From NCBI GenBank assembly GCA_030595835.1, contig JAUVLG010000009.1, forward strand, positions 1 through 50,716: a DNA stretch of 50,716 bases, given 5' to 3'. A model generated the notes under the pieces. The model searched no databases and was not told where the DNA came from. It saw only the letters and a program-made list of their open reading frames with translations. Positions 1-50,716 of the stretch are shown here, in pieces. The position numbers and the translations under genes were made by a program. The number at the start of each line of letters is the position of its first letter. Position 1 is the stretch's first letter. Origin of the DNA: Candidatus Eiseniibacteriota bacterium. Lineage in GTDB: Bacteria > Joyebacterota > Joyebacteria > Joyebacterales > Joyebacteraceae.

Positions 1-198
1 GAAGAACTCCTCGACAGGCCGGTCGAAGTCGTCCGGCGAATCGAGGAGTTCGCTGGCCTCGCTCCAAGCAAGGCCGTTCATGAGTTTGCTGAGGCCAACC
101 TCCAGAGAAGGTCTGCCAGGATCGACGTCACCCACCTGTCCGACGTCGAGGAGCGTCTCGCGGGCGATCTGATGAGACGCCTGGGTTACCTTCGCTAG
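1..198 (+). CDS. C-terminal end of a sulfotransferase-like protein (5' part outside window)
   Basis: Frame 1 is open from the first base to a TAG stop and gives 65 residues. The opening segment EELLDRPVEVVRRIEEFAGL resembles the C-terminal helix of PAPS-dependent sulfotransferases (YEDLL..P....R...FLGL type), where a loading helix follows the last conserved region. Only the tail is present, so no PAPS-binding motif can be checked and the assignment is tentative. The stop codon overlaps that of the convergent pmbA/tldE gene: both TAG stops are read from one CTAG palindrome at 195-198. Confidence 0.5.
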   Translation, partial: EELLDRPVEVVRRIEEFAGLAPSKAVHEFAEANLQRRSARIDVTHLSDVEERLAGDLMRRLGYLR

Positions 199-1541
199 CC
201 CTTCGACGAGATCGACACGTCCTTGAGCAGCAGGTGCGGGTAGTTGTGGCTTCCGATGAAGCCCATCAGTCCGACCCTGGTCACCTCGCTCGACAGATCC
301 ACCAGTTGGCCCTTCAGCAGCTTGTAGACGTTGCCCGCGATCATCGTGTCCTTGACGCGGCCGACCATCTTCCCGCCTTCTACCTTGAAGCCGAGCACGA
401 CGTTGCCGGCGAAATCGCCCGCGACCAGATTGCCCATCATGATACCCATGATGCTATCGACGATCACGCCGTCGCCGACGCCCGCCAGCATCTCCGCGTA
501 GGGCGTCTCCCCACCGGCCATGTCCCAGTTCGTGATATCGACCGTCGGCATCTTCCCGAGTTCCTTGGTCTGGATCAGACGCTTGAGCTTGAGCCCGTTG
601 CCGGTCAGCGGAAGGTCCAGCTTCGCCGCCGTGCGAAGGTCGGTCAGGAAACTCCGGAGCACGCCACTCTCGACCAGCGTCGTTCTCTGCATGGGAACGC
701 CTTCGTCGTCGAAGCGCGCGGAGCTGTAGCCGGTCTCCATGAGCCCGTCGTCGTAGAGCGATACACGCTCGTCGAAGATGGTCTCGCCCATCTTGTCCGT
801 CAGAGGTGAGATCTTCCTTTCGACGATCGAGCCGTTGACACCGTAGTTCATGGTCATCATCACGTCCGCGACCGCCCTGGGCGTCAGAATCACCGTGGTG
901 GGCCCGCTCGAGACATCGACGTTGGTCCGGCCGTTTCGGAAGTCCGCGATGGTCTCGTCGACCAGCTTTGGGCCACCCACGTCCATGGCGGTTCCACCGT
1001 AGTAGCCACCGGCGTCGAGCATGTTATCGCCCTCGATGAGCCGTCCCGAAATGTAGAACTGGTAGAGCGTGCGCTCCTGAGTGCTCTCGAACCCCTCGGA
1101 CGTCTCGACGCTCACCGTCTGAATCCTGCGTTTCGTTCCCGACTCCGCGTTGATCTCACCCTCGTAGTCCAGGAGCTTCGCGATGGCGTCCTCGGAGCGC
1201 TTCATCATCTCCTCGATGGAGAGCTCCTTGATGCGCGCGTCGACCAGCTCGGCGCCCGTGACGTCGGTGGCGCCGGCGAACCCGAATTCCGCGGTCTCGC
1301 CGCAAGCGGACGTCGCTATCGCGTCGTCGACCAGACGGTCCAGCCCGTCGGCCTTCGTCGTCGTCGCGTAGCCCATGCGCCCGTCCTTGACCAGCCGCAG
1401 GGCGAACCCCATCTCCTCGGTGTTGGAGAGGTTCTTGAGTTTGGAGGCCTCGTACTCCACCTCGGTGTCGAGGGAGCTCAGGTAGAAGACCTCACAACGC
1501 TCGGCTCCCTTTGCCAGAGCCTTCTCGATGATCTTCTTCAC
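195..1541 (-). CDS. pmbA: TldD/PmbA family protein, PmbA/TldE subunit
   Basis: A product of about 448 residues, the usual length of TldE/PmbA, with the N-terminal VEYEASKLKNLSNTEEMGFALRLVKDG-type region of the family. It lacks the HExxxH zinc motif that its partner TldD has. TldE and TldD form a heterodimeric metalloprotease; in E. coli it matures microcin B17 and helps degrade CcdA. The gene lies directly downstream of tldD. A GTG at 1550 overlaps the tldD stop by 8 bases but sits right on the GGAGG; the GTG at 1541 has GGAGG about 8 bases upstream, so I chose 1541. The assignment is firm; the start is less certain. Confidence 0.9.
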   Translation of the reverse strand: MKKIIEKALAKGAERCEVFYLSSLDTEVEYEASKLKNLSNTEEMGFALRLVKDGRMGYATTTKADGLDRLVDDAIATSACGETAEFGFAGATDVTGAELVDARIKELSIEEMMKRSEDAIAKLLDYEGEINAESGTKRRIQTVSVETSEGFESTQERTLYQFYISGRLIEGDNMLDAGGYYGGTAMDVGGPKLVDETIADFRNGRTNVDVSSGPTTVILTPRAVADVMMTMNYGVNGSIVERKISPLTDKMGETIFDERVSLYDDGLMETGYSSARFDDEGVPMQRTTLVESGVLRSFLTDLRTAAKLDLPLTGNGLKLKRLIQTKELGKMPTVDITNWDMAGGETPYAEMLAGVGDGVIVDSIMGIMMGNLVAGDFAGNVVLGFKVEGGKMVGRVKDTMIAGNVYKLLKGQLVDLSSEVTRVGLMGFIGSHNYPHLLLKDVSISSKG

Positions 1542-1542
1542 G

Positions 1543-2913
1543 TTACTCACCTCCGATCACGACGTTCTGGATTCTGATGTGCGGCGAACCATCGCTGACG
1601 GGCAGCGGGAACTGGCCGGCCTTGCCGCACCCGCCCGGACCATCGTGGATCCCAAGATCGTCGCCGAGCATGTCGATGCCCTTCAGCGTCTGGAAGACGT
1701 TCCCGGTAAGCGTCACATCGCGGACCCTCTCCGCCAGCTTCCCCTCGCGGATCATGAAGGCGGTCCCCGCGGTGAATGTGAACATCTCGCCGTTGGTCTG
1801 CCCGCCGGAAGCGGTGATCGCGTAGATACCCAGCTTCGTTCCGGCAATCATGTCGTCGAAACTCGACTCGCCGGCCTCGATGCACGTGTTGCGCATGCGG
1901 CACACGGGCGGATAGCGATAGTCGATGCACCTCGCGCTGCCGGTGGGCCGCTCCCCCATCTTGCCGGCCGTCTCGCGGGAGTGCAGCCGGCCCGAGAGTT
2001 TGCCGTCTGTGATGAGGTACGTCTTCTCGGTCGGCACACCCTCGTCGTCGTAGACGACGTGGCCCCTCAAGCCCTTGTCCAGTCCCGTATCGTAGACGTT
2101 GAGGAACGGCCGCCCGAACTCGCGCCCCAGGACCATGACCTTCTGCAAATTCTTGTCCTCGTAGACGTTGTCGGCCTCGGACAGATGGCCGAACGCCTCG
2201 TGAACGAAGACGCCCGCGAGGCGGGGGTCGAGGACGACCGTGTACTCGCCGCCCTTGACCTTGGGCGCGTCCAGCTTTTCGATGGCCACATTGCACGCAT
2301 CCGTGACCTTGCCCTCGAGACCGAGCGCGACGCCGAAGTCGTCGGTCGAACCGAACCCCACCCAGAAGGACTGGGAGTCACCGTCTCGCGCGACCATCGC
2401 GGCCACCACCCCGCCGAGATCGATTCGCTCCTGGTAAATCATCGCGCCCTCGCTGTTAGCGAAGTAACGCTTGTGGAAGCGATCGAAGTAGCGGACGGTC
2501 GAACTGGTGACGTCCTCATGATGGTCCAGGACCTGCTTGTTGTATGCGCGGAAGATCTCCACCTTCCGCTCCAGAGGAACCTCGCGCGGATCGCTCTTGA
2601 GGTCGAGCGTGACGTCGGCCTTGACCGGCTCGACGTCCGCCAGCTGGCTTTTGTCTTTGCCGACGAGCGTCGCCTGATCGATCGCGAGCTGCGCGAACTC
2701 CTCGATGCGGTCGATGCTGTTGAAGGACGCGAACCCCCACCCTCCCTTGTTGAGCGCGCGGACGTTCCCGCCGAAGTCGACCTTCTTCCCGAGGTCCGTG
2801 AGCTCCGGGCCGGTGAACTGCACCCTCGACTCTTCGGTTTCCTCAACGTGCACCTCGAGGTAATCACACTGAGAGGAGAGCTTCTTAAGCACCTGCTCCA
2901 TTCTATCCTTCAT
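1543..2913 (-). CDS. tldD: TldD-type zinc metalloprotease subunit
   Basis: A 456-residue product that carries the TldD signature HEAFGHLSEAD, the HExxxH metal-binding motif of the active subunit. It also has the family C-terminal region (GNVFQTLKGIDMLGDD, GGCGKAGQFPLPVSDG). With PmbA it forms the TldDE protease, which degrades unfolded or naturally extended peptides and in some bacteria removes RiPP leader peptides. The reading frame stays open to 2976, but ATG at 2913 has GGGGAG six bases upstream, so that start is preferred. It forms an operon with pmbA. The RiPP operon about 9 kb away has no protease of its own. Confidence 0.92.
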   Translation of the reverse strand: MKDRMEQVLKKLSSQCDYLEVHVEETEESRVQFTGPELTDLGKKVDFGGNVRALNKGGWGFASFNSIDRIEEFAQLAIDQATLVGKDKSQLADVEPVKADVTLDLKSDPREVPLERKVEIFRAYNKQVLDHHEDVTSSTVRYFDRFHKRYFANSEGAMIYQERIDLGGVVAAMVARDGDSQSFWVGFGSTDDFGVALGLEGKVTDACNVAIEKLDAPKVKGGEYTVVLDPRLAGVFVHEAFGHLSEADNVYEDKNLQKVMVLGREFGRPFLNVYDTGLDKGLRGHVVYDDEGVPTEKTYLITDGKLSGRLHSRETAGKMGERPTGSARCIDYRYPPVCRMRNTCIEAGESSFDDMIAGTKLGIYAITASGGQTNGEMFTFTAGTAFMIREGKLAERVRDVTLTGNVFQTLKGIDMLGDDLGIHDGPGGCGKAGQFPLPVSDGSPHIRIQNVVIGGE

Positions 2914-3002
2914 GTCCATCTCCCCTTGCCGCCGTCCAAGGACGACCGTTGTGGGAGGCGGCGTCCGCGCTCGCAAGCAAACACCACCGCGTCACGACAG
3001 CT

Positions 3003-3419
3003 CTATTCGTTCACCAATGTTATCTTGTGACTCATCTCAACGGGCTCCCGGAACGACCCGCCTACGCTGCAGTACTTCTCCTCGGAGAGTCTCACGGCCT
3101 TCTCGACCTTCGCGGGCGAGAGTCCCTTCCCCTTGATGATGTACTCCACCTCAATGCTCGCGTACTTCGCGGGGTAGGTCTTGGTCTTCTCCGCTCTTAC
3201 GATGACCTCCACCTCCTCGACGGGCTCGCGCATCTTCTTGAGGATCTCTACCGCATCGCTGCCCGTGCAGCCGGCGAGTCCCCAGAGTGGAAGCTCCGCC
3301 GGGCGGAAGCCATCTCCCTCTCCCCCAACCTCCTTACTCCAGTCCATCCGGACGGTATGGCCCTCGCCGTCCTTTCCCTCGAACTTCCAGCCGCCTATCC
3401 ACTTCGCCTTGACCTCCAA
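3003..3419 (-). CDS. OsmC/Ohr family protein
   Basis: 138 residues, typical length of the OsmC fold. The two characteristic cysteines are present, in LAGCTGSD (about residue 51) and EEKYCSVGGS (about residue 117); in Ohr/OsmC these reduce organic hydroperoxides. Overall it looks closer to the YhfA-like OsmC subgroup than to Ohr, so the substrate is not certain. The start is TTG at 3419, with a strong GGGGAGG seven bases upstream. It has about 70 bp to the next upstream gene and lies upstream of tldD on the same strand. Confidence 0.85.
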   Translation of the reverse strand: MEVKAKWIGGWKFEGKDGEGHTVRMDWSKEVGGEGDGFRPAELPLWGLAGCTGSDAVEILKKMREPVEEVEVIVRAEKTKTYPAKYASIEVEYIIKGKGLSPAKVEKAVRLSEEKYCSVGGSFREPVEMSHKITLVNE

Positions 3420-3489
3420 ATCGGTGCCTCCCCAACGCTCGTGTGCAGTCGGCTGTGTGTGGACTCCCGTTCACGGGCCGAACGCCACC

Positions 3490-4155
3490 CTACCAGGTCG
3501 GAACCCTGTAGGTAATACCCAGGGTCATTGACACGCAGTTGCCGCTCAACGGCTCGTCGGGCGAGTTCTCCTCCCCCCCGGTGATCCGGTACCCGTAGCC
3601 ACCGTGCGTATAGTCGGCCCGGAAGAAACCGGACCACGCACCGCTGTGGATGTAGTCGATGCCGATCGTGACGTACGCACCGTAGCCGATCAGCCGCTCG
3701 TACGAGTCCTCGGAAACGAATCCAATGTCGCTCTCAAGGGTCATCTTCGCCCAGCCCGTTCCCGCGAACGGCTGGAGGCGATGCGCCTCGAAGAAGGTGT
3801 AGCGGGCGCCGATCATGATCAGGTCGATGTCCCATTCCCTCTCCTCGGCGCCGGCCGTATGGTTTGACTGAAGCATCCGTCCTTCGAACGCGATGTTGTC
3901 GGAAATGCCCCACATCAGGCCGAACCCGAACCCCAGATCGTCGGTGACGTCATAGTCCCCGCTGTATCCGCCGCCCGTGGCGTACAACACGCGCGGAATC
4001 TCCAGCGAGATCTCGGCTCCCTTGCGACCGTAGCGCGTTGACTTCCAGCCGCGGCCGGGACGCGCCGCGGACGCCTCCACCGTCATCGCTGCGAGTGTCA
4101 CCGCCACGGCGACGAGAGCAACGACGGTCGGTATGTGATTATTCCCCCGTCTCAT
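3490..4155 (-). CDS. Small outer-membrane beta-barrel protein, unknown function
   Basis: 221 residues starting MRRGNNHIP, followed by a hydrophobic signal peptide with probable cleavage after EASA. The mature part alternates polar and hydrophobic residues with many Gly/Tyr/Trp, for example LGFGFGLMWGISDNIAFEGR and GFFRADYTHGGYGYRITGG, and ends in an aromatic residue (YRVPTW), as outer-membrane barrels do. It is the size of OmpW/OmpA-barrel-like proteins, but no specific family is recognised. The ATG lies inside the 3' end of cutA (17-base overlap, GGGGAG about 10 bases upstream), so the two genes are probably translationally coupled. A longer open frame to 4254 merely overlaps cutA. Confidence 0.7.
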   Translation of the reverse strand: MRRGNNHIPTVVALVAVAVTLAAMTVEASAARPGRGWKSTRYGRKGAEISLEIPRVLYATGGGYSGDYDVTDDLGFGFGLMWGISDNIAFEGRMLQSNHTAGAEEREWDIDLIMIGARYTFFEAHRLQPFAGTGWAKMTLESDIGFVSEDSYERLIGYGAYVTIGIDYIHSGAWSGFFRADYTHGGYGYRITGGEENSPDEPLSGNCVSMTLGITYRVPTW

Positions 4156-4477
4156 TCTCGATCCACTCCCCGTATGACTTGGACACGCCGGCAATGCCGA
4201 CCGTGACAATCTCCGGCACCTCGTAGGGGTGCCGGTCGGCGATCCACCGCTCAAGCGAGGACGCCAGGGCGCCGGTGGTCTTGAAGACGCACAACCACTC
4301 CGACGCGTCCTCGATGGCCCCGTTCCACCGGTACGTGCTGTTCACCGGGCCCAGCAGCTGACCGCACGCCGCCAGTCTGCACTCGACCGCAGCGCGGATC
4401 AGCTCCTCCGCCTGCTTGCGGTCGTCGAGCGTCGTCTGAAGTTGAACGAACTCGTGCGGCGTGGACCGTGGCGTCAC
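4139..4477 (-). CDS. cutA: Divalent-cation tolerance protein CutA
   Basis: 112 residues with the CutA pattern throughout: the VQLQTTLDDRKQAEELIRAA opening, CRLAACGQL, STYRWNGAIEDASEWLCVFKT and the HPYEVPEIV motif near the C-terminus. CutA1 forms very stable trimers of ferredoxin-like fold and is linked to copper and other divalent-cation tolerance; its exact biochemical role is unsettled. The gene overlaps the downstream outer-membrane barrel gene. Confidence 0.93.
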   Translation of the reverse strand: MTPRSTPHEFVQLQTTLDDRKQAEELIRAAVECRLAACGQLLGPVNSTYRWNGAIEDASEWLCVFKTTGALASSLERWIADRHPYEVPEIVTVGIAGVSKSYGEWIENETGE

Positions 4478-4526
4478 TTCGCGTACCTCAGCGTGCGTGT
4501 GTGTGAGAAACCGCCAACCGAGTGTA

Positions 4527-5852
4527 CTAGATAAGTATATACCTCAGGACGAACAGCGCGGCAAGCAAATACACCAGCCAGTGCACGTCCCGCGCGCGTC
4601 CCGAAAACGCCTTGATGACGGGGTAGCTGATGAAGCCGATCGCCAGCCCGTGCGCGATGCTCGAGGTCAGCGGCATGATGATGAGCGTGAGGAACGCGGG
4701 GATGGCCTCCGAGTAGTCCTCCCACTCGATCCTGGTGATGCACTTCATCATCAGACAACCGACTATGACGAGCGCCGGCGCCGTGACGGGGTGGAGGAAG
4801 AGGCCGGGGGCTATCTCGAAGCCGCCGCCGAACATCTGCGCGAGTGGCGAGAAGAACAGTGCCGCCAGGAAGAGACCGGCGGTCATCAGATTCGCGAGGC
4901 CCGTGCGGCCACCGACGCTGACGCCGGCCGCGCTCTCTATGTAGCTCGTCGTGGTGGACGTGCCGAATGCGGCGCCGACCATCGTGCCCACCGAGTCGGA
5001 CAGGAGCGCCCTGTTGACGCGCGGGAGCTTCCCGTCCTTCATGAAGCCGGCCTGCTCGCCGACCCCGATGAGCGTGCCCACCGTGTCAAACATATCAAAG
5101 AAGAGGAAGATGAAGATGGGCGTGAGGTACTCCCAGCGGAACGCGCCGATGGGGTCCATCTTGAACAGCGTCGGCTCCAGTGTCGGCATCGCGAAGACGC
5201 CGGTGAACGAGATGAGGCGGGTCGCCAGGCCGACGGCGCCGGTCGCGAGTATTCCCCAGAAGATGCCGCCGCGGACCCTGGCGGCCATGAGTATCCCGGT
5301 GAACGCGAGGCCGAAGAGGGCGAGCAGGGTGTGCGGGCGGTGCAGGTCGCCGAGCGTCAGATAGGAAGCCGGGTCTGACTCAATGATCCCGGCGTCCTTC
5401 AGACCCAGGAATGCGATGAAGAGACCAATGCCCGCCGCGGTGGCCAGCTTGAGCGTCCCCGGGATCGCCGTGACGATGAGCTCGCGCACGCGTGCCACAG
5501 TCAGAATGGTGAAGACAACGCCAGAGATGAACACGATACCCAAGGCGATGTTCCACGGCACGCCCATCTTCCCACAGAGTACGAAGCTGAAATAGGCGTT
5601 GAGCCCCATGCCGGGTGCGAGCGCGATCGGGTAGTTGGCCAGAAAAGCCATGAGAAGCGTTGCGATCGCCGCACTGATGCACGTGGCCGCCATGACCGCG
5701 TGGAAGTCCATCGCGGCCCCGGCGGAGGATGAGAGAATGCCGGGATTCACGAAGATGATGTAGGCCATCGCCATGAAGGTGGTCGCACCGGCGATGAGCT
5801 CGGTGCGGGGAGTCGTTCTGTTCTCCTTGAGCTTGAACAGGCGCTCCAGCAT
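4527..5852 (-). CDS. NCS2 family purine (adenine/guanine/hypoxanthine) permease, AzgA type
   Basis: A 441-residue polytopic inner-membrane protein with about 12 hydrophobic segments. Family motifs include ELIAGATTFMAMAYIIFVNP at the N-terminus, ALAPGMGLNAYFSF, and FDMFDTVGTLIGVGEQAGFM followed by GTSTTTSYIESAAGV. These match the AzgA/PbuG/PbuO branch of nucleobase:proton symporters. ATG at 5852 has GAGGAC about 6 bases upstream. I looked in the ~200-bp upstream gap for a purine riboswitch and did not recognise one. Confidence 0.92.
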   Translation of the reverse strand: MLERLFKLKENRTTPRTELIAGATTFMAMAYIIFVNPGILSSSAGAAMDFHAVMAATCISAAIATLLMAFLANYPIALAPGMGLNAYFSFVLCGKMGVPWNIALGIVFISGVVFTILTVARVRELIVTAIPGTLKLATAAGIGLFIAFLGLKDAGIIESDPASYLTLGDLHRPHTLLALFGLAFTGILMAARVRGGIFWGILATGAVGLATRLISFTGVFAMPTLEPTLFKMDPIGAFRWEYLTPIFIFLFFDMFDTVGTLIGVGEQAGFMKDGKLPRVNRALLSDSVGTMVGAAFGTSTTTSYIESAAGVSVGGRTGLANLMTAGLFLAALFFSPLAQMFGGGFEIAPGLFLHPVTAPALVIVGCLMMKCITRIEWEDYSEAIPAFLTLIIMPLTSSIAHGLAIGFISYPVIKAFSGRARDVHWLVYLLAALFVLRYILI

Positions 5853-6021
5853 GGTTCGTCCTCGCTTCTTGTCCCCAGGGCCGGGATGTGGTGGGTCCGC
5901 CGCGCGCAGTCGACCGAGGATACCGATTCACTCTTCGCGGGCAGTATACGGAGGGGGCCCTGAGGCTAGCAAGAGGAAAGGGGCGGCCCGCACGCGGCGC
6001 AGGCTCGCCCCTCATGAGGAA

Positions 6022-6040
6022 TCCGGGTGGGGGACCCGGA
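6022..6040 (-). terminator. Hairpin downstream of the Spy/ZraP-like gene
   Basis: A perfect 7-bp stem (TCCGGGT/ACCCGGA) with a 5-base loop, 14 bases after the stop codon of the 6055-6690 gene. There is no long T run, so termination is plausible rather than proven. Confidence 0.45.
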
Positions 6041-6054
6041 CTCTCTGAATCGTA

Positions 6055-6690
6055 CTAGAACCCGCCCCTTCCACCACTCCCGCCGCCGCGGCCGCCGCCT
6101 TGCTCGAACGCACCGTTCGATTCCGGAGCGCGCCCGGGCATTCCACCACCCATACCACCGCGACCCATCATTCCGGGATGCCCATCCATGCCGCCGCGCA
6201 TACCGCCGCGCATACCGCCTCGCATACCGGGATGCATACCGGGATGCCCATCCATGCCGCCGTGAAGCATGTGTCCGAGCCCGCGGTCGAAGAGGACCTT
6301 CTGGTCGTCATCGAGCAGCGGACGAATCTCCTTGTGCATCTTGAGGCGCAGCTTCGCCAACTTGACCTTGACCTCCGCCACCTCCTCGATCCTCCTCTCT
6401 ATGGCGTTGAAGTCAGGAGTGTCGCCGGCGACTACGTCCTGGGCCTCAAGCATGATGACCTTGAGCCTGTTCGAGAGTTCCACACGCTCGTCGTCGTATT
6501 TGTCGTGGATCTCCTCCATCTGCTCCAGCTGCTCGTCGGTGAAGGCGGGACCCATCGCCATTCCCATGCCCTTCGTCATTCCCACGCCGCCGCCGGCGCG
6601 CCCGCGAAGGGCGGCCGCCGGGAGTGCGATGAGAGCGACGCCCGCGAGTGCCAAAACTACAACCGTGATGACGCGCTTCTTGGACCTCAT
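6055..6690 (-). CDS. Spy/CpxP/ZraP-like periplasmic protein with Met/Gly/His-rich tail
   Basis: 211 residues. The start is ATG at 6690 with GGAG six bases upstream; longer starts would lie in the promoter region. MRSKKRVITVVVLALAGVAL is a signal peptide. Residues ~45-150 are a long charged helical region (EQLEQMEEIHDKYDDERVEL, RRIEEVAEVKVKLAKLRLKM) ending in LLDDDQKVLFDRGL, a variant of the LTxxQ motif of Spy/CpxP/CnrX. The tail is repetitive (GMDGHPGM, MRGGMRGGM) and rich in Met and His, which suggests metal binding. It lies downstream of a ZraSR-like two-component pair and has its own sigma-54 promoter, so a ZraP-like role as an envelope-stress or metal-responsive chaperone is inferred. Confidence 0.75.
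   Translation of the reverse strand: MRSKKRVITVVVLALAGVALIALPAAALRGRAGGGVGMTKGMGMAMGPAFTDEQLEQMEEIHDKYDDERVELSNRLKVIMLEAQDVVAGDTPDFNAIERRIEEVAEVKVKLAKLRLKMHKEIRPLLDDDQKVLFDRGLGHMLHGGMDGHPGMHPGMRGGMRGGMRGGMDGHPGMMGRGGMGGGMPGRAPESNGAFEQGGGRGGGSGGRGGF
6173..6261 (-). repeat. Tandem repeats encoding GMDGHPGM / MRGGM motifs
   Basis: A 23-bp unit (CCGGGATGCCCATCCATGCC plus GCC on the plus strand) occurs at 6173-6195 and again at 6239-6261, with shorter CGCATACCGC units between. They encode the Met/Gly/His repeats in the tail of the periplasmic protein. Confidence 0.7.
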
Positions 6691-6826
6691 CTTCTTCTCC
6701 TCTCTGTTGGGTTTCGGGGCGACTGCTAGCCGGTCTGCCCCTGCCCGAACCGCACGACTCTCTCTCCTGTGGCGCTCCCGGCTGCGGATCGAGTTCCTGC
6801 CGCGAGCATGTTCTGTCCCGTAATTA

Positions 6827-6842
6827 TGCAACCGTGGTGCCA
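6827..6842 (-). promoter_or_regulatory. Sigma-54 (-24/-12) promoter for the Spy/ZraP-like gene
   Basis: On the minus strand the 16-mer TGGCACCACGGTTGCA matches the RpoN consensus TGGCACG-N4-TTGCW at every defined position except one, with correct GG-GC spacing. It predicts a start near 6816 and a ~125-base leader before ATG 6690. The neighbouring NtrC-type regulator (7105-8448) is the obvious activator candidate. Confidence 0.85.
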
Positions 6843-7052
6843 AACCGGGACGGCGCCGATGACGATTTCTCTCTGATAGACAACGTCATGTGATGAGGTA
6901 AGTTACGGGAACTGGATGACGCCCCGAAGGAGCGCTCGGGAGCGGACGAGTGTGTCGTTTCTTCTCTCGCGGGGCCGGTTGGGCCATCCAGGTGCGCAGG
7001 TTCTTCGCACCCGGCGGACGCGGCGGCGCCATGACGTACACGCCCGCGTACA

Positions 7053-7087
7053 CCACGGGGCGGCCCGTCGGACGACCCGCCCCGTGG
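7053..7087 (-). terminator. Strong hairpin after the NtrC-type regulator gene
   Basis: A perfect 11-bp stem (CCACGGGGCGG/CCGCCCCGTGG) with a 13-base loop, starting 17 bases after the regulator stop codon. It separates the kinase-regulator operon from the sigma-54-controlled gene downstream. The rest of the 6691-7104 gap holds a small inverted repeat (GGTGCG...CGCACC near 6991-7011) that could be an enhancer site. Confidence 0.6.
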
Positions 7088-7104
7088 GTGCTCCCGTCCG
7101 ACGC

Positions 7105-8448
<1,344 letters not shown>

Positions 8449-8494
8449 AAGCTTTCTCCCGGGCGCTCACGCTCAGCGGCCCGCGGTCCCGGGG

Positions 8495-10399
8495 CTACTG
8501 CGCCTCGGCAACTGGAAGGACGAGCGAGAACGTCGTGCCCTCCCCAGGCGCGCTCCGGACACCGATTCTCCCGCCGTTCTGCTCGACCACGCGGGACACG
8601 ACGGTCATGCCGAGTCCCGTGCCACTGGGCTTCGTGGTGTAGAACGGCTCGAATAGCTTGCCGACCTCCTCCGCGGACATCCCCACTCCGGTGTCGGTGA
8701 CGCTCAGGGTCACCGCGGACAGACCGTCCGCTGGGTCGGCGCCGGCGGTCTCGATGGTCAATGTACCACCTTCGCTCATCGCCTCGATGGCATTGAGAAG
8801 CACGTTCAGAACGGCCTGCCGCATCTGCATCGGGTCCACCATCACATCGGGCAGGCCCTCAAGGAGCTTCTTCTCGATCGCGACGCGCTTGAACTGCGCG
8901 TCCTCGGACACGAGCGCGAGCGCCTCCTCGATGATGGTGTTCGGAGGCGTCGGCTTCCTGTCGGGCGTCACGGGACGCGCGAAGTCGAGCAGTTCCTGAA
9001 CCACGCGGTCCAGGCGCTCGACCTCCTCTATCATTATATCGGAGTAGCGCTCCTCCTCGGAGCCCGGCTTGAACTTCGTCCGGAAGAACTGCGCGAACCC
9101 CTTGAGCGCACTTAGGGGATTCCTGATCTCGTGCGCGACGCCGGCCGCAAGCCTGCCGAGCGACGCCAGATGGCGTTCTCTCCCGACGGCTTCCTTCAGC
9201 TCCTCGATCTCGCGCAGATCCTGGAAGAGCAGCACCGTCCCTGCGCGCCTCCCCTCCTCGTCTCTTAGCGATGAAGCGGAGAGAGCGACCGGCACGGCGC
9301 CCCCCTTCCCCACGATGCGGGTCTCGGTCTCCAGCGCTTCCGTCTCACCGGTGAGCACGCGGTTCACCTCACGCCTGTCCGCGGTTGGCTCGACGCCCAC
9401 AACCTCGTCCACGTCCACCCCATCGACGTCCTCCGAACCCAGACCGAGAATGGCCCGGGCGCCCGCATTCACGGTGGCCACGTGCCCATCAGCGTCCAGC
9501 GAGACGAGTCCGCTCGTCATGCTCTCGATTACGTTGCTCGTATAGGAGCGCATGTTCTCGAGCGCGGTCCGCGTCGATCTGTAGGTGGCTATCATGAAGA
9601 GGAAATAGATGGCCGCGCCGCCGACGAGGAGCAGGACGCCCGCCAGCATGAGCGTGTAGTTCCTGGAGGAATGGAAGGCGGCCTCGAGGTCCGTGGCGTC
9701 AAGGCCCACGACGGCCGTGATGGGAACGGGTTGTGCGGGATCGATCGTGCGGCCCAGGAGTTCCTCGAGCCTCGCCCGGATCAGCTCGGGGCCGGCCGGC
9801 GTGATCGGAGCGAAGCGCCCCGCCGGTCCCATCCTGCCGCGGCCCAACTGTCGGATCCGGTAGTCCACTGCCGCCGGCGGAGGCAGGCCGATCGCGACGC
9901 GGTACTCGTAAACGCGGCGCCCGTCGGTCTCGACGATCCTCGTCCCGACCGCGAGGTCGACGCTCACGCCGGTCGGTCCGTGTCTCCCGTGAAGCCCGGT
10001 GCGTCCGATGCCGCTGGGGTTGTCCAGAACATCCGTCATGACATCGGCATCGGGCAGACGCTGGCCAACCTCCGCGCTGTCGCTGTGCACCGCTATCCTG
10101 CCGTCGCCGTCCAACAGCGCCAGATAGGCGATGCCCGGGTGGGTCGCTGTCACTTCTTCAAAGAAGGTGTGAATACGGGTGGGGCGCCACGCGGGAGACA
10201 TGAGCTCGGCCCTTAGGTCTGCGGATGTGAAGCTGAGAACCCCCCGCGCCTGATACCACAGTATCTCCGACAGCTGCTCCCGCCCGCGGCCGATGTCGCG
10301 GTACGACACGAACGCCACGGCGATCGTCAGGAGAATGATCCCTATGGCGATGGACGTGATCGGTAGGTATGTGGCGCGCTTTGAACGCATTATCGGCAT
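8495..10399 (-). CDS. ZraS/HydH-like membrane sensor histidine kinase with PAS domain
   Basis: 634 residues. Two transmembrane segments (about 12-32 and 248-270) flank a ~215-residue periplasmic sensor domain of single-Cache-like appearance (HPGIAYLALLDGDGRIAVHS). A PAS domain (~284-395) follows, then HisKA with phospho-acceptor H423 in AAGVAHEIRNPLSALKGFAQ, and a HATPase_c domain (NVLLNAIEAM, DTGVGMS, GTGLGM). The H-box and following ERLDRVVQELLDFA closely resemble ZraS. ATG 10399 has only a weak ribosome site; ATG 10390 is an alternative. It probably phosphorylates the adjacent NtrC-type regulator in response to an envelope or metal signal; the ligand is unknown. Confidence 0.92.
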   Translation of the reverse strand: MPIMRSKRATYLPITSIAIGIILLTIAVAFVSYRDIGRGREQLSEILWYQARGVLSFTSADLRAELMSPAWRPTRIHTFFEEVTATHPGIAYLALLDGDGRIAVHSDSAEVGQRLPDADVMTDVLDNPSGIGRTGLHGRHGPTGVSVDLAVGTRIVETDGRRVYEYRVAIGLPPPAAVDYRIRQLGRGRMGPAGRFAPITPAGPELIRARLEELLGRTIDPAQPVPITAVVGLDATDLEAAFHSSRNYTLMLAGVLLLVGGAAIYFLFMIATYRSTRTALENMRSYTSNVIESMTSGLVSLDADGHVATVNAGARAILGLGSEDVDGVDVDEVVGVEPTADRREVNRVLTGETEALETETRIVGKGGAVPVALSASSLRDEEGRRAGTVLLFQDLREIEELKEAVGRERHLASLGRLAAGVAHEIRNPLSALKGFAQFFRTKFKPGSEEERYSDIMIEEVERLDRVVQELLDFARPVTPDRKPTPPNTIIEEALALVSEDAQFKRVAIEKKLLEGLPDVMVDPMQMRQAVLNVLLNAIEAMSEGGTLTIETAGADPADGLSAVTLSVTDTGVGMSAEEVGKLFEPFYTTKPSGTGLGMTVVSRVVEQNGGRIGVRSAPGEGTTFSLVLPVAEAQ

Positions 10400-10669
10400 T
10401 CCCGGTGCAAGCTGTCAGGGGCGCCGGTCCATCTGAGGAACCCGGCACACGCTCCCCCAGCCCGGCATCGACAGGGGGACGCCCGCAGGACGACCTCTCG
10501 TCGAATCGGCATGTGGCGAGCGCACCAGATTAGACACCACGGAGCTGCGACGAGGCAAGGAGAAAGGAAGGATCTGAGGCACAGACGGATGACGCCCTGC
10601 GCTTTCGGCGGCCCCAGCACGGTGTTCAGCTTCTCGATTCCTCTGAGAGGGTCCACGTACAACTTCGGG

Positions 10670-11932
10670 TTACTCCCGCGATGGAGGCGGGGATTGCTGA
10701 TCATCTGTTGACGATGCAGGATGTTCTTCTCCGGGCGGACGGGCGGAACGTCTGAACGGTGTGAACGTGTCCATTAGCTCTCGGTTGGCAACAAACCCAC
10801 CTTTCTCCAGGCGCACCAGGTTCATTCCTAGGAGGACATTCACGTCCCGCGTCAGTGTCTTTCCGGTGCGCCCAGCGTAGTACTCGGCGACGCGGTTGCT
10901 GATCCCGGTGAGGGACTTCTTGGGCACGGGATCCGGCATCTTGGTCAGGGCGAGCAGGAGGTCTCTCTGTCTTGTTGCCATCTCGGAGCGGGGCATTTGC
11001 CTGAACGTGTCCAGGACGTAGCTGTGCCATGCCAGGTACATCTGCTCGTTTCGGATGAAGTCAATCTGCTCCTTGAGTCCGTCCACGAGCCCCTGGGCAG
11101 CGTAGAGAAGGAACGAGTCAACGCCCTGCACCGACTTGCTCGACTGCGCAAGTTGGCGGTAGTACTCCGCGCGGGTCTTGTTGTAGTGATTACTGAGCAG
11201 GTGGGCAACGGGCGAAGGCACTCCCGCCGACGCGAGGATCTGAAACTCCATGAGGCGGGCAGTGCGTCCGTTACCGTCGCCAAAGGCGTGAATCCACGCC
11301 ACGTAGAGGTGTGCAAGAACCGCCTTTATGACTGCCATGCCCGTTCGCGTGGGATGTGTCCACTTCGGCCACGCAGACGGCATGTCCGTCAGCCAAGATG
11401 CCAGTCTCTCAAGAAGGTAGTCACAGTCCTCCCTCGGAGCGCCTGAGTAGATTCCTCCCACAGTAACCGGATAGGTTGAGATCTCTCCGGGCACGACTTC
11501 CTCCGGCAGATTCCCCATCCCTTCCAGTACCTGCCGGTTGAAGCTCTTTATCCGCGCCGCAGCGAGCGGTGGCACGCGGTCAGCATACACATCAGCCCAG
11601 ATCGTGTTGCACGCCTCGATTATGTTCTTGATCTCCTGCTTGAGATACTCGCGGGACGGGGGCACCTCCAGTCGGTCGTCAATCTGCTTCAGAACATCTT
11701 CTTCACTCAACGTGTTGCCTTCTATCGCCGTTGTCGCCATCACACCCTTGGCGAAGTACACACGATGGAGCTTTTCACACGCCGCGGGGCGCATGGCAGC
11801 AGACGCAACCTGCTCCACCATCGCCTGAACCTCCCCCAGCAGCACCCAGAACTGACTAGCGGTCTTCCGCAGGTCAATCTCGAACACAAGCCAAGGGTGA
11901 GATTCCTCGTAAGCTCGCTTATTCGCGTTCAT
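10670..11932 (-). CDS. Fic family protein (AMPylator-type), class with N-terminal inhibitory motif
   Basis: 420 residues. The Fic catalytic motif is IHAFGDGNGRTARLM (canonical HPFxDGNGRxxR; A replaces P after the catalytic His). An inhibitory-helix motif TTAIEGN fits [S/T]xxxE[G/N] and lies ahead of the Fic core, so its Glu would block ATP until displaced (class II Fic). A C-terminal winged-helix-like region (LTGISNRVAEYYAGRTGKTL) follows, as in many stand-alone Fic/DOC proteins. Such enzymes transfer AMP from ATP to Ser/Thr/Tyr of a target, often to themselves or DNA gyrase. ATG 11932 has GGAG seven bases upstream. It is monocistronic and no antitoxin gene is adjacent. Confidence 0.9.
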   Translation of the reverse strand: MNANKRAYEESHPWLVFEIDLRKTASQFWVLLGEVQAMVEQVASAAMRPAACEKLHRVYFAKGVMATTAIEGNTLSEEDVLKQIDDRLEVPPSREYLKQEIKNIIEACNTIWADVYADRVPPLAAARIKSFNRQVLEGMGNLPEEVVPGEISTYPVTVGGIYSGAPREDCDYLLERLASWLTDMPSAWPKWTHPTRTGMAVIKAVLAHLYVAWIHAFGDGNGRTARLMEFQILASAGVPSPVAHLLSNHYNKTRAEYYRQLAQSSKSVQGVDSFLLYAAQGLVDGLKEQIDFIRNEQMYLAWHSYVLDTFRQMPRSEMATRQRDLLLALTKMPDPVPKKSLTGISNRVAEYYAGRTGKTLTRDVNVLLGMNLVRLEKGGFVANRELMDTFTPFRRSARPPGEEHPASSTDDQQSPPPSRE

Positions 11933-12293
11933 ATGTCCACTCCACACGATGAAATCGACTACTGTAATAGGCGCTAGATACATGTGTTACAGGTACATAT
12001 CTACTAATCCCCCTGCAAATCTACAGCCAAATCTACCACAAATCACGCAGAAATGCACACCCAGTTCCGGTGTGCGATCTCAGGATCAACTCTCCTGAGT
12101 GTACCCAGCGCCAGAGGCAAGCCCTCCGCGAAGCATCCCGGCCGACTTGGGCCACTACGAGGCTGCCAGTGGCATCGCGTAGAAGAAAGTGGCAGTATTG
12201 AGGTAAGAAGGTGTCCCGTGAGGCATGCGCCGAATCCCAGAGCTGGACCGCGATCAAAGCGATGTTCCGGTAATGCCCAAGCGACACAGCAGA
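11933..12293. other. Intergenic region upstream of the Fic gene
   Basis: No convincing gene. Near 11975-12030 the DNA is noticeably AT-richer than its surroundings and holds an imperfect inverted repeat with outer arms TAGATA/TATCTA (11975-12003), which could be the Fic promoter or operator. A perfect 7-bp inverted repeat CTCAGGA/TCCTGAG with a 7-base loop at 12079-12099 may end the transcript of the ABC transporter operon. Confidence 0.35.
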
Positions 12294-13130
12294 CTAGTAG
12301 TGGCCCAGTGTCCCCGCGTTCCGCGCACGCCGGCAGCCCCACTCGAGTACGACGAGCCCTGCGGTGAGCGACACTCCCGCGGCCACCGCGAGGAAGAGCA
12401 GCGAACCCGAAGAGTCAGGTGCGGCGGCTCCCTCGGAGCCGTATCGCGCCACCGCGAGCGCGTGTGTCGTAGGCAGCACGCGGGCCCCGGCCTGAAGCCA
12501 GCCGGGCAGCATACCAACGGGGAAGTAGACACCGCCCAGGAGCCCGGTGGCCCCGCTCACGGCCCACGAGATCGGCTCGCCCTCCTTCGAGACCATGATG
12601 ACGCCGGCGGACGCCAGGCCGACCCCGCACATGACGAGCAGATAGAGTGCAAGCGCGACCCCGAGCGCCGGAGACAGTCTCAGGTCCAGCCCGATGAGCG
12701 CGGCACCGCCGGCCATCAGAGCCGCTCCTCCCAGCACCGTGATGGCGAGCTCCCCCGCACCCGCAAGGGCCACCAGTACGGGCGACGGAAGGCGGGTCGT
12801 GAGAAGCAGTTCCAGCGTGCCCTGAAGCTGCTCGCGTCTGACAGCGCCCCTGAACGAATGCAGTCCGGACGTTGCCAGTGAATGCACGAAGATACCGACG
12901 AGTGCAAACGACGAATAGCTCATCCCGTACTGCTCGACGAATCCGTTCCCGGCGCCGGCCACGACCTTGCCCACGAAGGAGAACGTCACGAGCGACAGCA
13001 CCAGCGACGCCAGACCGAGCGCGAGCTTGGCCCTGTAGCTCGCGTACGTGGCTAGCTCCCGCCTGACGAAGGCAAGAGCGGAGGCAAGCACGAGCGATGC
13101 CGTGCCCACTGGTCGTGGTTCCATCCTCAT
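12294..13130 (-). CDS. ABC-2 type transporter permease, probable RiPP exporter subunit
   Basis: 278 residues with about six hydrophobic segments in the ABC-2 arrangement: a first helix after RRELATYASYRAKL, a GTLELLLTTRLPSP cytoplasmic loop, and the late GGVYFPVGMLPGWLQ re-entrant signature near residue 205. ATG 13130 overlaps the TGA stop of the ATPase gene (ATGA, 13127-13130), so expression is coupled. As the last gene of the radical-SAM/precursor operon it probably moves the modified peptide across the inner membrane. It has no peptidase domain, so leader removal would need another enzyme. Confidence 0.87.
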   Translation of the reverse strand: MRMEPRPVGTASLVLASALAFVRRELATYASYRAKLALGLASLVLSLVTFSFVGKVVAGAGNGFVEQYGMSYSSFALVGIFVHSLATSGLHSFRGAVRREQLQGTLELLLTTRLPSPVLVALAGAGELAITVLGGAALMAGGAALIGLDLRLSPALGVALALYLLVMCGVGLASAGVIMVSKEGEPISWAVSGATGLLGGVYFPVGMLPGWLQAGARVLPTTHALAVARYGSEGAAAPDSSGSLLFLAVAAGVSLTAGLVVLEWGCRRARNAGTLGHY

Positions 13131-13816
13131 TCTCCGGCCCTCTTCCCGCCGGGCATGCCGGCCCTCCCCCCACCGAGCTCCACGACCAGATCACACCGGG
13201 CGGCGATCGACAGGTCGTGCGTCGCCAGCACGACCGACCGCCCCGAACGCGCTCGCCGCTCGAGCGCGTTCCACAGAAGCTCCCTCGCGTGCTCATCCAC
13301 GGAAGCGAATGGCTCGTCGAGAACCAGTAGCCGAGGCTCACCGAGGCACGCCCTGGCCACCGACAGCCGTGCCAGGGCGCCACGCGAGAGGCTCCGCGTG
13401 GGCCGGGGAAGGAATCGTTCGATGTCGAGTTCGGCGGCCAGCCGCGGGATCTCCAGGGCAATGCGGGAGGAGCAGATCCCCTTGAGCCGCGCGAAGAAGG
13501 AGAGATTGTGCTGAGCCGTGAGACGCATGTAGAACGACCGCCCCGTACCCAGCGACACTCCTATCAGCCGGCGCACGGCGGACTGCTCCCTCGCGACGTC
13601 CCGGCCGAGGACGATCGCCCGTCCCGACGACGGCCTGACGAGCGTCGCGATGATCCTGAGGGCGGTGGTCTTGCCCGCCCCGTTGGGCCCGACCACAGCC
13701 ACGAGCTGTCCGGGCGCCACGGAGGCCGAGACCTCCGCGAGCGCCTGTGCCTCACGCCCTCTGACCACGTAGCTCTTGCTGAGGCGCTCCAGCCTCAGGG
13801 CCGCCGGGCCGCTCAC
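13127..13816 (-). CDS. ABC transporter ATP-binding protein of the RiPP operon
   Basis: 229 residues. Walker A is GPNGAGKTT, the signature helix is a degenerate LSRGALARLSVARA (canonical LSGGQ), Walker B is RLLVLDEPF and the switch is LATHDLS. GTG 13816 overlaps the TGA stop of the FG-GAP gene (GTGA, 13813-13816). The open frame extends to 14050, but that stretch is the other gene read out of frame. It pairs with the ABC-2 permease immediately downstream. The degenerate signature is unusual but seen in some peptide and lantibiotic-type exporters. Confidence 0.88.
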   Translation of the reverse strand: MSGPAALRLERLSKSYVVRGREAQALAEVSASVAPGQLVAVVGPNGAGKTTALRIIATLVRPSSGRAIVLGRDVAREQSAVRRLIGVSLGTGRSFYMRLTAQHNLSFFARLKGICSSRIALEIPRLAAELDIERFLPRPTRSLSRGALARLSVARACLGEPRLLVLDEPFASVDEHARELLWNALERRARSGRSVVLATHDLSIAARCDLVVELGGGRAGMPGGKRAGE

Positions 13817-15279
13817 GGGGCATCCTGATCGGCCGCTTCGTCCACGGACCCGGACGGCGAGGCCGCCGAAGAGCTCGCGAACGACCACGCCGTCACCCGG
13901 GGCCGTTCCGCCGCGATGTGAACCAGCGCAGGTGTCGTCGTACCGTTCAGACTGCACGCCATGAGCCCCGCCGCGCCCGCCACGTCGGCGAACCCCGCGC
14001 GCGCGAGCCCGGTCCGGCCATCCAGCAGGTACACGCCCTCGACGTCCCACGCCAGAAGGTCGTGCGTCCCGTCACCTACGGTATCGGTGGACGAATCCCC
14101 CGCCGCACCCACAAGCACGCATGGGTCGTATACGGTCTCCAGCGTGTCGAACCGCCACATGACGTCACCCGACCCCGGATCGCACGCGTACAGAAACCCG
14201 TCGCTGCACCCGAGGACCAGCTCGCAGCCCGCGCTGCCGTCCAGTTCGACGACGGTCAGGCAGTTCACCGGCTCTCCGGTCTTGCTGAGGGCGTCCCTGA
14301 TGAAACGGGGAATCCTCTCGTTCGACAGATGCGTCTCGTGTGACTCGACGCCGAACTGGAACCGGTCGAACACCTCCCCGGTAAGCGCGTCCATTACGAT
14401 GACGGTCCCTCCGAAGCACCCGACGGCGAGTTCGGCGATGCCGTCACCATCGAGATCCGCCACAACCGGCACCGAGCTCACCACTCCGGCCGGGTTGAGC
14501 CGCTCGCACTTCCCAAGCCCGACGTCCCACAGGAGTTCTCCGTCGCTCGACAGACAGAGCAGGTGATTCCCGTTCTCGGCCACGAACACCTCGTCCCGGC
14601 CGTCTCCGTCCACGTCCCACACAAACGGGTGAGTGAACCCCCGGGCGAACGGGCCACGGCCCGATTCGGCGTCGCGGACCCATAGCTCGTGCAGATCGTC
14701 TCCGGAGAGGACGACCATCACGTCGTCCCGCTTCTTCCCGGCCGTGTAGACGATGTTCCCCTGTGCGCACACGAGGTCGCCGATCGTGCTCCGGAGAGCG
14801 GTTCCAAAGACCGGCTCCCCCGTCGCCCCGTCCAACACTGAGAGTTCGGTGCCGCACGCCACGACGACTTCCACGGCGCCGTCCCCGTCCATGTCCCCCG
14901 CGACAACGCACGAGCGCCCAGGGAACGCCGCGCGCCAGAGCTCGCGCCCGCCCACCCCGTCGAGAGCCATGACGTGTGAGGGATCATTGCGTCGGCCGCT
15001 GTGCAGAAGCACCTCGTGCCGACCGTCACCGTCGAGGTCCGCAACGACGCCGCTCAAGAGCGCCCCACCCGTGGTGCTCACAGTTCGCTCCCACAGGACA
15101 TCGGTTGTGAACGCAGGGCCGGGTCTCGCCGGCAGCAGAAGGACCGGTGAGGCCGTTTCCGCCCGCCCGCCGCAGGGTGATCCCAGCGCCGTCGCGGTCA
15201 CGCCCAGCGCCGCCGTGGCGACCGCACCCGCAGCCGCCACGCGGAGCCAGACCGACCGTCTTCGACTAGTAGTCGACAA
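13813..15279 (-). CDS. Secreted or anchored FG-GAP/VCBS-repeat protein of the RiPP operon
   Basis: About 488 residues. An N-terminal SRRRSVWLRVAAAGAVATAALG segment is a signal peptide or membrane anchor. The rest is a beta-propeller-like array with repeated Ca-binding loops of integrin-alpha FG-GAP type: DLDGDGRHEV, DMDGDGAVEV, DVDGDGRDEV and DLDGDGIAEL, interspersed with PQQ-like strands (GGRELWRAAFPG, DGELLWDVGLG). It sits between the precursor genes and the ABC transporter, so it may bind or present the exported peptide outside the cytoplasm; that role is inferred. The start is unclear: TTG 15279 overlaps precursor B by 14 bases, while ATG 15327 would overlap it by 62. Confidence 0.75.
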   Translation of the reverse strand: MSTTSRRRSVWLRVAAAGAVATAALGVTATALGSPCGGRAETASPVLLLPARPGPAFTTDVLWERTVSTTGGALLSGVVADLDGDGRHEVLLHSGRRNDPSHVMALDGVGGRELWRAAFPGRSCVVAGDMDGDGAVEVVVACGTELSVLDGATGEPVFGTALRSTIGDLVCAQGNIVYTAGKKRDDVMVVLSGDDLHELWVRDAESGRGPFARGFTHPFVWDVDGDGRDEVFVAENGNHLLCLSSDGELLWDVGLGKCERLNPAGVVSSVPVVADLDGDGIAELAVGCFGGTVIVMDALTGEVFDRFQFGVESHETHLSNERIPRFIRDALSKTGEPVNCLTVVELDGSAGCELVLGCSDGFLYACDPGSGDVMWRFDTLETVYDPCVLVGAAGDSSTDTVGDGTHDLLAWDVEGVYLLDGRTGLARAGFADVAGAAGLMACSLNGTTTPALVHIAAERPRVTAWSFASSSAASPSGSVDEAADQDAP

Positions 15280-15442
15280 GACAGACGTCCCGTCGCACGC
15301 AGCTCCCGAAGTCGAGCCCGCACTCATCCACCGGTCCGCAGGTGCCCCAATCGATGTAGATGTAGCAGAGCATCGACGCGGGGACCGAACCCTCGGTTAC
15401 GGACGACAGCGAACTCCCGTTGGCCATCCTGAGGTGCTTCAT
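15266..15442 (-). CDS. RiPP precursor peptide B (58 residues, five Cys)
   Basis: A 58-residue peptide with an excellent ribosome site: AGGAGG seven bases before ATG 15442. It starts MKHLRMANG, matching the leader MKHLKVANG of the neighbouring 58-residue peptide A. Leader residues 10-24 are Ser-rich. The C-terminal core has Cys at 26, 35, 41, 48 and 54, and every Cys is followed by Asp after two to four residues (CYIYID, CGPVD, CGLD, CVRRD, CLVD). The peptide ends LVDY. It is encoded directly after peptide A and before the FG-GAP gene. I infer it is a substrate of the radical SAM/SPASM enzyme encoded upstream. It resembles no precursor family I can name. Confidence 0.85.
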   Translation of the reverse strand: MKHLRMANGSSLSSVTEGSVPASMLCYIYIDWGTCGPVDECGLDFGSCVRRDVCLVDY

Positions 15443-15501
15443 TGAGATTCCTCCTCTTCGCCCGGCCGTGGCGCCACGTAGACCGCGGCGTCACGGCGCC
15501 G

Positions 15502-15678
15502 CTACTGAGTGTCGATGATACAGTTGTCCGAGGTGTCACAACCCCCGTTGAGGTCCAGGATCCAGCACACATCGGCGTTCGGACAGTGCGAGTAGTCGAT
15601 CAGACAGATGTCACTCGCCTCCTTTCTCGCACCGGGCACCGAACGACCGAACCCGTTCGCCACCTTCAGGTGTTTCAT
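15502..15678 (-). CDS. RiPP precursor peptide A (58 residues, five Cys)
   Basis: A 58-residue peptide beginning five bases after the maturase stop codon. GGAGG lies eight bases before ATG 15678; an in-frame ATG at 15684 overlaps the maturase stop (TGATG) but would break the match to peptide B. The leader is MKHLKVANG followed by a basic segment (GRSVPGARKE). The core has Cys at 25, 32, 38, 47 and 53, each followed by Asp after two or three residues (CLID, CPNAD, CWILD, CDTSD, CIID). The repeated C-x3-D-x-C unit (CPNADVC, CDTSDNC) also occurs in peptide B. This is the pattern expected for Cys-to-Asp thioether formation by a SPASM enzyme of ranthipeptide type. Confidence 0.87.
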   Translation of the reverse strand: MKHLKVANGFGRSVPGARKEASDICLIDYSHCPNADVCWILDLNGGCDTSDNCIIDTQ

Positions 15679-15683
15679 CCCCA

Positions 15684-18398
15684 TCACCTCCCCTCCTCCC
15701 CGTTGACGCCAACCCGGCTCCCCCCGTCCCTCTCACCCGACCCGCGCCCGGCCGCGATCTCCGGACGGGCCACCAGCCGGGCCACCTCCGTTAACCTCGT
15801 CCTGCTCGCCGCCGGCAGAGACGCGTAGAGCCACATCGAAAGCTCCAGTATTCGTCGTGTCACACGGCACCGTCTCGACCCGTGCCCCGACCCCGACCCG
15901 GGGTCGTTCTCGACATCGTGGAAGCACGCGCCACCGCAGAGGCCGAGCGCCCAGCAATCCGAACACTCCACGGACCTCTCGGCGAGGCCGCCGAGCAATC
16001 TCCCGATCTCGAAGCGGTCGAGCCCGCTCGCGACGTCGCCTACGCAGTAGCGCGAGTCCCCGGCGAATCGATGGCAGAGGAACAACCGACCGTCGTGGTC
16101 GACCGAGACGTAGCGGGCGCCGGCGCCGCAGGGCGCCAGTCGCTGCCGCCCCAGTTCGAGCCCGAGCACGGGCTCGATGAAACAGCCCGCCGACGGAGCT
16201 TCCCCGCTGTTGATGGCCGCAAGCTCCATACGCGCGAGGTCTTCATACTCGCGCACGAGCCTGTCGGCGAACTCCCCCGTCATCGGCACGCCACTCACCG
16301 GCGCCAGATGGACCACGCCGAACCCCACTCCCTTCAAGTGCGCGACGATCTCAGGCAGCGGGGCGGAGTTCTCCGTCACGGTCGCGCGGGCCCCGGCCCG
16401 CATTCCCTCGGGTAGCCGTCCGACGTTCTCTACGATCCGCTGGTACGAACCCGCACCGTCCGGGAACGACCGGTGTGCGTCGTGCGCGTCCGCGGCGCCG
16501 TCGATACTCACCAGGACGCGGACGTCCGCCGTGTGAAGCATCTCGGCCACATCTCTCGTGAGAAGCGTGCCGTTCGTCGTCATGTGGAACGAGACGTCGC
16601 GCCCAGTCTCTCCGGCGCGCAGCCTCGCGTAGTCGGCCGTGCGCGCAATGAGGCCGGGGTTGAGCAGCGGCTCTCCACCGAAGAAAATGACGGACACGGT
16701 GCGCTCGCCGAACGACTCCGCCAGCAGCAGGTCTACCGCCCTGCGTGCGGTGTCATCGGACATCAAAAGGGACGATCGGGGCTCGCGCCCCAGATAGCAG
16801 TAGTCGCACGAGAGATTGCAGCCGCCGGCGACGTTGAGTGCGACGGCCGCGATGCCGCTCAAGGACGGGCCGTCCGCACAGCGCACCCCGCCCGCGGCCA
16901 TCGCGAACATCGCGCGCTCTCCCGGACCCCGCGCCGCATCGCTCGCTCCCGTGTCACGCCCGGCGCCCGCAAGCACGGATACCTCTCTCAGCGCCTCCGA
17001 GACCTCCCCGGGGTCGTGGTTTGTGCGGAGGACATCCAGACCTGAGCCCGACGCCCCGCCGCGCAACCATTCGACGATGTCCACGGCCAGCCGATCCGCC
17101 TCGAAGAAGAGCCCGGAGCGCGTGTCATAGACGAACGCGTCGCAGCCGACACGGAAGTCGTGCAGTCCGTGGGCCGCGCCGGCGCGCGGTTCTGGCGGTG
17201 CGGCGGTGGCGGAGCCCTCTGCCCGCTCGGCGATCGTAAGGCGGCGTGACATGCGCCCGAGCACGCGGCGGGCGCGATCGAGCGACCTGCGAAGATGCGA
17301 CTCGAGAATGGCCGCGCCGAGAGCGGCCGCTTCCCCGGCGGCCTTCTGATAGCACGAGCACACGAGCTCCACGAGTTCGTCCAGCGCACCGGACCCGGCG
17401 CCCAGCCGCAGGAGTTCACGGGCTCCGGACACATCCCCCGGCGTGGCCAGGTCGCTTCGCGCGGCGATGAGCCACGCCGCCACCGACCACCGCTGCGCGG
17501 CCAGGTCCTCCTCCAGATCCTCGAGGTCGTCCGCGAGCTGGTAGCCCGCATGGTAGTGCTCCACCACGCGCTCGGCGCGCGCAAGTGCGTCCGGCCGGTC
17601 GGCGAGCAGCGCCACCCCGGCCGCGGTCGCCTTGAGAGGCGACATCTTGCGCCCGATGTTTCGGAGCGTGTCGGGAAGTTGCTTCTCTGCGACGGCCTGC
17701 GCGCCCCCGTCCGACAGGAGCACGCGAGACTCCCACTCGAGGCTCGCGAACCACTCCTCCAGATAGCGGTCGAAGTGGCCCCAGAAGGCCGACTCCACCG
17801 GGAATAGACGCGAGTATTCCCTCACGAAGCGGAGGAACGACACGTCGGAGAGACGGGCACCGGAGAAGCTCACGGACTCGTCCCCGTCGAGCCATCTGTC
17901 CTGCTGGAGAAAGTGGGCGGCGCCAAAGGCGTTCCCGAGCGCCATCGTGCGAGCCCCTGTCAGCGCGTCTGCGAACGGGAGCGCGCCGGCCAGCGCGAAC
18001 GGCAGGAGTATCACGATGTTCCCGGGCGTGATTCCCCGGTCGGCGCGTGGTGGCGCTCCTGTCGGATCGCCGGACCCCGCGAGGGACGCCGCTCCGGAGA
18101 ACTGCGCCAACGCCTCCCTGAAGCGGCGCGCAACAAGCCTGCACTCCGCTCCCGGATCGAAGGAAGCTGGTCTGGGCACTGCGGGCACTCCAACCGGGGA
18201 ATCGGGGCCGGGCATGGGAGCGCTACCCACAAATGGCAACGGACTCCCGAGGGAGTCCGCCCTGTAGGCAGCGCGCGTGATGGCGCTTCCAGGATAAGGT
18301 GCGGCCGGCAGGTCTGGTGCGGGAGAGCGTCCGAGATCCCTGCCGGCCGTCGTGGGCTGACTCCATCCCTGCGGAGGTGAGAGCAAGTTACTGACCAA
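15684..18398 (-). CDS. Radical SAM/SPASM peptide maturase fused to an isoprenoid-synthase-like domain
   Basis: Up to 904 residues (TTG start at 18398 uncertain; the first ~75 are low-complexity). Residues ~85-385 are helical and look like a class I isoprenoid synthase: HFLQQDRWLDGD (162-173) at the first Asp-motif position and QLADDLEDLEED (287-298) with DDxxD at the second. Residues ~410-480 (HDFRVGCDAFVYDTRSGLFF) resemble the N-terminal domain of SCIFF/ranthipeptide maturases. The radical SAM core begins with C527-x3-C531-x2-C534 (CNLSCDYC) and has GGEP at 574-577. A C-terminal SPASM domain has C757-x12-G-x4-C775 and C812-x2-C815-x5-C821-x3-C825-x18-C844. Predicted role: thioether formation in the two precursors encoded just downstream. 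The role of the fused synthase-like domain is unknown. Confidence 0.87.
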   Translation of the reverse strand: MVSNLLSPPQGWSQPTTAGRDLGRSPAPDLPAAPYPGSAITRAAYRADSLGSPLPFVGSAPMPGPDSPVGVPAVPRPASFDPGAECRLVARRFREALAQFSGAASLAGSGDPTGAPPRADRGITPGNIVILLPFALAGALPFADALTGARTMALGNAFGAAHFLQQDRWLDGDESVSFSGARLSDVSFLRFVREYSRLFPVESAFWGHFDRYLEEWFASLEWESRVLLSDGGAQAVAEKQLPDTLRNIGRKMSPLKATAAGVALLADRPDALARAERVVEHYHAGYQLADDLEDLEEDLAAQRWSVAAWLIAARSDLATPGDVSGARELLRLGAGSGALDELVELVCSCYQKAAGEAAALGAAILESHLRRSLDRARRVLGRMSRRLTIAERAEGSATAAPPEPRAGAAHGLHDFRVGCDAFVYDTRSGLFFEADRLAVDIVEWLRGGASGSGLDVLRTNHDPGEVSEALREVSVLAGAGRDTGASDAARGPGERAMFAMAAGGVRCADGPSLSGIAAVALNVAGGCNLSCDYCYLGREPRSSLLMSDDTARRAVDLLLAESFGERTVSVIFFGGEPLLNPGLIARTADYARLRAGETGRDVSFHMTTNGTLLTRDVAEMLHTADVRVLVSIDGAADAHDAHRSFPDGAGSYQRIVENVGRLPEGMRAGARATVTENSAPLPEIVAHLKGVGFGVVHLAPVSGVPMTGEFADRLVREYEDLARMELAAINSGEAPSAGCFIEPVLGLELGRQRLAPCGAGARYVSVDHDGRLFLCHRFAGDSRYCVGDVASGLDRFEIGRLLGGLAERSVECSDCWALGLCGGACFHDVENDPGSGSGHGSRRCRVTRRILELSMWLYASLPAASRTRLTEVARLVARPEIAAGRGSGERDGGSRVGVNGEEGR

Positions 18399-18753
18399 GC
18401 CAACTGCCTTGGGATGGAGCTATGGCGAAGAGCCGTGTCGTAGGTGCTTCCATCTTCTGGACGCGTTCGGCTCTTCCGGGGGTAACCTCTCACACTGTCT
18501 ATATCGGTTACAGCTGCGGCGGCTCTTCAGTATGCAGCTGTCTTGAACTCAGCCGAGGAACGGCGATGCAATTCCGATGAGCAGGATCACGACCATTACC
18601 TTTATCTTCGCCGCACTCGGCATTTCCTTGAACCTCTTATCAACGGAAGGAGAAGCAGACCAAAGAGCGACCGGACTCGCCCCCCCTGCTTATGTAACAC
18701 CCTGGCCGCCTCCCCTTCCGTATTCCGTTGTCAATGCCTTCACCCCCTCTTAA

Positions 18754-18769
18754 AGCATCACGTGTGCCA
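18754..18769 (-). promoter_or_regulatory. Probable sigma-54 (-24/-12) promoter of the RiPP operon
   Basis: The minus-strand 16-mer TGGCACACGTGATGCT has the invariant GG and GC of an RpoN promoter at the correct 10-base spacing and mismatches the extended consensus at two positions. The predicted start is near 18743. The gene next upstream encodes a sigma-54-type activator. Confidence 0.6.
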
Positions 18770-18979
18770 GGTGTGCCCGAGATGGCCACCCAATCACAAA
18801 ATACGGTACCGCTCTAACCGACAGTGCCATGGGCAGTTACAGCGCCTCTGACGCACGTGTCTTTCGTTGATGACTCAGCTTCAGGACACGATTCGGACGG
18901 TGTGGAGCACGCTGAAAAGATGGACTGCCGTAAGTCATTGTGTGTGAGACTGTTGCAGTGGCGTCAGCATCTGGACGGT

Positions 18980-18997
18980 CCGTCAGGTTCCTGACGG
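18980..18997. promoter_or_regulatory. Perfect palindrome, candidate enhancer (UAS) for the RiPP promoter
   Basis: CCGTCAGG-TT-CCTGACGG, a perfect 8+8 bp inverted repeat about 210 bp upstream of the sigma-54-type promoter, the usual place for an activator binding site. A related half site GGACGGTGT lies near 18893 and TGACGGTGT overlaps the palindrome's right end. It could be bound by the Fis-type HTH of the 19174-22266 protein; this is inference. Confidence 0.5.
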
Positions 18998-19091
18998 TGT
19001 CTGAGCGGTGAACGGGGAGCCTGTGGGAAACCCGGCGCGGGTTGACTCCGCGGGCTTCCGCATCGCGGTCCCTCGACGGAGTACACTAAGA

Positions 19092-19120
19092 GACCCCGGC
19101 GGTGCCATACCGCCGGGGTC
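19092..19120 (-). terminator. Strong hairpin terminator of the TPR/sigma-54 regulator gene
   Basis: A perfect 11-bp GC-rich stem (GACCCCGGCGG/CCGCCGGGGTC) with a 7-base loop, about 50 bases after the regulator stop codon. No long T tract follows on the minus strand. Confidence 0.7.
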
Positions 19121-19173
19121 GTCATTTCATTCGCTGTCTCGGGGTCGCCCGCCGCTGCTCAGACGGGGCGGCC

Positions 19174-22100
19174 CTATCCGATCCCGTACTTCCTCATCTT
19201 CGCGTGGAGGCCGGGCCTCGAGAGACCCAGGAGGTCAGACGCCGCCTGCTTGTTCCAGCTGGTCCGCCCCAGTGCCTCGAGGATACGGCTCTTCTCCAGC
19301 GCCTCGACCTCATCCTTGAGCGAGCGGCGAAGCGCCTCGTCCGAGCGGAGCCCCATCTGATACTGGTCACGAAGCTCCGGACGGACCTTGTCGATCCCGA
19401 TGACCTCACCGTCCGCCGCGAGCGCCACTCCCCTGCGTACGTCGTTCTCAAGCTCGCGGACGTTGTTGCCGCGCCAGTCGTGCTTCATGAAGAGTTCTCG
19501 CACCTCACGGCTGAACCCGGGGATCGACTTCTCCTCGCGCTCACAGTAGAGCTTGAGGAAATGCTCCATGAGGAGCGGGATGTCGTCCGACCTGTCCCTC
19601 AAGGGCGGGATCTCAATGACCACCGCGCAGAGCCTGTAGAAGAGGTCGCGCCTGAACCGCCCCCCCTTGACCTCCTCGGCCAGGTCCTTGTTGGTCGCGG
19701 AGATGACGCGCGCGTCGCTGACCCGGGTGATGTTCTCCCCGACCCTGCGGTACTCGCCGTTCTGCAGGAACCGGAGCAGCTTCACCTGAAGCTGTGAACT
19801 CATCTCCCCTATCTCGTCGAGGAACAGCGTCCCCCGGTCCGCGACCTGCACGAGACCCTCGCGGTCACGGTCGGCGTCGGTGAACGAGCCTTTGACGTGG
19901 CCGAAGAGCTCGCTCTCCTGCAGGTGCTGCGCGATCGCGCACGCGTTCAGCGCGACGAACTTGCCGGTCTTGCTGCGCCCGCCCTGATGGATGGCGCGCG
20001 CGATGATGTCCTTGCCAACTCCGGATTCGCCGCTGATGACGATAGGCACGCGGCTATCTTTCAGCCGCTCGATGCTTGCGAGGATCCGGAGCATGTCGGA
20101 ATTCTTGGTGATGAAGCCTGCCGATTCCGGCGAAGCGCCGAGTTCCTCGGCGAGACGTCCGTTCTCCTCCCACGCGTTCGACTCGCCAAATCTCGAGTGG
20201 GCAACGCCCAGCATCCTGGCGGCGGCCCCGATGAACTCGATGTCGCTCTGGGTAAATGGTGCCGAACGCTCACTGACGAAGCGGTCGGCATAGAGCATGT
20301 ATGAACGGTCGCGCCGGAAGCCGACCTGCGCAGGAATAAGCGCGACAGCGCCGATGTCCTTCGGCGCGCTTCCGTTGGAGGAACGTCCGTCACTGACGAC
20401 CAGCGGTCTCGAGTGCCCTCGTGAAGCCAGTGTGGTTCGCACGAACCGGGTCGCTTCCGCGATGCCCCTGCCCGAGCGGTCCACCGATGTCACGATGACC
20501 GGCGACGCACCTTCCACGAGCGCCAACAGAATCAGCCGGTCGGCGACCAGCACGTCGGTGATCTCCTCCGCGAACTGGTGAAGATCCTCCGCTCGCGGTT
20601 CCGCGGTCTCGAGGAAGCGATAGCCCTCGGCGATGGTCGAGTATCTCGCCTGTAGCGACACCGCCGCGTCGGCGAGCCCCGCGTCCAGTTCCCTGAGGAT
20701 CGCGTCGACCTCAGCCAGCCCCTGCTTGTCACCACCTACCTCGAGCTTGAGTCGTGCCCGCTCGAGCCAGGTTCTCGCTCGGTCGGGCTGCCCGCCTCTC
20801 TGAAGCGCCTTTCCGCGCTCCAGCTGGCTGCGCGCGACCCAGCCGCCGGCGCCCACACGCGTGAAGATGGCCTCGGCCGCTGAGAAGCGTGCCTCGATCC
20901 TGTCCAGGGGAAGCTGTCCCGGCGCCGCCGAGTCCCTGAGGCCCACGCCCTCGGCCATGGCCGCCCGGGCGAGTTCCATCGATTCGCCTATCCGTCGGAG
21001 CATCTCCTCCGCTCGCGTGATCAGGACCTCCGCGGCGGTGGACTCGCCTTTCGCGTAGCAGACGCTCGCCAGCACGCGCAGGGAGGCGCCCTCCTCGAGC
21101 TTGTCCCCGATCTCACGGGTGAGCTTGATGGCCTGGGAGCAGTCGCGTTCGGCTTCCTCCAGCCTGCCGAGCCTGAACAGCACATCGGCCCGGCGACGAA
21201 GCACTTCGCCCACGACATCGCTGTTGGACGACAGCCTGTAGGCGCATCCCAGCGCCCCGCTTAGCGTTGCGAGCGCGTCCTCGTTCCTGTCCTGGTCCAT
21301 CTCGAGGTGACCGATGAACTCGAGTGACAGCGCCTCGGCCCTGAGGTATCCACGCTCCCGACTGACCCGAAGCGCCTCGTCGAAGAGACCGCGCGCCCTG
21401 CTCCACTCGCGGCGCTCACGGCACACGTTGCCGAGCGTTGTCGATGCCGCGACGAGACCTCTGGTCGCACCGATCCTCGAGTAGATGTCCCTCGCCTCAT
21501 TCAGGGATTCCTCGGACTCGGCCCAGCGTGACAGCTTGTAGAGGATGATGCCAAGGTTGCTCAGCCTGTCGGCTATCGCGGCCGACCGCCCGAGTCTCCG
21601 GTCGATCTCGAGCGCGTTCTTCAGGTGGTCAAGCGCGCCGTTCAGATCGCCCATGCGCTTCGCGAGAACGCCGAGGTTGTTGTAGGCCGATGCCAACCCG
21701 GCCTCGTCACCCAGACGCTTCTGCGAGACGAGATAGTCGGTGAAGTAGTCGCGAGCCGCGGTGATGTTACCCAGCTCCGCATTGGCCACACCGAGGGCCT
21801 TGCCGGCCTCGGCGAGCAGAGGACTGTCGGGAGACGTCCTCAGTGTTTCGTATGCTTTCTGCGCGGCCCGGAGGGCCTCGTTGTACCGGCCACTTTCGAT
21901 CTCGACCCTCGCCAGGACGACGTTTGCCTCGGCCCAGACTGAGATCTCGCCATCATCCAGTTCGAGGTCGTCGAGCTTGGCGCAGTAGTTCCTCGCACTT
22001 CTGTAGTCGCCGAGACCCAGATGACACTTCGCGATCCGCACATAGAGCCCGGCAGCTTCCGCGTCGGACAGCTCGGCCCCGAGTTCCCCTCCACCCGCCT

Positions 22101-22266
22101 GCACGAAGTACCCCAGAGCGTCCGAGTAGCTGTCGGATCCCAGATAGACGTCCCCGAGTCGGATGGCCGTCAGCGTCGCATCCCTTGTGCTGCGCGACTC
22201 CATCGCCTCACGGAACGCCTTCAGCATCTCGCGTTCCCGTTTATCGTCCGGTCTCTGACTTGCCAA
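19174..22266 (-). CDS. TPR/GAF-containing sigma-54-type transcriptional activator
   Basis: 1030 residues. About residues 15-520 are TPR repeats (ALGYFVQAGG, YNNLGVLAKRMGDLNGALDHLKNALEID and similar). Residues ~540-700 look like a GAF domain. The AAA+ domain has Walker A GESGVGKD (746-753) and Walker B LFLDEIGE (814-821), and a Fis-type HTH ends the protein (NKQAASDLLGLSRPGLHAKMRK). Two oddities: the sigma-54 contact loop is GSFTDA (793-798) instead of GAFTGA, and WRGNNVRELE has one residue more than the usual WPGNVRELE. The start is TTG 22266. TPR and GAF suggest sensing of a protein or small ligand rather than phosphorylation. It is adjacent to, and probably controls, the RiPP operon. Confidence 0.9.
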   Translation of the reverse strand: MASQRPDDKREREMLKAFREAMESRSTRDATLTAIRLGDVYLGSDSYSDALGYFVQAGGGELGAELSDAEAAGLYVRIAKCHLGLGDYRSARNYCAKLDDLELDDGEISVWAEANVVLARVEIESGRYNEALRAAQKAYETLRTSPDSPLLAEAGKALGVANAELGNITAARDYFTDYLVSQKRLGDEAGLASAYNNLGVLAKRMGDLNGALDHLKNALEIDRRLGRSAAIADRLSNLGIILYKLSRWAESEESLNEARDIYSRIGATRGLVAASTTLGNVCRERREWSRARGLFDEALRVSRERGYLRAEALSLEFIGHLEMDQDRNEDALATLSGALGCAYRLSSNSDVVGEVLRRRADVLFRLGRLEEAERDCSQAIKLTREIGDKLEEGASLRVLASVCYAKGESTAAEVLITRAEEMLRRIGESMELARAAMAEGVGLRDSAAPGQLPLDRIEARFSAAEAIFTRVGAGGWVARSQLERGKALQRGGQPDRARTWLERARLKLEVGGDKQGLAEVDAILRELDAGLADAAVSLQARYSTIAEGYRFLETAEPRAEDLHQFAEEITDVLVADRLILLALVEGASPVIVTSVDRSGRGIAEATRFVRTTLASRGHSRPLVVSDGRSSNGSAPKDIGAVALIPAQVGFRRDRSYMLYADRFVSERSAPFTQSDIEFIGAAARMLGVAHSRFGESNAWEENGRLAEELGASPESAGFITKNSDMLRILASIERLKDSRVPIVISGESGVGKDIIARAIHQGGRSKTGKFVALNACAIAQHLQESELFGHVKGSFTDADRDREGLVQVADRGTLFLDEIGEMSSQLQVKLLRFLQNGEYRRVGENITRVSDARVISATNKDLAEEVKGGRFRRDLFYRLCAVVIEIPPLRDRSDDIPLLMEHFLKLYCEREEKSIPGFSREVRELFMKHDWRGNNVRELENDVRRGVALAADGEVIGIDKVRPELRDQYQMGLRSDEALRRSLKDEVEALEKSRILEALGRTSWNKQAASDLLGLSRPGLHAKMRKYGIG

Positions 22267-22309
22267 TACAGGCCCCGCAGTCAGACTGCCATTCAGGTCC
22301 TTGCCGCGA

Positions 22310-22657
22310 CTACAGCAGTATCACGAGAAAACCGAAGAGCACCTTGAGCTCGAGGCGAAGCATGCCAAGACGTCCGAGCATGCGGGCTTCGCCGCTCACT
22401 CCACCATCCCCTTCGTCATCGTCGACAGCTTCCGGATCGCCGCTGGTGTCACCCATAGGATCGGTGTTGCCCCAACGATCGTCGTCGCCGTCATCGATGC
22501 CCTCGCCGTCGTCACCGTCCCTGTAAGTAGTGAGAGCGGTCGTGCTCCCACCGGTGATCGACGTGCGCTGCAGCGTCGCTGAGCCTGCAGGAATGCTGCA
22601 GAGACCAAGACTCAGCGCGAGGACCACAAGCAGGGCGAGAACTCGTCTTGCGCTCAC
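22310..22657 (-). CDS. Small acidic secreted protein, unknown function
   Basis: 115 residues. GTG 22657 has AGGAGG six to seven bases upstream, which decides the start inside a longer open frame. A clear signal peptide (SARRVLALLVVLALSLGL) is followed by an Asp/Gly-rich region (YRDGDDGEGIDDGDDDRWG), and the C-terminus is hydrophobic (MLRLELKVLFGFLVILL), so it may be membrane-anchored at its end. Its Asp-rich stretch could bind calcium. It precedes the TPR/sigma-54 regulator by 43 bp on the same strand and is probably co-transcribed; a sensory partner role is possible but unproven. Confidence 0.6.
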   Translation of the reverse strand: MSARRVLALLVVLALSLGLCSIPAGSATLQRTSITGGSTTALTTYRDGDDGEGIDDGDDDRWGNTDPMGDTSGDPEAVDDDEGDGGVSGEARMLGRLGMLRLELKVLFGFLVILL

Positions 22658-22910
22658 TGCCTTCCTCCTTGTGGTTGCTGTCTGGAAATACCCAAGCGAA
22701 TAGCACTGCACAACAAACAGACTTGCGCGCATCTGATGCTCTCGTCGCCGGGATTGATGCGCCAATACTCCGCCCGGCGGCGGATTGACGCCACTACAGT
22801 GAGGGTTTCCGGTGGGCAACTGCTTACCCGAACTCATTCTACCACGAGGGGGTCCCACCGGTCAAGAACCGTTCTCAGGCAGACCGAAGGCTATTCAGGA
22901 ATGGACCCGC

Positions 22911-23459
22911 TCACAACAGGAAATCGTCCATGTCCGAATCGCGCTTCTTCGGGCGCTCAATGACGGGGCGGTCGTCCGCCTCTTCGATCCGTGGCCGGTT
23001 ACCGCCCTGCTTAGGTCGCGCCCTCTGCCGGCCGCCGGAGCTTCTCATGATGCCCGACCCGCGCGTGCGACTCTTGACAGGTTGTATCTCCACAGGCTCG
23101 GGCTCAGAGTCGGCCGGATCGCTACCGGTCGCGTCGCCGCCACCGCCCGCGACCGCGCGGACCCCGGCATCGACCAACCCCGCGTCCTCGGCCCACCGCG
23201 CCATCAGATCGATGAAGTCGCGCAGATTCCGGTCGCTGGCGTCCCAGTTCGCCTGGTACCAGACCCACCTGCCGTCCTTCTCCTCAACCACGAGTTCCGC
23301 GTCCTTGAGCTTGCGCAGATGATAGGACACCTGGGGCTGCGCGAGCCCGAGTTCGGCAACGATCTGCGAGACGTTCTTCCTGACACCCAGAACGGCCAGG
23401 AAGACGCTGAGGCGAGTGCTGTCGCCAAGCTCCTGTAGAGCAGAGAAGGGTCGTGTCAT
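22911..23459 (-). CDS. ArsR-type winged-helix regulator with long disordered tail
   Basis: 182 residues. Residues 1-85 are an ArsR/HTH_20-type winged helix (STRLSVFLAVLGVRKNVSQI, LGLAQPQVSYHLRKLKDAEL, then the wing VVEEKDGRWVWYQAN). No CxC metal motif is present in helix alpha3, so it is probably not a classical metal sensor. Residues ~105-182 are low-complexity, basic and proline-rich, ending in an acidic-hydrophobic tip DSDMDDFLL that looks like a short protein-binding motif. It is divergent from rlmN with a ~180-bp shared promoter region. The regulated genes are unknown. Confidence 0.75.
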   Translation of the reverse strand: MTRPFSALQELGDSTRLSVFLAVLGVRKNVSQIVAELGLAQPQVSYHLRKLKDAELVVEEKDGRWVWYQANWDASDRNLRDFIDLMARWAEDAGLVDAGVRAVAGGGGDATGSDPADSEPEPVEIQPVKSRTRGSGIMRSSGGRQRARPKQGGNRPRIEEADDRPVIERPKKRDSDMDDFLL

Positions 23460-23638
23460 GTGTTCATCCAGATGAGAACCTCCGTCGCAGTAACACTAAT
23501 ATAGAGCTAGCACCGTCCGACGAGACAGTCAAGCGCAATGAGAGGCCGCGAGAAACCTGTTCCCGCGGGCGGTCCGTACGTCCTAGAATAGTCGTAACAG
23601 AACGTACATCGGAACAGGAGCGAAGGAGGCAGTCGGTC

Positions 23639-24751
23639 GTGCCAAGACAGCAACCGAAACAACGCCCGAGACGACACCAAAGACAGCAGCCAAGACAACA
23701 GCCAAGACAACGACCATCGAAACCCGACCTCAGAGGATTCCAGCTCGACGAACTCAAGTCGTTCGTCCTGAAGCTGGACCAGCCGGCCTACCGCGCCGGT
23801 CAGATCGCGGAGTGGGTATTCGGAAGGGGCGTGCGCAGCTTCGACGAGATGACGAATCTCTCAAAAGCGCTGCGGGAGCGGCTGTCCAAGGAAGCGATTC
23901 TCGCCTGTGCCGAGGTAGTCGAGACGCACACATCCGAGACCGATGGAACACGGAAGCTGCTCCTGAAATACGGGGACCGCACGCGTATCGAGGCCGTGCT
24001 CCTCACGGACAACAAGAGGATCACGGGGTGCGTGTCGACGCAGGTCGGCTGCAAGTTCGGGTGCTCGTTCTGCGCGACCGGCTTGATGGGATTCACGCGT
24101 AACCTTACGGCCGGCGAGATCGTTGAGGAGATGATCTCTCTCAGAGAGGCCGCGGCCCCCGGGCGACTCAGCAACCTGGTCTTCATGGGCATGGGCGAGC
24201 CGCTCGACAACTACGACAACGTCCTCCGAGCAATCAAGATCGCGAATGCGGAGTGGGGCCTGGGTATAGGCGCGCGCCGCATAACCGTCTCGACGGCCGG
24301 GCACGTGCCCGGCATACGGAAGCTCGCAAAGGAGGGGCTGCAGGTGGAGCTGGCTGTCTCGCTCAACGCACCGGAGCAGCGACTGCGCGCCAGGCTGATG
24401 CCCATCGCGGACCGCTATTCGCTGACCCAGCTCATCAGAGCGATCGAATACTACTCGGAGAGCACGGGACGCCGCGCAACCCTCGAATACGTGCTTTTGC
24501 GGGACTTCAACGACTCGCCCGAGATGGCCGACGAGCTCGCGGAGATCGCACGGAGGCTCCTATGCAAGGTCAACCTCATCTGCTATAATGAGGTTACGGA
24601 CTCAGTGTTCTCATCCCCTACCGATCAGGCAGTCGAGGACTTCTTCTCGCGCGTGGGAAGACGTTGTCCCACGGTTGTGAGAAGAGTGAGCCGCGGCAGT
24701 GACATCGCCGCCGGATGCGGGCAGTTGTGCATCCCTCGCGGCAGGAAATAG
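23639..24751 (+). CDS. rlmN: 23S rRNA (adenine2503-C2)-methyltransferase (dual rRNA/tRNA specificity)
   Basis: 370 residues from GTG 23639, which has GGAGG about nine bases upstream; the frame is open from 23453. Radical SAM motif CKFGCSFC sits in TQVGCKFGCSFCATGLMGFTR (split here for length), with MGMGEPLDNYDNV following and the essential C-terminal Cys in GCGQLCIP. RlmN methylates A2503 of 23S rRNA and A37 of some tRNAs using two SAM molecules and a methyl-Cys intermediate. The first ~30 residues are an unusual Arg/Gln/Pro-rich extension (PRQQPKQRPRRHQRQQ), likely disordered and RNA-binding, encoded by CAAGACAAC-like repeats. Confidence 0.93.
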   Translation: MPRQQPKQRPRRHQRQQPRQQPRQRPSKPDLRGFQLDELKSFVLKLDQPAYRAGQIAEWVFGRGVRSFDEMTNLSKALRERLSKEAILACAEVVETHTSETDGTRKLLLKYGDRTRIEAVLLTDNKRITGCVSTQVGCKFGCSFCATGLMGFTRNLTAGEIVEEMISLREAAAPGRLSNLVFMGMGEPLDNYDNVLRAIKIANAEWGLGIGARRITVSTAGHVPGIRKLAKEGLQVELAVSLNAPEQRLRARLMPIADRYSLTQLIRAIEYYSESTGRRATLEYVLLRDFNDSPEMADELAEIARRLLCKVNLICYNEVTDSVFSSPTDQAVEDFFSRVGRRCPTVVRRVSRGSDIAAGCGQLCIPRGRK

Positions 24752-24809
24752 TGACGGCGACGGGATGGCGCGCCCTCAGCGCTCGGTCGAACCCAGGGCA
24801 GTGAGTGCA

Positions 24810-25625
24810 ATGGATAAACTCAGGATCATAATCGCGGCAGCAATAGCAGCAGCCCTCGTTTCCACGTGCGCGGCGGCGACGGGTTCACCGGTCATGGAGA
24901 ACGCCGAGCTGGAACTCCAGAGCCTCGTCAGTGAGATCGAGAACGTCCTCCCTCAGTCGTGGCGAGTAATAGAATCCGGCACCGGAGAACTGCCCATCGG
25001 GTGGACGGGTCCGAAGAGCGGCCTCTACATCATGGTCGAGGACACGAGCACGCGCTTCTTCCACCCCAATGGCTTCCACTACTACTCCTTCTACAGAATC
25101 TGGCTGATGCCTCCCGGGTGGGAAGGCGAGATGCGGCACACCCCGTACATCGCCGACAGCGCACCGGCGTTCCTGCTCGGCTTGAGCGGTGACCACGTCG
25201 CGCTCTATCACACGGCCGGCGGCAATGTCTGGAACGACGGCCCGGCGGCGTTCTGCTCGGTGCTCGGGCTGGACACGATCCGCTACACCGATCTGACGCG
25301 ACGCGTGGTCGACCTTGAGATCGAGGAGCGATTGACGCATACCGCCCCGGTCGCCGGTGACCGCACGCTCGAGCTCTCACGGCACTCGAAGGCCACGTTG
25401 TTCCAGATGAACCCCTACCGGATCGTCGGGCTTGCCAGCGACGGACCCAGTCTGTACCTCGAGTATGTCTTCGGGAACGAGGAGGACCCGGACAAGTCAC
25501 AGCTCGCGGACCTCACCGAGCAGCTCGCTGGGAGCGTCTTCCAGAGGTTCCCGGAGGTCGAGTCGCTCTATCTTCGCCGTTGCACGCGCGACACCTTCAC
25601 TGATACCATCGTTAATCGCGATTAG
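24810..25625 (+). CDS. Secreted protein of unknown function
   Basis: 271 residues from ATG 24810. N-terminal MDKLRIIIAAAIAAALVSTC followed by AAATGSP is a signal peptide; the Cys is not in a standard lipobox. The mature part begins with a helical stretch (LELQSLVSEIENVLPQ) and then mixed alpha/beta sequence (SWRVIESGTGELPIGWTG, HYYSFYRIWLMPPGWEG). I do not recognise the family. It follows rlmN by 58 bp, so may share its transcript, and precedes an Omp85-like barrel gene. The ribosome site is weak; GTG 24801 in the same frame is an alternative start. Confidence 0.65.
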   Translation: MDKLRIIIAAAIAAALVSTCAAATGSPVMENAELELQSLVSEIENVLPQSWRVIESGTGELPIGWTGPKSGLYIMVEDTSTRFFHPNGFHYYSFYRIWLMPPGWEGEMRHTPYIADSAPAFLLGLSGDHVALYHTAGGNVWNDGPAAFCSVLGLDTIRYTDLTRRVVDLEIEERLTHTAPVAGDRTLELSRHSKATLFQMNPYRIVGLASDGPSLYLEYVFGNEEDPDKSQLADLTEQLAGSVFQRFPEVESLYLRRCTRDTFTDTIVNRD

Positions 25626-25768
25626 CTAAACCTCCACGACGATCGCAGGGTCACACATACGAGAGTCGGCGTTGCCGGCTGTCCGTAGCCGTGCCCCGGC
25701 GGCACGCGCTCCGTGTGTCCGCGGCCCGCTGACACCGGCTTGGCTTGACCACATCAGGGAGGATGACA

Positions 25769-26980
25769 ATGTCCACGCGGAGGAAGACACTTCTTGCGTT
25801 GCTCGCCCTGGCCCTCGTGGCCCTGACTTTCCCGACGTCTGCGCTCGCGGACGCGGACAGTGCTTTCATCGAGCTGTCCACCGGCGACCTCACCGACTTC
25901 GAGATCTGGGACGACAGCTACTTCAGCCCGACCGGTGACATCTACTACAACCGCGTGGATGGGCTTCTGCTGTATGTGGGGGCGCGGTACCGCTCGGAGT
26001 CTCGCCTTCACCCGAGGCTCAGGGCCGTGTGGGGTTGGCCGTCCGCGCGCTCCGGTTCCCAATATCGACTGGAGATCGAGCAACCGGTTTTCAGCCAGGA
26101 CAGCTTCTCGTTCGGCGTGAACCTCTACGACAGGAGCTCGTGGAGCCTCGAGGACGAGGACGCCATCTCGGACTTCGGCAACAACATACAGGCCTTCGTT
26201 GCGAGAATCGACAGGCGCGACTACTTCCGCAGGGACGGTGTGACCGTCTTCGCGCAGCACAAGATGGCACCGGAGCTGACGTTCAGAGGCGAGTACCGAT
26301 CGGACAAACTGAGCTCTCTCTCGGAAGACCAGAGCGTCTGGTCCGTGTTCGGCGGAAGTGAAGACTGGCGCGAGAACCCGGCGCTCATGGTCGGTGTGCT
26401 CGAGAGCGCGCGCGAGTTCGAAGGCAGGATGTCGAGCTACGTCCTATCGGCGGAGTACGATTCCCGCGACGAGGACGCAATGACGGGCTGGTGGGCGCGC
26501 GGCGTCGGGGAGTACGGAGGCGGGGCCGTGGGCGGTGACTACGAGTTCACCAGGCACATCGTCAAGGCCACGAAGCTCATTCCGATCACGTCCACGCAAA
26601 CACTGGCGCTCACAGGCACGTGGGGCTTCATCGACGGGACGGACCTCCCGTCCCACAAACTCTTCCGCCTCGGCGGCTGCAGCAATCTGCGCGGATACGA
26701 CCACAAGGAGTTCGGCGGCGAGGATATCGTGTTCGGTCGAGCCGAGTACAAGGTGCAGGTAACCGAACCGCTGGAGATGATCTACTTCCTCGAGAGCGGC
26801 CAGGTCAGCTACGATACCTCCACGCCGGAGTCGGGCGATTCCGACGGGTACAAGCACGGTGCAGGTGTCGGCTTCCAGGTCGAAGCACCCTGGTGCGGTT
26901 GGCTCCGGCTGGACGTTGCCACTGCGATAGCGGAAGAGACCGATCTCAAGGTGTATCTGAGGCTGCTGCTGACTCGCTGA
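25769..26980 (+). CDS. Omp85/BamA-type outer-membrane barrel protein (bacterial surface antigen domain)
   Basis: 403 residues. GGGAGG lies six bases before ATG 25769. Signal peptide MSTRRKTLLALLALALVALT, cleaved near SALA. The body is beta-strand rich, and LGGCSNLRGYDHKEFGGED (about 305-323) matches the conserved (V/L)RG(F/Y) loop-6 motif of the Omp85 barrel. There is no room for several POTRA domains, so this is a barrel-only or patatin/FadL-like relative rather than BamA itself. The substrate or partner is unknown. A hairpin follows the gene. Confidence 0.75.
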   Translation: MSTRRKTLLALLALALVALTFPTSALADADSAFIELSTGDLTDFEIWDDSYFSPTGDIYYNRVDGLLLYVGARYRSESRLHPRLRAVWGWPSARSGSQYRLEIEQPVFSQDSFSFGVNLYDRSSWSLEDEDAISDFGNNIQAFVARIDRRDYFRRDGVTVFAQHKMAPELTFRGEYRSDKLSSLSEDQSVWSVFGGSEDWRENPALMVGVLESAREFEGRMSSYVLSAEYDSRDEDAMTGWWARGVGEYGGGAVGGDYEFTRHIVKATKLIPITSTQTLALTGTWGFIDGTDLPSHKLFRLGGCSNLRGYDHKEFGGEDIVFGRAEYKVQVTEPLEMIYFLESGQVSYDTSTPESGDSDGYKHGAGVGFQVEAPWCGWLRLDVATAIAEETDLKVYLRLLLTR

Positions 26981-27059
26981 CGTCCAGGGCGAGCGCAGCA
27001 GCAATGAGGCAGGCCGGCAGAGAACAGGCGATCCCTTCGCCCTCTCCGTCGTCTTTGAA

Positions 27060-27085
27060 CTCCCCCGTCCCACCTCTCGGGGGAG
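27060..27085 (+). terminator. Hairpin downstream of the Omp85-like gene
   Basis: A perfect 8-bp stem CTCCCCCG/CGGGGGAG with a 10-base loop, about 80 bases after the stop codon. It lacks a T tract, so termination is uncertain. Confidence 0.4.
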
Positions 27086-27235
27086 CGCGCGGAGGACAGG
27101 ACGCGGCAAAGCAGTTGGAATCCCGGATACGTGCGGCCCGGGGAATCAAGATGTGATAACCATAGATGCGGCGCTTGTGACCCATGGGGGTTCGGGCGGC
27201 GCAACGGACAGCGCGGCAGGAAGGAGACTGGAGTT

Positions 27236-29725
27236 ATGAAGGGGCTTCTTGTGGCAGTAGCTCTGTGCGTGGCGGTGGCCATCGTTGTTCTGGCGGCAAT
27301 CCCGGCCGGCGCCGATAGCTTCACCGACACATGGTTGAGAGGTGCGAGCTCGGTCGCCGTGGACGATGACGCGACCGCTCTCTTCATCAATCCGGCAGGG
27401 CTAGGGATGTACGGAGACTCCAACAGCTACACATCCGTGTCGATGGTCGGCACGGACGTGCTCGGTGTGTCGTCGGCAGCGAAAATGGGACCGATTGGGC
27501 TGGGGTACAACCGCCAGTACATGTGGAAACCTGGTGCTGATGCTGGCCCAGGCAACGACGAGGTCGACGTCTACTATGCCGGCCTGGCGCTCGGCGACGG
27601 GCAGTCGTTCAGCGTGGGCTTCGACTACCGCTGGTTCCGCCCGCAGTTCGGTGGGTGCGAGAAGACCGGGACCTGGGACCTTGGCGCGATGTACAGGCCG
27701 TCAAAGCTCCTGTCCGTGGGGGTAGCCGCGCGGAATCTCTCTGAGCCCGACGTGCTGGGCGACGGTGTCTCAAAGACGATGTACGTCGCCGGGGTCGCCG
27801 TGCGGCCCGTGGGCAACAAGCTGACGCTCATGGTCGACGCCGGCTTCGAACGCGACCAGGATCTCACGGATGCGGTCTACACCGCGGGCGTCAAGGCAGA
27901 GGTGGCGGACGGTGTGGTTATGCGCGGCTCGTTTCAGTCCCGGCCCGACGGCGATGACCGCGAGCAGGAGCTCAGCGCGGGCCTGTGGTTCAACCTGGGC
28001 CGCACCGGAGCAGGCGCTGCCTACAGGAGCCACGAGTCCGCGGCCGATGGCATCATGAGCTACGGCTTCACGTCGAGCAGCAACAGACAGAGGACGCAGC
28101 TCCAGGCAGGCGGGAAGATCGCCGAGATCAAGGTCGCTGGTCCGCTCTCCGACTTCCGGCCGGGATGGAGTCTCCTCGGGGAACCGAGGAAGAGCGCGCA
28201 GGCCGTCATCCACGATATCAGGAAGGCAGGCAGGGACGAGTCGGTCGACTGCATCCTCCTGAACATCAAACCCCTGGGCGGCACGTTCCTCGGCGGGCCC
28301 TCGGCGCTCGTGCAGGAGATACGTGACGAGATCGTGCGCGTGAGAAGCGAACACGGCATCGCCGTCGTGGCTTTCCTGGAGTACGGCGGCGACACGCAGG
28401 AGTACTTCCTCGCGTCCGCGTGCGACAGGATCATGACCCACCCCTCAACCGGTATCGCGGGACTGGGTAACTACGTGACGGTCAAACGCTACACGGGCTC
28501 GACCAAGAAGCTCGGGATCGAGTGGGACTACATCTCGGCTGGGGAGTACAAGAGCACGTTCCATTCGCTCGGGGGCCCTCCCCTGACCGACGTCCAGCGG
28601 GCGGAGGTCCAGGAACTCGAGGACGCCATCTACGACGAGCTGATCGCGGCCGTGATGGAAGGGCGCGGCCTCTCGAGGTCGGACGCCGAGAGCGTGTGTG
28701 ACGGCAGGATCTTCATTCCGGACAAGGCCGTCGATGCGGGGCTGGTTGATGACATCGGCGAGTACGAGGACGCGAAGGCCGTGGCACTCGGACTGGCCGG
28801 CGGCGATCTGCCGGAGGAACTCGAGGACATCAAGACGGTGAATGTCGCGACATGGCACGACAAGGAGTACCACTGGGGCAAGAAGCCCGTGATCGCCGTG
28901 GTCGGCGCGTACGGCGGCATCCGGGAGGGACGCGGCGGGACCGACCCGCTGCGCGGCGGGCAGTCAATAGGCGCAGAAACTCTCGTCAAGACGCTCAAGT
29001 CAGCGCGCAAGAACCCGGACGTTGACGCGGTCGTGCTGCGGGTGGACAGCGGCGGCGGCAGCGCTCTCGCCTCGGACATCATCTGGTCCGAGACGGTCAA
29101 GGTGACCAAGGAGAAACCCCTGATCGTGTCGATGGGCAACATCGCCGCATCGGGGGGTTACTACATAGCCATAGCGGGCGAGAAGATCTTCGTCGAGCCC
29201 CTGACGATCACCGGCAGCATCGGTGTCGTCGGCATGATGCCCGTCATCGCCAGCCTCTACGAGAAGATCGACGCCACGCACGAGACCTTCAAGAGCGGCG
29301 AACACGCGGATCAGTTCTCACCTATGCGGAAGCTGACCGACGAGGAGAGAGAGATGGCCGAAGAGGTCATCACCTGGTTCTACAACGACTTCGTCGAGAA
29401 GTCCGCCGAGGCCAGAGGTATGAGCCCGGACGAACTGCACGACCTGGCCCAGGGTCGGGTCTACATCGGCAGCCAGGCGCTCAAGAACGGTCTGGTCGAC
29501 GAGCGCGGCGGGCTGTCGGCGGCGATCGACTACGCCTGCGAGAAGGTCGGAGTCGAGCGCGAGGACGCCAGAGTGGTCTACTACCGGGAGAAAAGGGGCC
29601 TCATGGACGGCGTTCTGGGCGGCGCGGCGGCAAAGCTGGGCTTATGGAAACTCCTGGACTTCGGGGACTCGGGGCTGCAGGACCTCCTGAGGATGGAGGC
29701 GATCACGGAGCTGCCGCTCAACTAG
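27236..29725 (+). CDS. sppA: Signal peptide peptidase SppA (S49) with N-terminal outer-membrane-barrel-like domain
   Basis: 829 residues from ATG 27236 (GGAG about nine bases upstream). Signal peptide at 1-25. Residues ~26-285 look like a PorV/UPF0164-type barrel (DDDATALFINPAGLGMYGDS, then repeated glycine/aromatic strands such as FSVGFDYRWFRPQFGG). Residues ~295-830 contain two S49 domains as in the 67-kDa SppA: the general-base Lys in AGEYKSTF (K439) and the nucleophile Ser in GNIAASGGYY (S639), with the TGSIGVVG motif after it. SppA cleaves leftover signal peptides in the membrane. Fusion to a barrel-like domain is unusual and would place it at the outer membrane or periplasm. Confidence 0.85.
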   Translation: MKGLLVAVALCVAVAIVVLAAIPAGADSFTDTWLRGASSVAVDDDATALFINPAGLGMYGDSNSYTSVSMVGTDVLGVSSAAKMGPIGLGYNRQYMWKPGADAGPGNDEVDVYYAGLALGDGQSFSVGFDYRWFRPQFGGCEKTGTWDLGAMYRPSKLLSVGVAARNLSEPDVLGDGVSKTMYVAGVAVRPVGNKLTLMVDAGFERDQDLTDAVYTAGVKAEVADGVVMRGSFQSRPDGDDREQELSAGLWFNLGRTGAGAAYRSHESAADGIMSYGFTSSSNRQRTQLQAGGKIAEIKVAGPLSDFRPGWSLLGEPRKSAQAVIHDIRKAGRDESVDCILLNIKPLGGTFLGGPSALVQEIRDEIVRVRSEHGIAVVAFLEYGGDTQEYFLASACDRIMTHPSTGIAGLGNYVTVKRYTGSTKKLGIEWDYISAGEYKSTFHSLGGPPLTDVQRAEVQELEDAIYDELIAAVMEGRGLSRSDAESVCDGRIFIPDKAVDAGLVDDIGEYEDAKAVALGLAGGDLPEELEDIKTVNVATWHDKEYHWGKKPVIAVVGAYGGIREGRGGTDPLRGGQSIGAETLVKTLKSARKNPDVDAVVLRVDSGGGSALASDIIWSETVKVTKEKPLIVSMGNIAASGGYYIAIAGEKIFVEPLTITGSIGVVGMMPVIASLYEKIDATHETFKSGEHADQFSPMRKLTDEEREMAEEVITWFYNDFVEKSAEARGMSPDELHDLAQGRVYIGSQALKNGLVDERGGLSAAIDYACEKVGVEREDARVVYYREKRGLMDGVLGGAAAKLGLWKLLDFGDSGLQDLLRMEAITELPLN

Positions 29726-29791
29726 GCCGGTGGCGGGGATATAGCTGGCGGAGTGAGAGCTCCGCCGGGTGCATTCGTTGTGCGTTCATTC

Positions 29792-29818
29792 GGGCCGCGG
29801 CTTCAAGAGCTGCGGCCC
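29792..29818 (+). terminator. Terminator hairpin after sppA
   Basis: An 11-bp stem GGGCCGCGGCT/AGCTGCGGCCC with one G-U pair and a TCAAG loop, 67 bases after the stop codon. The rest of the 29726-30087 gap holds the promoter of the next gene. Confidence 0.6.
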
Positions 29819-29929
29819 GGCTCTCGTGTGGGCGTCTGAGCGAGCCTCATGCGTCGCGGAGCCCGGCTCGGAGAGCGCGCCGCCGAGCGCGAGGAGTCCA
29901 CAGTCCGGTTACCACCTGGGCTGTTATCG

Positions 29930-29959
29930 TTGACGCAAACCCGAGCGATTCTGTACAAT
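29930..29959 (+). promoter_or_regulatory. Sigma-70-type promoter of the glutamate dehydrogenase gene
   Basis: TTGACG at 29930-29935, an 18-base spacer and TACAAT at 29954-29959; both hexamers match the vegetative consensus at five of six positions. It predicts a leader of roughly 120 bases before ATG 30088. Confidence 0.75.
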
Positions 29960-30087
29960 CCTAGGTTGGTTTCCGTAGTAGCCAGGGCGGTGTTCGTTCC
30001 GCGATCTGGGCGGTGCGCGGTCGGCGCGTGGTGACATCACGCAAAAGCACGAGCGCGTTAGGGTGCGTCGTCGAGAGGAGTAGGAAC

Positions 30088-31377
30088 ATGGCAGGCAGCG
30101 GAGGGTACAACGCGTTCGAGATGGCGCGTGCACAGTTCGACAAGATAGCGGACATGCTGGAGCTCGATGGTGGCGCCCGGAGTTTTCTGCGCACACCAAT
30201 GAGAGAGTACCATTTCTCGATCCCGGTGCGAATGGACGACGGGAACATCCAGGTGTTCGAGGGGTTCCGCGTTCAGCACAACGACGCACGCGGCCCGTGC
30301 AAGGGCGGCATTCGTTTCCACCCACAGGAAACCATCGACACGGTTCGCGCGCTCTCGATGTGGATGACGTGGAAGTGCGCGGTCGTCGACATCCCGCTCG
30401 GCGGCGGCAAGGGCGGCGTCATCTGCGACCCGCACAATCTCAGCGCCCGTGAACAGGAAGCCATCTGCCGCGGCTTCGTCCGTCAGCTCGCACGGAACGT
30501 CGGCCCCGTGGCCGATGTCCCCGCGCCAGACGTGATGACGAACGCGCAGCACATGCTGTGGATGATGGACGAATTCGAGAAGGTCCACGGCGGGCACTTC
30601 CCCGGCTTCATCACCGGCAAGCCCGTCGGGATGGGCGGATCCCTGGGACGGACGGAGGCCACGGGATACGGCGTCATCTACACGCTGCGTGAGGCTCTCA
30701 AGGAACTGGACATCCGTCCGAGCGACACGACCGCCTGCGTGCAGGGGTTCGGCAACGTCGGACAGTACGCGATCGAGTTGTACACGCAGATGGGCGGGAC
30801 GGTGACGTGCACGTCGAGCTGGGACCAGGCCGATCAATGCGCGTACGCCTTCCGCAAGAAGGACGGCATAGACCTCGAGGAGCTCCGTGGCATCACGGAT
30901 CGTTTCGGCGGCATCGACAAGGCCAAGGCGAAAGACCTCGGCTACGAGGTGCTCCCGGGCGATGCATGGGTCGAACAGGACGTCGACATCCTGATGCCGT
31001 CCGCGCTCGAGAACTCGCTCACCGGCGACAACGCAGAGAAGATGAGCAAGCGCGTGAAGGTGATCGCGGAGGGCGCGAACGGCCCCACGACACCTGAGGC
31101 CGACGCGATCATCCACGAGCGCGGCATTCACATGATCCCCGACTTCCTGGCGAACGCCGGCGGCGTCACGTGCAGCTACTTCGAACAGGTCCAGAGCAAC
31201 ATGAACTACTTCTGGGAAAAGGACGAGGTTCTCGGTAAGCTGGACGTGAAGATGACTGCCGCTTACGTCGCGGTCAGCGAGCTCGCTAGAGCCAAGAAGC
31301 TCTACATGCGAGACGCGGCCTACGTCGTCTCCATCGACCGCGTTGTCTCAGCCTGTCGCGACCGCGGCTGGATCTAG
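30088..31377 (+). CDS. gdhA: Glu/Leu/Phe/Val dehydrogenase (glutamate dehydrogenase)
   Basis: 429 residues. AGGAG lies about eight bases before ATG 30088. Substrate-binding and catalytic motifs are intact: GPCKGGIRFHP, the catalytic-lysine segment VVDIPLGGGKGGV, PAPDVMT and the Rossmann motif VQGFGNVGQYAIEL. The length and sequence fit the hexameric type I GDH that interconverts glutamate and 2-oxoglutarate plus ammonia; the cofactor cannot be fixed by eye. It has its own sigma-70 promoter, and a perfect hairpin separates it from the next gene. Confidence 0.93.
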   Translation: MAGSGGYNAFEMARAQFDKIADMLELDGGARSFLRTPMREYHFSIPVRMDDGNIQVFEGFRVQHNDARGPCKGGIRFHPQETIDTVRALSMWMTWKCAVVDIPLGGGKGGVICDPHNLSAREQEAICRGFVRQLARNVGPVADVPAPDVMTNAQHMLWMMDEFEKVHGGHFPGFITGKPVGMGGSLGRTEATGYGVIYTLREALKELDIRPSDTTACVQGFGNVGQYAIELYTQMGGTVTCTSSWDQADQCAYAFRKKDGIDLEELRGITDRFGGIDKAKAKDLGYEVLPGDAWVEQDVDILMPSALENSLTGDNAEKMSKRVKVIAEGANGPTTPEADAIIHERGIHMIPDFLANAGGVTCSYFEQVQSNMNYFWEKDEVLGKLDVKMTAAYVAVSELARAKKLYMRDAAYVVSIDRVVSACRDRGWI

Positions 31378-31390
31378 ATCCTCATCAGAT

Positions 31391-31418
31391 GGTGCACCCC
31401 CGTCCACGGGGGTGCACC
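31391..31418 (+). terminator. Perfect 12-bp hairpin between gdhA and the PEP/pyruvate-binding gene
   Basis: GGTGCACCCCCG and CGGGGGTGCACC pair fully around a TCCA loop, 13 bases after the gdhA stop and 30 bases before the next ATG. It could be a terminator or attenuator, or it could partly shield the next ribosome site. Confidence 0.55.
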
Positions 31419-31448
31419 CACCATGCTCGATCAAGAGAGGCCCGGGCA

Positions 31449-33191
31449 ATGGCAGCTGAGGCTTCGCACCTGCCGGAATTCGGCCGCGAGTTCCTCGGCG
31501 CGGACCAGACGTTCACGCGCATCGGCCAGGGTGAGTACGGCGGCAAAGCCGCCGGCCTGGATCTGGTCCGCGAGAAGGTCTTGGCGCGCATCTCCCCCGA
31601 CGAGTTCCCCGATTTCGAGATCGCCGTTCCGACGCTCACCGTTCTTACGACCGAGCTTTTCGACAGCTTCATGAAGAGAAACGGGATCGACCCGAGTACC
31701 TTCACGGACGAGCCAGACGATCGCATCGCCATGGCATTCCAGAAGGCGGAGCTGCCGGCGGAGTTCGTGGGCGACCTGCGCTCTCTCATCGCCAGTGTCC
31801 ACACGCCGCTCGCCGTTCGCTCATCGAGTCTTCTGGAGGACGCACTTTCCCATCCGTTCGCGGGCGTCTACGAGACGAAGATGATCCCGAACAACCGGGC
31901 CGGCACCGACGCACGCTTCCGTGGCCTGATCCAGGCCGTGAAGTTCGTCTACGCCTCGACGTTCTTCAGGTCAGCCAGGAGCTACATCAGCTCCGTCGGT
32001 CAGGACATCGCATCCGAGAAGATGGCGGTCATCATCCAGGAGGTCGTGGGAACACGATCGGACGAGAGGTTCTATCCCACGATCTCGGGAGTCGCGCGCT
32101 CCTACAACTACTACCCCACGGGACGGGCGCAGCCCGCCGACGGAGTCGTGAATCTCGCGCTGGGACTGGGCAGACAGATAGTGGATGGCGGGCTGTCGTG
32201 GACCTACTGCCCGAAGTACCCGAAGGCCCCCCCGCCCTATGGCGGAGTCGGTGACCTGATGAAGAACTCGCAGACCGAGTTCTGGGCGGTCAACATGGGA
32301 CATCCGCCACCCCCGGACCCCATACGCGAGACCGAGTACCTGTCCAGGGCCGACCTCAAGGCGGCGGAGTATGACGGCCGCCTCGACAAGCTCGTCTCAA
32401 CGTACGACGGAGGGTCCGACCGGATGCGCCCGGGGATACAGGGAGAGGGTCCCCGCGTACTCGACTTCGCGCCGATCCTCAGCTACGACGCCCTGCCGCT
32501 CAACGACCTCGTCCTGAGGTTGCTGGACCTGACGAAGGAAGCTCTGGGTGAGGATATCGAGATCGAGTTCGCGGTCGAGATGGACCCCCTGGGCAGAAGC
32601 AAGCCGCGATTCGGATTCCTGCAGGCCCGACCAATGATGGTGAGCCGGGAGCAGACCACGGTCACCGAGGAGGAGCTGAGCGACCCGCGGGCCGTTGTCG
32701 CTTCGAGCCACGTGCTCGGCAACGGAACCCGGGAGGACATCGCCGACATCGTCTATCTGAGACCGGAGGCTTTTGAAGCGAAGCACACACCGGCCATCGC
32801 AGCCGAGCTCGAGAAGATCAACAGGGCGCTGGTCGGAGAGGGACGTCCCTACGTCCTGATCGGGTTCGGACGGTGGGGAAGCTCCGACCCATGGCTGGGC
32901 GTGCCCGTTGACTGGGGGCAGATCAGCGGCGTGGGTGTCATTGTGGAGGCCACTCTGCCGCAGATGACACCGGACCTGAGCCAGGGCTCGCACTTCTTCC
33001 ACAACATGATAGGCTTCGGAGTGTTCTACCTGTCCGTTCGCCATACGGACAGCCACGGCATACGCTGGGATTGGATGGACGAGCTGCCGGCCGTCAACGA
33101 GAGCGAGCTGGTGCGACACGTCCGCCTGCCGAGTCCTCTGAGCATCAGGGTCGACGGCAGAGCCGGAAGAGGAGTGATCCGTCATGCCTAG
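31449..33191 (+). CDS. PEP/pyruvate-binding (PPDK_N-type) domain protein without phosphohistidine domain
   Basis: 580 residues from ATG 31449 (AGAGAGG about eight bases upstream). The N-terminal half has PPDK_N/ATP-grasp features: GEYGGKAAGLDLVREKVL, then LAVRSSSLLEDALSHPFAGVYETK, IIQEVVGT and FGFLQARPM at the end of the grasp fold. No GGxTSHAAI-type phosphohistidine domain or PEP-binding barrel is present, so it cannot do the full pyruvate,water dikinase reaction alone. The C-terminal ~150 residues (GFGRWGSSDPWLGVPVDW, SHFFHNMIGFGVFYLS) recur in the next protein. The role is unknown; a nucleotide-dependent phosphotransfer or regulatory function is possible. It overlaps the next gene by 8 bases. 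Confidence 0.8.
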   Translation: MAAEASHLPEFGREFLGADQTFTRIGQGEYGGKAAGLDLVREKVLARISPDEFPDFEIAVPTLTVLTTELFDSFMKRNGIDPSTFTDEPDDRIAMAFQKAELPAEFVGDLRSLIASVHTPLAVRSSSLLEDALSHPFAGVYETKMIPNNRAGTDARFRGLIQAVKFVYASTFFRSARSYISSVGQDIASEKMAVIIQEVVGTRSDERFYPTISGVARSYNYYPTGRAQPADGVVNLALGLGRQIVDGGLSWTYCPKYPKAPPPYGGVGDLMKNSQTEFWAVNMGHPPPPDPIRETEYLSRADLKAAEYDGRLDKLVSTYDGGSDRMRPGIQGEGPRVLDFAPILSYDALPLNDLVLRLLDLTKEALGEDIEIEFAVEMDPLGRSKPRFGFLQARPMMVSREQTTVTEEELSDPRAVVASSHVLGNGTREDIADIVYLRPEAFEAKHTPAIAAELEKINRALVGEGRPYVLIGFGRWGSSDPWLGVPVDWGQISGVGVIVEATLPQMTPDLSQGSHFFHNMIGFGVFYLSVRHTDSHGIRWDWMDELPAVNESELVRHVRLPSPLSIRVDGRAGRGVIRHA

Positions 33192-36100
33192 TGACTCAAC
33201 GGGAGCGCACGAAGCACTCGTTTCCTCACTGCAAGAGCGAGCCAAGGAGCTGAACTGCCTCTATCACATCGAGGAGGTACTCAGGACTGACGACGGACCG
33301 ATGGAGGACACCTTCCGGAGAACCATAGAAGCGATACCGCCGGGGTGGCAGTACCCCGAGATCTGCCAGGTGGTTCTTACACACGGTGACAGGACCTTCA
33401 GGTCGGCCGAGTTCGAGCCCACTCCCTGGGTGCTCAGCGCCGAGATCACTCTTCAGGGTTCCGCGGTGGGATCTCTTGAGATCTACTATCTCGAGGAACG
33501 CCCCGAAGAGGACGCAGGACCGTTCCTCAAGGAAGAGGTCCGGCTGGTCAACACCATCGCGGAGCTGATCGGCCACTCCATCCTCCGACGGCGTCTTCTC
33601 GACCTGCAGAAGGACTGGGAAACGCTCGAGGGTGGAACGACGGTGGACGCGCCCGAGACATGGAGAAGCCCGCTGCACCTTCTGCGCGAGTCAGACCGCG
33701 GGCTGTATCTTCGCATCGCGCACAAGCTGCTCAACTACCTGTGCCAGGTGGGAATCCCCGAGGCAGTGAAGGTGGCGGCCGAGATGGCCGGGATTGATCC
33801 CGCCGAGGGCTCGGGAGGAGAGGTGAACGTGCCCGCGTGCAGACTTGCGCAGGACGACGCGTTCCTTCTGAGCGACGGACCGTTCGAGTTGGCCAGCCGC
33901 CACCTCAGCGACGATGAGATTCTCACGAGGGTGCAGAACTGGATGCAGGAGGACAAGGCCAGCAGCTTCCTGAGAGTCCTGAACAACCCGCGCTCCCCAC
34001 TGCCCGAGATAGTCGATGCGATGCGTCGATTCGAGCGCGGCATCCCCGACAAATCCGTTCTGCGTTCGTCGACACTCAAGACCCTGCGCGTCTCGCTCAC
34101 TCAGCGCCTGCTCACCGAGCAGATCGACTTCGTTCGCGTGGCGAAAGAACACGTCGAGATCGAGGACTTCGCGGAACTGGCTGATCGCATGGTCCTCCCG
34201 GCCGGGAGCCACGGCCGGCTCGGCGGCAAGAGCGCCGGCATGCTCCTCGCGCACAAGATACTCCAGCGCTCACGTACACCGGACCGGCCCATCGGCGAGA
34301 TACGCCTGCCGAAGACCTGGTATCTCCCATCGGACGGCCTGCTTGACTTCATCGGGCACAACGATCTGCAGGATGTGATCGAGCAGAAGTTCAAGAACAT
34401 AGACGAGGTCCGACAGGAGTACCCGGACATAATACGTCTCTTCAAGAACTCGAGCTTCCCGTCGCGCATGCTGAACGGGCTGTCCGTGGCTCTGGACGAC
34501 TTCGGGGACGTTCCCCTCATCGTGCGAAGCTCGAGTCTGCTCGAGGACCGGCTGGGTACGGCGTTCTCCGGGAAGTACAAGAGCCTCTTCGTCGCGAATC
34601 AGGGCGGCAAGGCAGAGCGGCTGGAAGCCCTAGCGGATGCGATCGCCGAGGTCTACGCATCGACATTCGGACCGGACCCACTGGAGTACCGGCGCGAGCG
34701 CGGTCTGCTCGAGTTCAACGAGGAGATGGGCATACTCATACAGAAGGTTGTCGGCACTCAGGTCGGGGACTACTTCCTGCCGGCATTCGCGGGTGTCGCC
34801 TTCAGCAACAGCGAGTTCCGCTGGTCCCCGCGCATCCGCCGCGAGGACGGACTCGTCAGACTGGTCCCTGGTCTCGGCACCCGAGCCGTCGACCGCATGG
34901 CCGACGACTACCCGATCCTCCTGGTGCCGGGGCAGCCGACACTGCGCGCGAACGTGGCAATTGACGAGATAGTCCGTTACTCACCCAAACAGATCGACGT
35001 GATCAACCTCAAGTCCGGAACACTGGAGTCCGTGGAACTCGCGTCGCTGCTGCGAGAGATCGGCGCCGACTACCCCGCGTTCGGGAATGTCTTCTCCGTT
35101 CTCAAGGGCGACATACTGCAGAAGGCTCCGTCGCGGCTGCTGGTCAACCAGGACACCGATGAATTCGTCGCGACTTTCAACGGCCTTACTAACGCGACAC
35201 CGTTCCTCGAGCAGATGCGAAACGTGCTGGAGATTCTGGAGGCAGAGCTGGGCACGCCGGTGGATGTCGAGTTCGCCCACGACGGAACCACGTTCCACCT
35301 GCTCCAGTGTCGTCCACAGAGTCGTTCCGACGACTCCGCCCCCTCCCCCATCCCGAAAGACGTGTCAGCGGCCGATGTTGTCTTCACGGCCGATCGCCAC
35401 GTGTCGAACGGCTGGGTGCCCGACATCACGCATGTCGTCTACGTCGACCCCGACAGCTACGGGGATCTCCCAACTCGCGAGGACATGCTCACCGTCGCAC
35501 GCGCCGTCGGTAGACTCAACGGCCTGCTGCCGAGGCGGCGCTTCATACTTCTAGGCCCAGGGCGCTGGGGAAGTCGGGGCGACTCGAAGCTGGGTGTGAG
35601 CGTGACCTACGCCGACATTTCGAACACGGCCGTCCTGATCGAGATCGCTCGCCGCAAGGGTGACTACGTTCCGGATGTCTCGTTCGGCACGCACTTCTTC
35701 CAGGACCTGGTGGAATCGCGCATCCGCTATCTCCCCCTCTACCCCGACGACGAGGGTATCGCGTTCAACGAGAGATTCCTGCGCGGCGCGCACAACCTGC
35801 TTCCGACCATGCTGCCTGAGTTCGCTCACCTGGCCGACACGATCCGCGTCATCGACGTGCCCGCGGTTACCAATGGACGAATCCTGCGCGTGCTTTTCAA
35901 CGCGGATCTTGACGAGGCGCTGGCACACATCGCCGACCCCGGGAGCGAGAATGCAGAGCGCCCCGTGGTAACCGAGCAGCGTGAGACCGAACGAGTGCAG
36001 TATTGGCAGTGGCGGCTTCACATGGCCGAGAGGGTTGCCGCGGACCTTGATCCGGAGCGCTTCGGCGTGGTCGCCGCGTACATCTTCGGGAGCACGAAGA

Positions 36101-36381
36101 ACGCCACGGCAGGCCCCGCGAGCGACATTGATCTTCTCGTACATGTGCGCGGATCGGACGAGCAGCGGCTGGCTCTCATCAACTGGATGGAGGGCTGGGG
36201 CAGGTGCCTGAGCGAACTGAACTACCTGCGCACGGGGTACCGCACCGAGAATCTGCTGGACGTCCATCTGGTGACGGACGAGGACATCGCGAACAAGGAC
36301 AGCTACGCGACGAAGATCGGAGCCGTGACCGACGCCGCCCGAGAACTCAGGCTACGGTCTCCAGACCGCCCTGGTCAGTAG
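33184..36381 (+). CDS. GAF-like / PEP-pyruvate-binding / nucleotidyltransferase fusion protein
   Basis: 1065 residues. Residues ~15-150 look like a GAF-type sensor (ERAKELNCLYHIEEVL...VNTIAELIGHSILRRR). Residues ~320-720 are a PPDK_N-type ATP-grasp domain (GGKSAGMLLAHKIL, LIVRSSSLLEDRLGTAFSGK, LIQKVVGT, FHLLQCRPQ). Then comes the same GPGRWGSRGDSKLGV...GTHFFQDLVESRIRYLPLY block found in the preceding protein. Residues ~937-1065 are a pol-beta-type nucleotidyltransferase: G969-S970 and D981-x-D983 (GSTKNATAGPASDIDLLV), with a third Asp at ~1026 (LLDVHLV). ATG 33184 overlaps the upstream gene by 8 bases. No phosphohistidine domain is seen. The sensor-kinase-transferase layout suggests a regulatory enzyme; substrate unknown. 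Confidence 0.82.
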   Translation: MPSDSTGAHEALVSSLQERAKELNCLYHIEEVLRTDDGPMEDTFRRTIEAIPPGWQYPEICQVVLTHGDRTFRSAEFEPTPWVLSAEITLQGSAVGSLEIYYLEERPEEDAGPFLKEEVRLVNTIAELIGHSILRRRLLDLQKDWETLEGGTTVDAPETWRSPLHLLRESDRGLYLRIAHKLLNYLCQVGIPEAVKVAAEMAGIDPAEGSGGEVNVPACRLAQDDAFLLSDGPFELASRHLSDDEILTRVQNWMQEDKASSFLRVLNNPRSPLPEIVDAMRRFERGIPDKSVLRSSTLKTLRVSLTQRLLTEQIDFVRVAKEHVEIEDFAELADRMVLPAGSHGRLGGKSAGMLLAHKILQRSRTPDRPIGEIRLPKTWYLPSDGLLDFIGHNDLQDVIEQKFKNIDEVRQEYPDIIRLFKNSSFPSRMLNGLSVALDDFGDVPLIVRSSSLLEDRLGTAFSGKYKSLFVANQGGKAERLEALADAIAEVYASTFGPDPLEYRRERGLLEFNEEMGILIQKVVGTQVGDYFLPAFAGVAFSNSEFRWSPRIRREDGLVRLVPGLGTRAVDRMADDYPILLVPGQPTLRANVAIDEIVRYSPKQIDVINLKSGTLESVELASLLREIGADYPAFGNVFSVLKGDILQKAPSRLLVNQDTDEFVATFNGLTNATPFLEQMRNVLEILEAELGTPVDVEFAHDGTTFHLLQCRPQSRSDDSAPSPIPKDVSAADVVFTADRHVSNGWVPDITHVVYVDPDSYGDLPTREDMLTVARAVGRLNGLLPRRRFILLGPGRWGSRGDSKLGVSVTYADISNTAVLIEIARRKGDYVPDVSFGTHFFQDLVESRIRYLPLYPDDEGIAFNERFLRGAHNLLPTMLPEFAHLADTIRVIDVPAVTNGRILRVLFNADLDEALAHIADPGSENAERPVVTEQRETERVQYWQWRLHMAERVAADLDPERFGVVAAYIFGSTKNATAGPASDIDLLVHVRGSDEQRLALINWMEGWGRCLSELNYLRTGYRTENLLDVHLVTDEDIANKDSYATKIGAVTDAARELRLRSPDRPGQ

Positions 36382-37235
36382 AGATCCCGGGTCGCGTTCT
36401 CGGGCTCATCGGGGTCGAACCGCACGAGCGCGAGTTCCGGCCCATCGTGGGCGGCGTTGAAGAGATGGGTTCTTCCTACGCGATCCCGCCAGCTTCCGGT
36501 CAGTCGCGTGGACTCGTGAACGTGGCCGTGTAGCGTCACCAGGGGCTGCCTGCCCGCGATGAAGCGCTGAATGGCTATGCTCCCCACGTGCACGTCGAGT
36601 GGAACGTGATCCACCTTCCTCCCATCCAACGCCGCGCGATCGAGATTCGTCTGATACGGTGGTGAGTGGAAAAGTAGTATCGCTCTCTCGAGGTCGTCCT
36701 CCCCTGCAAGTCGCTCGAGATCTCCCTGGATGGTCGCGTGGCGGATCTCACGCTGCGCACGCGGCACCGAGCGCCTGCCCTCCTCCGGCGAGACCGATCC
36801 CGGATCCACGAACCGTGACACGTCGTAGCGCTCCCAGTCCTTGAGCAGAAACGGACTGGGTGGCACGTGAGCGTAGCCGTAGACCTGGAAGCCGTTCAGC
36901 ACGTCCTTGCGATTGTGCACGTAGTGCCACGTCCCGAGCGCGGCGACATCGAGAACGGCGGCCTCCTCGACACGTGCATCGTCGTTTCCCAGAATCAGGA
37001 ACACAGACGGGTAGTCCTCACCCAGGTCGTGCCGCACCCTTTCGAACCCGGGCGCCAGGAAGTCACGGATGAAGTCGTCCTGCCCGGGTTCCGTCGACTG
37101 CCACTGGACCATGTACGGCGGCAACAGATCCCCGCCAAGAAACACGGCGTCAGGCCGCTCCTCGCTCATGAGTGTGAACAGCTTGCGATAGCGGTCGACG
37201 GCTCCATGCAGATCCGAAACGAAGAAGCAAAGCAT
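36375..37235 (-). CDS. Calcineurin-like metallophosphoesterase
   Basis: 286 residues from ATG 37235 (AAGGGA five bases upstream). All dimetal motifs of the family are present in order: SDLHG (D-x-H), GGDLLPP, LGNDDA (GNxx), a central FHSPPY and the C-terminal LHGHVHES (GHxH). The substrate is unknown; such stand-alone enzymes act on nucleotides, phosphoproteins or phospholipids. It converges with the preceding fusion gene; their ends overlap by seven bases. Confidence 0.85.
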   Translation of the reverse strand: MLCFFVSDLHGAVDRYRKLFTLMSEERPDAVFLGGDLLPPYMVQWQSTEPGQDDFIRDFLAPGFERVRHDLGEDYPSVFLILGNDDARVEEAAVLDVAALGTWHYVHNRKDVLNGFQVYGYAHVPPSPFLLKDWERYDVSRFVDPGSVSPEEGRRSVPRAQREIRHATIQGDLERLAGEDDLERAILLFHSPPYQTNLDRAALDGRKVDHVPLDVHVGSIAIQRFIAGRQPLVTLHGHVHESTRLTGSWRDRVGRTHLFNAAHDGPELALVRFDPDEPENATRDLY

Positions 37236-37459
37236 GTGATTCCCTTGAGCTGGGTTCCCTCGAGCCGGCTGAGGCACCATTGCCGGGCGCACGGAAGCGT
37301 TTCGGCCGGTCCAACTGCGCATGCGCTTCCCGCGAGTTCTACATCACGGGACTCTGAGCGTCAACAGGCGGCCGCTACCTGAGGAGGACGCTACGGCCCT
37401 TGTTATCCCGCCCCGAGAGCCCTATCATCGTGTTGACGTCCTCATCGTGGAGAGTGCGC

Positions 37460-38260
37460 ATGCTGTCTGGTTCACAAGACAAGCCTCAGTCCACGCCACG
37501 CAACGCGGGCCAGCGGCGCCGCGGCAGGCGGCCCCCACCTGCGCAGCGCCGACGGGCCAGGGCCGCAGACCTTCTCCGCCCCGCCTTCAAGCGCTCCATC
37601 TGGAACACCTACGACCACATCGGGCTCCTGGTGCTCGCCAACCTCCTCTGGGTCGTGCTTTGCCTGCCGGTCGTCACGGCGCCGGCCGCGACGGCGGGGC
37701 TCTTCCATCTCGCACGACAGATCGCCCGTGGGAAGGACGTCTCGCTGCGGGACTTCTTCGTCGGGTTCCGCAGCCGCTTCTTCCCTGCATTGAAGGTCGG
37801 GCTGGTTGACCTCGCGGCGCTCCTGGTACTCTGGGTCAACATCGACTTCTACAGCCATATGCGCGGTGGAGCAGTGATACCCGGGATGGCTCTGGCCGCC
37901 GCCATGGTCTGGGTCGCCGCCTTCTTCCTTCTCATGCACGCCCACCTCTATCCCCTGCTCGCAGGCGGGGAGTCCAGCCTCCGCCAGCTCCTCCGCAAGT
38001 CGGCGCTCCTGACGCTGGACAACCTCGCCTTCACAATCGGCATTGTCTTCCAGGCGCTCTCCCTGAGCGCCCTCTGTGTCGTCACCGGCGCCGGCCTCGT
38101 CCTCCTCAACGCGTCGGCCGTCGCTGTTCTTCTAACAACGGGCCACCGCGAGCTGCTCAGGAAGTACTCCGATGACCCCCAGAAGTCACAGGAGCTCCCG
38201 GAGACCCGCACCCTGAAAGATATCTGGAGACCCTGGGAGAGCGAAAAGCGCGACCAGTAA
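37460..38260 (+). CDS. DUF624/YesL-like integral membrane protein
   Basis: 266 residues from ATG 37460 (GGAG seven bases upstream). After a basic N-terminal segment (RRRGRRPPPAQRRRARA) there are about five hydrophobic helices. The segment WNTYDHIGLLVLANLLWVVL followed by CLPVVTAPAATAGLF matches the DUF624/YesL pattern (NLLW...LPVVT.PAATAGLF). In Firmicutes these proteins sit beside carbohydrate ABC transporters; here no such context exists, so function is unknown. Confidence 0.72.
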   Translation: MLSGSQDKPQSTPRNAGQRRRGRRPPPAQRRRARAADLLRPAFKRSIWNTYDHIGLLVLANLLWVVLCLPVVTAPAATAGLFHLARQIARGKDVSLRDFFVGFRSRFFPALKVGLVDLAALLVLWVNIDFYSHMRGGAVIPGMALAAAMVWVAAFFLLMHAHLYPLLAGGESSLRQLLRKSALLTLDNLAFTIGIVFQALSLSALCVVTGAGLVLLNASAVAVLLTTGHRELLRKYSDDPQKSQELPETRTLKDIWRPWESEKRDQ

Positions 38261-38276
38261 GCCAGTTGTGCCCTCC

Positions 38277-38416
38277 ACCTGAGGAATCTGCGCTCACACC
38301 TTAATAATCTTCATTCACACCTTAAGAATCGTCATTTGTAGCTTGATATCCTTAAGGTCCGGGTTTAGTATTATCAAGTGTCCACTTGATATCTCTAAGG
38401 TCGACCTTGAGGAATC
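38277..38416 (+). promoter_or_regulatory. Operator array: six copies of an ACCTTRAGGAATC-like site before the DUF2089 gene
   Basis: Direct copies: ACCTGAGGAATC (38277-38288), ACCTTAATAATC (38298-38309), ACCTTAAGAATC (38319-38330) and ACCTTGAGGAATC (38404-38416). Inverted copies with a slightly longer tail: GATATCCTTAAGGT (38345-38358) and GATATCTCTAAGGT (38388-38401). The first three begin exactly 21 bp apart, two helical turns. A perfect inverted repeat with arms TATCAAGTG/CACTTGATA lies at 38372-38391. The array surrounds a sigma-70-type promoter and probably binds a regulator, most simply the DUF2089 protein itself. Confidence 0.75.
38343..38371 (+). promoter_or_regulatory. Sigma-70-type promoter of the DUF2089 operon
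   Basis: TTGATA (38343-38348), a 17-base spacer and TAGTAT (38366-38371). The -35 box overlaps one operator-like repeat and the -10 box touches the following palindrome, as expected for a repressed or autoregulated promoter. Confidence 0.55.
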
Positions 38417-38434
38417 TCAACAAGGGAGGGTGAA

Positions 38435-38812
38435 ATGGTCCACAAGCAGCCAGGACAGTGCCCGGTCTGCGGCGGGGACATGATCATCAAGGAGCTGGAG
38501 TGCCCCACCTGCGCCGTGACGGTCAGGGGCTCGTTCGAGACCTGCCCGTTCTGCATCCTCACCGCCGAGCAGATGGAGCTGATCAAGATATTCCTCAAGT
38601 CCCGCGGCAACATCAAGGAGGTCGAGAGAGAACTCGGCATCTCCTACCCGACGGTCAGAGGACGGCTCGACGACATCGTCAGGTCGCTCGGCTTCACTCC
38701 CCCCAAACCTGAGGTCACACGAGGCATGAAGGAGGAGCTTCTCGCGAAGCTCGAGTCAGGAGAGATCAATGCAGACGAGTTTGTGCGGAAACTGGATGAG
38801 GCGGGCGCTTAG
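38435..38812 (+). CDS. DUF2089 family zinc-ribbon/HTH regulator
   Basis: 125 residues from ATG 38435, with GGGAGGG five bases upstream. A zinc-ribbon (CPVCGG...CPTC, residues ~9-30, with CPFC at ~46) is followed by a helix-turn-helix (IKEVERELGISYPTVRGRLDDIV) and a SHOCT-like C-terminal helix (MKEELLAKLESGEINADEFVRKL). This is the DUF2089 architecture, presumed DNA-binding. It is followed after ~190 bp by a SHOCT-like/YvlB-type partner gene, a common pairing. Six repeats upstream suggest autoregulation. Confidence 0.87.
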   Translation: MVHKQPGQCPVCGGDMIIKELECPTCAVTVRGSFETCPFCILTAEQMELIKIFLKSRGNIKEVERELGISYPTVRGRLDDIVRSLGFTPPKPEVTRGMKEELLAKLESGEINADEFVRKLDEAGA

Positions 38813-39005
38813 CAGCGCCGTCTGCCCGACGCCCGATGTGTGGCCGGACGCGATCCCTCCGCGCCTCAGGAGACAGCTGGCGCTGTGTCACAACCACACG
38901 GTTGATCACGCGCCTCACGGTCTGACGCGCGCCGTAGCTCCCGTCCGACATCACCGTGCACACCACAACGGCTATCCCACCGACACACTCGACCGGGAGA
39001 TGATG

Positions 39006-39608
39006 ATGAACGAAGAAAAATCAAGGATCCTCAAGATGCTCGAGGACAAGAAGATCACCGCTGACGACGCGATGAAGCTGCTCGACGCGCTGGACAGAAC
39101 CGAGTCCCGCCCCACCGACAGGGAGCTGAGGAAGAAGTGGCTCCACGTTCGGGTCGAGAAGGACGGCAAGCAGACCGTCAACCTGAAGCTGCCGCTCGCG
39201 CTCCTGAAGTTCGGGTTCAAGTTCGCTCCCCACCATCACGGGCGACGACGCGATCGAGTCCGCATGAGCGCGGAAAGGGCGCAGGCGCGGGCGGAGCGCG
39301 CCACGGCCAGGGGCGAGAGGATACGGGCCAAGGTGGAGCGGAAGCTGCATGAGAAGTTCGGAGAGGAGTTCGAACTCAATCTCAATGGCATGTTCGCCGA
39401 GATGTTCGAGGACACGGAGGGCCCCGTGCCACCGGTCCCGCCGGTGCCTCCCCTCAATGGAAACCCGCTCGAGGGCATCCTGGACGGCGATTTCGACCTC
39501 GACCTCGACAAGATCCTCGCGATGGCGCAGAACGCGGACTTCGACGGCAAGATCCTCGATGTCTACGATGAGGACGACGACGAACACGTGCGGATAACGC
39601 TGGAGTAG
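39006..39608 (+). CDS. SHOCT-like (YvlB/DUF4097 N-terminal type) protein, partner of the DUF2089 regulator
   Basis: 200 residues. Three tandem ATGs (39000, 39003, 39006); the third has GGGAG at six-base spacing. The N-terminal MNEEKSRILKMLEDKKITAD segment resembles the SHOCT-like helix pair found at the start of YvlB/DUF4097 proteins. It is followed by a highly charged coiled region (AERAQARAERATARGERIRA), a proline stretch (PVPPVPPVPP) and an acidic end (DFDLDLDKIL, DEDDDEHVRITLE). No membrane segment or signal peptide. The role is unknown; it may modulate the DUF2089 protein. Confidence 0.7.
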   Translation: MNEEKSRILKMLEDKKITADDAMKLLDALDRTESRPTDRELRKKWLHVRVEKDGKQTVNLKLPLALLKFGFKFAPHHHGRRRDRVRMSAERAQARAERATARGERIRAKVERKLHEKFGEEFELNLNGMFAEMFEDTEGPVPPVPPVPPLNGNPLEGILDGDFDLDLDKILAMAQNADFDGKILDVYDEDDDEHVRITLE

Positions 39609-39684
39609 CTGGACGCGGACCGCGCTCGGAGGCGCCCCCGCGAGGCCTCCCCCCCTCGAGTTGGCACTCATGGGCGAAAGAAGA

Positions 39685-39706
39685 CCCGGGAGCAGATGCT
39701 CCCGGG
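39685..39706. terminator. Bidirectional terminator between the DUF2089 operon and the secreted protein gene
   Basis: A perfect 10-bp stem CCCGGGAGCA/TGCTCCCGGG with a GA loop, extendable with the flanking GAAGA/TCTTC. It lies between two convergent genes (stops at 39608 and 39740) and can serve both. Confidence 0.75.
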
Positions 39707-39739
39707 CCTCTTCGTTCATGCGGCGCGGTCTTGCCGCTC

Positions 39740-41065
39740 CTATCTGTTGATCAGGCCTAGCGGAGCGCGAATCGCCTTGGCCGCCCCGGGGTACGGCTCG
39801 GCGTAGTACAGATTGGCCGTACGCTCACCTTCCCACGGCTGAGCTCCGTCGGTGCATATCCAGAGGTCATCAAGCATGATCCCGGCGTCGCCACCACCGG
39901 CCGGCCCGCAGCCGTTGTCAGTGGTGTACATGACGAACAGCATGCCTGCCTGGTACGTGATGCCGCCTCCGAACTGGCCGATGTCGAAGCCGGTGTTGAA
40001 GGCGGTCGAACCCCATCCGTCGCACGCCTCGAAGTCACCCCAGTACGCCGCGATGCCGTAGTAGCCGGAACCGACGGTGCCGTACAGCGCGACGTAGTCG
40101 TTGTCGACCGTGGGGACAGCGAAGTGCATCGCGAAGTAGCAGGTGCACGAGTATGCGCCGTAGAAGTCGACGACCGGTGAGAGCAGGCCGTTCTGCAGGT
40201 TCGGCGGGACGAAGCTCGTGTCGGAATCGTCACCGCACCACCAGCTGTGCGGGTCCGAGTAGGCCGGGCACGCCCGGTCTATCAGATGCCAGAAGTCGCC
40301 GGCCGCGCCGGGGACACCGGGCATGCACTCGCCCTCACGCAGGCCGGGCTCGCTGTCATAGAAGAGGACCTCCCCCGTGCCGAAATCGTAGACCTTGATG
40401 TTGTCAACGGCGAAACCGCCCGCCACGGACATGTACAGCCCATCCTCGTCGGACCAGGCTCCGTCGGAGATGAATCGGAATCTCACCTGCAGCGGGTCGT
40501 CGTAGTCCGTGAGGTCGAAGCCGTATGGCCCGATGTCGGTCCAGGCCTGCCGGCCATCGTAACCTCGGTTGAGGTTCACATACACGCCGTTGCTCTCGGC
40601 CTGCACGTATGTGAAGTCGTAGCCGGACTCGGAGTCATGGCGGTAAGCGAAGGTCAGGATGGGCATGACGGGATTTCTCGTCCTGCCACTCCGGTCACCT
40701 GAGGATCCATCACGATAGAGCGCTTTTATGACCCCCCACGAGACCTTCTCCACCGCTACGGGATTAGCGTATATCGGGGGAAGCTTCAGCCGGTCGTCCC
40801 AGCTGTTGCCATATCCCCCGTCGGAGTCGTAGTCGAAGGTCCCGCACCACCAGGACATGCCTTCATAGGCCATGTAGGTGTCCCAGTGGAAGTGCGGCAC
40901 GGCGCCGGCCGTGAGGTCAACGCTCCACCAACCGTTGGTGCCACTCTCCATGTCGTCGTGCCAGATGAAGGGCGCCGGGTTCGCGTGCGACGCCGGCGCG
41001 ACGAGACCGACCAGGAGCAGCGGGAGAATTGCGGAGAGAACAACACAGACATAGCCATGCTTCAT
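39740..41065 (-). CDS. Secreted jelly-roll/MAM-like protein, unknown function
   Basis: 441 residues from ATG 41065, with a strong GGGGAGG at eight-base spacing. Signal peptide MKHGYVCVVLSAILPLLLVG, cleaved near SHA. The region after it (DDMESGTNGWWSVDLTAG, MSWWCGTFDYDSDGGYGNSW) is a lectin- or MAM-like beta-sandwich of the type seen in immune-inhibitor-A-like and choice-of-anchor proteins. The same WWCGT...GYGN motif occurs in the large paralogs at 43.6-50.7 kb. Many Cys suggest disulfides and export. It lacks the FlgD-like tail. Cell-surface or extracellular binding is inferred. Confidence 0.68.
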   Translation of the reverse strand: MKHGYVCVVLSAILPLLLVGLVAPASHANPAPFIWHDDMESGTNGWWSVDLTAGAVPHFHWDTYMAYEGMSWWCGTFDYDSDGGYGNSWDDRLKLPPIYANPVAVEKVSWGVIKALYRDGSSGDRSGRTRNPVMPILTFAYRHDSESGYDFTYVQAESNGVYVNLNRGYDGRQAWTDIGPYGFDLTDYDDPLQVRFRFISDGAWSDEDGLYMSVAGGFAVDNIKVYDFGTGEVLFYDSEPGLREGECMPGVPGAAGDFWHLIDRACPAYSDPHSWWCGDDSDTSFVPPNLQNGLLSPVVDFYGAYSCTCYFAMHFAVPTVDNDYVALYGTVGSGYYGIAAYWGDFEACDGWGSTAFNTGFDIGQFGGGITYQAGMLFVMYTTDNGCGPAGGGDAGIMLDDLWICTDGAQPWEGERTANLYYAEPYPGAAKAIRAPLGLINR

Positions 41066-41217
41066 GTTGAGCACCTCCCCTCCTTCGAATGACGCAGGCG
41101 AACCGGGCTGCCAAGCAAGGGCCGCTCATTCCTAACACCAGAAGTCCACCTCACCTTGAGAGTATACCACGTTTCTCACGCAATATCAAGAAGTCTGACA
41201 GAGCCAAGCAAAGCGGA

Positions 41218-41241
41218 AGGCCGAGCGCGTGCGCCCGGCCT
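41218..41241 (-). terminator. Hairpin after the FmdB-type gene
   Basis: AGGCCG-a-GCGC-gt-GCGC-c-CGGCCT, a 10-bp interrupted stem ~90 bases after the stop codon at 41329. TCCGCTTTGCTT follows on the minus strand. Confidence 0.5.
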
Positions 41242-41328
41242 GTCTCGTGTTCATATGGTGTGGTGCCTGTCGTCGGCGCTGCTGTCCCGAGGTTCGGCTC
41301 ACCGCTCACACGGAGCGGCCTAGAAGCC

Positions 41329-41526
41329 TCATGTGCTGCCTGTGCTCGGGCAGGCCGCACCGCCGCCCCCACCACCGTCCGAGCTCGCGCAGAAGACGGA
41401 AAGCTGCCGCTCAGATTTTCTGGAGCCGCACTTCGGGCACTTGTGGGGCTTGTCGCGGTTGTCGACCGAGTCCAGCTCGTCAAACTCAGCCCCGCACTTC
41501 TGGCATTTGTACTCGAAGATGGGCAC
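41329..41526 (-). CDS. FmdB family zinc-ribbon protein
   Basis: 65 residues from GTG 41526 (AGGAG five bases upstream). MPIFEYKCQKCGAEFDEL and HKCPKCGSRKSERQLS give the two CxxC pairs of the FmdB/CxxC_CxxC_SSSS family, followed by the usual glycine-rich tail with a Cys. These small cytosolic proteins are presumed zinc-binding regulators. It lies downstream of two methyltransferase genes on the same strand. Confidence 0.87.
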   Translation of the reverse strand: MPIFEYKCQKCGAEFDELDSVDNRDKPHKCPKCGSRKSERQLSVFCASSDGGGGGGAACPSTGST

Positions 41527-41581
41527 AGGCTCTCCTGTTGTCTCTGGTCTCTGTGTCTGAACCTACGTCGGTCCTCTCAAT

Positions 41582-41607
41582 ACTCCGGATTGACACTCCG
41601 GATTGAC
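41582..41607. repeat. Perfect tandem 13-bp repeat
   Basis: ACTCCGGATTGAC occurs twice back to back between the FmdB and methyltransferase genes. Each copy contains the palindrome TCCGGA. It may be a regulatory site or chance duplication. Confidence 0.6.
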
Positions 41608-41652
41608 AGCACCGATATTGGATGCGCGAGCCACCGATTTGGATTCGCCCTT

Positions 41653-42327
41653 TCAGGTGCGCCTGAACAGCCCCCGCCGAGGGACGCTCGTGTCGTCCCC
41701 CTCGAACTCCAGGAGCTCCCATTCGTCGGCGAAGAGGCCCTTGATCTCAGCATTCGTGTAGGGCCTGAACAACATACCGGCCCGACGGCCGGACGTGTAG
41801 TGATGCGTCCCGTCCTCCAGGAGTTCGCACTCTGAGTCCGGGTCATCGCTCTTGTCCTCATCGAAGGAGACGAGCAGGGGCGCTCCGGCGCGTGCCACCC
41901 GCGACAGCTCGCCGGCCAGTTCGGTCGCCCAGGCGAGCGTCACGTGATCCAGGCAACTCCAGGCAAGGATGCCGTCCACGGCGGCGGCGGGGAGTTCGAT
42001 CGTCCAGCCGTCGAACTCGGCGGCATCCACCGTCAGTCCCTCTTCTCGAGCCTTCTTGAGACTGAAGCGAACTCCGTCTTCGGCGACATCGCACACGGTC
42101 ACCAAATGGCCTCGTCTCGCGAGCGCCAGGGCGTTCCGGCCGAGGCCGGAGCCGAAGTCGAGCACACGCGCGGCCTCAGGCAGCTGCCTGAGGAACGCGG
42201 CCGCCGCGGGCGACCGACTCTCGAACGCCGACCCCCGCCACTTCTCGGGTATGCCCTCCTCCAACGTGCTGGCGATGATGCGCTTCCAGAACGCTCCGGA
42301 GTCGAGCTCAGGTCTGGTTCTTGTCAC
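41653..42327 (-). CDS. Class I SAM-dependent methyltransferase
   Basis: 224 residues from GTG 42327, which has GGGAGG about five bases upstream; an open frame extends to 42345. The SAM-binding motif I is VLDFGSGLGRNAL, motif II VTVCDVAED, and motif III/IV AVDGILAWSCLDHV. The C-terminal YTNAEIKGLFADEWELLEFE is typical of Methyltransf_11/UbiE-like enzymes. The substrate is unknown. It directly follows another methyltransferase gene and may be co-transcribed with it. Confidence 0.85.
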   Translation of the reverse strand: MTRTRPELDSGAFWKRIIASTLEEGIPEKWRGSAFESRSPAAAAFLRQLPEAARVLDFGSGLGRNALALARRGHLVTVCDVAEDGVRFSLKKAREEGLTVDAAEFDGWTIELPAAAVDGILAWSCLDHVTLAWATELAGELSRVARAGAPLLVSFDEDKSDDPDSECELLEDGTHHYTSGRRAGMLFRPYTNAEIKGLFADEWELLEFEGDDTSVPRRGLFRRT

Positions 42328-42361
42328 GTTCCCTCCCACCGGCAAGCCGCTCCTGCCGACG

Positions 42362-43444
42362 CTAGCCCGGCTTCCTCGCTATCACGAAATCCCCGGGGCC
42401 CTCCCCCGCGCGCTCGACCGCGGAGATACCGAAGACCTCCGCGACGACATCGAGCACGGGCCCGTCCGGTCCCAGCTTCCCGGCACTCTGAGCGGCGTCG
42501 AAGAACGCGAGCAGTTCGGGCATGCGGTGGTCGAGATGCCGGATGTCTGTGAATCCCACCCTGGCCAGCAACTCGTCCACCGTGCCGCTCGTCAGGTGAT
42601 TGAGCTCGAAGTACTTGGTGTCCGCAACAAGCGGGGCAAAGCCCGCCAGCAGCGTCACGCCGAACGTCTCCGACCGGAGCGCGGAGCCATCGTCTCCGGG
42701 GGTTCCCTCCAACTCTAAGGGTGTCTCGTTAATGTTCTCAACGGCCTCAAGGAACTCCGGATCTGCATTGAGGCGCTCGCGGTCCAGGAAGAGCGCATAC
42801 CACGTTTCCCTCGGGGGCGACTTCCTCCGGACCTGATAGAAGACCACGGCCTCCTTGCTGGTGAGTTCGCTGCGCAGCTTCTCGTCGCCTTCCCCTGCTC
42901 CAAGACACGAGTCGTAGTCCTCGAAGATCATGGCGAGCGTGCCGCCGGGGGCGAGCACCCGGAACACCTCCTGAAGTGCTTTCTCTGGGTTGCCACACTG
43001 CTCGATCGAGGAGGCGGCGGTTACTGCGCCGAAACTCCCGTCCTTGAACGTGATCTCCTCCGCGTCCATCACGAGGAACTCGACGTTGTCGATGCCGAGG
43101 CGCTCCGCATTCTCTCGCTGGACCCGAACGCGCCGTGGGGACGGGTCGATGCCAATGATCTTCTTGAACCGGTCCGCGATTCGGAGGGCCGGCCACCCGT
43201 CGCCGGGTCCCACGTCCAGGATCGCGCTTGCGTCATCCAACGCGTGCGCGAAGGCGCCAATCAGAGCCTCGTCGTGCCAGTGCGAGCGCTTCGTGTGGTC
43301 GAGCGGCTCGTAGAGAACGGGCAGACACCTTCCCGACTGCGACTCCATTCGTTCGTACATGAGCTCGGCGGTCGTCGAGGGCGCGGGGTTGAGATTGGAG
43401 ATGATCCAGCGTTCCATGTCCGTGCGCGTGGGATCCTCGTTCAT
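42362..43444 (-). CDS. Class I SAM-dependent methyltransferase, UbiE/Methyltransf_11-like
   Basis: 360 residues from ATG 43444 (GGAGG five bases upstream). Motif I is ILDVGPGDGWPALRIAD, motif II KIIGIDPSPRRV, then VEFLVMDAEEITFKDGSFGA and the post-motif LQEVFRVLAPGGTLAM. About 80 residues precede the core (ERWIISNLNPAPSTTAELMY), and ~120 follow it. The substrate is unknown. A terminator-like hairpin separates it from the upstream FlgD-tailed gene, so it likely has its own promoter. Confidence 0.85.
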   Translation of the reverse strand: MNEDPTRTDMERWIISNLNPAPSTTAELMYERMESQSGRCLPVLYEPLDHTKRSHWHDEALIGAFAHALDDASAILDVGPGDGWPALRIADRFKKIIGIDPSPRRVRVQRENAERLGIDNVEFLVMDAEEITFKDGSFGAVTAASSIEQCGNPEKALQEVFRVLAPGGTLAMIFEDYDSCLGAGEGDEKLRSELTSKEAVVFYQVRRKSPPRETWYALFLDRERLNADPEFLEAVENINETPLELEGTPGDDGSALRSETFGVTLLAGFAPLVADTKYFELNHLTSGTVDELLARVGFTDIRHLDHRMPELLAFFDAAQSAGKLGPDGPVLDVVAEVFGISAVERAGEGPGDFVIARKPG

Positions 43445-43481
43445 GACAGCCTCCAGAGGGCTCTTGCCGGCCAGTGTGCAA

Positions 43482-43510
43482 AGAGGGAACCCCGATGTGG
43501 GATTCCCTCT
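43482..43510 (-). terminator. Terminator hairpin after the first FlgD-tailed gene
   Basis: Arms AGAGGGAA(T)CCC and GGGGTTCCCTCT around ACATC, followed on the minus strand by TTTGC. It lies 58 bases past the LVLLK stop codon. Confidence 0.7.
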
Positions 43511-43567
43511 CATTTTAGCAGAGTTGGTGGTGTGGGACGTGTGGTTTTCGCGGTCGCCGTCCGGCAG

Positions 43568-44161
43568 CTACTTAAGGAGCACGAGCTTCCTGGTCGCGCG
43601 GAAGGCGTCCGTGTGGCCGGCGGTCTCCATCTTCACGAAGTAGACGCCGCTTGCGGCGCGGTGGCCGGCGTCGGTCGTGCCGTCCCACACGGCCGAGTGC
43701 TCGCCTGCCTCGACCGGCGAGTCGACGAGGGTCCGCACGACACGGCCCGCTGCATCGAACACGCGGATGGTCGCGCGGCCGTCGGTCGCCAGACTGAAGT
43801 CGATGGTCGTCACAGGATTGAACGGGTTGGGCCGCGCGTGGTCGAGTCTGTTCGTGAAGACCCCGCCGTCATCCGTCCCGGTCCCCGGCCCCGTAGGCGT
43901 CTTGCTGAAGTACTCCATGATGTTCGACATGAGGTCGACGCGGTCGGACGCGCCGGATTCGAACTTCCCCGGCGGACTAGACCCTTCCATCATGAACTCG
44001 ATTCCGAACCCGAGGTTGACGGTCTGATACCCCAGCGTCGTATCTGTGTATGCCACCCCAGCCGGCCAGACCACCATGTCCGACGTCACGTATTCCGCTA
44101 CCAACTCCGCTCCTTCAGCAGCCGGACCCGGCTGCACTACATCGAAGTAGTTTGCGTTGTA
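43568..44161 (-). CDS. C-terminal part of paralog 1, in frame after a TGA codon (FlgD-like tail)
   Basis: This reading frame continues directly from the TGA at 44162-44164 without a shift: YNANYFDVVQPGPAAEG, then the conserved GYQTVNLGFGIEFMM and DRVDLMSNIMEYF blocks, and the FlgD/type-A-like C-terminal domain (NPFNPVTTIDFSLATDGRAT, GVYFVKMETAG, ending LVLLK). It aligns with the other two paralogs up to and past the TGA, so it was one gene with 44162-46492. No separate ribosome site is visible. It is expressed only if the TGA is read through, as selenocysteine or otherwise; if not, this part is a remnant. Confidence 0.7.
   Translation of the reverse strand, partial: YNANYFDVVQPGPAAEGAELVAEYVTSDMVVWPAGVAYTDTTLGYQTVNLGFGIEFMMEGSSPPGKFESGASDRVDLMSNIMEYFSKTPTGPGTGTDDGGVFTNRLDHARPNPFNPVTTIDFSLATDGRATIRVFDAAGRVVRTLVDSPVEAGEHSAVWDGTTDAGHRAASGVYFVKMETAGHTDAFRATRKLVLLK
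44118..44135 (-). promoter_or_regulatory. SECIS-like hairpin downstream of the in-frame TGA
   Basis: GCAGCCG-GGTC-CGGCTGC: a perfect 7-bp stem with a 4-base loop beginning GG, starting 26 bases after the TGA so the loop begins at +34. Bacterial SECIS elements have a stem-loop with the apical loop roughly 16-37 bases after UGA and a G in the first two loop positions. The two Cys-bearing paralogs do not have this hairpin. Confidence 0.45.
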
Positions 44162-46492
44162 TCACCCATCGTCCCACAGGTGGCAGAGGCCGTCGCCGTA
44201 CGTCATGAAGGCGAAGCCTCCGGCGGCGTCTCTGACGATGGGCATCGTGTCCGCGTAGGTACCCGGTCGGTTCTGGACATACTCCGTCGCCAGCCAGTCC
44301 GTGTAGAACCCGAGCGTCTCTCTGCCCGCCTCTATCAGCTCGTATCCGATGTCGTTGCCGGTGAGAAGGAGGTTCCTCTCTTTGCCATCGTCGGACTGGC
44401 TCAACCACGCTATGAGGTTGCGCTGGTCAGTGGCTCTCAGCGTGTGGTAACCAAACTCGTTCGTGAACCAGATCTGCGTATCGTAGTACTTCATGCCGGA
44501 GCTGTCGGGTCCCTCAGAGAAGATGCTGCCCGACGGCACGTTGACATCGAAAACGTCGTACTCGAACCCGAGGATGTCGAGCGCCTCACGGTAGAACGAC
44601 TCGCTCATGGTCCTGGCGTGGCGGTCCTCGCCCATTGTCACGCGGCCGTGCTTGTCGACCAGGAGGACGCAGGGATCGCTGACGCTGCCGTTGATCGGGA
44701 GTATCGAGAATTCATAGTAGGCGTCGGGGGCGTTCCTGGGGTGGGTTCGGACGTTGCCAGCGCCGTCTGTCGCTTCGAAGTAGTGCCGAATCTCTGTCGA
44801 CGGAGCGACGTGGCTTGCCGGCAGCGGCACAATCCACCAATCGTCCTCCGGACTCTCGTCAATCAGAGGGAACGACTCCCACGTCGAACCGGCATCGCTC
44901 GAGACGACGAGGAACGCCGAGAGTATGCCGTCCCCGTCGGAGATTTCGATGCTTGCGGTGGTATCCGACAGAGCCTCGGAGATGTCGAACGTGTCGTGGA
45001 ACCTGTCCCACACGTAGTAGTCCCACCTGGTCGGCGGCCCTCCGACCGGCACTCCGACACGCTGGTGGTCGATCATGAAGCCGGCTTTGTGATACCCCGA
45101 CGGATAAGTGTTCTCGAGACGCCAGTTGATGGCAAACCAGTCCGGCCCCGCGAAGTTGCTCCAGTCGTCGGTCCACCTGTACCAGTACTCGCCTTCGAGC
45201 GGCAAGAACCAAGTGCACACGAAGCCGCGCGCCAGGTCCTGAACGCACTCCTCGGAGTCCTCCGCCGCGAGCCAGAGCTGGATCCGGTCCTCGGACACCC
45301 TCGAGCAATCGTACCACGCTTCCCACTGACCGATGAGGGTCGTTGCCCCCGAGATATCGATTGGCGGGCTGATGAGCCACGAGTTCTGCCCATCGACCAT
45401 CGTGCCTGTCAGTGAGTCGAGGGCCGCCATCCACCAGTGCTCTCTCGGCCACTCGCACCACGTGCCGAGCATGTCCGGGTCGAACACACGCTCGAAAACG
45501 ACACCGGTCTGCTCCAACGCAGGGATGTTCTCGTGCACCCATCCGTTGCTACCGGGAGACTCGCAATCGTCGTACCAGCGCACGGTGTCGTTGACCGTGA
45601 GGGTGAAGTTGTCCAGCTGCCATGCGCCGTCGCGGACCGAGCCGTGGGAATTGTCGTACTCGTCCTGTGAGGAGTACGCGCCATCGGACTCGAACCTGTA
45701 GCGCAGGAGGATGTCGCTGCCCGCATACGCGTCCAGGTCCTGCCTCTGGTGCCCCTCGCACTCCGGAATCATGCAGTCCCAATTGCATGATATCCCGGGC
45801 GTTCCCGTGAAGCCGGGATTATTGAACGCGGCGATCGTGGTCCATGCGGAGCCGCCGTCGTCGGACACATCGAGGTAGCCGTAGTCGTAGTCGTTCTCCA
45901 TGGCAAACCGCTGGTCCCACTCGAAGTCGACCTGATCGCCGGGCGCGCTCCACTCGGAGAGCGGGAACTCGCGCACGAGGGAACATAGCCAGTCGTTCCC
46001 GTACCCGCGCGGCTGGCGCCAACAACTGCTGTACGTGCCGCACCACCAGGTACTGTCGCCGAGATACTCGAATCCGTTGATACGGATCGTGTCCTTGTGC
46101 CAGTAGTTGACGACTTCCAGTGTGCCGCTCATGTCAAGCGAGAGCCACCCGGCGTTGTCGCCCAGGAGGTCCTCGAAGTCGGCATCGAAGATCCAGAGCG
46201 TCTCCTCGCCGGCAGAGCGGTGGCCGCGGCCCTCGTCGGAGCCGACATCTCCGCGGATGCCGAAGAGCTCATCCGCACGCGCGCCGCTCGGCGATGCCGG
46301 TGGTTCCAGAGCAGACGACATTTCGGTTGCGTTGTATTCACGCGCCGCCGCGAGGCAGGGTGCGGCGGATACCAAGAGGATGATACCTGTGGCAATGACG
46401 CATGTGAGGAAGAGACACGTGGACACGAGTTGCGCGCCGCTGTTGACGGTGCTCAAGTGACGCGCACGGCGCTCGCGTGTGCGCGGTTTCAT
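44162..46492 (-). CDS. Large secreted jelly-roll protein, paralog 1 (N-terminal part, up to in-frame TGA)
   Basis: 776 residues to the TGA, 974 if it is read through, against 961 for paralog 2. ATG 46492 follows AGGAGG by eight bases. After a signal peptide (VSTCLFLTCVIATGIILLVS) comes ETLWIFDADFEDLLGDNAGW and a beta-sandwich with STWWCGTYSSCWRQPRGYGN. A second sandwich follows (WYDDCESPGSNGW...ISPPIDISGATTLIGQWEAW), then a Rossmann-like domain (PCVLLVDKHGR, MKYYDTQIWF, RNLLLTGNDIGYEL) resembling parts of gingipain/C25-associated or class I amidotransferase-like folds without visible catalytic residues. The frame meets TGA (44162-44164) after CHLWDDG, exactly where both paralogs have Cys. Confidence 0.8.
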   Translation of the reverse strand: MKPRTRERRARHLSTVNSGAQLVSTCLFLTCVIATGIILLVSAAPCLAAAREYNATEMSSALEPPASPSGARADELFGIRGDVGSDEGRGHRSAGEETLWIFDADFEDLLGDNAGWLSLDMSGTLEVVNYWHKDTIRINGFEYLGDSTWWCGTYSSCWRQPRGYGNDWLCSLVREFPLSEWSAPGDQVDFEWDQRFAMENDYDYGYLDVSDDGGSAWTTIAAFNNPGFTGTPGISCNWDCMIPECEGHQRQDLDAYAGSDILLRYRFESDGAYSSQDEYDNSHGSVRDGAWQLDNFTLTVNDTVRWYDDCESPGSNGWVHENIPALEQTGVVFERVFDPDMLGTWCEWPREHWWMAALDSLTGTMVDGQNSWLISPPIDISGATTLIGQWEAWYDCSRVSEDRIQLWLAAEDSEECVQDLARGFVCTWFLPLEGEYWYRWTDDWSNFAGPDWFAINWRLENTYPSGYHKAGFMIDHQRVGVPVGGPPTRWDYYVWDRFHDTFDISEALSDTTASIEISDGDGILSAFLVVSSDAGSTWESFPLIDESPEDDWWIVPLPASHVAPSTEIRHYFEATDGAGNVRTHPRNAPDAYYEFSILPINGSVSDPCVLLVDKHGRVTMGEDRHARTMSESFYREALDILGFEYDVFDVNVPSGSIFSEGPDSSGMKYYDTQIWFTNEFGYHTLRATDQRNLIAWLSQSDDGKERNLLLTGNDIGYELIEAGRETLGFYTDWLATEYVQNRPGTYADTMPIVRDAAGGFAFMTYGDGLCHLWDDG

Positions 46493-46565
46493 TCTCTTCA
46501 CCTCCTCTGCGAGGGGGCATCCGGCCGGCCGTACGGTTCCCTCCATACTGTGGCGCATTTCTACA

Positions 46566-46584
46566 CGGCTCCCGGCAGGAGCCG
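46566..46584 (-). terminator. Hairpin immediately after paralog 2
   Basis: CGGCTCC-TGCCG-GGAGCCG, a perfect 7-bp stem beginning two bases after the stop codon of the 46586-49471 gene. Confidence 0.5.
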
Positions 46585-46585
46585 C

Positions 46586-49471
46586 CTATTTCAACATCAC
46601 CGCCTTGCCGGTCTCGCTGAACGCGCCGGCGTCGCCACTACCTTCCATCTTCACGAAGTAGACGCCGCTTGCCGCTCGCTCGCCCGAGTCGGTTGTTCCG
46701 TTCCAGACGATCGCGTGCGGGCCTGCTTCAACTTCCCCATCGACGAGCGTCGCGACGACCCGTCCCGCAAGATCGTGGACCCGGATGGTCACTCGCGAGC
46801 GACCTGCCAGGCTGTACGCGATCGTCGTCGCAGGATTGAACGGGTTGGGACACACATGGCTGAGCTTCGTGACGAATACTCCGCTACCCTCAGTGCCCGT
46901 GCCCGTTCCCGGCCCCGTCGGCGCCTTCTGGAAGTACTCCATGATATTCGCCATGAGGTCGACGCGGTCCGATGCACCGGGTGCGTAGTGGCCCGTGGGA
47001 AGCAGAGCATCCGACATAAACTCCATGCCGAACCCCAGCGTCACGGTCTGGTACCCGGTGGAATCCGTGTGGGCGACCCCGGCCGGGAGGCTTGTCATGT
47101 CCGACCTCACGTACTCCACTGCGGTCTCGACACCATCGATCGCCCTCGATGGCTGTATCACGTCGAAGTAGCCCAGGCTCGGGCAGCCGCCGCGTAGGAT
47201 GCAGGAGTTGTCATCGAACGTCATGAAGTCGAAACCGGTGGGGTAGTTCCTAAGAACAGGCAGGCTGTCGGCAGTGACTACACCGACCCCGTCGGACACG
47301 TATTCACTGACCAGCCAGGTCGAGTAGAAACCCAGTGTCTCGGCACCGCCGACCACCAGGTCGTGCCCGATGTTGTTGCCGCTCAACAGTAGATTGCGTT
47401 CCTTGCCTTCGCCCGCCTGTGCAAGCCAGGTAATGAGATTGGCCTGGTCGACAGGTTTCAGAGCGGGCGCTCGCGAGTCGCTTGTTATCCAAATCTGAGT
47501 GTCGTAGTACTTCATCCCCACCGTATCCGGACCCCACGACCCGAATCCGTGGTACCCAGGGAACTCCACATCGAACACTTCGTAATCGTGACCGAGTATC
47601 TCCAGCATCTCCCTGTAGTAGTACTCCGACGAATGGCCGAAGGCGCGGTCCTCACCCGGCGTCGTCGCGTTGTGCTTGTCGACGATCAGGATGCCTGGCT
47701 CAGTCAGGGTTGCCCTAAGAGGCAGGATGGAGAACTCGAAGCAGTCATCGGGAGCCCCGCGCGGATAGGTGCTGGCGTTCCCCAGATTGTCCGTGGCCTC
47801 GAAGTAGTAGAGTATCTCGCTGCCCGCCATCATCTGATTGGCGGGAGGAGGTCCTATCCACACGTCGGGCGGGTAGTGGCTGTGATTCATGGGATAGGCC
47901 TCCCAAGTCGCTCCGGAGTCGTTGGACGCGACAACAAACGCAGAGGCGATGCCGTCCTCGTCGTCGATCTCCACGTAGGCCGAATCAAGGAACGCGACCG
48001 TGAGCTGCTCCCAGAACCAGTCGTTGAACCGTCCGTCCCCCCAGCCAAGCCAATGCCCGGGGTACGACCATCGGGTCTCCACCTCTCCCGACACGACGCC
48101 GACTCGCTGGCGGTTGAGGAAGAGCCCTCCCATGTGGTCTTCCTCGGGCGGAGGCACCATCTCGCTCCGCACGGCCCACATCATCGCCAGCCAGTGGTTC
48201 CCGGTCAGGTGCTGCCAGTTGTCGGTCCAAGTGCCCCATTCCGGCTCGCAGTACCACCAGCCCGGCGACTCATCGACGAACACGTCGGGTCTGACGACGC
48301 ACTCCTCCAGGTCGGTGGCCGAGACGAGCAGGTTGAAGATGTCGCCGGACCGACGCGGGAAGTCGATCCACATGTCCCACTGGCCCACCAGGTTCGTGGC
48401 CCCGGAGATGTCTATCGGCGGGCTCATCAGCCACGCGTACTCATCATCGACCATCTTGCTCGTCATCGGATCGACCGCGGCGTACATCCAACCCTGGCGT
48501 TCGTCACAGGAGAACGCCCGGCCGGTCCAGAAGTCCGTGCCGTAGACTCCGCGGGAGAACGTCACTCCCGTCTGCCCGGACGTAGGGATGCTCTCGTGCG
48601 CCCAGCCGTTGTCGCCGGGGCTCTCGCAGTCGTCGAGCCACAGCAGCTCACCGTTCACGTACCAGGCGATGTTGTCGAACTGCCACGCACCGTCGAGGCA
48701 CGAACTGGACGGCGGGTTATCCCACTGGTCCTGTGACGAGTAGAAGGAATCCGATTCGAAGCGGAAACGCAGAGCAAGCTCCTCGCCGGCGTACTCGCTC
48801 AGATCGATGTCCTCATGTCCGGGGCACAAGGGATGCACATTGTTCCAGTCCATCCCTGGGCCCGGGGTGCCCGGGAACCCTGGATTGGTGACGGACTCCA
48901 CAGTGGTCCACGTCGCGCCGCCGTCTGCGGAAACGTCGGTGTAGCCGTAGTCGTAGCGAGCCTCGATGGCGATGCGCTGGTCATACTCCAGAACAAGAAT
49001 ATCACCGGGCTCACTTGCGACGGTCACCTCCGGGAAGCTCCTCGACAGAATGCACACCCAGTCGTTCCCGTATCCGCGCGGCTGCCGCCAGCAGTTGTCG
49101 TACGTCCCGCACCACCAGGTGCTGTCTCCGAGGTGCGGGAACCCGCCCATGCGGATCGTGTCCTTGTGCCAGTAGTTGACGTAGCCCAAGGACCCGCTTC
49201 TGTCGTGACTGGTCCATCCTGCGTTGTCGCCCAGCAGATCCTCGAAATCGGCGTCGAAGATCCAGAGTGTCTCCGTCCGCGCCGTGGTGCGTGACGCGTT
49301 GCGTGCATCCGGGGACGGTGCCACAACTCGCCGGATGGCGTCCGCCGCCGGACGAGCGGCCGCCCCGGTGGCGAGAAGGAACGCCGCGGCGACGCTCAGG
49401 AGTGCGGTCGTTCCGACCCCCCCTCCTAGTGGAACACGCCGCCAGCTGTTCGGATTCCTTCTCGTGTTCAT
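46586..49471 (-). CDS. Large secreted jelly-roll protein, paralog 2, with FlgD-like C-terminal domain
   Basis: 961 residues from ATG 49471 (GAGAGG six bases upstream). Signal peptide around VGTTALLSVAAAFLLATGAA. It has the same layout as paralog 1: ETLWIFDADFEDLLGDNAGW, STWWCGTYDNCWRQPRGYGN, LWLDDCESPGDNGWAHESIP, LMSPPIDISGATNLVGQWDM, then PGILIVDKHN, MKYYDTQIWITSD and RNLLLSGNNIGHDL. A loop has two Cys in CILRGGCPSLGYFDV. The C-terminus is a FlgD/type-A-like domain (CPNPFNPATTIAYSLAGRSR, GVYFVKMEGSG, ending AVMLK) that in related bacteria directs secretion or surface attachment. Function is unknown; a cell-surface or extracellular role is likely. Confidence 0.82.
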   Translation of the reverse strand: MNTRRNPNSWRRVPLGGGVGTTALLSVAAAFLLATGAAARPAADAIRRVVAPSPDARNASRTTARTETLWIFDADFEDLLGDNAGWTSHDRSGSLGYVNYWHKDTIRMGGFPHLGDSTWWCGTYDNCWRQPRGYGNDWVCILSRSFPEVTVASEPGDILVLEYDQRIAIEARYDYGYTDVSADGGATWTTVESVTNPGFPGTPGPGMDWNNVHPLCPGHEDIDLSEYAGEELALRFRFESDSFYSSQDQWDNPPSSSCLDGAWQFDNIAWYVNGELLWLDDCESPGDNGWAHESIPTSGQTGVTFSRGVYGTDFWTGRAFSCDERQGWMYAAVDPMTSKMVDDEYAWLMSPPIDISGATNLVGQWDMWIDFPRRSGDIFNLLVSATDLEECVVRPDVFVDESPGWWYCEPEWGTWTDNWQHLTGNHWLAMMWAVRSEMVPPPEEDHMGGLFLNRQRVGVVSGEVETRWSYPGHWLGWGDGRFNDWFWEQLTVAFLDSAYVEIDDEDGIASAFVVASNDSGATWEAYPMNHSHYPPDVWIGPPPANQMMAGSEILYYFEATDNLGNASTYPRGAPDDCFEFSILPLRATLTEPGILIVDKHNATTPGEDRAFGHSSEYYYREMLEILGHDYEVFDVEFPGYHGFGSWGPDTVGMKYYDTQIWITSDSRAPALKPVDQANLITWLAQAGEGKERNLLLSGNNIGHDLVVGGAETLGFYSTWLVSEYVSDGVGVVTADSLPVLRNYPTGFDFMTFDDNSCILRGGCPSLGYFDVIQPSRAIDGVETAVEYVRSDMTSLPAGVAHTDSTGYQTVTLGFGMEFMSDALLPTGHYAPGASDRVDLMANIMEYFQKAPTGPGTGTGTEGSGVFVTKLSHVCPNPFNPATTIAYSLAGRSRVTIRVHDLAGRVVATLVDGEVEAGPHAIVWNGTTDSGERAASGVYFVKMEGSGDAGAFSETGKAVMLK

Positions 49472-49556
49472 CTCGCACCTCTCTGAACCGAGAGAACGTG
49501 GGCCGCGGCCGTGGCTGCGGGCAGGCTCCCACGATCGGCGCAAGCCGACTCGGCGG

Positions 49557-50716
49557 CTACTTCAGAAGAATGAGCTTCCTGGTCGCGCGGAAGGCGTCCG
49601 CGCGGCCCGCTACCTCCATCTTCGCGAAGTAGACGCCGCTCGCGGCGCGGTGGCCGCTGTCGGTCGTGCCGTCCCACACGGCCGAGTGCTCGCCTGCCTC
49701 GACCGGCGAGTCGACGAGAGTCCGCACGACTCGGCCCGCTGCATCGAACACGCGGATGGTCGCGCGTCCGTCTGTCGCCATGCTGAAGTCGATAGTCGTC
49801 ACGGGATTGAACGGGTTGGGGCGCGCGTGGTCGAGTCTGTTGACGAACACCCCGCCTTCATCCGCCCCGGTCCCCGGACCCACCGGCGCCTTCTGGAAGT
49901 ACTCCATGATATTCGCCATGAGGTCCACGCGATCAGATGCGCCGGACGCGTAGTGGCCCGTGGGAAGCATGGCGTCCGACATGAACTCCATGCCGAATCC
50001 GAGCGTCACGGTTTGGTACCCGCTCGAGTTCGTGTAGGCGACCCCGGCGGGGCGAGTCGTCATATCGGCCTTCACGTACTCCGCAATCAACTCGGCGCCG
50101 AAGACGCCTGGGTACGGTTGGATCACATCGAAATCACAGAGCTCAGGGCACCCTCCGCGCAGCACGCACGCACGGTCATCGTAGGTCATGAAGTCGAAGC
50201 CGCCCGCGACGTCGCGCAGCCCGGGCATGCTGTCGACCAGCGCATCCCCGACAGCGTCGTCCAGGTACTCGATCGCAAGCCATGTCAGGAAGAAGCCGAG
50301 CGAGTCGGCCCCGCCGAGTTCACTGGCGATGTCGTTGCCGGTGAGGAGCAGGTTCCGCTCCTTCCCCTCTTCTGACTGGCTCAGCCACACAATGAGGTTC
50401 TGCTGATCGATTGGCTTGACCGTGTAGGCGCCGAAGTCACTCGCGAACCATATCTGTGTGTCGTAGTACTTGTACCCCTCACTGTCCGGGCCATCTGACT
50501 GGTCGGTGCTGCCCGAGGGAACCTCCACATCGTAGACGTCGTACTCGAATCCGAGTATGTCCAGCGCCTCTCGGTAGTAGTCCTCGGACATCGTGGAGTA
50601 GTCGCGATGCTCGCCCGGCACGCGTCTGCCGTGTTTGTCGACCAGCAAGACGCATGGGTCGTCGACGCTGCCGTGGATCGGCAGGATGGAGAACTCGTAC
50701 TGCACGTCGGGGGCGC
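49557..50716 (-). CDS. Large secreted protein, paralog 3 (5' end outside window), FlgD-like tail
   Basis: The frame is open to the window edge: the last codons read NAPDVQYEFSILPIHGSVDD-like sequence, homologous to internal parts of paralogs 1 and 2, so the gene starts beyond 50716. It contains the PCVLLVDKHGR...KYYDTQIWFASDFGAY...RNLLLTGNDIASEL domain, the CVLRGGCPELCDFDVIQP loop and the FlgD-like C-terminal domain ending LILLK. Its last ~290 bp are nearly identical to those of paralog 1 and much less like paralog 2, which suggests gene conversion. Confidence 0.82.
   Translation of the reverse strand, partial: APDVQYEFSILPIHGSVDDPCVLLVDKHGRRVPGEHRDYSTMSEDYYREALDILGFEYDVYDVEVPSGSTDQSDGPDSEGYKYYDTQIWFASDFGAYTVKPIDQQNLIVWLSQSEEGKERNLLLTGNDIASELGGADSLGFFLTWLAIEYLDDAVGDALVDSMPGLRDVAGGFDFMTYDDRACVLRGGCPELCDFDVIQPYPGVFGAELIAEYVKADMTTRPAGVAYTNSSGYQTVTLGFGMEFMSDAMLPTGHYASGASDRVDLMANIMEYFQKAPVGPGTGADEGGVFVNRLDHARPNPFNPVTTIDFSMATDGRATIRVFDAAGRVVRTLVDSPVEAGEHSAVWDGTTDSGHRAASGVYFAKMEVAGRADAFRATRKLILLK

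Follow-up and report, generated by a model that had tools for sequence, protein, structure and literature searches.

What do the six minus-strand genes at this locus make, and to what end? The earlier note on the window (the whole 50,716-nucleotide stretch of DNA that was analysed) had described an undescribed RiPP-type operon with a SPASM-type radical SAM maturase, two Cys-rich precursors, an FG-GAP protein and an ABC exporter. An ORF check of the window returned all six ORFs at the positions it had given. The overlaps of the GTGA/ATGA type were exact between the maturase stop and the start of precursor 1 (15684–15687), between the FG-GAP and ATPase genes (13813–13816) and between the ATPase and permease genes (13127–13130). 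Its domain calls (radical SAM with SPASM-type Cys, FG-GAP, ABC ATPase and ABC-2 permease) agreed with Pfam, NCBIfam and Cys spacing. The account of six genes held, but it had missed a fused prenyltransferase-like domain, the single Trp of the precursors, sigma-54 control, the leader RNAs and a micro-ORF. As read from the DNA, the locus comprises an RpoN-type promoter, leader RNA 1, the micro-ORF, leader RNA 2, the fused maturase, two precursors, a beta-propeller and an ABC exporter (Table 1).

Table 1. Predicted features of the operon and its upstream region
Feature	Coordinates	Strand	Basis or remarks
ABC-2 type permease	12294..13130	-	Pfam, NCBIfam, conserved order
ABC exporter ATPase	13127..13816	-	Pfam, NCBIfam, conserved order
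FG-GAP/PQQ-type beta-propeller, N-terminal signal-like segment	13813..15327	-	Pfam; orthologues; start uncertain, as ATG 15327 falls within precursor 2
Precursor peptide 2, 58 aa	15266..15442	-	C-x4-DW, C-x3-D, C-x2-D, C-x3-D, C-x2-D; one core Trp
Precursor peptide 1, 58 aa	15502..15678	-	C-x2-D, C-x3-D, C-x3-D, C-x3-D, C-x2-D; one core Trp; orthologues in all genera
Putative bifunctional maturase, ~831 aa	15684..18179	-	probable start
Radical SAM C454-x3-C458-x2-C461 and SPASM C739-x2-C742-x5-C748-x3-C752-x18-C771	15810..16859	-	Pfam, NCBIfam, Cys spacing
RRE-like winged-helix (beta3-alpha3) between enzyme domains	16965..17177	-	model secondary structure, residues 335-405
Trans-IDS-fold prenyltransferase-like domain, motifs QDxxxD and YQLADDLxDLxxD	17205..18179	-	AlphaFold, Foldseek, PDB profile search
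Leader RNA 2	18301..18420	-	stem A GCUCCAUCCC/GGGAUGGAGU, stem B CGGCCGGCAGG/CCUGCCGGCCG
24-codon micro-ORF MPSAAKIKVMVVILLIGIASPFLG with RBS	18549..18623	-	between the two leader RNAs
Leader RNA 1	18644..18720	-	~19-bp stem, 5'-side internal loop, invariant apical hairpin GGGGCGA-GUCCGG-UCGCUCU
Sigma-54 promoter element TGGCACACGTGATGC, -24/-12, TGGCAC-N6-TGC	18755..18769	-	same place in all loci examined
Upstream-activator-like dyad GTAAC-N17-GTTA	18815..18840	-	recurs at other sigma-54 promoters of these genomes
Two tandem upstream-activator-like dyads CGTC-N8-GACG	18962..18997	-	position and half-sites conserved across genera
Sigma-54 activator (bEBP): N-terminal TPR array, AAA+, Fis-type HTH	19174..22266	-	Pfam

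The hosts are seep bacteria in the phylum Candidatus Effluviviacota (GTDB VGIX01). The maturase was found in 19 of 20 genomes of this phylum and its N-terminal domain in all 20, across eight genera. Gene order was identical in every genus compared, and the operon occupied a single conserved chromosomal position in each genus, indicating vertical inheritance. Because the order and both peptides were kept across eight genera (precursor 2 is absent in genus g6, genome G016), the operon is real and not a product of chance. It is a core locus of the phylum, as all members seem to carry one. That every genus examined of this uncultured phylum has inherited the RiPP vertically, as a core trait, suggests a fundamental role in the cell more than that of a dispensable weapon. 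Within the literature collection searched, no paper joined FG-GAP, RiPP and radical SAM, and the paper describing the phylum does not mention such a system.

Both precursors have 58 residues, counted from MKHL, and five core Cys, as had been reported. We found 39 precursor peptides, each with five conserved Cys in the repeated Cys-Xn-Asp/Glu arrangement of a PapB-type ranthipeptide precursor; Asp followed at +3 to +5 for 196 of the 204 core Cys. Exactly one core Trp was present in all 39, consistent with Trp prenylation. Precursor 2 had orthologues in all genera except g6, where the Trp of precursor 1 also lies at a different site, and a third paralogue was seen in g2 and possibly g3. The cores are rich in Cys and Asp, so shuffled cores gave five C-x2-4-D units in 1.3% (precursor 1) and 0.2% (precursor 2) of cases, and the argument therefore rests on conservation and not on any single sequence. 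The earlier reading would have fallen had the short ORFs not been conserved near homologous maturases; they were kept in other genomes. Beside maturases outside the phylum, CxxxD-rich short ORFs were mostly absent, with PapA-like ones only at two loci (L105 and L145). Precursor 2 had no relative among PDB chains, and no leader protease was found among the operon genes. This is almost certainly a RiPP operon.

The maturase ORF of the earlier note was over-long, because codons upstream of about 18179 enter the conserved leader RNA 2. A GTG at or near 18179 is the likely start, and the long TTG start at 18398 was rejected for its overlap with that RNA. The best NCBIfam models were PapB (NF047865, 255.7 bits against a cut-off of 340) and QhpD (TIGR03906, 246 bits against 453, aligned to residues 410–858 of the 904-aa ORF). 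Every curated family model scored below its cut-off, and the enzyme was thus not classed as a PapB-type ranthipeptide maturase by family model. The best fold match of the whole C-terminal part was the thioether synthase CteB. These matches agree with the earlier view of a thioether-forming SPASM enzyme. In the tree, the maturases formed their own clade, which the tree did not place relative to QhpD, PapB-like and other enzymes. Both PapB and QhpD link Cys to Asp/Glu through thioethers, and PapB tolerates Cys-Xn-Asp spacings of n = 0–6 (PMC9413430, PMC7876137). The conserved C-x2-4-D pattern suits such chemistry, and Cys-to-Asp thioethers are a probable modification here.

The PapB/PapA system also combines a radical SAM-SPASM enzyme with a short precursor carrying tandem Cys-Xn-Asp, but it differs from the present one, apart from the low score, in the fused prenyltransferase-like domain, two precursors, propeller, sigma-54 control and leader RNAs found here. 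SCIFF/CteB shares the fold of the C-terminal half but has six Cys in forty-five residues instead of CxnD ladders, in a different operon. The MKHLxxANG leader presumably resembles those of SCIFF and PapA-type precursors (MKHxKxxN in SCIFF). The claim that no named family fits thus stands for the curated models, while the leader is presumably less unique than claimed.

Residues 1–325 of the maturase, which the earlier note had treated as radical SAM throughout, form instead an all-helical domain of the class I isoprenoid-synthase fold (AlphaFold pLDDT 89). Nearly all of its best 50 Foldseek matches were polyprenyl or prenyl-diphosphate synthases, together with the prenyltransferases Ord1 and MoeN5, and a PDB profile search led to GGPP synthases. 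D94, D98, Q214, D217, D218, D221 and D225, which include the FARM Asp, the SARM Asp and the Gln preceding the SARM, were invariant even in homologues outside the phylum. In 18 of 18 sequences, the domain had QDxxxD, lacking the second FARM Asp, and no RRG, unlike the genome's own two IDSs with both DDxxD/DDxxxxD FARM and RRG; it is therefore not a canonical chain-elongating trans-IDS. In fold it is shaped like the Trp prenyltransferases of RiPPs (PalQ, ComQ and ChrPC), and in spacing D89, D93, Q197, D200 and D204 of PalQ match D94, D98, Q214, D217 and D221 here. PalQ/PalX and ComQ/ComX likewise pair this fold with a Trp in the precursor, but the present system differs in the fusion to an RRE and radical SAM domain, the internal Trp and a precursor without NHLP; ComQ, moreover, lacks the SARM present here. 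The domain has the fold, FARM Asp pair and Gln before the SARM of a Trp prenyltransferase, but SARM and Gln are also traits of canonical IDSs, so that Gln-x2-DD-x2-D by itself is no proof of Trp prenylation. Every trans-IDS-like peptide prenyltransferase characterised so far acts on Trp (PMC13290415). We give Trp prenylation by this domain an even chance.

Both leader RNAs are conserved. Covariance model R1 matched operon-linked sites in all 20 genomes, one in each and two in G016 (E 1e-5 to 1e-19), and the covariation of leader RNA 1 was matched by none of 500 shuffles; in a separate test its z was -4.3. For leader RNA 2, 10 pairs had changed on both sides, again with covariation matched by 0 of 500 shuffles; model R2 matched this locus in 20 of 20 genomes, with the remaining matches at chance level. 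Neither RNA matched Rfam at family threshold, and weak matches to eukaryotic microRNAs were dismissed as chance. The core of RNA 1 was rejected as coding (VLNKQGGRVRSLFG...) because the frame differs between genera. We are confident in predicting that these RNAs are functional. The micro-ORF has a hydrophobic, nearly invariant C-terminal half, its end is kept in all upstream regions compared, and synonymous change exceeds non-synonymous change about 5-fold per site; it is very likely translated.

The end point of the earlier note, 18769, coincides exactly with the sigma-54 -24/-12 element. The TPR bEBP, directly upstream on the same strand, was 65–97% identical and adjacent in all genera and is likely the regulator of the operon. 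Of 35 GTAAC dyads, 16 had a sigma-54-like site within 250 bp, against 5% in random windows; since the dyad is a palindrome, a small number of sites entered the count twice. Type IV pilus proteins and secreted proteins belong to the regulon that this dyad marks.

Could the maturase make something other than a prenylated, stapled peptide? It might belong to a divergent QHNDH-like redox system, stapling the small subunits that associate with a periplasmic beta-propeller, with Trp and Cys forming a quinone-type cofactor and no prenylation. QhpD, which makes Cys-to-Asp/Glu thioethers, is among the nearest outside relatives of the maturase (31–35%), the genuine QHNDH operons examined run QhpA-QhpD-QhpC-propeller in the same radical SAM-peptide-propeller order, an exporter is shared, each peptide has one Trp, and conservation across the phylum would suit an enzyme. 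Against this, the precursors had no Pfam match and PF08992 (the gamma-subunit family of QhpC) matched none of 20 genomes, although the control genomes gave no match in that search either and the family member at L096 was found by hmmscan. The dihaem alpha subunit, present near QhpD at L096 and L112, was absent from the genes beside the operon, as were the flavin hydroxylase and the subtilisin protease; the propeller is unrelated to the QhpB-position protein, and the fused prenyl-synthase domain is left unexplained. Membership was set aside on the missing adjoining alpha subunit, PF08992 and the unrelated propeller, and the reading is improbable. Alternatively, the N-terminal domain could be a degenerate isoprenoid-synthase fold that only aids peptide binding, with a plain ranthipeptide as product. 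The missing second FARM Asp and RRG would fit, and folds are often repurposed to bind peptides, but seven catalytic-type residues are invariant also outside the phylum and the maturase already has an RRE; we regard this as unlikely, less so than the redox system.

As to function, the signalling role inferred in the earlier note could take a ComQXPA-type form, in which the stapled peptide, once prenylated and exported, is detected either within the cell by the TPR activator or outside it by a histidine kinase. The ComQ-type fold, the sigma-54 activator upstream, the pilus and secreted-protein regulon, and a histidine kinase with a sigma-54 response regulator downstream of the operon in other genera speak for it. 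This pair is most like AtoSC/ZraSR, however, and is followed by a conserved ZraP/Spy-like gene; it looks like a separate ZraSR-type envelope-stress module, and was set aside as a dedicated ComPA-like receptor. No receptor was identified, and the high conservation of the peptide cores is unlike that of most pheromones, which tend to diverge. Such signalling is rather unlikely. An antimicrobial pair with the exporter as self-protection would suit a two-peptide RiPP with an ABC-2 exporter, but vertical inheritance at one conserved place per genus, the lack of strain-to-strain diversification and of a clear immunity gene make it very improbable. The micro-ORF product itself might be the effector, as a membrane micro-protein or SHP-like pheromone, given its hydrophobic, near-invariant C-terminus and its own RBS. 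It lies between two structured leader RNAs, however, and a 24-residue nascent peptide stays in the exit tunnel until termination, as in TnaC or ErmCL; an effector is conceivable but the less favoured option.

We therefore prefer, with a probability of roughly 0.5, a sigma-54-driven RiPP operon whose peptides are stapled and prenylated by the fused maturase, exported and located at the envelope. Transcription would start when the TPR activator acts on the promoter, after which the micro-ORF and both leader RNAs would gate expression. The RRE would grip the MKHLxxANG leaders, the radical SAM/SPASM half would connect every one of the five Cys by a thioether to an Asp located 3–5 residues downstream, and the N-terminal half would attach a prenyl group to the single conserved Trp. 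After export by the ABC transporter, the stapled, lipid-tagged peptides would remain at the cell envelope, retained there by the FG-GAP propeller, and serve as a conserved constituent of the envelope or as a signal; this envelope role is a guess. We thus predict that the locus most likely yields a pair of exported peptides bearing as many as five thioether rings and a prenylated Trp, with the propeller as their partner.

The system is a variant of known RiPP chemistry, and the leader RNAs are new. Tentatively, a single polypeptide would combine Trp prenylation with radical crosslinking of Cys to Asp as thioethers. The multiply stapled lipopeptides so formed, previously undescribed, would be a core trait of the phylum, and a new leader RNA in two parts, read out by a 24-residue nascent peptide, would gate their synthesis. 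If so, one enzyme would unite radical stapling with isoprenoid attachment and could serve directly as a tool for producing stapled lipopeptides. The conservation of the two structured RNAs and the translated micro-ORF suffices for direct testing by reporter fusions. ChrPC/NctPC also fuse a prenyltransferase domain to a second peptide-modifying domain, which there is a terpene cyclase and here radical SAM. Independent genomic context also favours the preferred reading: a homologue of the N-terminal domain in genome G073 (L224) looks ChrPC-type, being fused to a squalene-hopene-cyclase-like domain. Its neighbours are an FG-GAP protein, ABC genes and an M50 protease near RiPP-type families, and it also adjoins a 55-aa ORF ending in PIEWRVDWYF.

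An earlier note had described six minus-strand ORFs as a RiPP-type operon with a radical SAM maturase and two Cys-rich precursors. The ORFs, their overlaps and their Cys patterns all agree with that description, and Pfam and NCBIfam upheld the radical SAM enzyme, FG-GAP/PQQ-type propeller, ABC ATPase and ABC-2 permease. We rated the operon as RiPP biosynthesis, a known kind. For the maturase itself, a fusion of prenyltransferase-like and radical SAM parts, our literature search found no earlier description.

In an AlphaFold model of the maturase, residues 1-325 form an all-helical domain and residues 335-405 a beta3-alpha3 RRE-like unit, followed by radical SAM and SPASM domains with the expected Cys spacing. 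Foldseek matched the C-terminal half to CteB. For the isolated N-terminal domain (pLDDT 89), polyprenyl and prenyl-diphosphate synthases predominated, along with Ord1 and MoeN5, and a profile search against PDB sequences reached GGPP synthases (E 0.001). Both Asp motifs and the Gln preceding the second (SARM) were invariant, including in homologues from other genomes, with spacing identical to D89, D93, Q197, D200 and D204 of PalQ (PMC10853753). The domain lacks the second Asp of the first motif (FARM) and the RRG, whereas the host genome's own two isoprenyl-diphosphate synthases (IDSs) have both. The trans-IDS-like peptide prenyltransferases that have been characterised act specifically on Trp (PMC13290415).

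Among 39 precursor peptides, every core carried exactly one Trp, and an Asp lay at +3 to +5 from 196 of 204 core Cys. The spacing was C-x2-D, C-x3-D, C-x3-D, C-x3-D, C-x2-D in pep1 and C-x4-DW, C-x3-D, C-x2-D, C-x3-D, C-x2-D in pep2. In genus g6 (genome G016), the Trp was shifted to a position beside the last Cys. Thioether stapling of the precursors is a well-supported prediction from homology and precursor design. Trp prenylation is predicted, though not proved; four features point to it: the fold, the conserved catalytic residues, the one Trp kept in every core, and the independent operon of another lineage (G073, a genome outside the phylum).

We assigned the window to Candidatus Effluviviacota, previously VGIX01, because Candidatus Effluviviaceae were among the full-length maturase relatives in named genomes in the matches listed. 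The paper describing this phylum from seep MAGs mentions neither RiPP nor sigma factor (PMC11323493). Among 20 phylum genomes (eight genera, one family), the N-terminal domain was detected in all 20, and the maturase and pep1 in 19 each. Wherever contigs allow, the order activator, leader, maturase, pep1, pep2 (pep3), propeller, ATPase, permease was constant. G016 has two operon copies (L058, L065), each with a single precursor and, where the contig permits, its own leader RNAs. That the operon is found throughout the phylum favours a role in the envelope or in signalling over one as an antibiotic.

In a scan of 84,980 species, one genome each, full-length relatives were confined to this phylum among the matches listed; in the non-phylum relatives listed, similarity begins at residue ~300. 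The N-terminal domain occurred four times in 366 genomes outside the phylum, never fused to radical SAM. In G073 it is fused to a squalene-hopene-cyclase-like domain, in an operon separate from the phylum operon; the 55-aa ORF there ends in PIEWRVDWYF and the M50 protease is near daptide/epipeptide types.

For the radical SAM half, the top-scoring NCBIfam models were PapB and QhpD, both under cut-off. In a tree, the maturases grouped as a separate, long-branched clade without a firm position among relatives. QHNDH operons (L096, L112; QhpC confirmed in L096) run QhpA-QhpD-QhpC-propeller; therefore, the order radical SAM enzyme, peptide, propeller is common to both operon types. Two other loci adjoin related enzymes (L105, L106; see table); the L106 product is perhaps a large thioether-crosslinked surface protein.

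Coordinates of features in the window and in loci from other genomes
Feature	Location	Strand	Description
Sigma-54 element	18755-18769		kept in all loci examined
Leader RNA 1	18644-18720		~19-bp covarying stem, invariant apical hairpin
Leader RNA 2	18301-18420		two stems; ten pairs changed on both sides
Maturase start	near 18179	-	likely true start
Fic/DOC-domain gene	10670-11983	-	interrupts permease-histidine kinase junction; none seen there in other genera
ZraS/ZraR-like pair, then ZraP/Spy-like periplasmic protein gene	6055-10399	-	block kept across genera
Sigma-54-like site	6828-6842		within the Zra-like block
RiPP-like operon of G073	L224 (G073:C31), 3996-10452		fusion gene, ABC ATPase, FG-GAP, permease, M50 protease, 55-aa ORF
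Secreted 775-aa protein	L106, 4611-6938		55 Cys, many spaced C-x2-4-D; adjoins related radical SAM enzyme
PapA-like peptide, 52 aa	L105, 9495-9653		Lysinibacillus boronitolerans; adjoins PapB-like enzyme

Both leader RNAs are firmly supported as conserved structures; their function is putative. A covariance model of leader RNA 1 (R1), built from five genera, recovered genera left out of its building. It found one copy, linked to the operon, in every one of the 20 genomes, except for two copies in G016. Leader RNA 2 was likewise distributed, one per operon. Between them sits a micro-ORF, MPSAAKIKVMVVILLIGIASPFLG, whose per-site non-synonymous/synonymous ratio (~0.19) indicates purifying selection. 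The g6 micro-ORF has lost its ATG and must start at an in-frame upstream or internal codon.

Tandem CGTC-N8-GACG dyads and GTAAC-N17-GTTA dyads lie 5′ of the sigma-54 element. Elsewhere in phylum genomes, 16 of 35 of the latter dyads lay near a sigma-54-like site, some palindromic sites being entered twice, far above the 5% expected by chance. Genes behind them, assigned by eye, include those for type IV pilin-like proteins, secreted proteins and alanine racemase. The dyads also precede polysaccharide-export-like genes and adjoin a second TPR-bEBP gene (L195-L197, L200-L216). A wider surface regulon is our reading of these loci.

Outside the genus of the window, the permease is directly followed by genes for a histidine kinase and a sigma-54 response regulator. 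We treated this pair as a neighbouring module because it resembles AtoSC/ZraSR and the ZraP/Spy-like gene behind it is likewise conserved. We read the corresponding block in the window as an envelope-stress module of Zra type, here in a candidate phylum.

Follow-up and report, generated by a model that had tools for sequence, protein, structure and literature searches.

A probable new family of exported selenoproteins in Eisenbacteria

The window analysed here is the whole stretch of 50,716 nt from contig JAUVLG010000009.1 (assembly GCA_030595835.1), which belongs to a Candidatus Eiseniibacteriota MAG of 2.85 Mb that is 98.5% complete. Three neighbouring paralogous genes, P1, P2 and P3, are located on its minus strand (Table 1). 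P1 starts with an ATG at 46492, preceded by the Shine-Dalgarno-like stretch GAGGAGGTG, and its frame ends with a TAG at 43570–43568. The frame is interrupted by a single TGA in the context CHLWDDG-TGA-YNANYFDV, which is codon 777 of P1 and residue 799 of P0001, the start of which lies 22 codons earlier.

Table 1. Features of the P1 gene and its surroundings, with positions in the window.
Feature	Position	Strand	Basis or remark
P1, predicted selenoprotein gene	43568..46492	minus	974 codons + TAG stop; read-through homology
Signal-peptide-like N-terminal stretch	46343..46492	minus	Basic start, long hydrophobic run, A-x-A; judged by eye
InhA-like MAM domain	45668..46000	minus	PF20773, 32.2 bits (cut-off 26.9)
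Sec-bearing domain, class I GATase-like fold	43904..44677	minus	AF2 model and structure comparison
Upstream Cys (C792 of P0001)	44183..44185	minus	Putative Sec partner (C-x6-U)
In-frame TGA, predicted Sec codon	44162..44164	minus	TGA at same column in six genomes, mostly Cys elsewhere
Hairpin H1	44136..44151	minus	5 bp, 6-nt loop; begins 10 nt past the TGA; putative accessory part of the recoding signal
Hairpin H2	44118..44135	minus	7 bp, loop GGTC; directly adjoins H1; core of the predicted bSECIS
FlgD_ig / T9SS type A sorting-like C-terminal domain	43619..43777	minus	PF13860 and TIGR04183
P2, paralog	46586..49543	minus	Cys at the Sec column
P3, paralog	49557..50714	minus	Truncated where the contig ends; Cys in the Sec column

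The initial annotation, made from the sequence alone, had proposed that this TGA encodes selenocysteine (Sec). The codon is indeed present, and homology continues past it in the same frame up to an FlgD-like tail, with the next in-frame stop found 197 codons further on. The alignment also agrees that the TGA falls on the second cysteine of P2 and P3, a position that had been obtained by counting back from the shared FDV motif. Elsewhere in the window TGA is used as an ordinary stop, as had been noted before: it terminates four of the 20 long ORFs checked, and in two genomes, G001 and G003, the copy of the P1 gene itself finishes with a TGA.

A homolog search of genome contigs yielded 47 loci, and whole-genome homolog searches covered 20 genomes, the order and class levels returning the same 20 as the family level. 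All sequences of the family are derived from MAGs. A TGA occupies the same protein column in six genomes from three genera (G000, which is the source genome, G001, G002, G003, G007, and G010). Among 96 domain matches from the 20 genomes, six contain an in-frame stop, and all six stops are TGA codons at the Sec column; neither TAG nor TAA was ever found at this column among the homologs. The composition of the column was determined for 66 unique domain sequences, with matches not spanning residues 660–860 set aside, for which reason the Sec copy of G001 is outside this set: 55 sequences have Cys, five have Sec, one has Trp, and five have another residue or a gap, the one gap row (L087) being a Cys misplaced by the alignment. 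Strain specificity of the TGA, named beforehand as one of the findings that would speak against selenocysteine, was thus not observed, since the codon recurs in five other genomes, together with SECIS-like hairpins.

In full-length comparisons, all stops other than the TGA at the Sec column are located in the 5' leader, with the exception of the distant homolog L150. The in-frame TGA of the latter stands at a Trp position and was not counted as Sec; it indicates that sporadic stops or errors occur in these MAGs. The TAG codons of L017/L050 and L055/L060/L077, the TGA codons of L017, L050, L071, L073, L102, L114, and L137/L151, and a second TGA in G001 were rejected as Sec sites because they lie in the 5' leader, at query position 51 or lower.

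The six TGA copies differ from each other at dS of about 0.5–1.3. After the TGA, dN/dS is 0.18–0.40 in all 15 pairs of these copies, similar to the values of 0.16–0.40 before the TGA in the 10 comparable pairs; judged by these ratios, purifying selection acts at the protein level on the codons that follow the TGA. A frameshifting deletion immediately precedes the TGA in the G001 copy.

The second line of evidence comes from RNA structure. The initial annotation had pointed to a perfect 7-bp hairpin with loop GGTC 26 nt past the TGA as a possible SECIS element. This hairpin, H2 (GCAGCCG-GGTC-CGGCTGC), is present, with its loop 33 nt past the TGA, and lies within the range of the rule for bacterial SECIS elements (bSECIS) given in the Fig. 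2 legend of PMC13188914: a loop of 3–9 nt with a G in the first two positions, a stem of 4–16 bp, an energy of −7.5 kcal/mol or lower, and a distance of 16–37 nt from the UGA. A second hairpin, H1, located between the TGA and H2, had been missed. Since H2 obeys the rule and the H1 loop in the window, TTCGAT, does not have the G required in the first two positions, H2 is taken as the presumed core of the signal and H1 as its presumed accessory part. The energies of H2 in the six TGA homologs range from −10.0 to −13.3 kcal/mol, and the rule as worded in that legend is obeyed in all six of them and in the single Trp homolog, compared to five of 46 Cys homologs and none of five others. The hairpin had also been described as absent from P2 and P3; H2 is not formed in either of them, but P2 carries an unrelated rule-passing hairpin (−11.5 kcal/mol).

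Rule-passing hairpins are not rare: one was found in 8.3% of 3000 random 75-nt windows of the same contig, so that a hairpin alone is weak evidence, and given also the five Cys homologs that pass the rule it was rejected as proof. The case for a putative recoding signal is made by the conservation and covariation of the hairpins in the aligned sequences. Two abutting hairpins are found in all six TGA copies, H1 with 5 bp and H2 with 7 bp (6 bp in two copies). Over 12 pairs and six sequences, 97.2% of the 72 cells are paired (100% in H1 and 95.2% in H2). Four of the 12 pairs, two in each hairpin, show changes on both sides, and one covarying pair appears as U-A, G-C, and C-G in different copies. 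Values as high as those observed were reached in 1 of 500 shuffles for pairing and in 6 of 500 for both-side changes, and RNAalifold recovered the same two hairpins unaided. While the TGA copies keep 11–12 of the 12 pairs, the mean is 6.48 for 46 Cys windows and 5.0 for five others. Shuffling by synonymous recoding gave P values from 0.0035 to 0.082 for the six TGA copies, being weak in two (0.047 and 0.082); by this measure single copies are only suggestive, and it is the set of six that makes a convincing case for a candidate structure. For the G010 copy, single-sequence folding of a longer stretch prefers another pairing, and the two hairpins form when their own stretch is folded alone. A covariance model built from the six copies and scanned over 30 sequence sources returned the known sites and weaker matches at Cys homologs.

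Phylogenetically, Sec, Cys, and Trp versions are intermingled. One supported clade (97/97) comprises five sequences, namely the Sec copies of G000, G002, and G003, the Trp copy of G002, and the Cys copy of G003. The Sec sequences from G007 and G010 form a pair with weaker support (90/87). The Trp copy of G002, which has TGG at the site, keeps all 12 hairpin pairs, and the Cys copy of G003 keeps 11 of 12. Hairpins in close Trp and Cys homologs are as expected if Sec had been lost recently, and the simplest story would be an older Sec form followed by recent changes to Trp and Cys in copies that still bear the old RNA signal.

The presence of the Sec machinery in the genome had been proposed as a check, and most of it was found. 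The source genome contains tRNA-Sec (68.6 bits versus a gathering score of 47, also called by ARAGORN), SelA (436 bits), and SelD (361 bits), the gene of which is located directly upstream of tRNA-Sec and has one in-frame TGA at its Sec site (RCSG-TGA-ASKLG). Across the family, tRNA-Sec is above the cut-off in 19 of the 20 genomes. SelD was surveyed in the tRNA-Sec surroundings of G000 and 18 other genomes (G009 gave no SelD row, and the stretch of G013 was not included), and the SelD site is TGA in all 19 readable copies, from 18 genomes; since this holds for every readable copy, UGA is very probably translated as Sec in one or more further genes of this lineage.

In contrast to the other components, SelB was not found above the cut-off in the source MAG; a match of C238 to TIGR00475 was rejected as SelB because it reads as EF-Tu. 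With the SelB of G002 as a query, relatives were detected in 12 of the 20 family genomes, including G002 itself, and in none of the other five members of the genus. Those five of the six genus MAGs also lack ispG, the neighbour of selB, and the joint absence suggests that the locus was lost in binning. The SelB of G002 is encoded on a 4.9-kb stretch with 99.94% identity to a contig from G011, which belongs to another genus, so that the true owner of the contig is unsure and this SelB was not accepted as evidence for the genus as a whole; comparing tetranucleotides left the ownership undecided. Since its SelD is of the Sec type, the organism would nevertheless be expected to possess SelB.

The C-terminal region of P1 matches the FlgD_ig family PF13860 (44.8 bits, cut-off 27) and the T9SS type A sorting domain TIGR04183 (27.4 bits, curated cut-off 23), while the related Pfam model PF18962 remained below its cut-off (20.8 versus 27). 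No Pfam family matched the Sec-bearing domain of the window; a Pfam scan of 45 domain members gave weak matches in two of them, to PF06475 only, and a PDB sequence search with the domain profile returned nothing under E 0.4. The AF2 model of this domain (pLDDT 85.8, pTM 0.86) was matched by VIA-align to 3rht_A (Z 16.7, 3.2 Å over 205 residues) and 3soz_A (Z 15.6), and GH42 and ThuA-like domains were also among the fold matches. In class I glutamine amidotransferases (GATases), the catalytic Cys sits at the nucleophile elbow that follows the central strand. The P1 domain shares their fold without this catalytic Cys: the elbow after model strand 130–134 reads TGND, and the predicted Sec is located between strands 192–195 and 208–211, in the loop before the latter. 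Since the elbow reads TGND and Sec sits elsewhere, the model would not place Sec as a GATase nucleophile. On the best reading of the sequence, the product is a protein of about 970 residues, presumably exported, that combines a MAM domain, a GATase-fold Sec domain, and a sorting-type tail.

We conclude with high confidence that P1 is a selenoprotein gene, the UGA of which would be recoded by H2, backed by H1, in an mRNA for a presumably exported protein. The proposal of the initial annotation is thereby supported, the comparison having revealed a recurrent TGA at a column otherwise held mainly by Cys, Sec/Cys exchange between homologs, covarying hairpins, purifying selection, and most of the Sec machinery; insertion of Sec in vivo is predicted from this combination. 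It seems extremely unlikely that the TGA is instead a real stop created by a nonsense mutation, or a miscall in the assembly, with the downstream part decaying or expressed separately. The origin of the sequences from MAGs, the isolated TGA at a Trp position in L150, and the frameshifted G001 copy lend this reading some substance, but the same TGA stands in six genomes separated by the dS values given above, is followed by sequence with low dN/dS, is never replaced by TAG or TAA, and is accompanied by RNA structure that covaries. Very unlikely, too, is a selenium-free mechanism in which tRNA-Trp or another near-cognate tRNA reads through the UGA with the aid of the hairpins, yielding short and long forms. 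The TGG codon in the closest G002 homolog, where both hairpins are intact, would suit it; however, the residue typical of the family is Cys (55/66) rather than Trp (1/66), the Sec machinery and a Sec-type SelD are kept in the genome, and H2 fits the bSECIS rule in every TGA copy.

Under the selenoprotein reading, translation would go on past the recoded UGA to the FlgD/T9SS-like tail, and Sec would take the place of the Cys of most family members within the GATase-fold domain. Its most likely role, and our best guess, is a redox-active or thiol-reactive one outside the cytoplasm. A Cys is found 7–11 residues upstream in most members; within 11 alignment columns before the Sec column it is present in four of five unique Sec homologs and in 45 of 55 Cys homologs, and in the G010 homolog it is replaced by Thr. 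As regards this role only, a serious rival, if on balance an unlikely one, is that Sec is decoded but has no chemistry of its own, having replaced a Cys of a structural bond and being tolerated there. The interchange of Sec, Cys, and Trp inside one clade, the position of Sec off the nucleophile elbow in the model, and the members without the upstream Cys would all agree with tolerance. Against it stand the retention of Sec and its SECIS across three genera and the translation efficiency that Sec normally costs.

Within the literature compared, P1 represents a new selenoprotein family, although of an already known kind, the bacterial selenoprotein with a bSECIS; on our best reading, this new family of Eisenbacteria consists of exported selenoproteins. 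No comparable protein is present in Table 1 of a 2026 review, which covers 119 selenoprotein families (PMC13188914). Literature searches for selenoproteins or selenocysteine in Eisenbacteria and for selenium in Eiseniibacteriota found nothing, and those linking selenoproteins with type IX secretion or selenocysteine with Krumholzibacteria found only unrelated work. According to section 7 of the same review, most characterised selenoproteins have a thioredoxin-like fold, and P1 would add a family to a list dominated by such folds, with Sec placed in a probably exported protein of large size that ends in a sorting-type tail. Standard annotation would label its gene as truncated. The occurrence of Sec, Cys, and Trp versions in close relatives, including a Trp copy with the RNA signal, opens the loss of Sec to study in place. 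More tentatively, and with somewhat less than even confidence, one could hypothesise a class of surface-displayed, sorting-tailed selenoenzymes that carry Sec in a reactive GATase-like loop and not in a thioredoxin fold, use a composite two-hairpin SECIS, and occur in tandem Sec/Cys/Trp arrays in which Sec is gained or lost in place.

Like the bacterial selenoproteins that depend on bSECIS elements, such as formate dehydrogenase and SelD, P1 has an in-frame UGA, Cys homologs, a rule-meeting hairpin, and Sec machinery in the genome. Unlike them, it has two abutting hairpins, with the loop of the rule-passing one 33 nt off, while in the SelD genes of these genomes the hairpin is nearer to the UGA. 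Envelope or exported selenoproteins in Table 1 of PMC13188914 include the TonB-dependent receptor FCYXU, an MtrB/PioB-type barrel, a UshA-like protein, and SaoX/SaoB; as in P1, Sec is predicted outside the cytoplasm, but none of them has the MAM/GATase-like/FlgD-tailed make-up. The CTP synthase C-terminal region-related selenoprotein (glutamine amidotransferase, NF004836) resembles P1 in having Sec in a GATase-type domain and differs in its GxUxG motif, the Sec of P1 being predicted in the loop before strand 208–211 with TGND at the elbow. The GATase1-like and GH42/ThuA-like domains of 3rht, 5xb7, and 1t0b share the fold of the P1 domain, but their sequence identity to it is only 10–13%, and the elbow of P1 is without Cys.

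A close homolog of P1, the gene of the window with a predicted Sec codon, was found in G002, a genome of the same genus, where TGG (Trp) occupies the position of the TGA, while both hairpins abutting 3' of it are unbroken, with 12 of 12 pairs retained. Judged from sequence, this homolog appears to have lost its Sec recently, with the SECIS left behind. In the Sec copy of G001 (L059/L075/L081; G001:C198), a short stretch has been deleted directly 5' of the TGA, shifting the frame, and the upstream Cys lies within the missing stretch. The frameshifted gene could be either a broken copy or an assembly error.

Among 20 long ORFs of the window whose stops were checked, 15 end with TAG, four with TGA, and one with TAA. 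A distant homolog (L150) carries an in-frame TGA, at a place where paralog 2 has Trp (PG-TGA-WY versus PGWWY) and Cys is absent; a sporadic stop, an error, or something else could account for it.

Coordinates of the features in the extracted loci
Feature	Locus	Position
G002 close homolog	L055	718-1440
G002 close homolog	L077	5897-6619
In-frame TGA, distant homolog	L150 (G008:C18)	1540
SelD adjoining tRNA-Sec	L009	8189-9400
ThiI/2-thiouridylase-like gene	L009	7168-8139

The G002 contig carrying selB and ispG (L124, G002:C162) is 99.94% identical to part of G011:C184 (L126/L185), from a bin of another genus, and neither gene was found in the remaining five MAGs of G002's genus. In the window genome and in L166-L184, the tRNA-Sec surroundings of other family genomes, SelD adjoins tRNA-Sec where it is readable; all 19 readable SelD copies contain a TGA, followed directly 3' by GGTCC-GGA-GGACC in 18 of the 19, as seen by eye. 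Directly after tRNA-Sec in L009 lies a gene resembling a ThiI/2-thiouridylase-type protein, for which, as a guess, a putative link to selenium could be proposed.
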